Shown one piece after another: positions 1 through 42,058 of a stretch of DNA of 42,058 nucleotides. Below the pieces are notes generated by a model. That model was not told the DNA's origin and did no database searches. It saw only the letters and a program-made list of their open reading frames with translations. The position numbers and the translations under genes were made by a program. Numbering within the stretch: position 1 is the stretch's first letter; each line of letters begins with the position of its first letter. Origin of the DNA: Rhodoferax sp. (lineage in GTDB: Bacteria > Pseudomonadota > Gammaproteobacteria > Burkholderiales > Burkholderiaceae_C). Location of the stretch: positions 1-42,058 of the forward strand of contig NZ_JAGPBB010000029.1 of assembly GCF_018063565.1 (NCBI RefSeq), read 5' to 3'.

Positions 1-42
1 CCCCGACGATTTCTCGTAAGGGCTTGTTTTACTTGAGTTTTT

Positions 43-118
43 TGGCTCCTCGACCTGGGCTCGAACCAGGGACCTACGGATTAACAGTCCGGCGCTCTAC
101 CGACTGAGCTATCGAGGA
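43..118 (-). tRNA. tRNA-Asn (anticodon GTT)
   Basis: On the minus strand a 76-nt cloverleaf runs from TCCTCGA to the encoded CCA. The 7-bp acceptor stem is TCCTCGA/TCGAGGA, the anticodon loop is CTGTTAA with GTT at 34-36, and the T arm carries GGTTCGAGCC. Base for base it closely follows bacterial tRNA-Asn. It points away from the tRNA-Val and island that follow. Confidence 0.96.
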
Positions 119-263
119 ACAGCCTCAAATTATAAGATAGTTTTCCTATCAACAGCACTTGCGTCCAAGAAATTCAAGCCCTTCAGCGAATCAACTTTAC
201 GAATAGTGGCTCAAGAAAACCATGCCATAATACGCGAGTTAATTTGGGTCCGGTTGGGTTCGA

Positions 264-343
264 ATTTCGGGCGGTTAGCTCAGGGGTAGAGCACAGCATT
301 CACACTGCTGGGGTCGGAGGTTCGAAGCCTCCACCGCCCACCA
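264..343. repeat. 80-bp direct repeat, left (attL-like)
   Basis: Starts ATTTCGGGCGG and ends CGCCCACCA. It matches 7183-7262 without a mismatch by eye. The flanks diverge immediately on both sides, which defines the repeat. The repeat covers an entire tRNA gene plus 5 bases, unlike many islands that duplicate only the tRNA 3' end. Confidence 0.93.
269..343 (+). tRNA. tRNA-Val (anticodon CAC), left copy
   Basis: A 75-nt tRNA with acceptor stem GGGCGGT/ACCGCCC, anticodon stem CAGCA/TGCTG around the loop TTCACAC (anticodon CAC), and an encoded CCA. It is identical over its full length to the copy at 7188-7262. Upstream there is a CATAAT at 226-231 that could be a -10 element; I see no convincing -35. 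As the copy outside the island's 5' side, it is probably the one that kept the native chromosomal promoter (inference). Confidence 0.96.
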
Positions 344-364
344 CAAAGAATACCGTTCAAAATC

Positions 365-397
365 AAGGACTTATGGTTAAACCTAAGTCCTTTTTTT
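365..397 (+). terminator. Rho-independent terminator after left tRNA-Val
   Basis: A 9-bp stem AAGGACTTA/TAAGTCCTT (365-373 with 384-392) has a 10-nt loop and runs into seven T residues (391-397). It lies 22 nt past the tRNA CCA and would end tRNA-Val transcription before the island genes, which converge on it from the minus strand. Confidence 0.85.
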
Positions 398-422
398 ATT
401 ACCGAATTTAGTCGCGGTTTAG

Positions 423-445
423 TTCATGGACACACTATAAGCACA
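423..445. repeat. 23-bp direct repeat, left island end
   Basis: The 23-bp sequence beginning TTCATGGACACAC and ending TATAAGCACA is found exactly again, in the same orientation, at 7042-7064. It lies 3 bp past the stop codon of the YqaJ gene. The two copies sit just inside the two island ends, so they may be integrase or excisionase arm-type binding sites (inference). Confidence 0.88.
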
Positions 446-448
446 GTC

Positions 449-1330
449 CTACGAAGTCGTCACCCTCACCTCCTCCCGCAATCTCCCCCGATATTTCTCA
501 AGGTTGACCCCCTTGAGCTCAGGCACCCGCTTGTAGTCCACGTTCCCAGCCTTCCAGAACCGTGTCACCGACACCCCAGCGCCTTGCTCCTTGGGGTGCT
601 TAGCCAGCGCCACCAGCGCATCACGCGCTGTGGCAACCGCCTGATCTGCCAGATCAGCCGCACGCTTGGCATTGGCGAACGCCTCTGCAGCAGTTACCCA
701 GTCAGCGTCTTCGCGGACGGCCGTGTCCGCCTCGGTCAACGGTGGCGGTGTGTCAGTATCCAGATAGACCTGAAACTGATCCCAGCCGTCTTGGATGCGT
801 TGCGCCGCATGATCAATGGGCTCAATGGGCCTTAGCAGCCCTTGAACGCCATCAAACACGTACAGATGCGCCAGCCTAGCGCCCGACACCATCAGCTGGT
901 GCTGAACCTGAGCGGCGTAATGGTCCGGAACGTGACCGGCCTTCACCTGTTTCCATAGTTCTGACTCCTGACCTTTGTACGGACACTTGATCTCCACGAT
1001 CAGATCGCCCTCAAGCGTCATTCCATCCAGACTGGCTGAGTAACGGCCTCGCTGCAGAACCAGCGGTTGCATGATGTTGCCAGTCTCTGCTTCATACGCG
1101 GCTCGGGCAGTCGCCTCCATTTCGGTGCCATGCTGCATCGCAGCGGTTACCTTCGTCTCAGCCCGACCGATTTTCAGCAGCCACAGCTGATAGGGCGTCA
1201 TCCAGGGGCTGACTCCCAGCACCGCAGCCGTTTCGCTGGCATTGCGCATACCGAGCCGATAGTCAAGCCACTCCCGACTACCTTGGGCAAGTTCGATGAT
1301 GGTGGGTTGGGTTTGAATTGATTTGTTCAT
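449..1330 (-). CDS. YqaJ-family viral recombinase / alkaline exonuclease
   Basis: A 293-residue protein of the YqaJ branch of the PD-(D/E)XK nucleases, the family of lambda Exo-like 5'-3' exonucleases. The opening IIELAQGSREWLDYRLG and the ASETAAVLGVSPW block are typical. The active site is SLDGM (Asp102) followed by LIVEIKCP (Glu113, Lys115). Such enzymes resect double-stranded ends so that a partner protein can anneal the single strand. The partner here is probably the DUF1071 protein encoded just upstream at 1413-2072. The ATG start has AAAGGA about 9 nt before it. This is the last gene of the island's minus-strand series; its stop lies 3 bp from the 23-bp repeat. The C-terminal third (about 200-293) is less recognisable. 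Confidence 0.88.
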   Translation of the reverse strand: MNKSIQTQPTIIELAQGSREWLDYRLGMRNASETAAVLGVSPWMTPYQLWLLKIGRAETKVTAAMQHGTEMEATARAAYEAETGNIMQPLVLQRGRYSASLDGMTLEGDLIVEIKCPYKGQESELWKQVKAGHVPDHYAAQVQHQLMVSGARLAHLYVFDGVQGLLRPIEPIDHAAQRIQDGWDQFQVYLDTDTPPPLTEADTAVREDADWVTAAEAFANAKRAADLADQAVATARDALVALAKHPKEQGAGVSVTRFWKAGNVDYKRVPELKGVNLEKYRGRLREEVRVTTS

Positions 1331-1412
1331 GATAATTTTCCTTTGGGTTTTTGTCGGTTTTTGTCAGTGGATGGCCCCCGTTCGTTTGACGAAAGGTGGG
1401 CCGGTGGATGGT

Positions 1413-2072
1413 TCAAGCCGCCTTGCGGTGCTTCTCAAGACTGCGGATGACGCGGTCAAAGTTGGCGGTGGTGATGTCGCTCAGGGTGTTGATGCAGAAG
1501 TACGACAGCACGCGCTCCAGCGAGATGCCGACCTCGACGGCCAGCTTGTGGATATATGTCTGCTGTTCCCTGCTGATGTACTCAGGTGCGGGTCGACGCG
1601 AAACCGGCGTCCGATCCGGTCGCAGGCGGCTCGGCGCAGGCCAGTCGTCGGCAGGAGGTGGCGGATCGTTGGCAGCGTCAGCCATCGGTTGCGGCAGGTC
1701 TTCACCAGCGTAGATGTACAAGCCAAGACCATGCAAAGCGATGGCCTTGACCAGACAGCGCTGGATACTGGTGTTGATATCAAACGCCGTCGGCTCGGGG
1801 ATTGGACGGTTACGGCCGTCGAGCACCGGATGTATCTGGCTCAGGGTGACGCCCTGAACGGTGACCGCGACCTCAACAAACACCCCGGCCTCACACAGCA
1901 AGTAGGGCTTGCCGTCGAAGCGGCAGACATGCCAGGTGGCCGTTGGATCGGCCAGCCGAAGCTGTGCCACAGCGTACGGCCAGCTCAGGTACGAAAAACC
2001 TCCTTTCTTCTCGATGTGCTCAGACACGTTGATAGCGTTCAGGCGCGCGAAATAGTTGTCTTGATCAGACAT
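1413..2072 (-). CDS. DUF1071 single-strand annealing protein (Sak-like)
   Basis: A 219-residue protein. The first 130 residues match the DUF1071 family, proposed phage single-strand DNA annealing proteins: NYFARLNAINVSEHIEKK, GFSYLSWPYAVAQLR, then AFDINTSIQRCLVKAIALHG and GLYIYAGEDLP. A Pro-rich linker (about 135-165) leads to a small C-terminal helical part (EYISREQQTYIHKLAVEVG) of unknown role. I chose the ATG at 2072 because GGAG lies 7 nt upstream and the family begins there; a longer frame upstream to 2207 encodes nothing recognisable. It sits between radC and the YqaJ exonuclease gene and forms with the latter a likely two-component recombination module. Confidence 0.83.
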   Translation of the reverse strand: MSDQDNYFARLNAINVSEHIEKKGGFSYLSWPYAVAQLRLADPTATWHVCRFDGKPYLLCEAGVFVEVAVTVQGVTLSQIHPVLDGRNRPIPEPTAFDINTSIQRCLVKAIALHGLGLYIYAGEDLPQPMADAANDPPPPADDWPAPSRLRPDRTPVSRRPAPEYISREQQTYIHKLAVEVGISLERVLSYFCINTLSDITTANFDRVIRSLEKHRKAA

Positions 2073-2216
2073 GAAATCTCCAAGGGTTAGAAACGACAAC
2101 GCCCAGGCAAGCAAGCTCGACCGGGCGTCAGGGGAAACGGACGTGTGAGAAATAACCGGTACCGCGCACGTCCACGAACGCGGGTACGGCACCGACAGAA
2201 CCGACAAAAATCGGGG

Positions 2217-2663
2217 CTACAGCAACCCGGTCTCAGCGAAGCTCAGAACCTGACTGCGGGTCACGACCAGGTGATCCAGCACCCGCACGTCGACCAGCGC
2301 CAGCGCCTGTTTGAGCGTGCTGGTCAACAGCTCGTCGGCTCTGGACGGGGTCGCCGACCCAGACGGATGGTTGTGGGTGAGGATCACGGCACTTGCCTGA
2401 CAGGCCAGCGCCTCGATCACCACCTCACGGGGATACACCGAGGTCTGCGTCAAGGTGCCGCGAAACATCTCCTGGTAGGCGATCACTCGGTTTTGCACGT
2501 CAAGGAACAGGACAGCAAACACCTCGTGCGGGCGATCAGCCAGGCGCAGGCGAACAAAGTCGCGTGCCGCCTCAGGCGAAGCCAGGGCATCAGCCTCTCG
2601 CACTTGGCAGGCCAGGATCGACAGCGCCTGCTCCACCACTGGGTCACGGCAATAGGCATTCAT
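2217..2663 (-). CDS. radC: RadC-family JAMM/MPN+ domain protein
   Basis: A 148-residue protein of the RadC (YeeS-like) family found on many mobile elements. The metal-binding JAMM motif is complete: Glu47 upstream, then [14 protein letters not shown], giving H97-x-H99, seven residues, Ser107 and Asp110. It is shorter than chromosomal RadC (about 220 residues) because the N-terminal helix-hairpin-helix region is missing, as in island versions. The biochemical role of RadC is unsettled; the old claim of a DNA repair role was withdrawn. The start codon overlaps the stop of the ardC-like gene by 4 nt (ATGA), so the two are probably translationally coupled. Confidence 0.88.
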
Positions 2664-3385
2664 GCTGCCTCCAGCATCTGGGCAGCGGCAGGCTCCAGCG
2701 CCAGCGGTGCCAACAGGAAGTCAGCAGCCTTCTGCGCTTGAGACGCTGCAGTGAAGATCAGCCGCTTGTCGTTACGAAGGGCTTGCAGCCAGGATTCGAT
2801 GTAGCTGGCGTGCTGTAGTTCGCCCGCCAGACCGCAGTAGTCGGTCAGGAAGGCAGAGCCCATCTCCGCCACCAGTTCCTCGAAGGCATATGCTTCAATA
2901 TGCTGTCTTCCTAGCAGGGGGCGATCACACCGGCTGGGGTGTCCTGACCAGTGGGTCAGCTCATGCAGCGCGACCCGGCTGAAATCGGCAGAATTGCTGA
3001 AATCCCCCCGGCTGGGCAGCTGGATAAGGTCGCTAGACGGGTTATAGAAGGCCCTGGAGCCTCCGTATCGGATGGTGGCACCTGAGGTGGCCAGAATAGC
3101 CTCTGCGGCCTCACAAGCCTGCCATTCATAGACCGGTTTTTGGGCCGGAATCAGGGCTTCGGGCAGGCCATCAATCTGGGCTGCGTTAAATACTGTGAAA
3201 CTGCGAATCAGCGGGATGACCCGGCGGTCAGACTCCGGCTGATCAGCGGAATCTGCACCAAATTCGTGCATTTTGAAGAAGACGACTTCGGTGCCCGACT
3301 CGCCCCGGCGGACCTGGGCACCCAGAGCTCTGGCTTGGGTGTAGGTCATCCAGCGGTTCAGCGGGTATCCACCACTGAAAACCAA
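2660..3385 (-). CDS. ArdC-like zincin metallopeptidase domain protein, 5'-truncated
   Basis: A 241-residue reading frame resembling ArdC antirestriction proteins, which combine an N-terminal ssDNA-binding domain with a zincin protease domain. The protease part is intact: HELTHWSGH (H141, E142, H145) and [17 protein letters not shown]. Similarity begins abruptly at [18 protein letters not shown], a segment normally found some 60 residues into ArdC. A TGA lies in frame three codons before the only available start, a TTG at 3385; the next ATG is at 3349. The missing 5' part appears to have been lost where the frame meets the broken hsdS gene, which overlaps it by 28 nt. It may be a pseudogene, or a protease-only protein coupled to radC. 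The zinc site is visible; the function is inferred. Confidence 0.72.
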
Positions 3386-4224
3386 GGAATCTCACCGCCC
3401 CAGAAATCAGGGTTCGATGTTTTCGGCGTGCCGCCGCCAATGATTTGGATCGTTTCACGAAACGACTGTACCCGCCACCCCCTCGGAACCAAACCCAGCT
3501 CCGACTCCTCCAGCCAATCAGGAAACAACGCCGCCGTGACCGCGTCCATGCCTTCGGGGATGCGGCCTTCCATCTTGGCGCGCACGGGGTCGAAATCGAC
3601 AAACCACGACTTGAACAGCGCCTGGGCGATGGCTTCCAGCGTGGCGTTGGATTCGCGCAGCAGGGTGATGCGACTTGTCAACGCTTCTGAAACGCTAGAA
3701 ACCCATTTGATCTCCGCAGCCGTTGGCAGTGGTATGGGCAGACTTCGTATGTCTTTCAGATTCAGAGTCTTCTGAACCGTTGTGTTCAAGACTGCATCAA
3801 TCAGGTGTCGGCCCGCTGTGCTTTCAAGCACCGCCTTCAGGTACGTGCGAAGACTGGTGTCTTTCAGCCTGATGACAGCAATTGCCCGAGCTGGATTCCA
3901 TCCTTTCATTTCAGGTGTAACCACGACGCATTCACCAGGATTGCCCACAAGTGTGATGAGCAACTCATCCCCGTTCAATTTCGTGCGTCTATGTTCTTCA
4001 TCGGTCGCCGCCGATATGCAATAACTTGGTCTTGTCGCTGCACCGTCCTTGATATCGCCGACCTTTAGCAACGGCGTGCCCCCTGGCGTGTCTGGGCCCG
4101 GATACATGACACCAACAGCAATGCTCTTACTATCCCGAAAAAGTGATTCAAATGGCTCAATTGCCCATTCGGCAGGCAACTGACCGCCAGCGCTTTCCCA
4201 GAGTTTCCGAAGCTCAAAACTCAT
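3358..4224 (-). CDS. hsdS: Type I restriction specificity subunit HsdS, C-terminally truncated
   Basis: A 288-residue protein; complete HsdS has two target recognition domains and about 400-450 residues. The first domain (about 15-180, ending [17 protein letters not shown]) and the conserved helical spacer ([20 protein letters not shown], then [14 protein letters not shown]) are present. The second domain begins normally at [20 protein letters not shown] and stops after WFSVVDTR. The frame ends inside what becomes ardC-like sequence, so the missing half was lost by a deletion or recombination, not by a point mutation. The ATG overlaps the hsdM stop by 11 nt. Half-size HsdS proteins can sometimes dimerise and still give specificity, so residual methyltransferase function is possible but unproven. 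Confidence 0.85.
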
Positions 4225-5755
4225 ACCCCAGCCCCCCCAGCTTCTGCCGGATTAACTGGTCAAGCTCCGCGCCCTTTGCCATCTGCTCACCCAACTTCTC
4301 AGTAAGCTGTTGCATCTTGGTGGCGAAGTCTTCGTCGTTGTCTTCAACCTCTTCCGCACCAACATAGCGGCCAGGGGTCAAGACGTGGCCGTGCTGCGCG
4401 ATCTCGGCCAGCTTGACGCTGCGGCAGAAGCCTGCGATGTCCTGGTACGCACCAGCGCCAGCTTCACCGCGCCAAGCCGATACGGTGTCAGCGATTCGGC
4501 TGATGACTTCATCGGTGAACTCGCATTGCACCCGGCTGATCATGCTGCCAAGCTTGCGCGCATCGACAAAAAGCACTTCGCCCTTGCGGACAGCCTTTTG
4601 CTTGGTCAGGAACCACAGGCAGGCCGGAATCTGCGTGTTGAAGAACAACTGGCCCGGCAGCGCGATCATCACCTCGACCACATCGGCTTCAACCATCGCA
4701 GCGCGAATCTCGCCTTCGCTGTTCTGGCTGGAACTCATGGAACCGTTCGCCAGCACGATACCGGCACGGCCCGTGGGCTTGAGGTGGAACAGCATATGCT
4801 GCAACCACGCATAGTTGGCGTTGCCAGCCGGTGGGTCGCCATAAACCCAGCGCGGGTCGCCGGTCAGGCTGCCGTGCCACCAGTCGCTGATATTGAACGG
4901 CGGGTTCGCCAGAATGAAGTCGGCGCGCAGGTCAGGATGCTGGTTGCGGGTGAATGTGTCGGCTGGTTCACGACCGAGGTTGGGTTCGATGCCCCGAATA
5001 GCGAGATTCATCGCCGCCAAGCGCCATGTGGTCGGGTTGGCCTCTTGCCCGTAGATCGACACGTCACCGATCTTGCCGCCATGCGCTTCAATGAACCGCT
5101 CGGACTGAACAAACATTCCGCCTGAACCGCAGCAGGGGTCATAAACCTTGCCGGTATGGGGATTGAGGACGGCCACCAGGGTCTTGACAATGCTGGCCGG
5201 GGTGTAGAACTGCCCGCCACGTTTGCCCTCGGCGCTGGCGAACATCCCAAGGAAAGACTCCAGGCGACGCAACAAACGCACAAGATCAAGCACAATCGGA
5301 TCAATCGGTAGTGGACCTGACGCAGGTGCCAAGCGCCGACGCAACTGGTGTGCCGTCAGACCGCTCAAAGTCTCCTGCAACTCAGGGGATGTGAGGACTG
5401 CATCAAGGTCAAACAGAACTCTATGCCGCCCTGTCTTGGCAATGGCATCCGCAAACAAGATTTGACCAGCTGCCTTGTGTGTTTGAATCGTCTGCCAAGT
5501 CTTCCTAAGAACTTCAACTTTGGCACGAAAGTCGAGCAGCGCATCGATACTTGGCTGAACTGTCCGCATTAAACCCATCACGGTGGCGTAGTCGCCCCAG
5601 ACTTCTTGAATCTTGTTCAGTTTCCAATTCAGTCCGTCCAAGGCAGTGGGGTCCACGACCTTGTAGTGCAAGGCTCTGATCGAAAGGTCAATTGCAGACC
5701 GGTGATCAATTGGCGCGGATGGATCGTCGTCGCTGACCAATAGATTGGTGATCAT
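4214..5755 (-). CDS. hsdM: Type I restriction-modification DNA methyltransferase HsdM
   Basis: A 513-residue N6-adenine methyltransferase. SAM-binding motif I is [12 protein letters not shown] (D206 onward) and catalytic motif IV is NPPF at 284-287, preceded by RADFILA; the [10 protein letters not shown] block before motif I is also typical. The first 165 residues do not contain the usual HsdM helical-bundle signature (the LWxxADKLRG...GLIFLKYIS type) and I do not recognise them. The ATG overlaps the integrase stop (ATGA) and the 3' end overlaps hsdS, so int, hsdM and hsdS read as one transcript. No hsdR is present in the island, so it would be modification-only unless a nuclease subunit lies elsewhere. 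Confidence 0.88.
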
Positions 5756-6993
5756 GATGATGCCCTTACCAGCTTCTCCACCGCTGTTGCCTTGTGCTCT
5801 GGCGCCAGGTGGGCATAGCGCAGTGTCATCTTTAGGTCAGCGTGCCCCAGCAACTCGCGCACAGTATTTAGGTCAACGCCCGCCATAACCAGTCGGCTGG
5901 CGAAGTCGTGACGCATATCGTGCCATCGGAATGACTCTATGCCAGCTTGCTTGAGCAGTTTCGCCCAGGCGGTCTTCACGTCGACGATTTTCTTACCTGT
6001 TGCGCCGGGAAACACCAGCACGTTGTTTTCAGGCGACTGCTGACGCCATTGCTTCAACGCGGTGAGCGCATCGGTGTTGAGCGGAATGTGGCGAGTCTTA
6101 CCGCTTTTGGCATTGATGCCCTTGATGGAAAGCTGCTGTGCTGGCAGGTTGACATCCGTCCAGCTCAGAGACAACAACTCGCCTTGGCGCAGGCCGGTAT
6201 TCAGGGAGACGATGACGGCGGGCTGCAGATGGTCGTAGAAAGCTTGGCCATCGAGGCTGGGCAGTTCGGGGTAGTCACGCGCGCGGCGCCAGCCGTTGGC
6301 GTTGGCGCGTTCGGCGCGCTTGGTGATTTCGCGCTGGTCCAACGCAGCGAACAGCGCTTGGCGCTCGGCATCACTCAAATAGCGCACGATGCCGTCAGTA
6401 TCCACTTTCGTGGGTTTGACCTTGGACAACGGGTGCTGCTCCAGAAAGCCCCACTCCACCGCTTTGGAAAGAGCTGCCTTGAGGGCAGCCAGGTCGCGGT
6501 TGACCGTGGTTGACTTAGCTGGCCTGACAGGATGGTTCAAGCGCTGCTGTCGCCATTTTTCGATGGTCAGGGCGTTCAGTTCAGACAGGGGCCTGTCGAG
6601 TTGAAGATCAAAGTTTTTGCGAATCCGGGCGAGATTGGTGACGGCAGCCTTGCGGTGGGTGGTGACCCACGGTGCAAAATCATCCGTGATGAACTTGCCC
6701 AGCGTCTTGGCAACCTTGACCGGTTGGCGATCATCAAGTGGGTTGGTGCCCAAATTGATGCCGGCCAGCATGGACTTGGCAGCATCGCGAGCCTGTGCCG
6801 GGGTGAATTCAGTCGTTCGGCCTATCACCATGCGCGTTTGCTTGCCGCGCAGGCGGTAACGCACGTAATACGACATTACCCCGGAGGGCTGGACGCGTAA
6901 GCCGAAGCCTTTCAGGTCGGTGTCGTTGACTTCAAACGGTGCTGAAGTGGGCTTGATCGTGCCAAGCAACGTGTTGTTGATTTTCCCGTTCAC
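5752..6993 (-). CDS. Tyrosine-type site-specific integrase
   Basis: A 413-residue tyrosine recombinase of the P4/phage class. An arm-binding DUF4102-like domain occupies about 10-95 ([19 protein letters not shown]), a core-binding SAM-like domain about 100-190, and the catalytic domain the rest. Catalytic residues are all visible: Arg269 (NTGLRQGEL), Lys299 (SGKTRHIPL), His358 and Arg361 ([12 protein letters not shown]), His384 (LLGHADL) and the nucleophile Tyr393 (TLRYAHL). A segment at about 215-250 looks like an insertion before the catalytic Arg. The gene lies beside the right tRNA-Val repeat, its expected target. It overlaps hsdM by 4 nt. Confidence 0.95.
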
Positions 6994-7041
6994 GAAAGTG
7001 TGACCTTTGCATTAATGGAATCGTTAACTGCAATGTGTGAA

Positions 7042-7064
7042 TTCATGGACACACTATAAGCACA
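7042..7064. repeat. 23-bp direct repeat, right island end
   Basis: Exact copy of 423-445 in the same orientation, in the 194-bp gap between the integrase start and the right tRNA-Val. It may serve integration or excision, or overlap the integrase promoter. Confidence 0.88.
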
Positions 7065-7136
7065 AACTGAATCCACCGCAATGAACTCTAGTGAACGGTG
7101 TTGCTATTTCAAATCGGAAATTAGACTGTTGTTTTT

Positions 7137-7189
7137 ATTAGATATTTTTCTAATTTTTGTTCATTCTGGTTCATTCTCATTCATTTCGG
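7137..7189. repeat. Inverted repeat and three 10-bp tandem repeats beside the right att site
   Basis: ATTAGA/TCTAAT flank a 6-nt AT spacer (7137-7154). They are followed by three back-to-back 10-mers, TTCATTCTGG, TTCATTCTCA and TTCATTTCGG (7160-7189), the last running into the tRNA. The AT-rich character and position suggest recombination-protein binding sites. The remainder of the 6994-7187 gap shows nothing else I can name. Confidence 0.55.
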
Positions 7190-7262
7190 GCGGTTAGCTC
7201 AGGGGTAGAGCACAGCATTCACACTGCTGGGGTCGGAGGTTCGAAGCCTCCACCGCCCACCA
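7183..7262. repeat. 80-bp direct repeat, right (attR-like)
   Basis: Perfect copy of 264-343, containing a complete tRNA-Val(CAC). It marks the right boundary of the island; chromosomal DNA with ppiD follows. Confidence 0.93.
7188..7262 (+). tRNA. tRNA-Val (anticodon CAC), right copy
   Basis: Identical to the tRNA at 269-343, including the CCA. Both copies look structurally intact and each is followed by its own terminator, so the integration has apparently left two usable genes, provided the AT-rich sequence upstream of this copy acts as a promoter (not shown). Confidence 0.96.
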
Positions 7263-7278
7263 ACTTGGCTTCAAATGT

Positions 7279-7308
7279 AAGCGTTGCATATGGCAGCGCT
7301 TTTTTTTT
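7279..7308 (+). terminator. Rho-independent terminator after right tRNA-Val
   Basis: Stem AAGCGTTGC/GCAGCGCTT (7279-7287 with 7293-7301, one G-T pair), 5-nt loop, then a T run to 7308. It lies 17 nt past the tRNA CCA. The region to 7400 holds nothing else. Confidence 0.8.
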
Positions 7309-7400
7309 CGCCAATGGCACTTTACGCTGTCAGCATGGAGTTGGCAAACGACCAAAATGTGCGTTCGTTCAACCACCGCCCGTTCAGTCGCTGCGCAAAG

Positions 7401-9335
7401 TTACTCTTTTTTGTTGGCTGGTGCGGACGTGGTGCTGGCCGGCACTGGAACGAGTACTTGCGCATCCATGCGCTCCTTCAATGCTCCGTAATAGGCTTGT
7501 GCTTCGGCGGCTGTCCACCATTGCGCGTATTGCTCACGGTCTTGTCGCGCTGACGCTTGTGCTGCCTCTTGCCGCGGCACCAGTTTGTTGATACGCACAA
7601 CCGTGTAGCCTTTTCCACCTTGATCCACGCCAATCCAGGCAGGTAGGACGGTCGCGTTTGCGCGCAAAACGGCCGAGACGATCTGCTGCGATACACCTTG
7701 CGGTTGATCGCGCGACACCATCAGCGCCGGTGCCAACGCAGCCTTGGACGGGTCCGCCTTGAATTGCGCCAACTTTTCGGTGCCGTCTTTCTTGGCCATC
7801 TCGGCGGACTTCACGGCCACGACCCGGTCACGCACCAACGGGAGAATCTCGGTTAACGGCAAAGTTCGCGCCGGGCTGTGTTTGAGAACACGGCCAGCGG
7901 CCAGTTGACTCACACCAATCTCAATCGCTTCGGTATTTCGCTTTTTCTCAATACTGTCTGGGGAGAACACACCGCTCAAGAACTTCTCACTCGCCAGCAC
8001 ACCCGTCGAGCCAGGAGCAGGTTGACGCTGCAATTGGTTTGCCTGTTTGACCGTCAGTTGCAACTTTTCTGCGACTGGCTTGAGACTGTCAGACTGTTCA
8101 TAAACCGTGTTGGTAAACAGTTCAGCCACCTCAGCGTACTTGCGCTGCGCCTGCTGGGTTTTCAGATCGTTTTCAATGCTGGCGCGCAACTCGTCGAAAC
8201 TGCGCTGCTTGGGTGACTTGACGTCAGTCAATTTGATGATGTGAAAGCCAAAGTCTGATGCAACGACGTCACTGATATCACCCTTTTTCATGGAAAAAAC
8301 CGCGTCCTCAAAGGGTTTCACCATCGCGCCGCGTTGAAAAAACTCCAAATCACCGCCTTTGCCTGCTGACCCAGTATCCTGGGACTCCAGCTTCGCAAGG
8401 TCGGCAAAGCTGTCAGGCGCTGCCCGCACCTTCTTCAGCAACTCTTCGGCTTTGGCTTTAGCACGATCACGATCCGCTGGTGGCGCGTCCTTGGGAGCAT
8501 TGATCAGAATATGGCTCGCTCTGCGTTCTTCGTTACCGCTGAGGCGCGCAACATTCTGCTCATAATAAGATTTAAGGTCAGCCTCTGAAATCTGGATGCT
8601 CTTCTTCACGGTCTCAAGATCGAGCATCACGTACTCCAGGTCAACCTGTTCGGGTGCCTGGAACATACTCTGATTGGCTTTGTAAAAACTCTCGATCTCC
8701 GCCTCACTGGGGACGATCTTGCTCACATAGCTGGCACTGTCCAATTGCAGTAGCTGAATTTCGCGTTTCTCAAAGAAAGCCTCCAATGCCACATCGGCAA
8801 CAGCCGGAGTGGCAAAACCCGACACCCTGACGGTTGCCTCTACCTGCTGTTTAGACAAGTCCTGCCGCACCGTGTTTTCAAACCCCTCTGGCGTCAGCCC
8901 CTGGCTGGCAGCCAGTTGACGGTAGCGCTCCAAATCCAATTTGCCATCTGGTTTGCGCAGCGCCGCAATGCCTGGGTCTTCCTGCAAGAACCTGGCCAAG
9001 CGTGCGTCACTCGTCAACAAACGGGACTTCAAAGCCGCTTGTGCCATGACCTGGTCACGCACCAACCTCTCCAAGGTCGCATAACGTGCCTCTGGAGAGT
9101 CCAACAACTTGGCGTCAACGTCGGGCATGGAAGCACGGACGCGATCAGCCTCGCCCTTGTGCGCACGATCCCACTGTTCCTGCGTGATATCAACACCGGC
9201 AACGCGGGCGACCGCAACGTTCGAATTGCCCATTCGGTTGTAGCCATCAATTCCGAACAGGACAAAGGAGGGAATGATCAGCAAAAACATCAAGGTCATC
9301 ATGATCTTGGTGTGCTTACGGACGAAATCAAACAT
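7401..9335 (-). CDS. ppiD: Periplasmic folding chaperone / peptidyl-prolyl isomerase PpiD
   Basis: A 644-residue SurA/PpiD-type protein. One N-terminal membrane helix (about 12-30, MMTLMFLLIIPSFVLFGI) anchors it, leaving the rest in the periplasm. A SurA_N_3-like chaperone region covers about 30-240. A single parvulin domain spans about 265-365 (RRASHILINAP, then FADLAKLESQDTGSAGKGG and FGFHIIKLTDV). The long C-terminal part is poorly conserved and ends in a Ser/Thr/Pro/Lys tail. PpiD assists outer-membrane and secreted proteins as they leave the Sec translocon. Length fits the family (about 620-650). A bidirectional hairpin at 9363-9387 separates it from tRNA-Val(TAC), so it should have its own promoter near 9336-9362. 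Confidence 0.95.
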   Translation of the reverse strand: MFDFVRKHTKIMMTLMFLLIIPSFVLFGIDGYNRMGNSNVAVARVAGVDITQEQWDRAHKGEADRVRASMPDVDAKLLDSPEARYATLERLVRDQVMAQAALKSRLLTSDARLARFLQEDPGIAALRKPDGKLDLERYRQLAASQGLTPEGFENTVRQDLSKQQVEATVRVSGFATPAVADVALEAFFEKREIQLLQLDSASYVSKIVPSEAEIESFYKANQSMFQAPEQVDLEYVMLDLETVKKSIQISEADLKSYYEQNVARLSGNEERRASHILINAPKDAPPADRDRAKAKAEELLKKVRAAPDSFADLAKLESQDTGSAGKGGDLEFFQRGAMVKPFEDAVFSMKKGDISDVVASDFGFHIIKLTDVKSPKQRSFDELRASIENDLKTQQAQRKYAEVAELFTNTVYEQSDSLKPVAEKLQLTVKQANQLQRQPAPGSTGVLASEKFLSGVFSPDSIEKKRNTEAIEIGVSQLAAGRVLKHSPARTLPLTEILPLVRDRVVAVKSAEMAKKDGTEKLAQFKADPSKAALAPALMVSRDQPQGVSQQIVSAVLRANATVLPAWIGVDQGGKGYTVVRINKLVPRQEAAQASARQDREQYAQWWTAAEAQAYYGALKERMDAQVLVPVPASTTSAPANKKE

Positions 9336-9362
9336 GCGTGACCTCTAATTGGGGGGAACAAA

Positions 9363-9387
9363 AAAGGCGAACCGAGCGTTCGCCTTT
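9363..9387 (-). terminator. Bidirectional hairpin between tRNA-Val(TAC) and ppiD
   Basis: A perfect 10-bp stem AAAGGCGAAC/GTTCGCCTTT around the loop CGAGC, with A and T runs at the two sides. It lies 7 nt past the tRNA 3' end and would end the hupB/tRNA transcript before ppiD. Confidence 0.8.
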
Positions 9388-9394
9388 AGGTTTG

Positions 9395-9470
9395 TGGTGG
9401 GTGATGACGGGCTCGAACCGCCGACCTACGCCTTGTAAGGGCGCCGCTCTACCAACTGAGCTAATCACCC
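9395..9470 (-). tRNA. tRNA-Val (anticodon TAC)
   Basis: A 76-nt tRNA read on the minus strand, GGGTGAT...ATCACCC with encoded CCA, anticodon stem GCGCC/GGCGT around loop CTTACAA (anticodon TAC). It begins 16 nt past the hupB stop codon, so it may be co-transcribed with hupB and processed out. Confidence 0.95.
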
Positions 9471-9486
9471 CACCGGTCTGCAAAAA

Positions 9487-9759
9487 TCAATTCAACGCGT
9501 CTTTAAGTGCTTTGCCCGGGCGAAACTTCGGCACTTTGGCAGCCTTGATCTTAATGGACGCACCAGTTCTCGGGTTTCGACCAACACGTGCCGCCCGCTT
9601 TCCAACTGCAAAGGTACCAAACCCCACCAGAGAAACAGCATCACCTTTCTTCAGTGTGATCTGCACCGCCGTAATAGCCGCTTCAAGCGCACGCGCCGCT
9701 GTTGCCTTGGAAATGTCGGCGGTGTCAGCAATATGATCAATCAGTTCAGTTTTATTCAC
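9487..9759 (-). CDS. hupB: HU family DNA-binding protein
   Basis: A 90-residue HU-type nucleoid protein. [19 protein letters not shown] is the dimerisation helix pair, [20 protein letters not shown] is the conserved HU signature, and the DNA-binding arm contains [20 protein letters not shown]; Pro at the NP pair intercalates in the minor groove. It bends and compacts DNA, and acts as a homodimer. The short length and Lys/Ala-rich end are normal. The gene has about 200 bp of leader upstream (9760-9962). A TAGAAT on the minus strand (9885 to 9880) could be a -10, but I found no matching -35. Confidence 0.96.
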
Positions 9760-9962
9760 AAAAAGCCTCAGCAGAAAATTAGCTCAGCAGTCAAAAATCA
9801 ATTCTGGATCACTGCCTCACCGCGTCGTCCAGGTTCATGCAGGCACCGTGTTTCTTGGGGGATGCGACTGCGAGCCGCGATTCTAAGCGCATTCGATCTG
9901 CCTGCCTTTGACTCCAATTAACTTTATTGCACCGCTTGACCTGGTGCAGATCGATATCCCGA

Positions 9963-10529
9963 TCAACGCACCCGGGAGCGAATCTCGGGAAGCGCTCGCC
10001 GCAGATAGTAGACCATGGACCAAACCGTCATCACGGCAGATATCCATATCAGCCAGACACCCCAAAAATGCGTATCTACCCATCCGAACAACACGCCGTC
10101 AAACAGCAAGAAGCCAATCGCCACCATTTGCGCCGTGGTTTTGAGCTTGCCAATCATGTGCACCGCAACACTACCAGAAGCACCGATCTGTGCCATCCAC
10201 TCGCGCAGTGCAGAAATGGCGATTTCACGCCCGATGATGATGAGCCCGACAAAAACATCAGCGCGCCCCAGATGCACCAGCACCAGGACGCAGGCGCACA
10301 CCAAAAACTTGTCCGCAACCGGGTCAAGGAACGCACCGAAAGCCGACATCTGATTGAGTTTTCGTGCCAGGAAGCCATCAAGCCAATCGGTGGCAGCAAA
10401 CACCACAAACATCACAGTCGCCATGAGGTTGCGCGTTGCAGGCTCAATGGGCAGATAAAAAACACCCACAATCAACGGGATCGCGACGATGCGCGTCCAG
10501 GTCATGATCGTGGGGATGGTCCAAAACAT
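9963..10529 (-). CDS. pgsA: CDP-diacylglycerol-glycerol-3-phosphate 3-phosphatidyltransferase
   Basis: A 188-residue inner-membrane enzyme that makes phosphatidylglycerophosphate, the committed step to phosphatidylglycerol and cardiolipin. The CDP-alcohol phosphotransferase signature is complete: DWLDGFLAR, eight residues, GAFLDPVADK (D-x2-DG-x2-AR-x8-G-x3-D-x3-D). About six hydrophobic helices are present. I prefer the ATG at 10529 (MFWTIPTIMTWTRI), where family members begin; a GTG seven codons upstream (10550) is possible. It follows uvrC (stop 10569) on the same strand with a 39-nt gap, the common uvrC-pgsA pairing in proteobacteria, so the two are probably co-transcribed. Confidence 0.95.
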   Translation of the reverse strand: MFWTIPTIMTWTRIVAIPLIVGVFYLPIEPATRNLMATVMFVVFAATDWLDGFLARKLNQMSAFGAFLDPVADKFLVCACVLVLVHLGRADVFVGLIIIGREIAISALREWMAQIGASGSVAVHMIGKLKTTAQMVAIGFLLFDGVLFGWVDTHFWGVWLIWISAVMTVWSMVYYLRRALPEIRSRVR

Positions 10530-10568
10530 GCCAACATTGTGGCACGCCACCCTTGGCCAACTGCAGCT

Positions 10569-12671
10569 TCAATGCAGTGCGCGGTAAATTTCAAGCGCCA
10601 ATTCGCGGGAAATTCCTTCCACCGTTGCAATGTCGTCCACCGATGCCAGCGACACCCCGCGCACACCACCAAAACGCTGCAACAAACGCGCCCTACGCTT
10701 GGGGCCGATACCGGCGATCTCCTGCAGTTTGCCGCCATCGACACGTACCTTGGCGCGCGCGGCGCGCATGCCGGTGATGGCAAATCGGTGGGCTTCGTCA
10801 CGTATGTGGGCGACCAGCATCAGCGCTGCGGAATCTTTACCCAGGTAGACCTTGTCCCGGCCATCGGCGAAAACCAGCTCCTCCAGTCCCACCCGCCTGC
10901 CGTCGCCCTTTTCAACCCCCACAATCAGCGTCAGATCCAACCCCAATTGTACAAACACCTCGCGTGCCATCGACACCTGTCCACGGCCACCATCGACCAG
11001 CACCAGATCCGGCATACGTCCAGTGCCGGGCGGTGTCACGCCAGACTGCCTGGCCTCAGCCAGCGCCTCTGACAACTTGCTGTAGCGACGCAGCAACACC
11101 TGCCGCATGGCGGCGTAATCATCTCCGGGCGTGATATCGGTGATCTTGTAGCGCCGGTACTCGTTGTTTTGCATCCTGTGGTGGTGAAACACCACACACG
11201 ATGCCTGTGTGCACTCACCCGCTGTGTGAGAGATGTCAAAACACTCGATGCGCAACTCATCCAGCGTGTCGCCTATCAGGTCAAGTGCCTCAGCCAACGC
11301 GCGGGTACGCGCCTGCTGGGACCCTTCTTCCGACAATAAACGTGCAAGCTGCAAATCAGCGTTGGTTTGTGCCATTTCCAGCCATACCCGACGCTGCTCG
11401 CGCGGGTTGTGTACCGCCGTCACCCTGATACCCGTTTGCGCCACCAGTGCTCGCAGCAGGCCTTTGTCGACCGGTGTGCTGACAACCAGAGACGCTGGCA
11501 ATGGCACATTCAGGTAATGCTGGGCAATAAAGGCATTGAGCACCTGAGACTCAACCGAACAAGCGCTCGGCGGCGGATCTTCCGAGAGGCTCAAAGGGGC
11601 GCCACCGTCTTGCGTTGGCACATCATCTTCAATGGCGAGATTTGCACCATCCTGCACCTGAACCGGGAAATAGGGACGGTCACCCAGATGCCGTCCGCCG
11701 CGCACCATGGCCAAATTTACGCAGGCACGCCCACCCTGCACCTTGACGGCAAGGATGTCGACGTCGCGATCCGAGACGTTATCCATCGATTGCTGGTGCA
11801 GCACGCCAGAGAGTGCCGTGACCTGGTTACGCAACTCGGCCGCTTGTTCGAACTCCAGCTTCTCGGCATGGGCCATCATGCGTGACTCCAGCGCCGCCAT
11901 TACCGCACGTGCATCCCCCTGCAAAAAACGCTCGGCATCCAGCACGTTCTGGGCGTATTGATCGGGGGTTATGTGCCCGACACACGGCCCAGAGCAGCGC
12001 TTGATCTGATACAAGAGGCATGGTCGGCTGCGGTTGCTGAATACCGGGTCTTCACAAGTGCGCAGCCGGAAAACCTTTTGCATCAGCAAAATCGCCTCCT
12101 TAACCGCCCAGGCGCTCGGATAGGGACCAAAGTAGCGATGCTGCTTCTCCACCGCGCCACGGTAATACGAGACCCGGGCGAAGCATTCACTGATGTATGA
12201 AGTGGTCGCAAACTTTTCGTCAAATATGCCTTCAGCGCTTCTTAATAAATGATTCTCTGCTATCTTTTTTTTATACTTTGAGGATCCTACCGCAGCGCTG
12301 ATCTTCAGGTAAGGGTAGCTTTTGTCATCCCTGAACAAGATGTTGTATTTGGGATTGAGCGTTTTGATCAGATTGTTTTCCAGCAGCAGCGCCTCAGCCT
12401 CCGAGCGCACCACCGTGGTCTCCATGCGCACAATCTTGCTCACCATGTGTCCGATACGCGTACCACCATGGTTCTTCTGGAAATAGCTCGACACACGCTT
12501 CCTGAGATTGATCGCCTTGCCCACATACAGAACCTGTCCCTGCGCATCAAAGTAGCGATAAACGCCGGGTAGCGGTGGCAGGGCCGCCACTTCGCTGAGC
12601 AATTGCTCCGTGTGAATGGCTATCCCGCTCGGAGCAGGTGGCAGTGCGGTGTTCTCGGGCAGATCAGACAT
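10569..12671 (-). CDS. uvrC: Excinuclease ABC subunit C
   Basis: A 700-residue UvrC, the nuclease that makes both incisions in nucleotide excision repair with UvrB. Order of domains: GIY-YIG nuclease (about 30-110, [19 protein letters not shown]), Cys-rich region ([15 protein letters not shown]), UVR motif for UvrB contact (about 265-300, [14 protein letters not shown]), RNase H-like second nuclease ([21 protein letters not shown]), and a C-terminal helix-hairpin-helix pair ([13 protein letters not shown]). E. coli UvrC has 610 residues. Part of the excess is an AT-rich stretch at about residues 126-162 between YLKIS and FARVSYYRG, described separately. The reading frame is open through it, so the protein should still be made. 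It lies upstream of pgsA on the same strand. Confidence 0.95.
12183..12296 (-). other. AT-rich in-frame insertion within uvrC
   Basis: About 38 codons (residues near 126-163) interrupt the UvrC family alignment between YLKIS and FARVSYYRG, where E. coli and other UvrC proteins have only a few residues. The stretch contains [15 protein letters not shown] and [11 protein letters not shown]. By hand count 44 of 113 bases are G or C (about 39%), clearly below the surrounding gene. It has no stop codon. AGCGCT occurs near the start and again in the middle (both in coding direction). Confidence 0.7.
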
Positions 12672-12697
12672 AGGGCGCTATTGTGGACAATTCGCCC

Positions 12698-13849
12698 ATG
12701 CTTTACCCAACTGCCCCTCGCTTGCGATGGGAAATCTTTTGTCGGGTTGTTGACAACTTCGGTGATATTGGCGTGTGCTGGCGGCTGGCCACGCAACTGG
12801 CGCAGCGCGGCCAGACCGTGCGCCTTTGGGTTGACGACACCCAAGCCTTGAGTTGGATGGCACCACACGGTGCGCCCGGGGTAGAACTGCAAGCATGGTG
12901 TCCTGGAACTCAGGCAAAAGCCGAGCGCGTGGGTGGCATTTTGGTGGAAGCGTTTGGTTGCGAGATTGATCCTGAGTTTGTCGCTTCATTTGCAGATTGG
13001 ATAAGATTTAACGACCAAGATTGTCATTGGATCAATCTGGAGTACCTGAGCGCCGAGACCTATGTGCAACGCTGCCATGCCCTGCCCTCACCGGTTATGC
13101 ACGGCCCAGGTGCAGGCTTGGTCAAACACTTTTTTTATCCCGGTTTCACAACCGGCACGGGTGGGCTGCTACGCGAGGCCGATCTGCGGGAGCGGCAAGC
13201 CCGGTTTGATCGGAACGCCTGGCTGGCGCAGACAGGTGTCATGTTCCCAGCCCGACCAGACCCCGAGACGCCGGTCCAGCGCCCACGCTGCGTGTCGCTG
13301 TTCTGTTACGAGCCAGCGGCAATCGGGCCCCTGCTGGATGGACTGGCGCAGGACAGCACACCGACTCAACTGTTGGTGACAGCGGGTCGCTCGACGATTG
13401 CGGTACAACGCGAGATTTTGCAAAAGAATGCCTTCCAGCCCAATTGGAACATCAATAGAATGCTCACCATTTCATACCTGCCGTGGCTTTCACAGCAGGA
13501 CTTTGATCACCTTCTATGGAGTTGTGACCTGAATTTTGTGCGCGGCGAAGACTCGCTGGTTCGCGCCATCTGGGCAGGTCGGGCGTTTGTCTGGCAGATC
13601 TACCCGCAGGACGATGCAGCCCATATCGACAAGCTCGCAGCATTTTTGGACTGGCTTGATGCCCCAGCCTCGCTGCGCCACTACACGCAAATCTGGAACG
13701 CACCGACATCCGTGTTGCCGTCCCCGGGCAGTATCCCCCTGAATGAGCTTCGGCCCTGGCAACAATGCAGCCAGGACGCGTGTGCACGGCTGTGGCCACA
13801 AAAAGATCTGGTCACCCAGCTGCTCGAATTCGTATCGAAAACCAACTAA
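12698..13849 (+). CDS. earP: EF-P arginine rhamnosyltransferase EarP
   Basis: A GT-B fold glycosyltransferase of about 383 residues that transfers rhamnose from dTDP-rhamnose to Arg32 of elongation factor P. The N-terminal RVVDNFGDIGVCWRLA block holds the catalytic Asp region, followed by the LWVDD and EAFGCEIDP motifs; the nucleotide-sugar end has NFVRGEDSLVRAIWAGRAFV and WQIYPQDDAAH. The gene lies 92 bp upstream of efp on the same strand, as in most EarP bacteria. The ATG at 12698 is my choice; an in-frame GTG at 12683 would add five residues. Neither has a clear ribosome site. The divergent uvrC start is only 11-26 bp away, so the promoters must overlap coding DNA. Confidence 0.95.
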   Translation: MLYPTAPRLRWEIFCRVVDNFGDIGVCWRLATQLAQRGQTVRLWVDDTQALSWMAPHGAPGVELQAWCPGTQAKAERVGGILVEAFGCEIDPEFVASFADWIRFNDQDCHWINLEYLSAETYVQRCHALPSPVMHGPGAGLVKHFFYPGFTTGTGGLLREADLRERQARFDRNAWLAQTGVMFPARPDPETPVQRPRCVSLFCYEPAAIGPLLDGLAQDSTPTQLLVTAGRSTIAVQREILQKNAFQPNWNINRMLTISYLPWLSQQDFDHLLWSCDLNFVRGEDSLVRAIWAGRAFVWQIYPQDDAAHIDKLAAFLDWLDAPASLRHYTQIWNAPTSVLPSPGSIPLNELRPWQQCSQDACARLWPQKDLVTQLLEFVSKTN

Positions 13850-13941
13850 AATAACGGGCTTTGCGGCGCGGGCTTGGATTGTCATTCAAGCCTCTGGCCG
13901 CCCTCGCCGCCTGATGCGCGGCCTACTTTCACCCTTTGATT

Positions 13942-14496
13942 ATGAAAATCGCTCAAGAAATTCGCGCCGGCAATGTGATCATGAACGGCAAAGACCCCAT
14001 GGTGGTCCTGAAAACCGAATACAGCCGTGGTGGCCGCAATTCAGCCACCGTGCGCATGAAGCTCAAAAGCCTGATTGCCAACTTCAATACTGAAATTGTG
14101 TTCAAGGCCGACGACAAGATCGACCAGATTGTTCTGGACAAGAAGGACTGCACCTACTCCTACTTTGCTGACCCGATGTATGTCTGTATGGACGCGGAAT
14201 TCAACCAGTACGAAGTTGAGGCTGAGAACATGGGCGACTCGCTCAACTATCTCGAAGACGGCATGGAAGTTGAAGTGGTGTTCTACGAAGGCAAGGCGAT
14301 CTCGGTCGAGTTGCCCACCAGCGTCGTACGGGAGATCACCTGGACTGAGCCCGCCGTGAAGGGCGACACCTCGGGCAAAGTGCTCAAGCCGGCCAAGATT
14401 GCCACTGGTTTTGAGATCGGCGTGCCAATTTTTGTAGCACAAGGTGACAAGGTCGAAATTGACACCCGCACCGGCGAATACCGCAAACGCGTCTGA
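13942..14496 (+). CDS. efp: Elongation factor P
   Basis: A 184-residue EF-P, which enters the ribosome between the P and E sites to rescue stalling at polyproline. Three beta-barrel domains: KOW-like (1-65), OB (66-127) and the C-terminal OB domain ending [12 protein letters not shown]. The tip loop is [14 protein letters not shown] and places an Arg at position 32, the residue rhamnosylated by EarP; Lys-type EF-P would have Lys34 in this loop. The Arg and the earP gene directly upstream agree. ATG 13942 is chosen over a TTG two codons upstream on family grounds. Its hairpin terminator begins 34 nt past the stop. Confidence 0.97.
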
Positions 14497-14530
14497 CCCT
14501 GGTCCACGGGTCTTGTCGCCCATCCATCCG

Positions 14531-14557
14531 AAGGCTTCCACTGGAAGCCTTTTTTTA
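14531..14557 (+). terminator. Terminator of efp
   Basis: Perfect 9-bp stem AAGGCTTCC/GGAAGCCTT with a 3-nt loop (14540-14542) followed by a T run. It separates efp from the LOG-family gene that starts 17 nt later. Confidence 0.88.
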
Positions 14558-14573
14558 TTTCACAATCGGTACC

Positions 14574-15449
14574 ATGGAACACACCCAAACCCTGCCTGAC
14601 CACATCACGGAGAACCGCCTGGCTGATTCCTGGGCCGAGTTGCTCAAGCATCCAGCTGATGCCACTGTGGTGCACCCCAATGCCTACCGTCTGGCGTTTG
14701 CCGACCCTGAATTCATGTTGCGCCGCGACACCCGCGGTATTCGCATCCAGCTGGAGATGCTCAAACCCGACCTCGACCAGGCTGAGCAGGGCATCAACCA
14801 CACCGTGGTGGTGTTTGGCAGTGCCCGTTTTCCATCCCCAGAAACGGCGCAGCAGGCCATGCGCCAGGCGCAAGCCGATGCCAATGCGCAGGCCATTGCT
14901 GTGGCACAACGGCTTTTGCACAATGCCGGCTATTACGATCAGGCACGCCAGTTCGCCCGGTTGGTGGCCCAATATGGTTTGACCATGGATGTCAAAGATC
15001 GACTCTACATCTGTACCGGTGGTGGCCCGGGCATTATGGAAGCAGCCAATCGAGGGGCGCATGATCTGGGTGCTCCCACGGTGGGGCTGAACATCACCCT
15101 GCCGCACGAACAATGCGCCAACCCGTATGTGACACCATCGCTAAGTTTCAAGTTTCACTACTTCGCCATACGGAAAATGCACTTCATGATGCGTGCCAAG
15201 GCATTGGTGGCTTTTCCAGGCGGGTTTGGCACGCTGGACGAATTGTTTGAGGTGATCACCCTGGTGCAAACCCGCAAATCAAAACCGGTCCCTATTGTGC
15301 TGTTTGGCAGCGATTACTGGAAACGCTTGTTCAATACCGAGGTGTTACTGGAAGAAGGTGTGATATCCCCTGAGGACCTGAATCTGCTGCTCTATGTGGA
15401 CGACCCGCAGGCAGCTTGGGACGTGATCCAGCGTTTTTACGCCCTCTGA
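14574..15449 (+). CDS. LOG-family (TIGR00730-like) nucleotide phosphoribohydrolase
   Basis: A 291-residue Rossmann-fold protein of the LOG / 'lysine decarboxylase-like' family, whose characterised members cleave nucleoside 5'-monophosphates (including cytokinin ribotides) to base and ribose 5-phosphate. Seen: VVVFGSARFPSPE, ICTGGGPGIMEAANRGA, and the catalytic PGGFGTLDELFEVIT. The N-terminal extension (about 1-75) and the long helix at 95-140 place it with the larger family members, not the roughly 190-residue LOG type. Many such proteins were misnamed lysine decarboxylases; there is no PLP site here. Its 3' end overlaps by 13 bp the convergent MFS transporter gene. Confidence 0.88.
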   Translation: MEHTQTLPDHITENRLADSWAELLKHPADATVVHPNAYRLAFADPEFMLRRDTRGIRIQLEMLKPDLDQAEQGINHTVVVFGSARFPSPETAQQAMRQAQADANAQAIAVAQRLLHNAGYYDQARQFARLVAQYGLTMDVKDRLYICTGGGPGIMEAANRGAHDLGAPTVGLNITLPHEQCANPYVTPSLSFKFHYFAIRKMHFMMRAKALVAFPGGFGTLDELFEVITLVQTRKSKPVPIVLFGSDYWKRLFNTEVLLEEGVISPEDLNLLLYVDDPQAAWDVIQRFYAL

Positions 15450-16636
15450 GTCGCTGTTTTGTCGGGCGGGCGCAGACGCCAGGCCGTGCGTGCGCCTGCG
15501 CCAACGGCAGCACCCACAGTCCAGAAAACCAACGACACGCCGACTGCCGCGCCCGCCGTGCCAAAGAGCATGGGCATCAGCACACTGGAGGCATTGATTG
15601 CCATCAGGCGAAAGCCCAGCGCTTCGCCATGACGTGCCTCCGGCGTGATCTGATGCAATGTGCTCATGATCATCGGTTGCACCGACCCCAGCGACAAGCC
15701 CAGCAGAACCGAACAACCTGCCATCGCCCAAGCCGTGTGCATCAGCGGGTAGATCGCAAAAATCGTCGCTGTCGCCAACATGGCAGCCGTCACCACCACC
15801 CATTCGCGCAGATGCGCCGCCACAAAAGGCAGAACCACGCGCACGCTGGTGGCAGCCAGCGCAAACCCCCCCAAAATGCCACCTATTGCCGACGCACTCA
15901 AACCGCGTTCGTGCCCCAGCACCGGCACCACAAAGGTGTGCACATCCCAGCACGACGACAACAGCCAGTTCACCAGCATCAGCCGACGCATCATCGGTTC
16001 ACGCAACAAATCAAATGCCTGGCGCGAACTGGCACCGGGTTTGGTTGGCATGCGCGGCAACTCACGGGTGCGACGGACCCACAGCCAGGTCATCACTGGC
16101 AGACAGGCCAGTCCAAAAAATGCCACTCGGAATCCACCTTGGTCAATCAGCAAGCCGGCGGCCAATGGCCCAACAAAGTTCGCCAACGCCGGGCCAATGG
16201 AGAGCCAGCTGAACATGGTTTTGAGCTGTACCTGGTCTTGCGCCGAACGCCCGACATGGCGCTGCAGACTGATGGACGCCACACCGGTGGCGCCACCGGT
16301 CATCAGGGCACTGAGACACAACACTGGAAACAGGGGCAAAACAAACGCCAGTGTGCTACCCAAAGTAGCCGCCAAAACGCAAAAACCCACGGGTCGCTTG
16401 AATCCATGCCGATCCGCATAACGTCCGGCGGGCAAGGCCAAAAACACCTGGGTCAGGGCAAACAATGACAACAGCACACCGACCGCCAGGGCGCTGTACC
16501 CTTCGCGCAGCGCCAACAGAGGCGCAGCCAAGCGCAATCCCGACATACACGCGTGCAGACTGATATGCCCAGCGATCAGTCGCGCCAAAGCGGTAGACGT
16601 CAGCACCGGCACAAGCGTCGACCCGGTGTCACTCAT
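15437..16636 (-). CDS. MFS transporter
   Basis: A 399-residue major facilitator with about 12 hydrophobic helices in two halves. The loop 2-3 motif is RYADRHGFKRPV (degenerate G-x3-D-R-x-G-R), and helix 5 has the GxxxGP motif in NFVGPLAAGLLID, often found in drug/H+ antiporters. No substrate can be assigned. The ATG overlaps the stop of a 63-codon gene upstream (ATGA), which suggests coupled translation. The 3' end converges with the LOG-family gene. Confidence 0.85.
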   Translation of the reverse strand: MSDTGSTLVPVLTSTALARLIAGHISLHACMSGLRLAAPLLALREGYSALAVGVLLSLFALTQVFLALPAGRYADRHGFKRPVGFCVLAATLGSTLAFVLPLFPVLCLSALMTGGATGVASISLQRHVGRSAQDQVQLKTMFSWLSIGPALANFVGPLAAGLLIDQGGFRVAFFGLACLPVMTWLWVRRTRELPRMPTKPGASSRQAFDLLREPMMRRLMLVNWLLSSCWDVHTFVVPVLGHERGLSASAIGGILGGFALAATSVRVVLPFVAAHLREWVVVTAAMLATATIFAIYPLMHTAWAMAGCSVLLGLSLGSVQPMIMSTLHQITPEARHGEALGFRLMAINASSVLMPMLFGTAGAAVGVSLVFWTVGAAVGAGARTAWRLRPPDKTATQRA

Positions 16637-16824
16637 GTAGCAAGTAGTGCATCCGCACCATCAAGGGCCTGTTCCACTGAAATCAACGACTGAGCCGGTG
16701 CTTCTGACAGGGCCGAATCCATTTTCGCAAGCCGTTTCAGCCATGTGTCTGTATCTCCTTCTGGCATCCATTGTGATTCAAAACACGCCTCGCATCCGCA
16801 TGTGCAGTTAACCTCAAATTTCAC
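16633..16824 (-). CDS. Small Cys-rich hypothetical protein
   Basis: A 63-residue protein with a GTG start. The N-terminus has three closely spaced cysteines, NCTCGCEACFES, and the rest is acidic and helix-prone (WLKRLAKMDSALSEAP). I do not recognise a family. The Cys pattern could bind a metal or be redox active. The stop overlaps the MFS start by 4 nt, the main reason to think it is real. Its function may therefore relate to the transporter. No strong ribosome site is visible. Confidence 0.55.
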   Translation of the reverse strand: MKFEVNCTCGCEACFESQWMPEGDTDTWLKRLAKMDSALSEAPAQSLISVEQALDGADALLAT

Positions 16825-16936
16825 AACAAATCACCGTCCAGCACAGGAACCGCAAGCTTTTATTGCTCCTTTTAAATGACCACTCAGGGTCACCTTTAGT
16901 TAACTTTTCCGCGGAAAACCGCCTGAGACCCTCGGT

Positions 16937-17911
16937 CTAGATCACTTCCGGATTGAGCGGCGTCAGTGCCTTGCCAGTGGTCAAGTAGCCAATCAAATTG
17001 TCGGCGGCCAGGTTCGCCATCGCCAGGCGGGTCTGCGTGGTTGCGCTGGCAATATGCGGAGTCAACACCACATTGGGCACCGCCAGCAAGTCCGGGTGGA
17101 CTTTGGGTTCACCTTCAAACACATCCAACCCGGCCGCGGCGATCTGACCATTGCTCAGTGCCTTGGCCAGTGCCGCATCATCCACGATGCCACCGCGCGC
17201 AATGTTGACCAAGGTGGCAGTTTTTTTCATCTGTGCCAATTCGGCTTCACCAATGATATGGTGCACTTGCGGGCTATAGGGCAACACCAGCATCAGATGA
17301 TCTGACCGAGCCAGAAGCTCCGATTGGCTGACCCAGGTGGCGCCACACGCCACCTCCAGACTCGCCGACAGCGGTGTACGGTTGTGATACAGCACCTTCA
17401 TACCAAAACCATGCCATGCGCGTCGGGCAATGGCTTGACCAATTCGCCCCATACCCAGAATGCCCAGCGTACTGCCATGAACCTCAGCCCCGGCGAACAT
17501 GTCATAACGCCAGCGATTCCAGTGACCGGCACGCAAAAAATGCTCCGATTCCGCCATGCGCCGTGCCGTCGCCATCAGCAGCGCAAAGCCAAAATCAGCC
17601 GTTGTCTCGGTCAGGACATCAGGGGTGTTGGTACCCAGCACGCCCGCTGCGGTCATGCCAGCGAGGTCAAAATTGTTAAACCCAACCGCCATATTGGCGC
17701 AGATGCGCAGTTGCGGACAAGCCGCCAGCAATGCCGCGTCGATGCGTTCGCTGCCAGTTGTCAAGGCGCCAACTTTGCCCTGCATCTGTTGACATAACTC
17801 TGCGGACGACCACAAGACATCATCTTGATTGGCAACAAGCTCGAACGACTGTGCCAATTTTTGCAGAACTTCAGGAAATATCGCACGCGCAACCAGGACG
17901 GCAGGTTTCAT
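16937..17911 (-). CDS. 2-hydroxyacid dehydrogenase (glyoxylate/hydroxypyruvate reductase type)
   Basis: A 324-residue D-isomer-specific NAD(P)-dependent 2-hydroxyacid dehydrogenase. The Rossmann motif is LGILGMGRIGQAIARR (G153, G155, G158). The catalytic triad is Arg239 (NIARGGIVDD), Glu268 (DVFEGEP) and His286 (LTPHIASAT). Sequence such as VGFNNFDLAGMTAAGV and TADFGFALLMATARR resembles glyoxylate/hydroxypyruvate reductase (GhrB-like) more than D-lactate or phosphoglycerate dehydrogenase. HNRTP after the second Rossmann strand suggests an NADPH preference (inference). It is a single gene; the 111 bp between it and the small Cys-rich gene (16825-16936) show no clear element. Confidence 0.9.
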   Translation of the reverse strand: MKPAVLVARAIFPEVLQKLAQSFELVANQDDVLWSSAELCQQMQGKVGALTTGSERIDAALLAACPQLRICANMAVGFNNFDLAGMTAAGVLGTNTPDVLTETTADFGFALLMATARRMAESEHFLRAGHWNRWRYDMFAGAEVHGSTLGILGMGRIGQAIARRAWHGFGMKVLYHNRTPLSASLEVACGATWVSQSELLARSDHLMLVLPYSPQVHHIIGEAELAQMKKTATLVNIARGGIVDDAALAKALSNGQIAAAGLDVFEGEPKVHPDLLAVPNVVLTPHIASATTQTRLAMANLAADNLIGYLTTGKALTPLNPEVI

Positions 17912-17968
17912 CGGTTTACTCGCAGGGCAATGGGGGCTTCACAAACAACAGCAAAAGTCCAACAAAAA

Positions 17969-17992
17969 AAAAGCCACCCGCAGGTGGCTTTT
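17969..17992 (-). terminator. Terminator of the lipoprotein gene
   Basis: A 10-bp stem AAAAGCCACC/GGTGGCTTTT with loop CGCA. On the minus strand it is followed by a long T run (the A run at 17964-17972), 19 nt past the lipoprotein stop. Confidence 0.87.
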
Positions 17993-18010
17993 GGGGCTGG
18001 CTCGCAAGAA

Positions 18011-18214
18011 TTACTTGGAAGCAGCAGAGGCAGCAGCTTCAGCTGCAGGAGCGGCAGATGCAGCAGGAGCAGCTTCAGAGGCGGCAGGTGCAGCAGCCGG
18101 CGCCGGAGCAGCAGCCGGTGCAGGTGCCGGAGCAGGAGCGGGTTCTTCCTTCTTGCCGCAAGCGGCCAGAGCAGCAGCAGCGATCACAGCGGCCAATACG
18201 AGAGTTTTGTTCAT
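18011..18214 (-). CDS. Small Ala/Pro-rich lipoprotein
   Basis: A 67-residue protein. MNKTLVLAAVIAAAALAACG is a lipoprotein signal peptide with lipobox LAAC, so Cys19 should be lipidated and the rest periplasmic. The mature part is KKEEP followed by repeated Ala-Pro and Ala-Ser-Glu units and is almost certainly unstructured. Similar short lipoproteins are common in Comamonadaceae and have no known role. I chose the ATG at 18214 because AGGTA lies upstream and a signal peptide follows; frames extending upstream have no family support. It has its own terminator. Confidence 0.85.
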   Translation of the reverse strand: MNKTLVLAAVIAAAALAACGKKEEPAPAPAPAPAAAPAPAAAPAASEAAPAASAAPAAEAAASAASK

Positions 18215-18377
18215 TTGTGTGTACCTGATAAAAAAAAACAATTTCCGGAAATTGTGTTTGCAGTCACCTGCAAGTTCAAAGCAATCACCGCTCACGCGAT
18301 TTTTGCTTAGACCGTGATTATAGTTTTAGCTTTCATGGTTTTCACGCTTGACGGGGCCCTTTTGTTGTGCTTACGCA

Positions 18378-19514
18378 TCACATTGGGTGCAACCAGCCAT
18401 CGTTCGCCCAGGTTTGAACCAGCTCGGTCGCCTGCCGACTGACTCTCTTCAGATCTTTGACTGACAGAAAGCGCTGATTGGCGAGCGAGCGCATCAGCAA
18501 TGCGTCACGTCCGGCCGCCCGAAAACTCTCGCCGTTTATAAAAACATGTTTGGCATCAAACATCATCCTGGTGCGGCGATCGAGTTGCACACCATGCACG
18601 CCCACCACCAACCCAGCTGACGGTGTGGCTTCAAACCAGACATTGGGTTTTGGCTCAGTCATGTATTCACCCAAACTACGCGACAGCGCCTGCGGATCTT
18701 TCATCGCATCGGCCACCGCCTGTTGTGCAAAAAGCCACATTTTCTCCGGGATTTCGGCTGGTTGGTCAACTGCTGCCTGGCCGGGATCGCGATAAAGCGC
18801 CACTCCCACCGCATCCTCAGCGTCCTCCGCCACGCGCTGCAGCAACTCCCGTGCCAACTCCGCTTTGTTGGGAATTCGAAAGCCAATCGAGTAGGTCATG
18901 CATTCACCCAACGCCACGCCATCGTGTGCGTAACCCGGCGGCAGGTACAACATGTCGCCCGGCTCCAGAACGTACTCTATTTCTGGAACAAAATGGGTCA
19001 GGATTTTGAGTGGCACGTCAGGCTGCAGGCTCAAGTCTTTCTGCCGACCAATCCGCCAGCGTCGTTGGCCATGGGCCTGGAGCAAAAAAACATCGTAACT
19101 GTCAAAGTGCGGTCCAACACCTCCACCGTCGCTCGCATAACTGATCATCAAGTCATCCAAACGTGCATCAGGAACAAAACGAAACATGTTCATCAGTTCA
19201 TGCACAGACTGCACATGCAGATCGACACCTTGCACCAGGATCGTCCACCCCGGCTGCTTGAGCGGCGGCAGCGCTTTGCGTTGGAACGGCCCGGGTTTGA
19301 AGGCCCAACCTGGCTTCTTGCCCGGCTGTTGAATCACCATGCGGGTTTGAGCATCTTCGCTGGCCGCCAAGTCAAACAAGGCGCTGCGGCTCAATAGGGG
19401 CTGGAACCCAGGAATGGCCTGACGAACCAATAGCGGCTTTTTTTGCCAATGGCGCTTCATGAACTGGCTTGGGCTGATGCCACCGAGCAAGGGTAGCGGC
19501 TGGGTAATGTCCAT
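18378..19514 (-). CDS. roxA: Ribosomal oxygenase (uL16 arginine hydroxylase, YcfD-like)
   Basis: A 378-residue JmjC/cupin Fe(II)/2-oxoglutarate oxygenase. E. coli YcfD (373 residues) hydroxylates Arg81 of ribosomal protein L16. The metal triad is visible: His136 and Asp138 in GVGPHFDSYDVFLLQ, and His197 in LPPGYAHDGVA. The N-terminal FMKRHWQKKPLLVRQA block and the C-terminal winged-helix-like region complete the family layout. I chose MDITQPL at 19514 as the start. It is divergent from the slyD-like gene, with 83 bp shared upstream. Confidence 0.92.
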   Translation of the reverse strand: MDITQPLPLLGGISPSQFMKRHWQKKPLLVRQAIPGFQPLLSRSALFDLAASEDAQTRMVIQQPGKKPGWAFKPGPFQRKALPPLKQPGWTILVQGVDLHVQSVHELMNMFRFVPDARLDDLMISYASDGGGVGPHFDSYDVFLLQAHGQRRWRIGRQKDLSLQPDVPLKILTHFVPEIEYVLEPGDMLYLPPGYAHDGVALGECMTYSIGFRIPNKAELARELLQRVAEDAEDAVGVALYRDPGQAAVDQPAEIPEKMWLFAQQAVADAMKDPQALSRSLGEYMTEPKPNVWFEATPSAGLVVGVHGVQLDRRTRMMFDAKHVFINGESFRAAGRDALLMRSLANQRFLSVKDLKRVSRQATELVQTWANDGWLHPM

Positions 19515-19597
19515 GGGTTTCTCCGCGAGGGTTGGAGAAAAGCACTTCCACCTTGGCAAGATGGAACGAGCGCCTTTCAAACTGGCACAATTCTCGT

Positions 19598-20116
19598 ATG
19601 AAAATTACTCAACAATGCGTGGCTGCTTTAAGCTGGACGCTCACTGACACTTTGGGCGAGGATCTGGACGAACTGGATCAGCCGGTCGAATTCCTGATTG
19701 GCGGCGATGACTTGCTGGCGGTGATCGAGTCAGCCCTGCAGGGCTGTAGTGCTGGCAGTTCGGTCAATCTGCAAATCGAACCGGAACAGGGATTTGGCGA
19801 ATACAACGAACAGCTGGTGTTTCTAGAGTCAAGATCACTTTTTCCTGCTGATCTGGAGGAAGGCATGACTTTTGACGGCATGGCACTTCCCGCCGGCTGT
19901 AGCGCAGACTTGCCCCGTGAGCAGCTCTATACCGTGACCGACATTTACCCGGACCATGTGGTACTTGACGGCAATCACCCGCTAGCGGGTATTGCCCTGC
20001 GACTACAGATCAAAGTGCGTGCAGTACGCGAGGCGACGGTCGAAGAGATCGGCCACGGCACTGTCACCGGGGCCGGATTTTTCAAGGTGGTGGCGATGGG
20101 CGGTCTATCACCGTGA
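19598..20116 (+). CDS. FKBP-type peptidyl-prolyl isomerase, SlyD-like
   Basis: A 172-residue SlyD/FKBP-type isomerase with an inserted IF chaperone domain. MKITQQCVAALSWTLTD and PVEFLIGGDDLLAVIESAL form the FKBP half, and DGNHPLAGIALRLQIKVRAV is the classic SlyD return to the FKBP fold after the flap domain. It lacks the His/Cys-rich metal-binding tail of E. coli SlyD, ending instead with a short GAGFFKVVAMGGLSP. It is thus a cytoplasmic folding helper without nickel storage. The ATG at 19598 starts the family similarity. Confidence 0.9.
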   Translation: MKITQQCVAALSWTLTDTLGEDLDELDQPVEFLIGGDDLLAVIESALQGCSAGSSVNLQIEPEQGFGEYNEQLVFLESRSLFPADLEEGMTFDGMALPAGCSADLPREQLYTVTDIYPDHVVLDGNHPLAGIALRLQIKVRAVREATVEEIGHGTVTGAGFFKVVAMGGLSP

Positions 20117-20133
20117 CAGTTCGTTCTGAACAT

Positions 20134-20160
20134 AAAAAAAGGAGCCGAGGCTCCTTTTTT
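20134..20160. terminator. Bidirectional terminator between slyD-like and cytochrome c peroxidase genes
   Basis: GGAGC/GCTCC stem (20141-20145 and 20150-20154) around CGAG, extended by an A run before and a T run after. It lies between two convergent genes and can serve both. Confidence 0.88.
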
Positions 20161-20172
20161 GTACCCAAGTGC

Positions 20173-21165
20173 TTACTTGGCGAATGGCGTGGGACGCGGT
20201 GTCGCATCAGCCGACGGCGGCAGGATCGGCATCATGAAGCTGGGTTGATCGCCGGTCAGGGTCTTCAGGAATGCCACTACCTTGGCATTTTCGTCTTTGG
20301 TAAACACTTTGCCCAACTGCAGTTTGCCCATCACGTCGACGGCCTCAGCCAAAGTATTCACTGCACCGTCATGGAAGTACGGGTAGGTCATTTCAATGTT
20401 GCGCAGTGTTGGCACCTTGAAGTTGAAACGGTCAATTTCCTTGCCTGTTACGGCGCTACGGCCTTCGGCACCACCGGTTGACTTATACGGAGCCACGACA
20501 CCCATCTTCTGGAAAGATGCGCCACCGACCGCAGGGCCGTTGTGGCACGCAACGCAACCGCTTTCTTTGAACAGTTTGTAGCCAGCCAGTTCATCTGCGC
20601 TTAGGGCATCTTGTTTGCCCAGCAGCCATTGGTCAAAACGGGAATTGGGAGTTACCAGAGTCTTCTCAAACTCAGCAATCGCGGTGGTGACCTGATCGAT
20701 GTCGACCTTGTCGGTACCAAAAACTGTCTTGAATTCACGCACATATGCGGGAATGGAAGCCAGCACACCCACAGCCAGCGTGTGGGTAAAGCCCATTTCA
20801 CCTGGATTGGCAATGGGACCACCCGCCTGTGCTTTCAGGTCAGCTGCGCGACCGTCCCAAAACTGGGCGACGTTCAAGCTCGAGTTCAACACGGTGGGGG
20901 CATTGATCGGGCCTTGCTGCCATTTGTCACCAATCGATGTCGGAATATTGTCAGTGCCGCCCATCGAAAGGTTGTGACATGAATTGCAGGAGATAAAACC
21001 CGACTTGGACAGACGCGGATCGAAATACAGTTTTTTGCCGAGTTCGACCATACCCAGATTGATCTGTGCTGGAGGTTTGATCGGTTGAATCAGTTCTTGG
21101 GCCGCTGAGATGGACGGCACCAGACTCAGGGCGAACAGTGATGCGGCAAGAATGCGTAGTTTCAT
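20173..21165 (-). CDS. Di-haem cytochrome c peroxidase
   Basis: A 330-residue periplasmic protein that reduces H2O2 with electrons from cytochrome c. The signal peptide is MKLRILAASLFALSLVPSIS, cleaved near SAA. Two haem c sites: CNSCH (C60, C63, H64), the high-potential or peroxidatic position of the N-terminal half, and CVACH (C204, C207, H208). Other family marks are ELGKKLYFDPRLSKSG, FWDGRAADL, GEMG and KVPTLRNIEMTYPYFHDG. The ATG at 21165 has AAGGAAA upstream. The gene is divergent from oxyR, which fits a peroxide role. An imperfect FNR-like site (21203-21216) lies in the shared region. Confidence 0.93.
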   Translation of the reverse strand: MKLRILAASLFALSLVPSISAAQELIQPIKPPAQINLGMVELGKKLYFDPRLSKSGFISCNSCHNLSMGGTDNIPTSIGDKWQQGPINAPTVLNSSLNVAQFWDGRAADLKAQAGGPIANPGEMGFTHTLAVGVLASIPAYVREFKTVFGTDKVDIDQVTTAIAEFEKTLVTPNSRFDQWLLGKQDALSADELAGYKLFKESGCVACHNGPAVGGASFQKMGVVAPYKSTGGAEGRSAVTGKEIDRFNFKVPTLRNIEMTYPYFHDGAVNTLAEAVDVMGKLQLGKVFTKDENAKVVAFLKTLTGDQPSFMMPILPPSADATPRPTPFAK

Positions 21166-21306
21166 TTTTGTTTCCTTGAAGGTTGAAAGTTGTGCTTGAC
21201 ATTCGATCGGGATCAAACGAACCAAAAATTCAGCACGAGCGAAACTTTACCCAACCCAAATCATCGTTCGTATGATGTAAGTCAATGATTAATAAAGTTT
21301 TTTTGG

Positions 21307-21332
21307 CTATATACTGCATAGATAACTTCTAT
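21307..21332 (+). promoter_or_regulatory. Candidate OxyR operator upstream of oxyR
   Basis: CTAT, 7 nt, ATAG, 7 nt, CTAT match three of the four tetranucleotides of the OxyR consensus (ATAG-N7-CTAT-N7-ATAG-N7-CTAT) with exact spacing. The fourth, expected at 21296-21299, reads AGTT. The element ends 11 nt before the oxyR ATG, so it probably mediates autorepression and perhaps activation of the divergent peroxidase gene (inference). Confidence 0.62.
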
Positions 21333-21343
21333 ATACAGAACCC

Positions 21344-22249
21344 ATGAAACTGTCTGCCCTTCGTTACCTGGTCGCATTTTCCGAACATATGAGCTTTAGT
21401 CGGGCCGCCGAGCATTGCCATGTTTCACAGCCAACCCTTAGCGTCGCCATTCAGAATCTTGAAGAGGAATTGGGTGTCATCCTGATAGAGCGCAGCAAAC
21501 ACCGTTTGGGGCTGACGGCCATCGGAGAACGCGTGGTGGCACAAACACGCAAAAGCCTGGAGGAGGTTCAGCGCATTGAAACGGTGGCACAGACCGGCGT
21601 TGACCCCTTGCTTGGTACCTTTCGACTGGGTGTCATCCACACCATTGGGCCCTATTTGCTGCCGCAACTCATTGCGGCGCTGCGCCAGCAGGCACCGGCG
21701 CTGACGCTCTATATTGAAGAAAGCATGACAGCACTGTTGGCAGACAACCTCAAGTACGGAACCATTGATGCGGCCATCGTGGCCTTGCCCTTTGACGTGC
21801 CAGGCATCAACACCCACGCTCTTTACGACGAAGTGTTCGAGGTGGTGATTCCCAAAGGACACCACTGGGCCGGGCGACAGGCAATTCCCGCTGCTGAGAT
21901 TGGCGGCGAAGATGTTCTGGTGCTGAAAGCGGGAAATTGCTTCCGGGAGCAGGTGCTTGACGCCTGCCCCGAGATCAGCCACGCCGATGGATCGTTGCGT
22001 CAAGGTCATTCCATCGAAACCATTCGTGCCATGGTGGCATCCGGCTATGGTATTTCAGTGCTGCCGAAGAGTGCACTGTCAAGTCTGTACAGCACCGAAC
22101 TGGTCCAGGCGATTCCCTTCGAGACACCGGCACCCATGCGCCGGGTCGCACTGGCATGGCGACAAAACTATGCTCGACTGCCAGTCATCCAATCGTTGAT
22201 CGCTGCTATCGACGCACTGGATCATTCAATCTACCAACCCGTTGCTTGA
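21344..22249 (+). CDS. oxyR: Hydrogen peroxide-sensing LysR-type regulator OxyR
   Basis: A 301-residue LysR-type regulator. The N-terminal helix-turn-helix is MSFSRAAEHCHVSQPTLSV, with the typical linker helix to about residue 85 and an effector domain to the end. The two redox cysteines fall at exactly the E. coli positions, Cys199 and Cys208, in AGNCFREQVLDACPE. H2O2 forms a disulfide between them and switches the DNA-binding mode. VIHTIGPYLLPQLI is also OxyR-like. It is transcribed away from the cytochrome c peroxidase gene, with a good OxyR-type operator just upstream of its start. Confidence 0.95.
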   Translation: MKLSALRYLVAFSEHMSFSRAAEHCHVSQPTLSVAIQNLEEELGVILIERSKHRLGLTAIGERVVAQTRKSLEEVQRIETVAQTGVDPLLGTFRLGVIHTIGPYLLPQLIAALRQQAPALTLYIEESMTALLADNLKYGTIDAAIVALPFDVPGINTHALYDEVFEVVIPKGHHWAGRQAIPAAEIGGEDVLVLKAGNCFREQVLDACPEISHADGSLRQGHSIETIRAMVASGYGISVLPKSALSSLYSTELVQAIPFETPAPMRRVALAWRQNYARLPVIQSLIAAIDALDHSIYQPVA

Positions 22250-22356
22250 GTTACCCCCATACCCGGCGTGCAAGCTGTCGTTACCAATAAGGCGGACGGA
22301 CGCCTTGCAAGGCGACCCCATCAAATCTTAAGAAAGCTTTAATATTCTCCGCTAAG

Positions 22357-22400
22357 TTGACCTGGGTCAAAGGGAAGCGCATTGCGATAACACAAAATAT
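22357..22400 (+). promoter_or_regulatory. FNR/ANR-type box and candidate promoter of the Mrp/Nuo-like operon
   Basis: TTGAC-CTGG-GTCAA (22357-22370) is a perfect 5-4-5 palindrome of the FNR/CRP family; FNR prefers TTGAT-N4-ATCAA. If its centre is at -41.5 (class II activation), the -10 hexamer should fall at 22393-22398, which reads CAAAAT (4 of 6 to TATAAT), giving a start near 22405 and a leader of about 90 nt. The rest of the 244-bp gap (22250-22493) shows only a short inverted repeat near 22293-22313. Oxygen-dependent control of the operon is an inference. Confidence 0.6.
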
Positions 22401-22493
22401 CAGCATGCACTTAAGTAATAACCCTAGGTCGTTGGGAATCACAGATTCAGCACTCGCGCTGACACACCACCAGACCACATTGAGGATGGGACG

Positions 22494-22991
22494 ATGAACA
22501 AAGCCCGAAACTTCTCAGTGCTGTTTTCAACACTTTTCCTCTTCTGGATTTTGCTCAACGGCTCGGTTGCAACCGATGTCCTGTGGGTGGGTGTTGTAGC
22601 AGCGTTTCTCATCTCGCTGCTGTTTCGCGATGGAACGGCCTTTGTCTCGGAGTTGCGCCTCAACCCGAAGGCACTGTTTACTTCGGTGATTTACGTGTTT
22701 TTCTTCGTTAAGGAACTGGTCAAGTCCAACATCAACCTGGCCAAGATCGTCCTGTCACCCGAACTGCCTCTCAAACCCGGCATTGTCAAGGTCAGAACCC
22801 GGCTCAAGAGTCGCATGGGTCGTTTGCTGCTGACGAGTTCGATCACCTTGACACCTGGCACCTTGACCGTCGACCTGGTCGGCGAGTGGATTTATGTGCA
22901 CTGGGTGACAGTGGACTCACCCGATATCGAGGGCGCCACAGCGGCCATCGTGAGTGGCTTTGAACAGTATCTGGAGGTCATGTATGGTTGA
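22494..22991 (+). CDS. mrpE: Mrp/Mbh-type antiporter module subunit E
   Basis: A 165-residue MrpE/MnhE/MbhA homologue, first gene of a 13-gene operon. Two or three N-terminal helices (LFLFWILLNGSV, LWVGVVAAFLISLLF, then VIYVFFFVKELVKSNINLAK) are followed by a soluble domain with the family block VRTRLKSRMGRLLLTSSITLTPGTL, here with SSITLTPGT as the core. In Mrp antiporters and MBH-type complexes MrpE belongs to the E-F-G cluster thought to move Na+. The ATG has GAGGAT upstream. It overlaps the next gene by 8 nt. Confidence 0.9.
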   Translation: MNKARNFSVLFSTLFLFWILLNGSVATDVLWVGVVAAFLISLLFRDGTAFVSELRLNPKALFTSVIYVFFFVKELVKSNINLAKIVLSPELPLKPGIVKVRTRLKSRMGRLLLTSSITLTPGTLTVDLVGEWIYVHWVTVDSPDIEGATAAIVSGFEQYLEVMYG

Positions 22992-23244
22992 TTCATTGGT
23001 TCAAGTCGCCGCCTTGCTGACCAGCCTGGCATTTTTTCTGGCATTGTACCGGTTTCTCAAGGGACCTTCGGTGGCAGACCGGGTGGTGGCGTTCGATGTA
23101 CTGACGATTGTTGCAGTGACGGCGATCGTGCAGATTGCTTACGCCGAAGGGCGTGGCATTTATCTCGATGTAGCGCTGGTCTACGCGCTGCTGTCATTTC
23201 TGGGGGTGATCGTGGTCGCCCGGTATCTGGAACGGGGGCTTTGA
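22984..23244 (+). CDS. mrpF: Mrp/Mbh-type antiporter module subunit F
   Basis: An 86-residue MrpF/MbhB homologue with three transmembrane helices. The conserved FLKGPSVADRVVAFDVLTI block after helix 1 is diagnostic, and the end is VVARYLERGL. The Asp in ADRVVAFD is conserved in the family. The start at 22984 (MVDSLVQ) is preferred over a position ten codons upstream because the helix begins here and it overlaps mrpE only slightly. It overlaps mrpG by one base (TGATG). Confidence 0.9.
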   Translation: MVDSLVQVAALLTSLAFFLALYRFLKGPSVADRVVAFDVLTIVAVTAIVQIAYAEGRGIYLDVALVYALLSFLGVIVVARYLERGL

Positions 23245-23582
23245 TGGAGAACTTACTGGCTATGGCGGGGGGCTTCCTGATGGTCGCCGGTGCTTCTTTT
23301 CTTTTGCTGGGAGGCCTTGGACTGGTGCGTATGCCTGACGTTTTCAATCGAATTCAGGCGGGCACCAAAGCCACAACGCTTGGAACACTCCTGAGCCTGG
23401 GTGGTGCAGCATGCATTCAACCAGACTGGGCACTCAAGTTGTTCTTGATAGGCTTGTTCATCTTGTTCACGAACCCGATTTCGTCGCAGGTGCTGGCGCG
23501 TTCAGCGCACCGCATCAGAGCACAAAAAACACCCATGACATCCGTTGACCGTTTGGCGGAAGACACCGGGGAGACAACATGA
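23244..23582 (+). CDS. mrpG: Mrp/Mbh-type antiporter module subunit G
   Basis: A 112-residue MrpG/MbhC homologue with three helices. LGGLGLVRMPDVFNRIQAGTK is the family signature after helix 1, and LFILFTNPISSQVLARSAHR follows helix 3. A polar C-terminal tail (about 88-112) faces the cytoplasm. Overlaps of 1 nt upstream and 4 nt downstream (ATGA) indicate tight translational coupling within the operon. Confidence 0.9.
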   Translation: MENLLAMAGGFLMVAGASFLLLGGLGLVRMPDVFNRIQAGTKATTLGTLLSLGGAACIQPDWALKLFLIGLFILFTNPISSQVLARSAHRIRAQKTPMTSVDRLAEDTGETT

Positions 23583-23848
23583 GCAGCATGATTTTCTTGA
23601 TGACCATCGTCTTGTGCGCGGTCATGGTGGGTGGCGCCTATGTGGCAGTCAGTGGGCGCAGTCTGCCCATTGCCATATTGGCGGCCGGTCTGGTGAGCCT
23701 GGTCGCATCGGTGCTGTTCCTGATTCTGGCGTCACCCGATGTGGCGATGACGGAGGCCGCCATTGGCAGTGGATTGACAACATTTTTGTTCTTTTTCGTC
23801 TTGGGGCGCGTGCGCGGTGGCGAAAACGACGGAGACAAGCATGATTAA
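23579..23848 (+). CDS. MbhD-type subunit (DUF4040)
   Basis: An 89-residue membrane protein with three helices and the DUF4040/MbhD signature LILASPDVAMTEAAIGSGL. In canonical Mrp antiporters this segment is part of the C-terminal extension of MrpA; in MBH and MBX/MBS complexes it is a separate small subunit. Its separate occurrence here groups the operon with the latter. It overlaps the gene after it by 8 nt. Confidence 0.87.
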   Translation: MSSMIFLMTIVLCAVMVGGAYVAVSGRSLPIAILAAGLVSLVASVLFLILASPDVAMTEAAIGSGLTTFLFFFVLGRVRGGENDGDKHD

Positions 23849-24539
23849 GCGTTTCATCGCCTTTGCCATGATGGCAGGCCTGGGGGTCATTTTCATGGCA
23901 CTGCTGGCCGGATACGAGCCCGACGCCGCACTCAACCTCACCGCACTCTATTACGCCGAGAACACTGCGCGTGAAATCGGTGCAGCCAACATCGTGACCG
24001 CCATTGTGGTGACCTATCGGGGTCTTGACACCCTGGGCGAAGTCACGGTGCTGTTTTTGGCCTCCACCATCGTCGGGCTAGTTTTGTCGATGGGCAGAAA
24101 AACCCAAGCGGGTCACTCCAAGCTGGTGCCAGTGGGCGAGTTGCTGACCACGGGTAGCCGCTTTTTGGCGCCGCTGGTGATGCTGCTGGGCGTTTACATC
24201 TTCGTCAACGGTCACCTGACACCCGGTGGCGGCTTCCAGGGAGGCGCGGTGATTGCCTCCGGCGCGTTGCTGCTTCTTTTGGCAGATCCGCTCAAGCACC
24301 TCAGTCACACCTTGATCTCAGTGGTCGAGTCATTTGCCGGCGCGGCCTATGTGCTGATTGGCGTACTCGGGCTGATATTGGCCGGTGGGTTTCTCGATAA
24401 CCGGTTTCTGCCGCTGGGTGACTTGGGTGTCCTGTTCTCTGCAGGTGCGATCCCCCTGATTTACTCGCTGATTGGCCTCAAGGTTGGCGCCGAGTTTGCA
24501 TCGATTCTGGCCAATCTGTCCCAAACGGAGGAACTGTGA
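23841..24539 (+). CDS. MbhE-MrpB fusion membrane subunit
   Basis: A 232-residue protein with two parts. Residues 1-90 resemble MbhE (NIVTAIVVTYRGLDTLGEVT), the second element of the MrpA C-terminal extension. Residues about 95-232 are an MrpB/MnhB/MbhF domain (PVGELLTTGSRFLAPLVML, then NGHLTPGGGFQGGAVIASG). In MBH these are two genes. Six to seven hydrophobic helices. The ATG at 23841 follows GGAGA. The stop overlaps the mrpC-type start (TGATG). Confidence 0.88.
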   Translation: MIKRFIAFAMMAGLGVIFMALLAGYEPDAALNLTALYYAENTAREIGAANIVTAIVVTYRGLDTLGEVTVLFLASTIVGLVLSMGRKTQAGHSKLVPVGELLTTGSRFLAPLVMLLGVYIFVNGHLTPGGGFQGGAVIASGALLLLLADPLKHLSHTLISVVESFAGAAYVLIGVLGLILAGGFLDNRFLPLGDLGVLFSAGAIPLIYSLIGLKVGAEFASILANLSQTEEL

Positions 24540-24895
24540 TGTCACATATCGCAATGGCGACCGGCTTTCTGCTGATTTTGATCGGCTTTTATGGGGCACT
24601 GACCCAGCGCAACCTGATGCGAATGATTGTTGCGTTTACCGTGGCCGACTCAGGTGTCAATCTGGTCATCGTCAGCATCGGCTATATGCGTGGCCGCACC
24701 GCGCCTATCCTGGACTCAACACTCAGTGCCGTTGACGCGGCAGCACGAATCATCGACCCGGTTCCACAAGCCCTGGTACTGACAGCGATCGTGATTGGTG
24801 TTGGCGTGACCGCGCTGATGTTGGCCTATGTCTACAGGCTGTACGAGAAGAACCGCACGCTCGACATCGCGCACTACACGGAGTTGAAATGGTAA
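24539..24895 (+). CDS. mrpC: MrpC/NuoK-like membrane subunit
   Basis: A 118-residue MrpC/MnhC/MbhG homologue, related to NuoK of complex I, with three helices. Seen: GFYGALTQRNLMRMIVAFTV, NLVIVSIGYMRG, and DPVPQALVLTAIVIGVGVTA, the strongest family block. It links the MrpB-type subunit to the MrpD-type pumps in known complexes. GGAGG lies 7 nt before the ATG at 24539, so I prefer it to the GTG one codon upstream. The last codons overlap the next start by 7 nt. Confidence 0.92.
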   Translation: MSHIAMATGFLLILIGFYGALTQRNLMRMIVAFTVADSGVNLVIVSIGYMRGRTAPILDSTLSAVDAAARIIDPVPQALVLTAIVIGVGVTALMLAYVYRLYEKNRTLDIAHYTELKW

Positions 24896-27800
24896 GCGCC
24901 ATCTACATCATTGTGGCCGCACTGGCGGCGTCGTTCCTGCTGGGTCTGCTCAAAGAAAGCAACCGCGGGCTGGCTTTTTTGATCACACTGGCCACGCTAG
25001 GTTTTATGACCTGGGTTTCTGGAAGCTGGCTTGGGTTGTTTTTGTCGCAAGACGCCGCCTCGGTCGAAATCTTTACCGCTGGCACCAAGCCACCCTTTGC
25101 CATCAATCTGCGCATGGGCCTGCCTGAAGCGGCACTGACCTTGCTGGTCAATGCCACCGGCTTTCTGGCTGCGCTGCACCTCAAAGACGCGCTCTATCGC
25201 CTGGGCAACCGGTCGATGGCGGTGCTGATGGTGACCATCATGGCCTTGTGCGGCGTGATTCTCACGCGTGACATCTTTAACCTGTTTGTATTCTTTGAGC
25301 TGCTTGTCATCTCAACTGCCGGACTGGTGTTGCTATCGGAGGATGGTCGCGCCTTGGCAGCAGGTTTCAAGTACTTGATCGTTTCTCAGGTGATCTCGGT
25401 GTTACTGTTGATCGGCATCATCTTTGCTTACCATGCAACGGGTACGCTCAATATTGATGGCATGGCTCAGGCATCGCTCATTGAGCAGATGGGCGGCGCG
25501 ATGGCTTTCTTTTTCATGTTCATTGCCATCCTGGCCGAAGTCAAACCCTTTCCAGCCAATGGCTGGGCACTTGACATCTACGAGTCGGCGCACCCCTCGT
25601 ATTCGGCTGTTTTCTCGGCCGCATCAGGGACCGCGGCGCTGTTTGCGGTGGACAAACTCCTGCTCATTGGCGGCCCCACCTGGTACCCAATGGCCACCAC
25701 GGTGGGCATCATCACCTTTGCGGCGGCCAATTTGTTTGCCCTCCCCCAAACCAATGACCGCAGGCTCCTGGGTTACTCGTCCATTGCACAGACTGGACTG
25801 GTCCTGGCGGTGCTGGGGCAACGCGATGTGTTGGGTGATCTGACCAACTATGTGGCATTTGGCTTGTTGCTCTCGCACGCCGTTGCCAAAGCCGGGCTTT
25901 ACTGGCTATCGGGTTTGGTTCAGGGGCGTTTGCTCACGGACTGGACAGCGCTGCGCGAGCGTCCGCTGCTGATCTTTGCGTTTATTACGTTTGTTTGCAT
26001 GCTCAGTGGCTTGCCGCCTTTCCCAGGCTTTTACGCGAAATGGGAACTGGTGCGGGTGCTTGCCGCGGAAGGCAGATTGCCGCTCCTGGCAATGATTTTG
26101 GTCGGTGCCCTGATTGAGGCAGGCTACCTGTTTCGCTGGTTTGGCTACATCATCAAACGCGACCCAGTGGCGCAGACGGTAAGTTGCGTCAGCCACAAGG
26201 CACTGCCGCTGTTTGTGGCGGTGATTGCCGGTTGGCTACTGGGTTATGTGTGGGGCGATCTATCCGGGCGCACCAACTTGCTGCTGACCATTCCACTGGC
26301 GTTTGCGCTGGCGTTCCTGGTGCTTGACTGGTTGCCTGCCTGGGCTAAAAACACCCTGGCCATCGCTGGCATGGTGGCATTTTTCTACCAAACCTATACC
26401 GAGTATGACCCGCTGCGTCTGATCTTTGCCGTGATCTTTTTGATTGGCGGCGCCGTGACTTTACTGGCCAGTTACGCCTCCCACGGCCGGCGCATCGGGT
26501 TTTACCCCGCTGCCATGCTGATGTACGCCGGCTTGGTGATGCTGATCCGTGCTACCGACACCTTTGACTTTTTCAGCGCATGGGAAATTTTGACCGTGGG
26601 CTCGTATTTCCTGATTCTGCGCGGCAAGCACTCCGAACCCCACGCCCTTTCCTACATCGCCTTTTCTTTGGGTGGTGCATTCCTCATCCTGACAGGTTTT
26701 GCTCTGGGCGCACAGGGCGCTGTTCAATTTGATGTTGCCGGCTTGAGCCAACTGGTTGCACCGTTGGCGCCTTGGGTATTTGCCCTGTTGGCGCTGGGGT
26801 TCATGACCAAGACCGCAGCCATTGGCCTGCATGTCTGGCTGCCGGGCGCCCATGCCGAAGCCGAAACCGATGTCTCACCCATGGTCTCAGGCATTTTGCT
26901 CAAAGCCGGGTTGTATGGCCTGATCATGCTGCTGATGACGATGGGCAAGCAACAACTCTTTGGCGTCGAACTCACCCATGTACTGATGTGGATTGCGGCC
27001 TTGACCGCCTTGCTGGGCAACCTGATGGCGATCTTTCAGGAAGACGCCAAGCGGCTGCTGGCCTACTCCTCGATCGGCCAAATGGGCTACGCCATGTTTG
27101 GTCTTGCCTTGATGAACCACCTGGGCTGGCTGATGGCGCTGATGTTCGTGATCAACCACTACATTTACAAGGCGATGCTGTTCCTGGCCGTGGGTGGCGT
27201 GGCCAAACGCACTGGCACCAAGGACATGTACCGCATGGGCGGCCTGATTACCCTCATGCCACTCTCGTTCATCGCGGTGCTGGTCGGCATCATTGCCGTC
27301 TCGGGCTTGCCACCGCTGTCGGGCTTTGGTGGGCGCTGGATTTTCTACAACGCCATCATCTCTGCGGAGTACCGGCTGCCCATGATCCTGATCTTCCTGG
27401 CCGGTCCGATTGCCTTTTTGTACCTGTTCCGTTTAATCTACGCGATTTTCCTGGGCCAACTCAAGGACGAGTTCCGCCGTGTCAAAGAGGCGCCGTTCTG
27501 GATCATCCTGCCGCAAATGATTTATGTCGTGCTACTGGTGGTCTTCGCGATCTTTCCCGGCATCGCCTTGCGTAGGGTGGATGCCTACCTGAACCAATTT
27601 TTCCCCGAGGGTGGATTGGGATGGACCACCGGCAACACCATTACCAGCAGTTACGGGTATTGGAATCCGATTGCCATCATGATCAGTGTGGTCGTGATCT
27701 TTGCAACGCTGTTTGCCTGGCTGCTTTTCGTTGATCGCAAGGCGCAGAAAGTCAAACAATTCAACATCGTGTTTTCAGCGGAGCGTCCGTTCCGCCCGGA

Positions 27801-28017
27801 AACCACCCATTTCGCCTGGAACTTCTTCGCGCCTTATCGTAAAGCGCTGGGATTCTTGGTGACACCTCTGGCCAGCCGCTTCTGGGATGGGCTGACCAAC
27901 TTGCTCCATGCAGTGGCTGATTTTGCCCGGCGCCTCTACAACGGCAACGGACAGAGTTATGCATTTCACTTCCTGGCCTTTGTTCTACTCGCCTTTCTTC
28001 TCCGGATGGGAGCCTAG
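24889..28017 (+). CDS. Double MrpD/NuoLM-type proton pump fusion (H-H')
   Basis: A 1042-residue membrane protein made of two antiporter-like subunits. Residues 1 to about 485 resemble MrpD: Glu137 in FNLFVFFELLVIS and Lys219 in AILAEVKPFPANGW sit at the MrpD proton-path positions, with VAKAGLYW following. Residues about 490-1042 are a second NuoL/M-type unit: Glu566 in FFSAWEILTVGSY, Lys641 in FMTKTAAIGLHVWLPGAH and Lys672 in ILLKAGLYG, plus a C-terminal amphipathic stretch and final helix (about 935-1042). Family members are normally about 480-620 residues. MBX/MBS complexes have two such subunits, H and H', as adjacent genes; here no stop separates them. Each half should translocate protons or sodium. 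Confidence 0.92.
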   Translation: MVSAIYIIVAALAASFLLGLLKESNRGLAFLITLATLGFMTWVSGSWLGLFLSQDAASVEIFTAGTKPPFAINLRMGLPEAALTLLVNATGFLAALHLKDALYRLGNRSMAVLMVTIMALCGVILTRDIFNLFVFFELLVISTAGLVLLSEDGRALAAGFKYLIVSQVISVLLLIGIIFAYHATGTLNIDGMAQASLIEQMGGAMAFFFMFIAILAEVKPFPANGWALDIYESAHPSYSAVFSAASGTAALFAVDKLLLIGGPTWYPMATTVGIITFAAANLFALPQTNDRRLLGYSSIAQTGLVLAVLGQRDVLGDLTNYVAFGLLLSHAVAKAGLYWLSGLVQGRLLTDWTALRERPLLIFAFITFVCMLSGLPPFPGFYAKWELVRVLAAEGRLPLLAMILVGALIEAGYLFRWFGYIIKRDPVAQTVSCVSHKALPLFVAVIAGWLLGYVWGDLSGRTNLLLTIPLAFALAFLVLDWLPAWAKNTLAIAGMVAFFYQTYTEYDPLRLIFAVIFLIGGAVTLLASYASHGRRIGFYPAAMLMYAGLVMLIRATDTFDFFSAWEILTVGSYFLILRGKHSEPHALSYIAFSLGGAFLILTGFALGAQGAVQFDVAGLSQLVAPLAPWVFALLALGFMTKTAAIGLHVWLPGAHAEAETDVSPMVSGILLKAGLYGLIMLLMTMGKQQLFGVELTHVLMWIAALTALLGNLMAIFQEDAKRLLAYSSIGQMGYAMFGLALMNHLGWLMALMFVINHYIYKAMLFLAVGGVAKRTGTKDMYRMGGLITLMPLSFIAVLVGIIAVSGLPPLSGFGGRWIFYNAIISAEYRLPMILIFLAGPIAFLYLFRLIYAIFLGQLKDEFRRVKEAPFWIILPQMIYVVLLVVFAIFPGIALRRVDAYLNQFFPEGGLGWTTGNTITSSYGYWNPIAIMISVVVIFATLFAWLLFVDRKAQKVKQFNIVFSAERPFRPETTHFAWNFFAPYRKALGFLVTPLASRFWDGLTNLLHAVADFARRLYNGNGQSYAFHFLAFVLLAFLLRMGA

Positions 28018-28019
28018 TC

Positions 28020-28928
28020 ATGTCCTTCGACTGGATGAAAATCCCCTACGCCTTTTTGACGCTGTTCATCGTTGTCAATTTCGGCTTTCTGATGAACGCG
28101 TTCATCGCCAAAATTGCCGCCCGGGTTGGCCGTCGCCACGGTATTCCCATCTGGCAGTACTACGCTGACATGGTCAAAAACTATGGCCTGCGCTCGTCCA
28201 TTACCCATGGCGTGATGTTTTACCTTGGCCCGGTGTTTCGTTTGTCAGGCGGCGTTGGTTTGCTGCTGTTCATGCCGGCGATTTATGGCTCGACCATGTT
28301 CTCCAACCTGTCGTTTGCTGGCGACCTGATTCTGGCTTTGTACTTCATCTTCTTCGGCACCTTGGGCATGGCACTAGGCGCAGGAGAAAGCGGTCATCCG
28401 CACGCGGCCATCGGGATCACGCGCGGCTTGTCGCAAGTCACCACCGCTGAGCTGCCGTTTGCGCTGGCCGTTTTTTCTGTGTCGCTCCAGTACCAGACAC
28501 TCAATGTCACCGAAATCGTTGCTGCCCAACAGGGCGGCATGCTGAACTGGACGCTGTTTACCAATCCGCTGGCGGTCGCTGCGGCAATGCTGTCGTTCTT
28601 GGGCTCCATGATGCGCCCGCCGTTTGACATCGTGATTGCCCCGCAAGAAATTCCAATTGGTCCGCCCACCGAATACCACTCGTCGTATCTTGCGCTAATG
28701 CAGACCAATCGCGCCATCTTTCCTGTGGCCAAGATCGTGATCTACATGAATCTCTTTTTTGGTGGCGCCTCCGACTGGCCAACCTTCTTCTTCAAAGTGT
28801 TTCTGATCTATTTGTGGTCGGCCTTTGTAGGCGTCGTATTCCCGCGTTTTCGTGTCGAGCAGTCGATTCGCTGGTTCCTGGTCTGGGCTGTGCCGCTGGG
28901 CATCCTCTCTATCGTATGGGTGAACTGA
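28020..28928 (+). CDS. NuoH/HycD/MbhM-like membrane subunit
   Basis: A 302-residue membrane subunit with about eight helices, the anchor of the peripheral arm in complex I and group 4 hydrogenases. Seen: RRHGIPIWQYYADMVKNYG, the counterpart of the complex I loop with the conserved Gly-Pro-Leu-Gln-Asp motif but more hydrogenase-like, and the acidic loop FDIVIAPQEIPIGPPTEYHS, which matches FDLxEAExELVxGxxxEY of NuoH. Two of the loop's usual glutamates are replaced (Ile/Ala-Pro), while Glu remains in QEIP and TEY. The gene follows the fused pump by 2 nt. Confidence 0.9.
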   Translation: MSFDWMKIPYAFLTLFIVVNFGFLMNAFIAKIAARVGRRHGIPIWQYYADMVKNYGLRSSITHGVMFYLGPVFRLSGGVGLLLFMPAIYGSTMFSNLSFAGDLILALYFIFFGTLGMALGAGESGHPHAAIGITRGLSQVTTAELPFALAVFSVSLQYQTLNVTEIVAAQQGGMLNWTLFTNPLAVAAAMLSFLGSMMRPPFDIVIAPQEIPIGPPTEYHSSYLALMQTNRAIFPVAKIVIYMNLFFGGASDWPTFFFKVFLIYLWSAFVGVVFPRFRVEQSIRWFLVWAVPLGILSIVWVN

Positions 28929-28929
28929 C

Positions 28930-29571
28930 ATGAAAGAAGAACTAAAAATCCGCGTGGTCAAGGGTCCCGATGGCACCCAGTTTGAGGTCGACCCGCTACG
29001 CGACTACTTTTGCGAGGCCGCACCCAGTGTGCATCCGCCTGCTTACCTGAAGATTGTCGAGGACCTGTTCAATTGGGCACGGGCCGAGTCGATCTGGATT
29101 CTGGGTTTTGGCACCGGTTGCGGCGCCATCGAGATGCGCCCGCTGATGACACCGCGCTTTGATGCGTATCGATTTGGCGTTCAATGGCGCCCCACGCCAC
29201 GCCAGGCCAATCTGTTCATCATCTCGGGTTACCTATCGGTCAAGACGCTCAAACGCGTCGTGCGCGCCTACGAGCAGATGCAAAACCCGAAATACGTGAT
29301 TGGTTTGGGTTCCTGCACCATCAACGGTGGCATGTATTGGGACTCCTACAACACCATCAAGCGCCTGGATGACTATCTGCCGGTTGATCTTTACATCGCA
29401 GGCTGCATGCCCAGGCCAGAAGCGCTCATCGCTGGCTTCATGGACTTAAAAAAACTCATTCGTGCCGGCAAGGCCGAAGGTGCCAACCAGTACGCCGAAA
29501 ATTTCGCCTGGTACAAGGCTAACCAAAAGCATGTCATCCACGACTGGGACATGCCTGACTACAACTGGTAA
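28930..29571 (+). CDS. NuoB/MbhJ-like iron-sulfur subunit with three cluster cysteines
   Basis: A 213-residue homologue of NuoB, carrier of the proximal (N2-type) [4Fe-4S] cluster. The usual ligands are a tandem CC (complex I) or CxxC (hydrogenases) plus two more Cys. Here the first motif is GFGTGCGAIEMR with one Cys (C64), and the others are GLGSCTINGG (C129) and IAGCMPRPE (C159). The fourth ligand is absent; C28, in DYFCEAAPS, lies outside the family motif. Three-Cys, site-differentiated coordination is the feature proposed for catalysis in the archaeal MBS complex. The rest (FDAYRFGVQWRPTPRQANL) is normal. The start lies 1 nt after the nuoH-like stop. Confidence 0.9.
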   Translation: MKEELKIRVVKGPDGTQFEVDPLRDYFCEAAPSVHPPAYLKIVEDLFNWARAESIWILGFGTGCGAIEMRPLMTPRFDAYRFGVQWRPTPRQANLFIISGYLSVKTLKRVVRAYEQMQNPKYVIGLGSCTINGGMYWDSYNTIKRLDDYLPVDLYIAGCMPRPEALIAGFMDLKKLIRAGKAEGANQYAENFAWYKANQKHVIHDWDMPDYNW

Positions 29572-29580
29572 GGATCCAAA

Positions 29581-30111
29581 ATGCGAGAACTCCATACCAG
29601 CCTCAAAGCGCTCTTCCCCATGGGCGAACTGACCGAGCAACGCCCCAATCTGGCGTTTGTTACCGTTCCCAAAGAGTACCTGCGGCCCATCGCCACTCAT
29701 CTGCGCGACCTAGAAGGCTATACGCATCTGGTGCTGTTGACAGCAGTCGACTGGCTGGAAGACGAGGTGTTTCAACTCACCTACCTGTTGCACAACCGCC
29801 AGAAGGCGCGTGATATTGGCCTTCGCGTGAAATTGCCGCGACTGTCCGCCTCGATGGAAAGCATTCACGAACTTTGGCCCACGGCAGCCACCTACCAGCG
29901 CGAGCTGCGCGAAATGTTCGGCATCGACTTCCCAGGCAGTCCGCGTCTGGAAGAAGAATTCATCCTTGAAGGGTGGAACGACATACCGCCCTATCGGCGC
30001 GACTTTGACACCAAGAAGTACGCCGCGGAGAGCTACAGGCAGCGACCGGGCCGCGAAACCCACGACCCGGCGAAACATATGAAGCAGCAACTATATCCAG
30101 GCGGGCTTTGA
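29581..30111 (+). CDS. NuoC/MbhK-like 30-kDa subunit
   Basis: A 176-residue homologue of the complex I 30-kDa subunit. The signature covers LWPTAATYQRELREMFGIDF and ILEGWNDIPPYRRDF; the normal GHP after GIDF is replaced by PGSPRLEEE. It has no cofactor and scaffolds the NuoB/NuoD pair. A short C-terminal tail (KHMKQQLYPGGL) is not part of the family domain. AAGGA precedes the ATG. It remains a separate gene, not fused to the NuoD-like subunit as in many gammaproteobacteria and Hyc/Hyf. Confidence 0.9.
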   Translation: MRELHTSLKALFPMGELTEQRPNLAFVTVPKEYLRPIATHLRDLEGYTHLVLLTAVDWLEDEVFQLTYLLHNRQKARDIGLRVKLPRLSASMESIHELWPTAATYQRELREMFGIDFPGSPRLEEEFILEGWNDIPPYRRDFDTKKYAAESYRQRPGRETHDPAKHMKQQLYPGGL

Positions 30112-30112
30112 A

Positions 30113-31291
30113 ATGAGTATTTTCACCCCTGACCGCTCGCAGTACCCCAGCGCCCGGGCTGACGGCACGCTCGACATCGATCTCACCTCGGGCAAGTACC
30201 TCAAACTTTGGCAAGGCCCCAACCACCCTGGCATCACCGGCAACATGTCGGTGGAACTCACCGTTTGCGGTGATGAGGTCGTCGAGGGTAAGACCCATGT
30301 CGGCTACCTGCACCGCGGGTTCGAAAAATTGATGGAGCGGCGCACTTTCATCCAGTGCTTTCCAATCGTCTGCCGTATTTGCGTGCCCGAACCAGACTTT
30401 AATGAATACTGCTACGCCGCCGCCGTGGAAGAGCTCGCGGGCATTGAGTCACCCGAGCGCGCCAACTGGATTCGTGCCCTGATCCTGGAGATGGGGCGCA
30501 TCAACAGCTACCTGATGTACCTCGGCGGGCAGGCTGGAGCGTTGGGCCTGGGTGTCATTGGCCAGTGGACCACCTATGCCCGCGACCTCATGCTTGACCG
30601 CTTTGAAGAGCTGACTGGTGCGCGGATTTACCACATGTTCATCATCCCAGGTGGCGTGCGAGACGTGCTTCCGGATGGTTTTGACCAGCGCATGGAAGAC
30701 ACGCTGCGGGAGATCGAAAAAGTCATGCGCGATGTCTGGGACGTGATGTTCTGCAACGCCGTGTTCAAAAAACGCACCGTGGGTATGGGCGTGATTGACC
30801 CGAGTTGGCTCGACACCTATGGCGTCACCGGCCCGAACGCCCGCGCAGCGGGTGTCGCCAAAGATGTTCGCAAAGATGACCCGTACCTGGTGTATTCGCA
30901 GATCGATTTTGAGCCTGTGATCGGCCACAACTCCGACATCTACACCCGCTCAGACGTGCGCCGGCGTGACCTGCTGATGTCGGTTGACATCGTGCGTCAA
31001 TTGCTGGCCAAGATGCCACGCACCGGCCCCGTGACCGTGCCCACACCCAACGTACTGCACTGGAAGATTGCGCGCGGCGAAACCTATGTGCGCGGCGAAT
31101 GTTCACGCGGCGAATACGGTTATTACCTGGTCACCGATGGCAGTGGCTACCCGAGGCGTGTCAATGTGCGCGGCCCGTCATACACCCATGCCATGAGCTT
31201 GCTCGAGCGCATGATTGTGAACGTCAACATTTCCGATGTCGCCTCACTGATGGTGTCGCTGCATACCTATCCGCCAGAGATTGAGAGATAA
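30113..31291 (+). CDS. NuoD/MbhL-like large subunit lacking NiFe-site cysteines
   Basis: A 392-residue homologue of NuoD (49 kDa) and of the large subunit of group 4 [NiFe]-hydrogenases. HVGYLHRGFEKLMERRTFIQ and GELGYYLV-type sequence (SRGEYGYYLVTDGSGYPRRV) are family blocks. Where hydrogenases have RICGxC the protein reads CRICVPEPDF (C87, C90): the first NiFe Cys position is Cys90 but the second is Glu. The C-terminal DPCxxC is gone (SLHTYPPEIER). Complex I quinone residues are also absent: the His of HPSTHG is Thr42 in HPGITG, and the Tyr of the PRMDY block is Val91. It is therefore neither a normal hydrogenase nor a quinone reductase subunit. Confidence 0.9.
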   Translation: MSIFTPDRSQYPSARADGTLDIDLTSGKYLKLWQGPNHPGITGNMSVELTVCGDEVVEGKTHVGYLHRGFEKLMERRTFIQCFPIVCRICVPEPDFNEYCYAAAVEELAGIESPERANWIRALILEMGRINSYLMYLGGQAGALGLGVIGQWTTYARDLMLDRFEELTGARIYHMFIIPGGVRDVLPDGFDQRMEDTLREIEKVMRDVWDVMFCNAVFKKRTVGMGVIDPSWLDTYGVTGPNARAAGVAKDVRKDDPYLVYSQIDFEPVIGHNSDIYTRSDVRRRDLLMSVDIVRQLLAKMPRTGPVTVPTPNVLHWKIARGETYVRGECSRGEYGYYLVTDGSGYPRRVNVRGPSYTHAMSLLERMIVNVNISDVASLMVSLHTYPPEIER

Positions 31292-31293
31292 CC

Positions 31294-33096
31294 ATGACAG
31301 TTCGTGACGTCCTCTCGCCCTTCACCGCGTGGAAAAATGTTTTCCTCGATCCGGTGACGATCCGCGATCCGCTCAATGACCGTCCCGGCGCACCACGCTA
31401 CCGTGGCTTTCACCAGAACGACATCGTCAAATGCATAGGCTGCGGCACCTGCGAGACCATCTGCCAGAACGGCGCCATCGACATGATTCCAGTCGACGGT
31501 GTCCAAACCAAGCAAGGTGACTCCGGCCTGCGCCCACGCATCGACTACGGCCGCTGCTGCTGGTGCGCGCTGTGTGTGGATGTGTGCATGACCGGCTCAC
31601 TCACCATGTCCAACGCCTACACCTGGGTCGACGGCAATCCTGATGCATATCTGTACACGCCTGGCATCGACAAAAAGCATTGGGATAACGCCGAGCTGGG
31701 TTACCACCGCCCACAAGACCATCAGTTGACCAGTCGTGTGCGCGAACACATGCACGAGCTTGAGCCCGATGTACGCATCTGCTCATTTGCCGAAATCGTC
31801 GACGGTTACTCGGTCGAGCAGGCCAAGGCCGAGGCTGACCGCTGTGTCTCGTGTGGCCTGTGTATTGCCACCTGCCCCACCCACATGTCGATCCCCGACT
31901 ACATTGCCGCGGTGCGGGATGGCAACTACGAACGCGGCGTGGAACTGTTGTATGAGACCAATCCGTTCTCTGGTGTGTGTGGTCGGGTGTGCACGCACAA
32001 GTGCGAAACCACCTGCGCTGCGCGCCATGAAGGCGACCCGATCGCCATTCGCTGGCTCAAACGCCACATCATGGACCAGGTGCCATTTGAGCGGCGCAAA
32101 GAGCTGATCGTCGGCAGCTTGCCTGCTTCGAGCGGCAAAAAGGTGGCGGTGGTCGGTGCCGGCCCGGCCGGTTTGACCGCCGCATTTGACCTGGCCAAAC
32201 AAGGCCACAGTGTGACTGTGTACGAGGCGCTCGACAAGCCGGGTGGCATGACGCGCTGGGGTATCCCGGAATACCGGCTTCCTTACGACATCATCGATGA
32301 AGATGTGGACCTGATTCGTGCGGTGGGTGTGGACTTGCGTTGCAATACCGCGATTGGCAAGGACATCAGCCTGACCGAGCTGCGCGACGCCCATGACGCT
32401 GTGCTGCTGGGCCTGGGCCTGCAACTGGGCCGCGGTACCCGCATTCCCGGCAGCGATCACGCCGATGTGCGCAAAGCGGTCGACCTGCTGCGCCAGGCCA
32501 CCGCAGGTGAAGACTTTGGCACCCCGCGCCAGGCGGTGGTGATTGGTGGCGGCAACGTGGCCATGGACATTGCACGCACACTGGCACGGCTACAAAAAGC
32601 CAGCTTCGGCGAAGTCAAGGTGATATTGACGGCACTCGAAGACAAGGCACATTTTCTGGCGGACCCCGAGGAGATCAAGGAAGCCGGCGAAGAAGGTGTC
32701 GTGATCATCGACGCACGTGGACCACAACACGTGGTGATCGAAGACGGCAAGGTTGCCGGGTTGAAGACCTGGCGCGTCAAGGCCATTTTTGATGAGCAGG
32801 GGCGCTTTGCACCCAGCTACGACCAGACTGACGAGCAGTTTCACCCGGGCAGCATGGTGGTCGAGGCGATTGGTCAAATGACCGATACCGCTTTGCTGGG
32901 CGATGCCTTGACTGAACAGTTGGCCTGGCAACGCGGCCGCCTGCAGGTGGATGCTGGCGGCAGAACCAGCGAGCCGTGGTTATGGTCGGCTGGCGACATG
33001 GTACGTGGCCCCGACGTCGTGACCGCAGTTGCCGATGGGCATCGGGTAGCGGCCAGTATTCACGCCATGATCACAGCAGATGGAGGAGCAAAATGA
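31294..33096 (+). CDS. NuoI-like ferredoxin fused to GltD/NfnB-type NAD(P)H oxidoreductase
   Basis: A 600-residue fusion. Residues 1-110 are NuoI/MbhN-like with two [4Fe-4S] sites (C47, C50, C53, C57 and C88, C91, C94, C98). Residues about 165-265 are an Fer4_20-type N-terminal domain of glutamate synthase small subunit relatives (C184, C187, C190, C194 and C229, C233, C237, C241). The flavoprotein follows: FAD site VAVVGAGPAGLTAAFDLA (288 onward), NAD(P) site AVVIGGGNVAMDIARTL (near 418) and the final SAGDMVRGPDVVTAVADG. Together these give a wire of four clusters from NAD(P)H to the NuoB-like subunit. In MBH/MBS the N subunit is a small ferredoxin only. The stop overlaps the next gene's start (ATGA). 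Confidence 0.92.
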   Translation: MTVRDVLSPFTAWKNVFLDPVTIRDPLNDRPGAPRYRGFHQNDIVKCIGCGTCETICQNGAIDMIPVDGVQTKQGDSGLRPRIDYGRCCWCALCVDVCMTGSLTMSNAYTWVDGNPDAYLYTPGIDKKHWDNAELGYHRPQDHQLTSRVREHMHELEPDVRICSFAEIVDGYSVEQAKAEADRCVSCGLCIATCPTHMSIPDYIAAVRDGNYERGVELLYETNPFSGVCGRVCTHKCETTCAARHEGDPIAIRWLKRHIMDQVPFERRKELIVGSLPASSGKKVAVVGAGPAGLTAAFDLAKQGHSVTVYEALDKPGGMTRWGIPEYRLPYDIIDEDVDLIRAVGVDLRCNTAIGKDISLTELRDAHDAVLLGLGLQLGRGTRIPGSDHADVRKAVDLLRQATAGEDFGTPRQAVVIGGGNVAMDIARTLARLQKASFGEVKVILTALEDKAHFLADPEEIKEAGEEGVVIIDARGPQHVVIEDGKVAGLKTWRVKAIFDEQGRFAPSYDQTDEQFHPGSMVVEAIGQMTDTALLGDALTEQLAWQRGRLQVDAGGRTSEPWLWSAGDMVRGPDVVTAVADGHRVAASIHAMITADGGAK

Positions 33097-33596
33097 GCGC
33101 AGGTGCACGCAGAATCGACGTCCTTCGTGGGACAACCAGCCTCCAGGAGGTGCTCGACGTGGCCAACAGTTTTGAAGCCAGCGCACGCGATTTCTACACC
33201 GGTCTGATTCCCAAAGTCAGCAAACGCATCCGCTACCTGGTGGAAGAACTGGCCGAAGAAGAGCAAAAACACTTTGACCTGCTGGCCGAGTTGTCCAAAC
33301 GCAGCGACCTGGTGGAACAGGTCAAGATCAGAATCGAAAAAACTGCCAGTGACAGCAAGTTTTCCGATTGCTTGCATTTGCCCAACCTGGGTGACCACCC
33401 CGATGACCAAGCGGTGTTGCAGTACGCCATGGGGCGTGAACACACGGCCATGAGCCACTATCGGGAACTGTCGCTGTCAGCACCCGAAGGCCCGATTCGT
33501 GACCTGTTCACGTTTCTAGCCGGTGAGGAAACCTCGCACAAGCTGGAACTCGAAAAACTCTACTACGAGACCGTCCATCGCGGCGGGGGCGTTTAG
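33093..33596 (+). CDS. Ferritin-like diiron protein (rubrerythrin-type domain)
   Basis: A 167-residue four-helix protein with two ExxH motifs in the order expected for a diiron carboxylate site: Glu28 (FEASARDFY), E57-H60 (EEEQKH), Glu116 (GREHTAM) and E146-H149 (EETSH). It lacks the rubredoxin-like CxxC domain of true rubrerythrins, so electrons would have to come from a partner. Related proteins reduce H2O2 or handle iron. Its start overlaps the end of the NuoI-GltD gene (ATGA) and it has GGAGGA upstream, so it belongs to the operon and may protect the complex or act with its NAD(P)H module (inference). A stem without a T run at 33626-33645 is the only possible terminator. Confidence 0.87.
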   Translation: MSAGARRIDVLRGTTSLQEVLDVANSFEASARDFYTGLIPKVSKRIRYLVEELAEEEQKHFDLLAELSKRSDLVEQVKIRIEKTASDSKFSDCLHLPNLGDHPDDQAVLQYAMGREHTAMSHYRELSLSAPEGPIRDLFTFLAGEETSHKLELEKLYYETVHRGGGV

Positions 33597-33706
33597 GGAC
33601 GCGTACTGCCGCTCGCCCCGGTGGCCTTTGGCGCATTGGCCAAAGTGGCACTGTCAACGCAGACCAAGCGCTCTATCATGGGTCATTCCACTACTGGTCT
33701 GAACCC

Positions 33707-35056
33707 ATGCGCGACGCCACTTCTGACACCATCTCCGCCTTTCTGACGGAGCATCGGATCCACGAGGTCGAGTGTGTCATCCCCGACATGACCGGCATTG
33801 CCCGGGGCAAGATTCTGCCCAGGGATCTGTTTCTTGCGGCGGGCGAGATGCGTCTGCCCAAAAGTGTGTTGCTCAACACCGTCAACGGCCAGCAGCCCGA
33901 CAACGGCCCCCATGTGGGTGAGACCGACCCCGACATGGTATGCCTGCCCGACGTGAGCACAGCGCGTGTGGTGCCTTGGGCGGCGGAACCGGTGGCGGTG
34001 GTGATTCATGACTGCCATGAAGACGATGGCTCACTGGTGCAGCTGGCACCCCGCAGTGTGTTGCGCCATGTGGTGTCGCTGTATGAGAAACAGGGCTGGA
34101 AGCCAATCGTCGCCCCGGAGATGGAGTTTTACCTGGTGGCACGGCAGAAAAATCCGCACGAACCTCTGCAACCGCCGTTGGGACGCACCGGTAAGTCCGA
34201 GGCAGGCCGGCAGTCGTACTCGATCGACGCGGTCAACGACTTTGATCCGTTCTTTATGGAGCTGTCGCAGTTTTGCAGCGTGCACCGGCTCGGCGTGGAA
34301 ACGCTGATTCACGAGGCCGGCGCGGGTCAGATGGAAATCAACTTCAGCCACGGCGACCCGATGGATCTGGCCGACCGGGTGTTTTTGTTCAAACGTACGG
34401 TGCGCGAAACGGCGCTACGCCACGGCATTTTTGCCACCTTCATGGCCAAGCCGATGGAGATGGAACCCGGCAGCGCCATGCACATCCATCAGAGCATTCT
34501 GGACGCCGACACCGGCCGCAACATCTTTTCCAATGCCGATGGTTCGGCCAGCGTACATTTCAGGCATTACATCGGTGGCTTGCAAAAGTATGTACCGCAG
34601 GTCATGCCGATGCTGGCCCCCTACGTCAACTCCTACCGGCGCCTGTCGCGCTTCATGTCGGCACCCATCAACGTGCAATGGGGTCTGGACAACCGGACCT
34701 GCGGCATTCGGGTACCCAAGTCCAACCCGCAAAACCGCCGGGTGGAGAACCGCGTGCCCGGGGTGGATGTCAACCCTTACCTGGCCACCGCTGCCACGCT
34801 GGCCTGCGGTTACCTGGGCATGATGGCGCAGCTTCAGCCCACTGACCCAATGACCAGCAGCGCCTGGGACCGCGACTACGAGTTGCCGCGCCACCTGGAA
34901 GACGCCATCACCAGAATGCGTGCCTGCGAACCCCTGGCCGAGGTGTTGTGGCCGTCGTTTGTGCAAGCCTTTTGCGCCGTGAAAGAGCTGGAGTACGCCA
35001 CCTACAGCCGTGTCATCAGCTCGTGGGAGCGTGAGCACCTGCTTCTACTAGTCTAA
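33707..35056 (+). CDS. Glutamine synthetase family protein (gamma-glutamylpolyamine synthetase-like)
   Basis: A 449-residue ATP-dependent ligase of the glutamine synthetase superfamily. The beta-Grasp N-terminal domain contains VIPDMTGIARGKILPRDLF; the catalytic domain has IVAPEMEFYLV (metal-binding Glu), GAGQMEINFSHGDPM, PGSAMHIHQS and NRTCGIRVPKSNPQNRRVENR. The ARGKILP motif and lack of an adenylylation loop point to the PuuA/GlnA3 class, which gamma-glutamylates polyamines or other amines, not ammonia. Substrate is uncertain. It precedes a class III aminotransferase by 46 bp, which fits amine catabolism. No strong ribosome site is seen before the ATG. Confidence 0.88.
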   Translation: MRDATSDTISAFLTEHRIHEVECVIPDMTGIARGKILPRDLFLAAGEMRLPKSVLLNTVNGQQPDNGPHVGETDPDMVCLPDVSTARVVPWAAEPVAVVIHDCHEDDGSLVQLAPRSVLRHVVSLYEKQGWKPIVAPEMEFYLVARQKNPHEPLQPPLGRTGKSEAGRQSYSIDAVNDFDPFFMELSQFCSVHRLGVETLIHEAGAGQMEINFSHGDPMDLADRVFLFKRTVRETALRHGIFATFMAKPMEMEPGSAMHIHQSILDADTGRNIFSNADGSASVHFRHYIGGLQKYVPQVMPMLAPYVNSYRRLSRFMSAPINVQWGLDNRTCGIRVPKSNPQNRRVENRVPGVDVNPYLATAATLACGYLGMMAQLQPTDPMTSSAWDRDYELPRHLEDAITRMRACEPLAEVLWPSFVQAFCAVKELEYATYSRVISSWEREHLLLLV

Positions 35057-35102
35057 TAAAGATAGCAATCAAAGGACGTCCAAATTGCGCTAGAGGCCAA
35101 AA

Positions 35103-36455
35103 ATGCATGAAATTTCCGCCGACACACGCAACTCTCTGGTCCACATCGAGCGGGCGCGTTTCGTCGCCTCTCACCCCAAATCACAGGCGTTGGCGGCACA
35201 AGCCGCACCCCACTGGCTGTTTGGCGTGCCGCTGCACTGGATGAGTGACTGGTCCACTCCGTTTGCACTTCAGGTGGCCAGCGCCAGGGGAGCCTGCGTC
35301 ACCGATGTCGACGGTCACGACTACGCCGACTTTTGCCTGGGCGATACCGGCGCCATGTTTGGCCACGCCCCACCTGCCGTGGTCAGCGTGGTGCAGCAGC
35401 AGGTGGCCCTGGGTTGCACCGCGATGTTGCCGGGTGCTGACGCCGCCTGGGTCGGCATCGAATTGGCGCGGCGTTTTGGTCTTCCGGTGTGGCAAAGCGC
35501 CCTTTCAGCCAGCGACGCCAACCGCTTTCTGTTGCGCTGGGTACGTGCAGCCACCGGACGCCAAAAATTACTGGTATTCAACGGCTGTTACCACGGCACG
35601 GTGGACGACGTGTTTGTTGATCTGGTTGACGGCCAGCCGCGCCAAAGGAGCAGTCTGCTGGGGCAGGTGTTTGACCTGACCGCCCACACACGGGTGCTTG
35701 AGTTCAACGACCTGCCGGCGCTGGCAGCCGCGTTGCAGGCGGGCGATGTGGCGTGTGTTCTGGCCGAGCCGGTGATGACCAACGTTGGCATGGTGTTGCC
35801 ACAGCCTGACTTTTGGCCACGGGCCCAGGCACTGATCCACCAACATGGCGCGTTGTTGATTCTGGATGAAACCCACACCTTCAGTAGCGGCCCGGGCGGC
35901 TATGCAAAAGCCCATGGTCTGCAGCCCGATGCGCTGGTATTGGGTAAACCGATTGCCGGCGGACTGCCCTGCGCGGTCTATGGCATGACGGCCGAACTGG
36001 CCCGGCGCGCCACCCAGGCCAAGCGCGACGCACCCGCCGGGCATTCAGGCATCGGCACCACTCTCAGCGCAAATCTGCTGACCATGGCCGCCATGCGCGC
36101 CACACTCAGTGAGGTGGCAACGCCGGCGGCCTTCGCGCAGATGATCGCGTGCGCCAGCACCGTCAGCGAGGGATTGCGGGCCAGCCTTGCGCGCCACCAC
36201 TTGAGCTGGTGCGTGACACAAGTGGGCGCGCGTTGCGAGTTTCAGTTTGGCCCGCTGCCACCCTTGAATGGCAGCCAGGCGCAACAGCTGTTCGACCCGG
36301 AACTGGAGCACCTGATCCACCTGGCATTGCTCAATCGCGGCGTGCTGATCACACCGTTTCACAACATGCTGCTGTGCAGTCCGGCCACCCGTGCGGCCGA
36401 CGTCACCCGGTTGTTGGATGCATTTGACGATGTGCTGGCAGAACTGACGCGGTGA
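35103..36455 (+). CDS. Class III PLP-dependent aminotransferase
   Basis: A 450-residue fold-type I PLP enzyme resembling glutamate-1-semialdehyde aminomutase and omega-aminotransferases. Seen: VTDVDGHDYADFCLGDTGAM, the phosphate-binding GCYHGTVDDVF, LLILDETHTFSSGPGG (Asp that contacts the pyridine nitrogen) and the Schiff-base Lys in DALVLGKPIAGGLPCAV. The GSA-type HxG and GT-x-S pieces are present (GHSGIGTTLSANLLTMAA). No hemL-like haem context is present. The upstream glutamine-synthetase-like ligase suggests joint breakdown of an amine or polyamine. Substrate unknown. AGAGG lies 6 nt before the ATG. It converges with psuG after 59 bp, a gap with no clear terminator. Confidence 0.87.
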   Translation: MHEISADTRNSLVHIERARFVASHPKSQALAAQAAPHWLFGVPLHWMSDWSTPFALQVASARGACVTDVDGHDYADFCLGDTGAMFGHAPPAVVSVVQQQVALGCTAMLPGADAAWVGIELARRFGLPVWQSALSASDANRFLLRWVRAATGRQKLLVFNGCYHGTVDDVFVDLVDGQPRQRSSLLGQVFDLTAHTRVLEFNDLPALAAALQAGDVACVLAEPVMTNVGMVLPQPDFWPRAQALIHQHGALLILDETHTFSSGPGGYAKAHGLQPDALVLGKPIAGGLPCAVYGMTAELARRATQAKRDAPAGHSGIGTTLSANLLTMAAMRATLSEVATPAAFAQMIACASTVSEGLRASLARHHLSWCVTQVGARCEFQFGPLPPLNGSQAQQLFDPELEHLIHLALLNRGVLITPFHNMLLCSPATRAADVTRLLDAFDDVLAELTR

Positions 36456-36514
36456 GCGTTTTGCACCCAAAGCCAACAAGCGCCGTGCGGATTGCCAACA
36501 CCCTCTGCATGCGC

Positions 36515-37435
36515 CTATAGCAAAACCAGGTGATCCCGCGCGATGGCCGCAGCCAAGCGTGCGTTGTTCAACACCAGCTGAATGTTGGCGGCCAGGCTGT
36601 CGCCACCGGTCAATTCACACACCCGCGCCAGCAAAAACGGGGTGGACTCCTTGCCAGTGATGTGTTGCTGTTGTGCCTCTTGCAGGGCTTGTTCCACTGC
36701 CGCATCAATGGCTGCGCGCGGCATGGCAAAGGCCTCGGGGATCGGGTTGGCCACCACCAGCCCACCGCTCAGGTTCATGGCCCACTTGGCGTGCATCACC
36801 TGGGCAATGGCCTGGGCGCTGTCGAGCTGGTAGTCCACTCTGTACTGGCTGTCGCGGGTATAGAACGCCGGTAACCACGGGGTCTGGTACCCAATCACCG
36901 GCACGCCATGGGTTTCCAGGTATTCCAGCGTCAAGCCCAGGTCAAGGATGGACTTGGCACCAGCGCACACCACCGCCACCGGGGTCTGCGCCAGTTCCTG
37001 CAAGTCAGCCGACACGTCAAAGCTCTGCTGCGCCCCCCGGTGTACGCCACCAATGCCGCCGGTGGCAAACACGCGAATGCCGGCCATGGCGGCAATCACC
37101 ATGGTCGCTGCGACCGTGGTGGCACCGGTCGCACTGGCGGCCACGATGAACGGGATGTCGCGACGGCTGACCTTGACCACTCTGCGCCCACTCTGGCCCA
37201 GGACTTCAATCTCTGCCACCGTCAGACCGGCCTTGAGCCGTCCGTTGATGATGGCAATGGTGGCCGGCACTGCACCATGGGCACGTACTTCGGCTTCAAC
37301 CTGCAGAGCCGTGGCCACGTTCTGCGGATACGGCATGCCGTGCGAAATGATGGTGGACTCCAGCGCCACCACCGGGCGGCGCTCGGTGATGGCTTGTGCC
37401 ACATCGGGATGGATATCCAGGTAGGAATGGGTCAT
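36515..37435 (-). CDS. psuG: Pseudouridine-5'-phosphate glycosidase
   Basis: A 306-residue PsuG, which reversibly cleaves the C-glycosidic bond of pseudouridine 5'-phosphate to uracil and ribose 5-phosphate. Catalytic residues are visible: Glu26 in VALESTIISHGMPYP and Lys161 in CAGAKSILDLGLTLEYLE, each five positions before their E. coli counterparts (E31, K166). FATGGIGGVHRGA binds the phosphate, and NPIPEA is conserved. The ATG overlaps the psuK stop by 4 nt (ATGA), so kinase and glycosidase are translated together and act in sequence. Confidence 0.95.
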   Translation of the reverse strand: MTHSYLDIHPDVAQAITERRPVVALESTIISHGMPYPQNVATALQVEAEVRAHGAVPATIAIINGRLKAGLTVAEIEVLGQSGRRVVKVSRRDIPFIVAASATGATTVAATMVIAAMAGIRVFATGGIGGVHRGAQQSFDVSADLQELAQTPVAVVCAGAKSILDLGLTLEYLETHGVPVIGYQTPWLPAFYTRDSQYRVDYQLDSAQAIAQVMHAKWAMNLSGGLVVANPIPEAFAMPRAAIDAAVEQALQEAQQQHITGKESTPFLLARVCELTGGDSLAANIQLVLNNARLAAAIARDHLVLL

Positions 37436-38538
37436 GGTGCCATGCTCAGGGTGACATTGCGCAACAACTGCGCAACGGAAACAACAGACAAACTGGGGTG
37501 ATTGGACTGCTCGGCGCTCACCGTCAAAGCCGCACATGCCAGCGCAAACGGTATGGTTTCAGCCAGGCTTTGGCGGCTCACAAACCCGTGCACCAGGCCA
37601 GCCATCAGCGCATCACCACCACCGGTGACATTGACCACCTCGGCAGGTACCGTGCCCTGCCAGCCGTGTGCTGCCCCCATGTCGCTCCAGTACACGCCGC
37701 GTGCGCCCAGGCTCAGCACCACCTGCTGTACGCCTTCGGTATGCAGCCATTGCGCGGCACGCTCTATCTCGGCATCACTTTGCACCGCCCAGCCGCATAG
37801 CGCCTGCGCCTCCTGCCGGTTGACCTTGAGTGTGTGCACCTGGTCCAACCACGGCACGAGGCGCGGGCATTTGAATGCCGACACAGTGTCCACAAACACC
37901 GGTGTGTTGCCCCGATTGGCAAACACCCAGGCCAAGGCATCCGCCGTCAGGTTGCAGTCCAGCACCAGGGCGGCGGCGTGGCGCACCCGGTCAGCCTGTG
38001 GGGCCAGCTTTTCAGGTGTGATGCAGTCCAGTATGCGCATGTCATTCACAGCAACTGCCAGGTCCCCAGCGGGGCCATGCAAGGACACGTAGGTGGACGT
38101 GGTCTGGCCATTGAGCACCCAGCAGCCCTGCACGTCGACGCCCGCTTTCTGCGTGGCCTCCAACAGGCTGCGGCCAAACGGATCGTCACCGACGGCGGCC
38201 AGCAAGCGGGTATCAACCCCCAGTCGCGCCAGGTTTTCTGCTGCGTTGCGCGCCACACCGCCTGGGGCACAGCGTACCAAGCCGGGGTTGGAGTCTGCGG
38301 GCACCAGCGTGCGCTCAGTGGTGGCCGAGATATCCATGTTGGCCCCGCCCAGCACCAGCACAAAACGCGGGTCGGCCAGCACATAGCCTTTGCCCAGAAT
38401 GTGCCCTTTCTGCGTCAGGTTCATGATGTGGCCTGCCACTGCTGAGCGGCTGATGCTCAGTCGATCCGCCAGGGTTTGCTGGGCAATCAGCGGTTCATCA
38501 CGCAGGATGGCCAGGATTTGTTGCTCACGCTCTGTCAT
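37432..38538 (-). CDS. psuK: Pseudouridine kinase with N-terminal HTH domain
   Basis: A 368-residue two-domain protein. Residues 1-60 form a winged helix-turn-helix (EQQILAILRDEPLIAQQTLA, then LSISRSAVAGHIMNL), as in E. coli YeiI-type members. Residues 65-368 are a PfkB-family ribokinase fold: VLGGANMDISATTE, GGVARNAAENLARLG and the ATP/anion-hole motif VNVTGGGDALMAGLVHGF, where the usual GAGD is GGGD. It should phosphorylate pseudouridine for PsuG. The HTH suggests it also binds DNA, perhaps the perfect palindrome directly upstream of its start. The ATG at 38538 starts the HTH; a TTG-type start seven codons upstream would run into the palindrome. Confidence 0.92.
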   Translation of the reverse strand: MTEREQQILAILRDEPLIAQQTLADRLSISRSAVAGHIMNLTQKGHILGKGYVLADPRFVLVLGGANMDISATTERTLVPADSNPGLVRCAPGGVARNAAENLARLGVDTRLLAAVGDDPFGRSLLEATQKAGVDVQGCWVLNGQTTSTYVSLHGPAGDLAVAVNDMRILDCITPEKLAPQADRVRHAAALVLDCNLTADALAWVFANRGNTPVFVDTVSAFKCPRLVPWLDQVHTLKVNRQEAQALCGWAVQSDAEIERAAQWLHTEGVQQVVLSLGARGVYWSDMGAAHGWQGTVPAEVVNVTGGGDALMAGLVHGFVSRQSLAETIPFALACAALTVSAEQSNHPSLSVVSVAQLLRNVTLSMAP

Positions 38539-38569
38539 AAACAAAAGTTTATCATACAAACTTTTGTTT
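38539..38569. promoter_or_regulatory. Perfect 12-bp inverted repeat, candidate operator of psuKG
   Basis: AAACAAAAGTTT and AAACTTTTGTTT are perfect inverted arms around the 7-nt spacer ATCATAC, abutting the psuK start codon. The AT-rich palindrome contrasts with its surroundings and is placed to block ribosome or polymerase access. The likely ligand is the HTH domain of PsuK itself (inference). The remaining 38570-38784 shows nothing else I can name. Confidence 0.72.
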
Positions 38570-38784
38570 GCCCGTCAATGATTCAAACCTGCGGTGCTGA
38601 TCGCTGGACCAAGGCAGGCGTGCGATGCAGATCCCAACAGACTTTGTCACCGAGGAACAACAAGGCGGGCGGCACTGAAAACGTTCACATGAATGTCTTA
38701 TCTTGATCGATACTTGTCCTGCATGAATTGGCTTTGTGCAGTTAAAACATGCACCATGAAGCCTTTCAACTTGCAGGAAAATTC

Positions 38785-39357
38785 ATGAAATCATGTCTTG
38801 TTTTGATTGATTCACAAGAGTCGTTCCGCCAGCGCAGCTACTTCACCGCCACCGACTTGCCTTCTTATCTGGCCGCTCAAAACGCCTTGATTGATGGCTG
38901 CGTGGCCAGCAGCGTCCCCATCGTTCGGGTCTTTCATGTGGATGGACCTAAAGTGGCGAGCAACCCGTTTTCTATCGAATCCGGTTTTGTGCGGCCGCTG
39001 GCTGAACTGCATGCGTTTGAGCCCAGTGCCACTTTTTTCAAGAGCCGCCACAGCGCACTGGTGGGCACGGGGTTGGACGTATGGCTGACACAGCACGGCA
39101 TACAAAAACTGATCATCAGCGGTATCCGCACCGAGCAATGCTGCGAAACCACCACACGCCACGCCTCCGATCTGGGCTGGCAGGTGGACTACTGCCTGGA
39201 GGCCACGCTGACCTGGGACATGCAGCAGATCGACGGCAGCACCTTGCGTGCAGTCGACATCAAGGCACGCACCGCCACGGTGCTGAAAGATCGCTTTGCC
39301 ACCATCTGCAACGTGGCGCAGGCGCTGGAACGCACAGTGCACCCAGCAAAAGCTTGA
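38785..39357 (+). CDS. Isochorismatase-family cysteine hydrolase
   Basis: A 190-residue alpha/beta hydrolase of the isochorismatase/nicotinamidase fold. The triad is visible: Asp9 (CLVLIDSQESF), Lys86 (ATFFKSRHSAL) and Cys119 or Cys120 (SGIRTEQCCETT, at the expected Cys loop). The family hydrolyses amides, ureas or isochorismate; substrate cannot be told here. GAGGAAAA-like AGGAAA precedes the ATG at 38785; an earlier ATG at 38749 is less likely because the fold starts at MKSCLVLID. The stop overlaps by one base the start of a GlxA-type regulator (TGATG), so the regulator probably controls or senses the same pathway. Confidence 0.88.
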   Translation: MKSCLVLIDSQESFRQRSYFTATDLPSYLAAQNALIDGCVASSVPIVRVFHVDGPKVASNPFSIESGFVRPLAELHAFEPSATFFKSRHSALVGTGLDVWLTQHGIQKLIISGIRTEQCCETTTRHASDLGWQVDYCLEATLTWDMQQIDGSTLRAVDIKARTATVLKDRFATICNVAQALERTVHPAKA

Positions 39358-40403
39358 TGAAAATCGCGTCGCACACGCCGATCCAAGTCTTGTTTGTACT
39401 GCAGCCAGGCAGCCTGCTGCTGGACTGGGCCGGGCCGGCCGAAGCCCTGCGTCTGGCTAACCAATGCCTGCAGGCACAGGGCCAGGCTGCGCGTTTTGTT
39501 TTGCAGTTTGTTGGCACGCAGCCGGTGGCGCCAACCTCGGTCGGCTGCGCCGTCACCGGGCTGCTGCCGCTGCCCTCACCCTTGCTCGCCAACCCGGCAA
39601 TGCCCACCTGGATCGTGCTGGTGGGACAGCCTGGTCAGGTCATCGACATCAACCAGGCGTCAACGCAAACCCTGTTGCATTGGTTGCGTGGCCTGCGGCT
39701 GCAAACCCAACAGCTGGAACTGGTGACGGTGTGTGCCGGCGCCGTGCTGGCAGCCCATGCAGGCTTGCTCAGTGGCAAACATGTGACCACGCACCACCAG
39801 CATCTGGTTGAATTGCAAACAGCCGAGCCCACCTGCCATGTGGGTGAAAACCGGGTGTTTGTGGAGGACGCGCCGGTGTACAGCAGCGCAGGCGTGACGA
39901 CCGGCATCGATTTGACGCTGCACCGTATTGCGCAAATTTGCGGCGAAGCCATCGCCGCTCAGGTGGCACAAATCATGGTGGTCGCCATGCGCCGCGGTCC
40001 GCAAGACCCCGAGCTATCGCCATTTCTGGCTTACCGCAACCACTTGCACCCGGCACTGCACCGGGTGCAAGATGCCATTGGCAGCCAGCCTGCGTTGGAT
40101 TGGCATCTGGCCGCTATGGCGGCGGTGGCGTGCACATCACCCCGGCACCTGACACGCTTGTTCATGCTGCACACCGACATTGCGCCACTGCAATACCTGC
40201 GCCGGATTCGCCTGGCCATGGCACAAACGGCACTGAAGTCCGGTCGCAACGTGACACAAGCCGCGGCTCTGGCAGGCTTCAGCTCCGACACCCAGTTGCG
40301 CCGCGCCTGGCGCAACCTGGGCGAAACCGGCACACCCACCCAAATGAAATCAACAAAGAAACCCGAACCCAAAAGTCGCCCGCAACGCGGCGCTGGTATG
40401 TGA
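39357..40403 (+). CDS. GlxA-family transcriptional regulator (DJ-1/PfpI plus AraC HTH)
   Basis: A 348-residue regulator. The N-terminal DJ-1/PfpI domain (about 8-190) includes VLFVLQPGSLLLDWAGPAEA and the nucleophile-elbow-like ELVTVCAGAVLAAHAGLL, a degenerate glutaminase fold that usually binds a ligand. The C-terminal AraC-type DNA-binding domain (about 220-325) includes ACTSPRHLTRLFMLHTDIA and VTQAAALAGFSSDTQLRRAW. A basic tail follows. Translation start is the ATG overlapping the isochorismatase stop. The longer open frame upstream is the antisense-free shadow of that gene and has no domain. Confidence 0.9.
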   Translation: MKIASHTPIQVLFVLQPGSLLLDWAGPAEALRLANQCLQAQGQAARFVLQFVGTQPVAPTSVGCAVTGLLPLPSPLLANPAMPTWIVLVGQPGQVIDINQASTQTLLHWLRGLRLQTQQLELVTVCAGAVLAAHAGLLSGKHVTTHHQHLVELQTAEPTCHVGENRVFVEDAPVYSSAGVTTGIDLTLHRIAQICGEAIAAQVAQIMVVAMRRGPQDPELSPFLAYRNHLHPALHRVQDAIGSQPALDWHLAAMAAVACTSPRHLTRLFMLHTDIAPLQYLRRIRLAMAQTALKSGRNVTQAAALAGFSSDTQLRRAWRNLGETGTPTQMKSTKKPEPKSRPQRGAGM

Positions 40404-40468
40404 GACCACCGCCATGAAACTCGGCACAACCCACGATCGAGGCGCAGTATTGGATCGGCAGCAACTGG

Positions 40469-41179
40469 TTACCTTGACGAAACCGACAAACACGCCGCGG
40501 TGGCACTGGCCAGTGCATCGGCCATACGCGCCTGACGCGTTGGATTCTTCAACTGCAACTCTTCGTCCCGGTGGCGGATCACCCCGGCCTCCAGCAACAC
40601 AGCTGGTACGGTGGTTGAGCCCAGCACCAGCAGGGTGTCGTAATACCAGACCCCATTGTCAGCATCAGCCGCCTTGTGCTTGCGCGCGTGCCAGGGTGTG
40701 GGCACAAAGCCGGCCCGACGCAACAAGCGTCCCATCAGAACGGCGCAGCGCAGACTGGTCGCAAGGTCAGGATTGCGGCTGGAGACAAACAGCCCAAAAC
40801 CCCGCTTGACCACAGTGTGGGTGGCAGTTCGCCCACGCCATGTCCAGGGCAGCAAGAATTCGGGGTCGATCGAGTCGTGGTGCACCGACACAAACAGGTC
40901 GCTGCCCAGCCCCGCCAATGGGCGCTGCGTCAGGCTGCTGATCTGACCATCAAAATTGACTTCACGCACCCGCAGCTCGCGGCTGCGCAAGGCTTTGGCC
41001 AGATGCACCGCGAGGTCGCGGTTGAAGTCGAATTCAGCGCGGCCACGGGCACTGAGCGCGCCACTGTCTTGCAAGCCGTGGCCCACATCCACGCTGACCA
41101 CGGCTGCATGGGCAGCCATCGGGCGGGTTGCATGCAGCAGGAAAAGAAGCAGAAAAAACAGGTGACGCCAGTTCGACAT
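40469..41179 (-). CDS. N-acetylmuramoyl-L-alanine amidase
   Basis: A 236-residue Amidase_3 zinc enzyme. A signal peptide (MSNWRHLFFLLLFLL, cleavage near AAHAA) sends it to the periplasm. The zinc ligands appear in order: VDVGHG (His), EFDFN (Glu of ARGRAEFDFN), VSVHHDS (His) and the catalytic LLEAGVIRHRDEE (Glu). It would cut the amide between MurNAc and the stem peptide. It lacks an AMIN localisation domain, so it is not a normal AmiC divisome amidase. I prefer the ATG at 41179 over a GTG at 41212 because of the signal peptide. It is 10 nt downstream of the amidohydrolase stop. Confidence 0.88.
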   Translation of the reverse strand: MSNWRHLFFLLLFLLHATRPMAAHAAVVSVDVGHGLQDSGALSARGRAEFDFNRDLAVHLAKALRSRELRVREVNFDGQISSLTQRPLAGLGSDLFVSVHHDSIDPEFLLPWTWRGRTATHTVVKRGFGLFVSSRNPDLATSLRCAVLMGRLLRRAGFVPTPWHARKHKAADADNGVWYYDTLLVLGSTTVPAVLLEAGVIRHRDEELQLKNPTRQARMADALASATAACLSVSSR

Positions 41180-41189
41180 CGACAAATTA

Positions 41190-42058
41190 TCAGCGCCCAA
41201 CCAACCCTTCACCCTTGTCCAGCCCCAGCAGCCGCACCGCGTTGTCTTTCAGAATACCTGGCATCACTTCCGGCTTGAAGCCGGCGTCTTCAAAGTCCTT
41301 CATCCAGCGATCCGGGGTGATCAGTGGGTAGTCACTGCCAAACAGAATGCGGTCTTTCAGCAGCGTGTTGGCGTATTGCACCAGTTGCTTGGGGAAATAC
41401 TTGGGGCTCCAGCCGCTGAGATCAATCCACACATTGGGCTTGTGGGTGGCCACACTCAACGCCTCGTCCTGCCACGGAAAGCTCGGGTGCGCCATGACGA
41501 TCTGCATGTCCGGGAAATCGACCGCCACGTCGTCGAGGTGCATCGGGTTGCTCAAAGCCAGCCGCAGGCCACCGCCGCAGCGCATGCCGCTGCCAATGCC
41601 GCTGTGCCCGGTGTGAAAGATGGCGGGCATTTTGTACTCGGCAATCACCTCGTAAATCGGCCAGGCCATCTTGTCGTAAGGGTGGTAACCCTGCACCGTG
41701 GGGTGAAACTTGAAGCCCTTGATGCCTTGTTCCTCGATCAGCTTGCGCGCCTCGCGTGCGCCCATCTTGCCCTTGTGCGGGTCGATGCTGGCAAAGGCAA
41801 TCATCATGTCGGAATTAGCTTTGGCGGCTTCGGCCACCTCCTCGTTGGGCACGCGGCGGCGGCCCATCTGGGCTTCAGCATCGACGGTGAACATCACCAA
41901 GCCGATTTTTCGCTCGCGGTAGTAGGCCACTGTTTCGGCAATGGTCGGGCGGCGGCTGTTGCGAAAGTACTTGTCGGCAGCGCGGTCGTACTCCTCGCCG
42001 TAGTTGTCAAACGGGTTCCAGCAGCTCACCTCGGCGTGGGTGTGGATGTCGATGGCCA
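41190..42058 (-). CDS. Amidohydrolase (Amidohydro_2 family), 5' end at the window edge
   Basis: A metal-dependent hydrolase of the ACMSD / 2-pyrone-dicarboxylate hydrolase-like group, partial by a base or so. The frame continues past 42029 through AIDIHTHAE, the HxH metal motif, and the last two bases TG suggest the ATG starts one base outside the window. Other ligands: IFHTGHSG (His), VMAHPSFPW (His) and ILFGSDYPL (Asp). Members decarboxylate or hydrolyse aromatic-derived acids; the substrate here is unknown. About 290 residues, close to full length. It lies upstream of the amidase gene, 10 nt apart, possibly one transcript. Confidence 0.87.
   Translation of the reverse strand, partial: AIDIHTHAEVSCWNPFDNYGEEYDRAADKYFRNSRRPTIAETVAYYRERKIGLVMFTVDAEAQMGRRRVPNEEVAEAAKANSDMMIAFASIDPHKGKMGAREARKLIEEQGIKGFKFHPTVQGYHPYDKMAWPIYEVIAEYKMPAIFHTGHSGIGSGMRCGGGLRLALSNPMHLDDVAVDFPDMQIVMAHPSFPWQDEALSVATHKPNVWIDLSGWSPKYFPKQLVQYANTLLKDRILFGSDYPLITPDRWMKDFEDAGFKPEVMPGILKDNAVRLLGLDKGEGLVGR

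Follow-up and report, generated by a model that had tools for sequence, protein, structure and literature searches.

Positions 22494-33596 of the window, by which we mean the whole 42,058-nucleotide stretch of DNA analysed, hold 13 genes on one strand (+), separated by gaps of -8 to +9 bases and each an intact frame with an ATG start (Table 1). The 13-gene operon is confirmed as real: the overlapping or abutting genes described in the initial annotation check out in coordinates and strand, and Pfam agrees with its subunit names other than that of the NuoI homologue. Pfam matches were obtained for MrpE, MrpF, MrpG, MbhD, MbhE plus MrpB, MrpC/NuoK-like, NuoH, NuoB, NuoC, NuoD and rubrerythrin/ferritin-like proteins, and two Proton_antipo_M stretches fell inside a single 1042-aa ORF. 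No NuoE, NuoF or NuoG is present among the 13 genes. A scan for promoters and terminators returned 4 against 4.6 in shuffles and 17 against 14.0 in shuffles, respectively.

Table 1. Genes of the operon, with their coordinates in the window and the evidence for each assignment
Gene product	Coordinates	Strand	Evidence
MbsA / MrpE-like subunit, 165 aa	22494..22991	+	PF01899 1.7e-36
MbsB / MrpF-like subunit, 86 aa	22984..23244	+	PF04066 2.1e-17
MbsC / MrpG-like subunit, 112 aa	23244..23582	+	PF03334 3.5e-24
MbsD / MbhD-like subunit, 89 aa	23579..23848	+	PF13244 2.1e-15; best PDB chain 6u8y_D, 51 bits
MbsE-like, MbhE domain + MrpB domain, 232 aa	23841..24539	+	PF20501, PF04039
MbsG / MrpC / NuoK-like subunit, 118 aa	24539..24895	+	PF00420 3.2e-23
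MbsH-MbsH' fusion, two antiporter-like proton-pump subunits, 1042 aa	24889..28017	+	6u8y_H, 6u8y_X alignments
MbsM / NuoH-like membrane anchor, 302 aa	28020..28928	+	best PDB chain 6u8y_M, 131 bits
MbsJ / NuoB-like, proximal [4Fe-4S] subunit, 213 aa	28930..29571	+	C64, C129, C159; G61 at MbsJ C25 place
MbsK / NuoC-like subunit, 176 aa	29581..30111	+	PF00329 7.9e-27
MbsL / NuoD-like subunit, 392 aa	30113..31291	+	T42, V91 at complex I quinone-ligand places
MbsN (NuoI-like) + NfnL/GltD-like FAD/NAD(P)H module, 600 aa	31294..33096	+	Cys motifs, AF2, Foldseek
Ferritin-like (rubrerythrin superfamily) protein, 167 aa	33093..33596	+	PF02915 4.4e-11

By sequence comparison, the nearest solved relative of the operon is the archaeal sulfur-reducing complex MBS, whose chains rank first among solved structures for L, J, M, D and H'. 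L scored 313 bits against 6u8y_L and 211 against the best complex I chain, J scored 223 against the MBS chain and 138 against complex I, and the best chains for M and D (Table 1) were followed by a runner-up at 48 bits and by MBH at 40 bits, respectively. The L tree, in which MbsL is the one archaeal MBS row, places the window's L in a 96-row clade with MBS (support 100/98), apart from both the complex I clade (100/92) and the group-4 hydrogenases (100/100); the tree tool marks the MbsL row as a long branch, with an attachment that may be false, and support for its position within the clade is weak (86/39). The named rows near the window's L include Rhodocyclaceae, a 'Betaproteobacteria bacterium' and also Chromatiaceae. 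Overall, these comparisons support the placement of L and J with archaeal MBS, away from complex I and group-4 hydrogenases, and the proposed likeness to MBS/MBX over MBH, Mrp and complex I was supported, L having fallen in neither of the two groups that would have spoken against it. NCBIfam calls L and J NADH-quinone oxidoreductase subunits D and B, both over cut-off (384 versus 360 and 208 versus 116, respectively), a naming that counts against an MBS-type reading.

The H-H' protein aligns through residues 4-258 to 6u8y_H with 83.7 bits (MBH 6cfw_H, 31.4) and through residues 472-1041 to nearly the whole chain of 6u8y_X (MbsH') with 204 bits. The two halves form one frame in 62 of the 71 loci that show both and are separate in 9. 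MbsH E138 and K250 are charged axis residues listed for pumping rather than as a membership criterion (PMC7684303). The counterpart of E138 (E137) is kept in all 61 fused proteins longer than 900 aa, the window's included; K250 is lost from all 61 (Thr in the window) and kept in the 9 unfused ones. The loss of K250 in the fused proteins counts against the reading favoured below.

We examined the ligand sites of J and L in the aligned families. C64, C129 and C159 of J stand at the places of MbsJ C28, C93 and C123, which hold the three-Cys proximal cluster; in an alignment of 87 J proteins that takes in the window's, 83, 84 and 84 of them, respectively, have Cys there, and the exceptions show a gap or one other letter each. 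MbsJ C25, which is unused, corresponds to Gly in 73 of the 87 and to Cys in 9. The window's J has a single Cys in its TGC motif and so lacks the two adjacent Cys of complex I NuoB; TGCC occurs only in locus L029 among the 87. In L, T42 and V91 take the places of T. thermophilus Nqo4 His38 and Tyr87, and in 95/95 L proteins the former place is Thr or Glu and the latter Val. MBS is described as keeping two of the four NiFe-site cysteines, MbsL C85 and C385, both dispensable for activity (PMC7684303). The window's L lacks the four-Cys NiFe site of group-4 hydrogenase (MBH) and keeps one of these two left-over cysteines (C85, as C90; the C385 place is Y386). Across the 95 L proteins the C85 place holds C in 75, A in 18 and S in 2, and the C385 place Y in 56, C in 37 and a gap in 2.

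The 600-aa protein had been listed as a NuoI homologue, a name that fits only residues ∼1-120; residues ∼160-600 form a 440-aa FAD plus NAD(P)H module of the NfnL/GltD type that had gone unlisted. Cys motifs lie at 47-98 in the MbsN part and at 184-194 and 229-241 in the GltD part. The AF2 model of the fusion has a mean pLDDT of 92.3, and the best Foldseek match of its GltD module is NfnL (5jca_L, TMt 0.88); judged by this model, the fused module is NfnL-like, which backs the NAD(P)H link that the initial annotation had proposed. Its fold is that of NfnL, the glutamate synthase small subunit and DPD domain I-II (5jca, 6s6s and 1h7x), with which it has in common two Cys motifs and FAD and dinucleotide domains. 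In contrast to these proteins, it is fused to MbsN, carries a TALE-type acidic motif in place of the YRR motif (an Arg pair), and has no NfnS-like gene beside it among the operon's 13. The Arg pair of NfnL-type modules binds NADPH. Because an acidic motif replaces this pair in the window's lineage, the module there is predicted to use NADH. NCBIfam model NF010590 (PRK13984, 'putative oxidoreductase'), which names no function, matches the 600-aa fusion over its full length with 854 bits, short of the model's cut-off (946). Of the 89 distinct loci showing both the N and the GltD part, 88 have them in a single frame (the exception is L115); 5 further loci, which end before one of the two parts, are outside this count. 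The last subunit of T. maritima MBX may also hold a GltD-like part.

We examined 94 distinct related loci, which come from many bacterial phyla, Bacteroidota, Cloacimonadota and Spirochaetota included, and a Sedimenticola sp. locus belongs to the family. Gene order is identical in 56 of the 58 fetched loci with a complete set, which makes the arrangement more than a chance one; in the two exceptions, L029 and L117, MbhD lies ahead of MrpG, and one locus counted among the 56 (L038) has an extra GltD homologue elsewhere. The window's genome encodes a NuoD of ordinary complex I as well. No match to L was found in the plasmid collection at 1e-60, and none to six peptide patterns of the fusion in viral contigs.

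Next, the presence of the complex was compared with that of sulfur-oxidation genes in a class sample of 274 genomes, 13 of them carriers (from 13 families) and 261 others. All 13 carriers have soxB (101/261 others, p 7e-6), and all have dsrA at E 1e-60 (79/261, p 4e-7); above the dsrA family cut-off the count is 12/13 versus 75/261 (p 6e-6), the dsrA of one carrier (G323) being a fragment. With that fragment counted, soxB and dsrA occur together in 13/13 carriers and 69/261 others (p 8e-8). The control gene narG showed no link (3/13 versus 41/261, p 0.45). The combination of soxB and dsrA without soxC marks 12/13 carriers versus 63/261 others. However, soxC alone does not differ (1/13 versus 39/261, p 0.70), and within the 82 genomes with both soxB and dsrA its absence adds nothing (12/13 versus 63/69). 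These p values count genomes rather than independent gains, and 9 of the 13 carriers fall in one unfused clade; the 4 fused-clade carriers alone give p 0.005. The association weakens within the genus of the window, with soxB in 4/5 carriers versus 14/31 others (p 0.34), dsrA, fragments included, in 3/5 versus 8/31 (p 0.15), and either gene in 5/5 versus 15/31 (p 0.05). All these counts cover the class sample and the same-genus genomes. A strict tie to reverse Dsr is weakened because two same-genus genomes, G023 and G004 (100% and 99% complete), have the complex and no dsrA over cut-off. A role in nitrogen fixation was rejected, as nifH is over cut-off in just 1/5 same-genus carriers.

On balance, we lean towards placing the operon's product in the MBS/MBX branch, as a bacterial form that has its own pyridine-nucleotide arm and acts as a reversible ion-translocating NADH:sulfane-sulfur oxidoreductase whose donor, acceptor, coupling and direction we infer. 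Electrons from NADH would enter the FAD of the NfnL/GltD module and travel, by way of this module's two Fe-S sites and then both clusters of MbsN, to the proximal [4Fe-4S] cluster of J, where the iron left open by three Cys ligands would cleave polysulfide or persulfide in the J-L-M chamber. The redox change in this chamber would power the pumps of H-H' and the cation module of Mrp type. For the acceptor, which the initial annotation had left undefined, both the three-Cys cluster and the loss of the quinone ligands point to sulfane sulfur, and the association in the class sample agrees. The redox values of the two couples are about -320 mV and about -260 mV. Because this span is small, the complex should also work in the opposite sense, spending the membrane gradient to reduce NAD+ with electrons at the level of sulfide. 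Electron flow from NADH to polysulfide releases little energy, which makes strong pumping on that route doubtful. Sulfur-oxidising hosts would probably use the complex to respire stored zero-valent sulfur under anoxia, with organic reserves supplying the NADH. Because the genomes of sampled relatives hold sulfur-oxidation genes, the complex may link NADH, stored sulfur and the membrane gradient. Stored sulfur is described as an electron sink of sulfur bacteria (PMC6374484 and PMC4914600).

Three other readings were weighed against the NADH:sulfane-sulfur oxidoreductase. The fused module resembles NfnL, which handles ferredoxin and NADPH, so that an Rnf-like ferredoxin:NAD(P)+ oxidoreductase is conceivable, in which reduced ferredoxin docks at MbsN, the fused flavoprotein reduces NAD(P)+ and ions are pumped. 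Ferredoxin is the donor of MBS (PMC7684303), and P. furiosus Mbx is stated to act as a ferredoxin:NADP+ oxidoreductase (PMC6349859). However, flow from MbsN to the flavin would skip the J cluster and chamber, presumably the coupling site of the superfamily, and would leave the conservation of the open-cluster ligands unexplained. A PFOR/ferredoxin supply was also rejected, as a search limited to the TIGR02176 family gave no match over cut-off in 36 same-genus genomes, and we regard the Rnf-like reading as unlikely. An enzyme of the same kind that runs only in reverse, oxidising sulfide or persulfide at the J cluster and spending the ion gradient to reduce NAD+ for CO2 fixation, would suit the sulfur-oxidation genes of the 13 class-sample carriers, and the putative Mrp-Mbx genes of the Riftia symbiont share co-expression neighbours with the reductive TCA cycle (PMC11636981). 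This too seems improbable to us: the genome's complex I NuoD could serve reverse flow, and the carriers in Bacteroidota, Cloacimonadota and Spirochaetota are probably anaerobes in need of an electron sink.

Least probable, and in our view very unlikely, is a complex I reached by convergence, in which NADH would reduce a quinone (menaquinone or ubiquinone). The overall plan is as in complex I, the NCBIfam names point the same way, and the ordinary complex I NuoD in the genome would make this a possible second entry point, but both quinone head-group residues are missing from all 95 L proteins, the NuoB Cys-Cys pair is absent in the window and present among the J proteins only in L029, and L lies outside complex I in the tree. 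NuoB, C, D, H and I homologues, antiporter subunits and a putative NADH link are common to complex I and the operon; the latter differs in having no NuoE, F and G, no quinone ligands, an Mrp-type distal module and a separate branch. Complex I proper, an active hydrogenase and a plain Mrp antiporter were excluded by the ligands, the tree and the presence of a peripheral arm.

Compared with P. furiosus MBS (6u8y, PMC7684303), the operon has subunits A-D, E, G, H, H', M, J, K, L and N in common, together with the three-Cys proximal cluster and the lack of quinone ligands and of a full NiFe ligand set. Of the two, only the operon has the H-H' and MbsN-NfnL/GltD fusions and the ferritin-like partner, and it differs at MbsL C385 (Tyr), MbsJ C25 (Gly) and MbsH K250 (Thr). 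The T. maritima MBX, likened by description, is likewise a bacterial 13-subunit MBS homologue and is up with sulfur (PMC9431562). A complex of apparently similar kind is already in print, the 'putative Mrp-Mbx complex' of the Riftia symbiont; likened by description only, it is also gammaproteobacterial, combines Mrp and Mbx genes and has its function and direction given as unknown, and the passages of the source that describe it are silent on cluster ligands, a ferritin-like gene and any NAD(P)H module in fused form (PMC11636981).

More tentatively, and with the balance tilting against it, the operon could represent a second, independently assembled NADH-driven respiratory complex, in which an NfnL-type flavoprotein replaces NuoEFG as the electron supply of an MBS-type arm, and the open Fe-S cluster of this arm reduces zero-valent sulfur from the cell's store. 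Sulfur-storing bacteria would then respire sulfur with energy conservation and could, in reverse, use the gradient to form NADH; the complex would be a named candidate for the enzyme of their anoxic sulfide release. If the NADH:sulfane-sulfur reading is right, sulfur reduction at a bare Fe-S cluster, proposed for a hyperthermophilic archaeon (PMC7684303), would extend to mesophilic bacteria, with NADH replacing ferredoxin as donor and a convergent route to a NADH-driven complex I-like pump. Sulfur-storing bacteria would have one clonable candidate for dumping electrons on their own sulfur once other acceptors are gone, and a family annotated as NADH-quinone oxidoreductase subunits or 'putative oxidoreductase' would gain a testable meaning.

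Finally, the genes just after the fusion were compared in the window and in those 54 of the 94 loci in which the next ORF listed starts within 400 bases, with an ORF picker that passed over some ferritin-like genes recovered by tblastn; dihydroorotate dehydrogenase-like genes account for 10 and CBS for 6 of these 55. The window's ferritin-like protein carries an E..ExxH..E..ExxH diiron motif, invariant in 28 aligned ferritin-like rows, and its AF2 model (mean pLDDT 80.3) best matches the fold of TM1526 (1vjx). The protein probably shields the oxygen-labile cluster.

The initial annotation had claimed a 13-gene MBS/MBX-like operon in the window, and this was borne out by the coordinates, the single strand and the Pfam assignments. 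The first six genes encode MrpE, MrpF, MrpG, MbhD, MbhE+MrpB and MrpC/NuoK-like proteins. The seventh encodes a protein of 1042 aa containing two antiporter stretches, and the last six encode NuoH, NuoB, NuoC, NuoD, an iron-sulfur flavoprotein of 600 aa and a protein of the rubrerythrin type. The 600-aa gene had been listed as a NuoI homologue, which holds for residues ∼1–120 but omits the flavoprotein part (∼160–600).

Coordinates of the features in the window
Feature	Position	Strand	Remark
13-gene operon	22494-33596	+	genes abutting or overlapping, gaps of -8 to +9 bases
Fused H-H' pump gene	24889-28017	+	
Diheme cytochrome c peroxidase/MauG-like gene and OxyR-like LysR regulator	20173-22249		just upstream of the operon
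tRNA-Val(cac)	269-343		identical to second copy, 75/75 bases
tRNA-Val(cac)	7188-7262		second copy
Tyrosine integrase-like gene	5752-6993	-	between the tRNA copies
Two overlapping genes	36515-38559		unrelated to the operon
Pseudouridine-kinase-like gene	37432-38559	-	overlaps a 340-aa gene

The subunits compared with solved chains were closest to MBS, the sulfane sulfur reductase of Pyrococcus furiosus (structure 6u8y). The NuoD-like subunit L scored 313 bits with its MBS counterpart versus 211 with the best complex I chain, and the NuoB-like J scored 223 versus 138 with complex I; the NuoH-like M (131 versus 48 for the next chain) and subunit D (51 versus 40) also matched MBS best, as did the first half (MbsH, 84 bits versus 31 for MBH) and second half (MbsH', 204 bits) of the fused pump. 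A maximum-likelihood tree was built from 95 L proteins and eight references (103 rows, with MbsL as the single archaeal MBS row). It placed the window L in a 96-row clade together with MbsL (100/98), and complex I (100/92) and group-4 hydrogenases (100/100) formed separate groups; the MbsL row was flagged as a long branch, and its position within the clade is weak (86/39). L and J score above the cut-offs of the NCBIfam name-giving models for subunits D and B, respectively, of NADH-quinone oxidoreductase. Because 6u8y_L itself is deposited as "NADH dehydrogenase subunit D", these names do not distinguish MBS from complex I.

The active-site residues were then compared. The window J carries C64, C129 and C159 at the three MBS cluster ligands (MbsJ C28, C93 and C123) and Gly at the C25 place, and the window L has Cys at the C85 place, Tyr at the C385 place, and Thr and Val in place of the complex I quinone residues (His38/Tyr87 of Thermus thermophilus Nqo4). 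Across the family, the three ligand places hold Cys in 83, 84 and 84 of 87 J rows, and the C25 place holds Gly in 73 and Cys in 9. In all 95 L rows the Tyr place is taken by Val and the His place by Thr or Glu. Only the J of one gammaproteobacterial locus (L029, 11416-11976) contains TGCC, a Cys-Cys pair as in complex I NuoB, which the other 86 lack. The MBS paper reports that some of these MBS residues are dispensable (PMC7684303); the residues so described vary across the family, and the three cluster ligands are nearly invariant.

Of 60 genomes drawn from the same genus and order, the window's among them, 5 gave an L match at E ≤1e-60: the window's genome and 4 of the 35 further members of its genus. 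At 1e-75, matches were present in 13 of 274 genomes of a class sample, again counting the window's. A contig scan at a loose 1e-3 returned at least 564 candidate relatives, which may include other NuoD-type proteins; titles among the best 80 of these span Alpha-, Beta- and Gammaproteobacteria, Magnetococcales, Spirochaetes, Bacteroidetes, Chlorobi, Cloacimonadota, Neomarinimicrobiota, Calditrichia, Aminicenantes and Acidobacteria. These 80 and 16 others, less two repeats, gave the 94 distinct loci surveyed below; the gene set was complete in 58 of them, in the same order in 56 of the 58. Cultured strains among the carriers include Thiothrix caldifontis DSM 21228 (L049) and Tropicimonas isoalkanivorans DSM 19548 (L058).

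Among the 94 loci, the NuoI-like N and GltD parts form a single frame in 88 of the 89 showing both. In the window protein, residues ∼1–120 resemble MbsN/NuoI (6u8y_N, 81 bits) and residues ∼160–600 resemble NfnL, DPD and the glutamate synthase small subunit (up to 239 bits). Its AlphaFold2 model (mean pLDDT 92.3) had NfnL as the top Foldseek match (5jca_L, TM-score 0.88 by target length, 32% identity). The NCBIfam model NF010590, "putative oxidoreductase", spans the whole fusion at 854 bits, below its cut-off of 946; this architecture is thus already in the annotation library, without a function. We surveyed the dinucleotide-domain motif in 93 fusion proteins, some truncated: a YRR/FRR motif of the NADPH-enzyme type occurs in 30, 56, the window's among them, have a TALE/TSLE-type motif containing an acidic residue, one more (L045) resembles this type when judged by eye, and six were unreadable. 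The Arg pair of the YRR/FRR motif binds NADPH phosphate, and because the window protein has the TALE/TSLE type, its complex is predicted to prefer NADH.

H and H' likewise form a single frame in 62 of the 71 loci of this survey that show both halves, and they are separate in a gammaproteobacterial clade of nine loci. In the window, T248 stands at the place of K250, the central MbsH lysine. This lysine is lost in 61/61 fused proteins longer than 900 aa and kept in 9/9 unfused ones; the fused proteins also have E217/K219 where the unfused have K/E. With K250 lost, the fused clade may move a different number of ions, and judging by these residues one pump of the fused proteins may work differently.

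Of the 94 loci, 36 gave a tblastn match to the ferritin-like protein, and Pfam detected Rubrerythrin in 26 of 55 genes next after the fusion, the window's included; elsewhere a different gene, or the contig end, takes its place. The diiron residues are invariant in 28 aligned rows. A dihydroorotate-dehydrogenase-like gene (∼327 aa) follows the fusion in 12 clustered Bacteroidota and Chlorobiota loci (L062, L069, L073, L076, L078, L080, L082, L083, L087, L092, L095 and L115; 10/55 next genes by Pfam), and a gene that by eye resembles Crp/FNR lies divergently upstream in 14 loci, mostly Bacteroidota.

In the class sample, the 13 carriers, each from a different family, were compared with the 261 other genomes by Fisher tests that count genomes and ignore phylogeny. 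All 13 carriers have soxB (101/261 others, p 7e-6) and dsrA at E 1e-60 (79/261, p 4e-7), and thus both together (69/261, p 8e-8); above the family cut-off, dsrA is in 12/13 versus 75/261 (p 6e-6), that of carrier G323 being a fragment. The narG control gave 3/13 versus 41/261 (p 0.45), and soxC by itself did not differ (1/13 versus 39/261). Because only one carrier has soxC, 12/13 show the truncated Sox + Dsr layout, versus 63/261 others; this layout accompanies zero-valent sulfur. Nine of the 13 carriers belong to the unfused clade, and the four fused-clade carriers by themselves gave p 0.005. In the genus of the window the association is weak, whether for soxB (4/5 carriers versus 14/31 others, p 0.34), for dsrA (3/5 versus 8/31, p 0.15) or for either gene (5/5 versus 15/31, p 0.05). 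These comparisons cover the class sample and this genus.

Beyond the observed subunits, kinship, cluster ligands, fused module and genome association, we infer an electron path that would run from NADH to FAD and then, by way of four Fe-S sites, reach the open cluster, where sulfane sulfur would be the acceptor and its reduction would be coupled to ion pumping. The complex would be reversible because the redox span is small, and the ferritin-like protein may give protection. In earlier reports, sulfur bacteria use stored sulfur as an electron sink (PMC6374484; PMC4914600), a psr/phs-type enzyme reducing polysulfide or thiosulfate has been proposed for one symbiont (PMC8269255), a "putative Mrp-Mbx complex" of the Riftia symbiont is listed with complexes whose function or direction is unknown (PMC11636981), and Thermotoga maritima mbxA rises with sulfur (PMC9431562). 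A Hyf-like cluster in one member of a betaproteobacterial consortium has been compared with Mbx, but it has six Hyf-type genes (PMC4053972). The literature searched, partial and largely without subscription papers, yielded no description of the NAD(P)H module fused into a complex that has MBS-type ligands. Two further NuoD/HycE-like proteins in the window's own genome (contig C61; loci L002, L005, L121 and L122) are far from MBS and complex I, and possibly represent the Hyf-like cluster reported for Comamonadaceae (PMC4053972).

The OxyR-like regulator upstream of the operon reached 231 bits, short of the 329 that the OxyR model requires; its pairing with the MauG-like gene recurs upstream in the related locus L024 and was not found in L023. 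The 340-aa gene had no NCBIfam match at 1e-10. HsdM-like and RadC-like genes accompany the integrase-like gene between the tRNA-Val(cac) copies, and this stretch looks like an island integrated at a tRNA gene.
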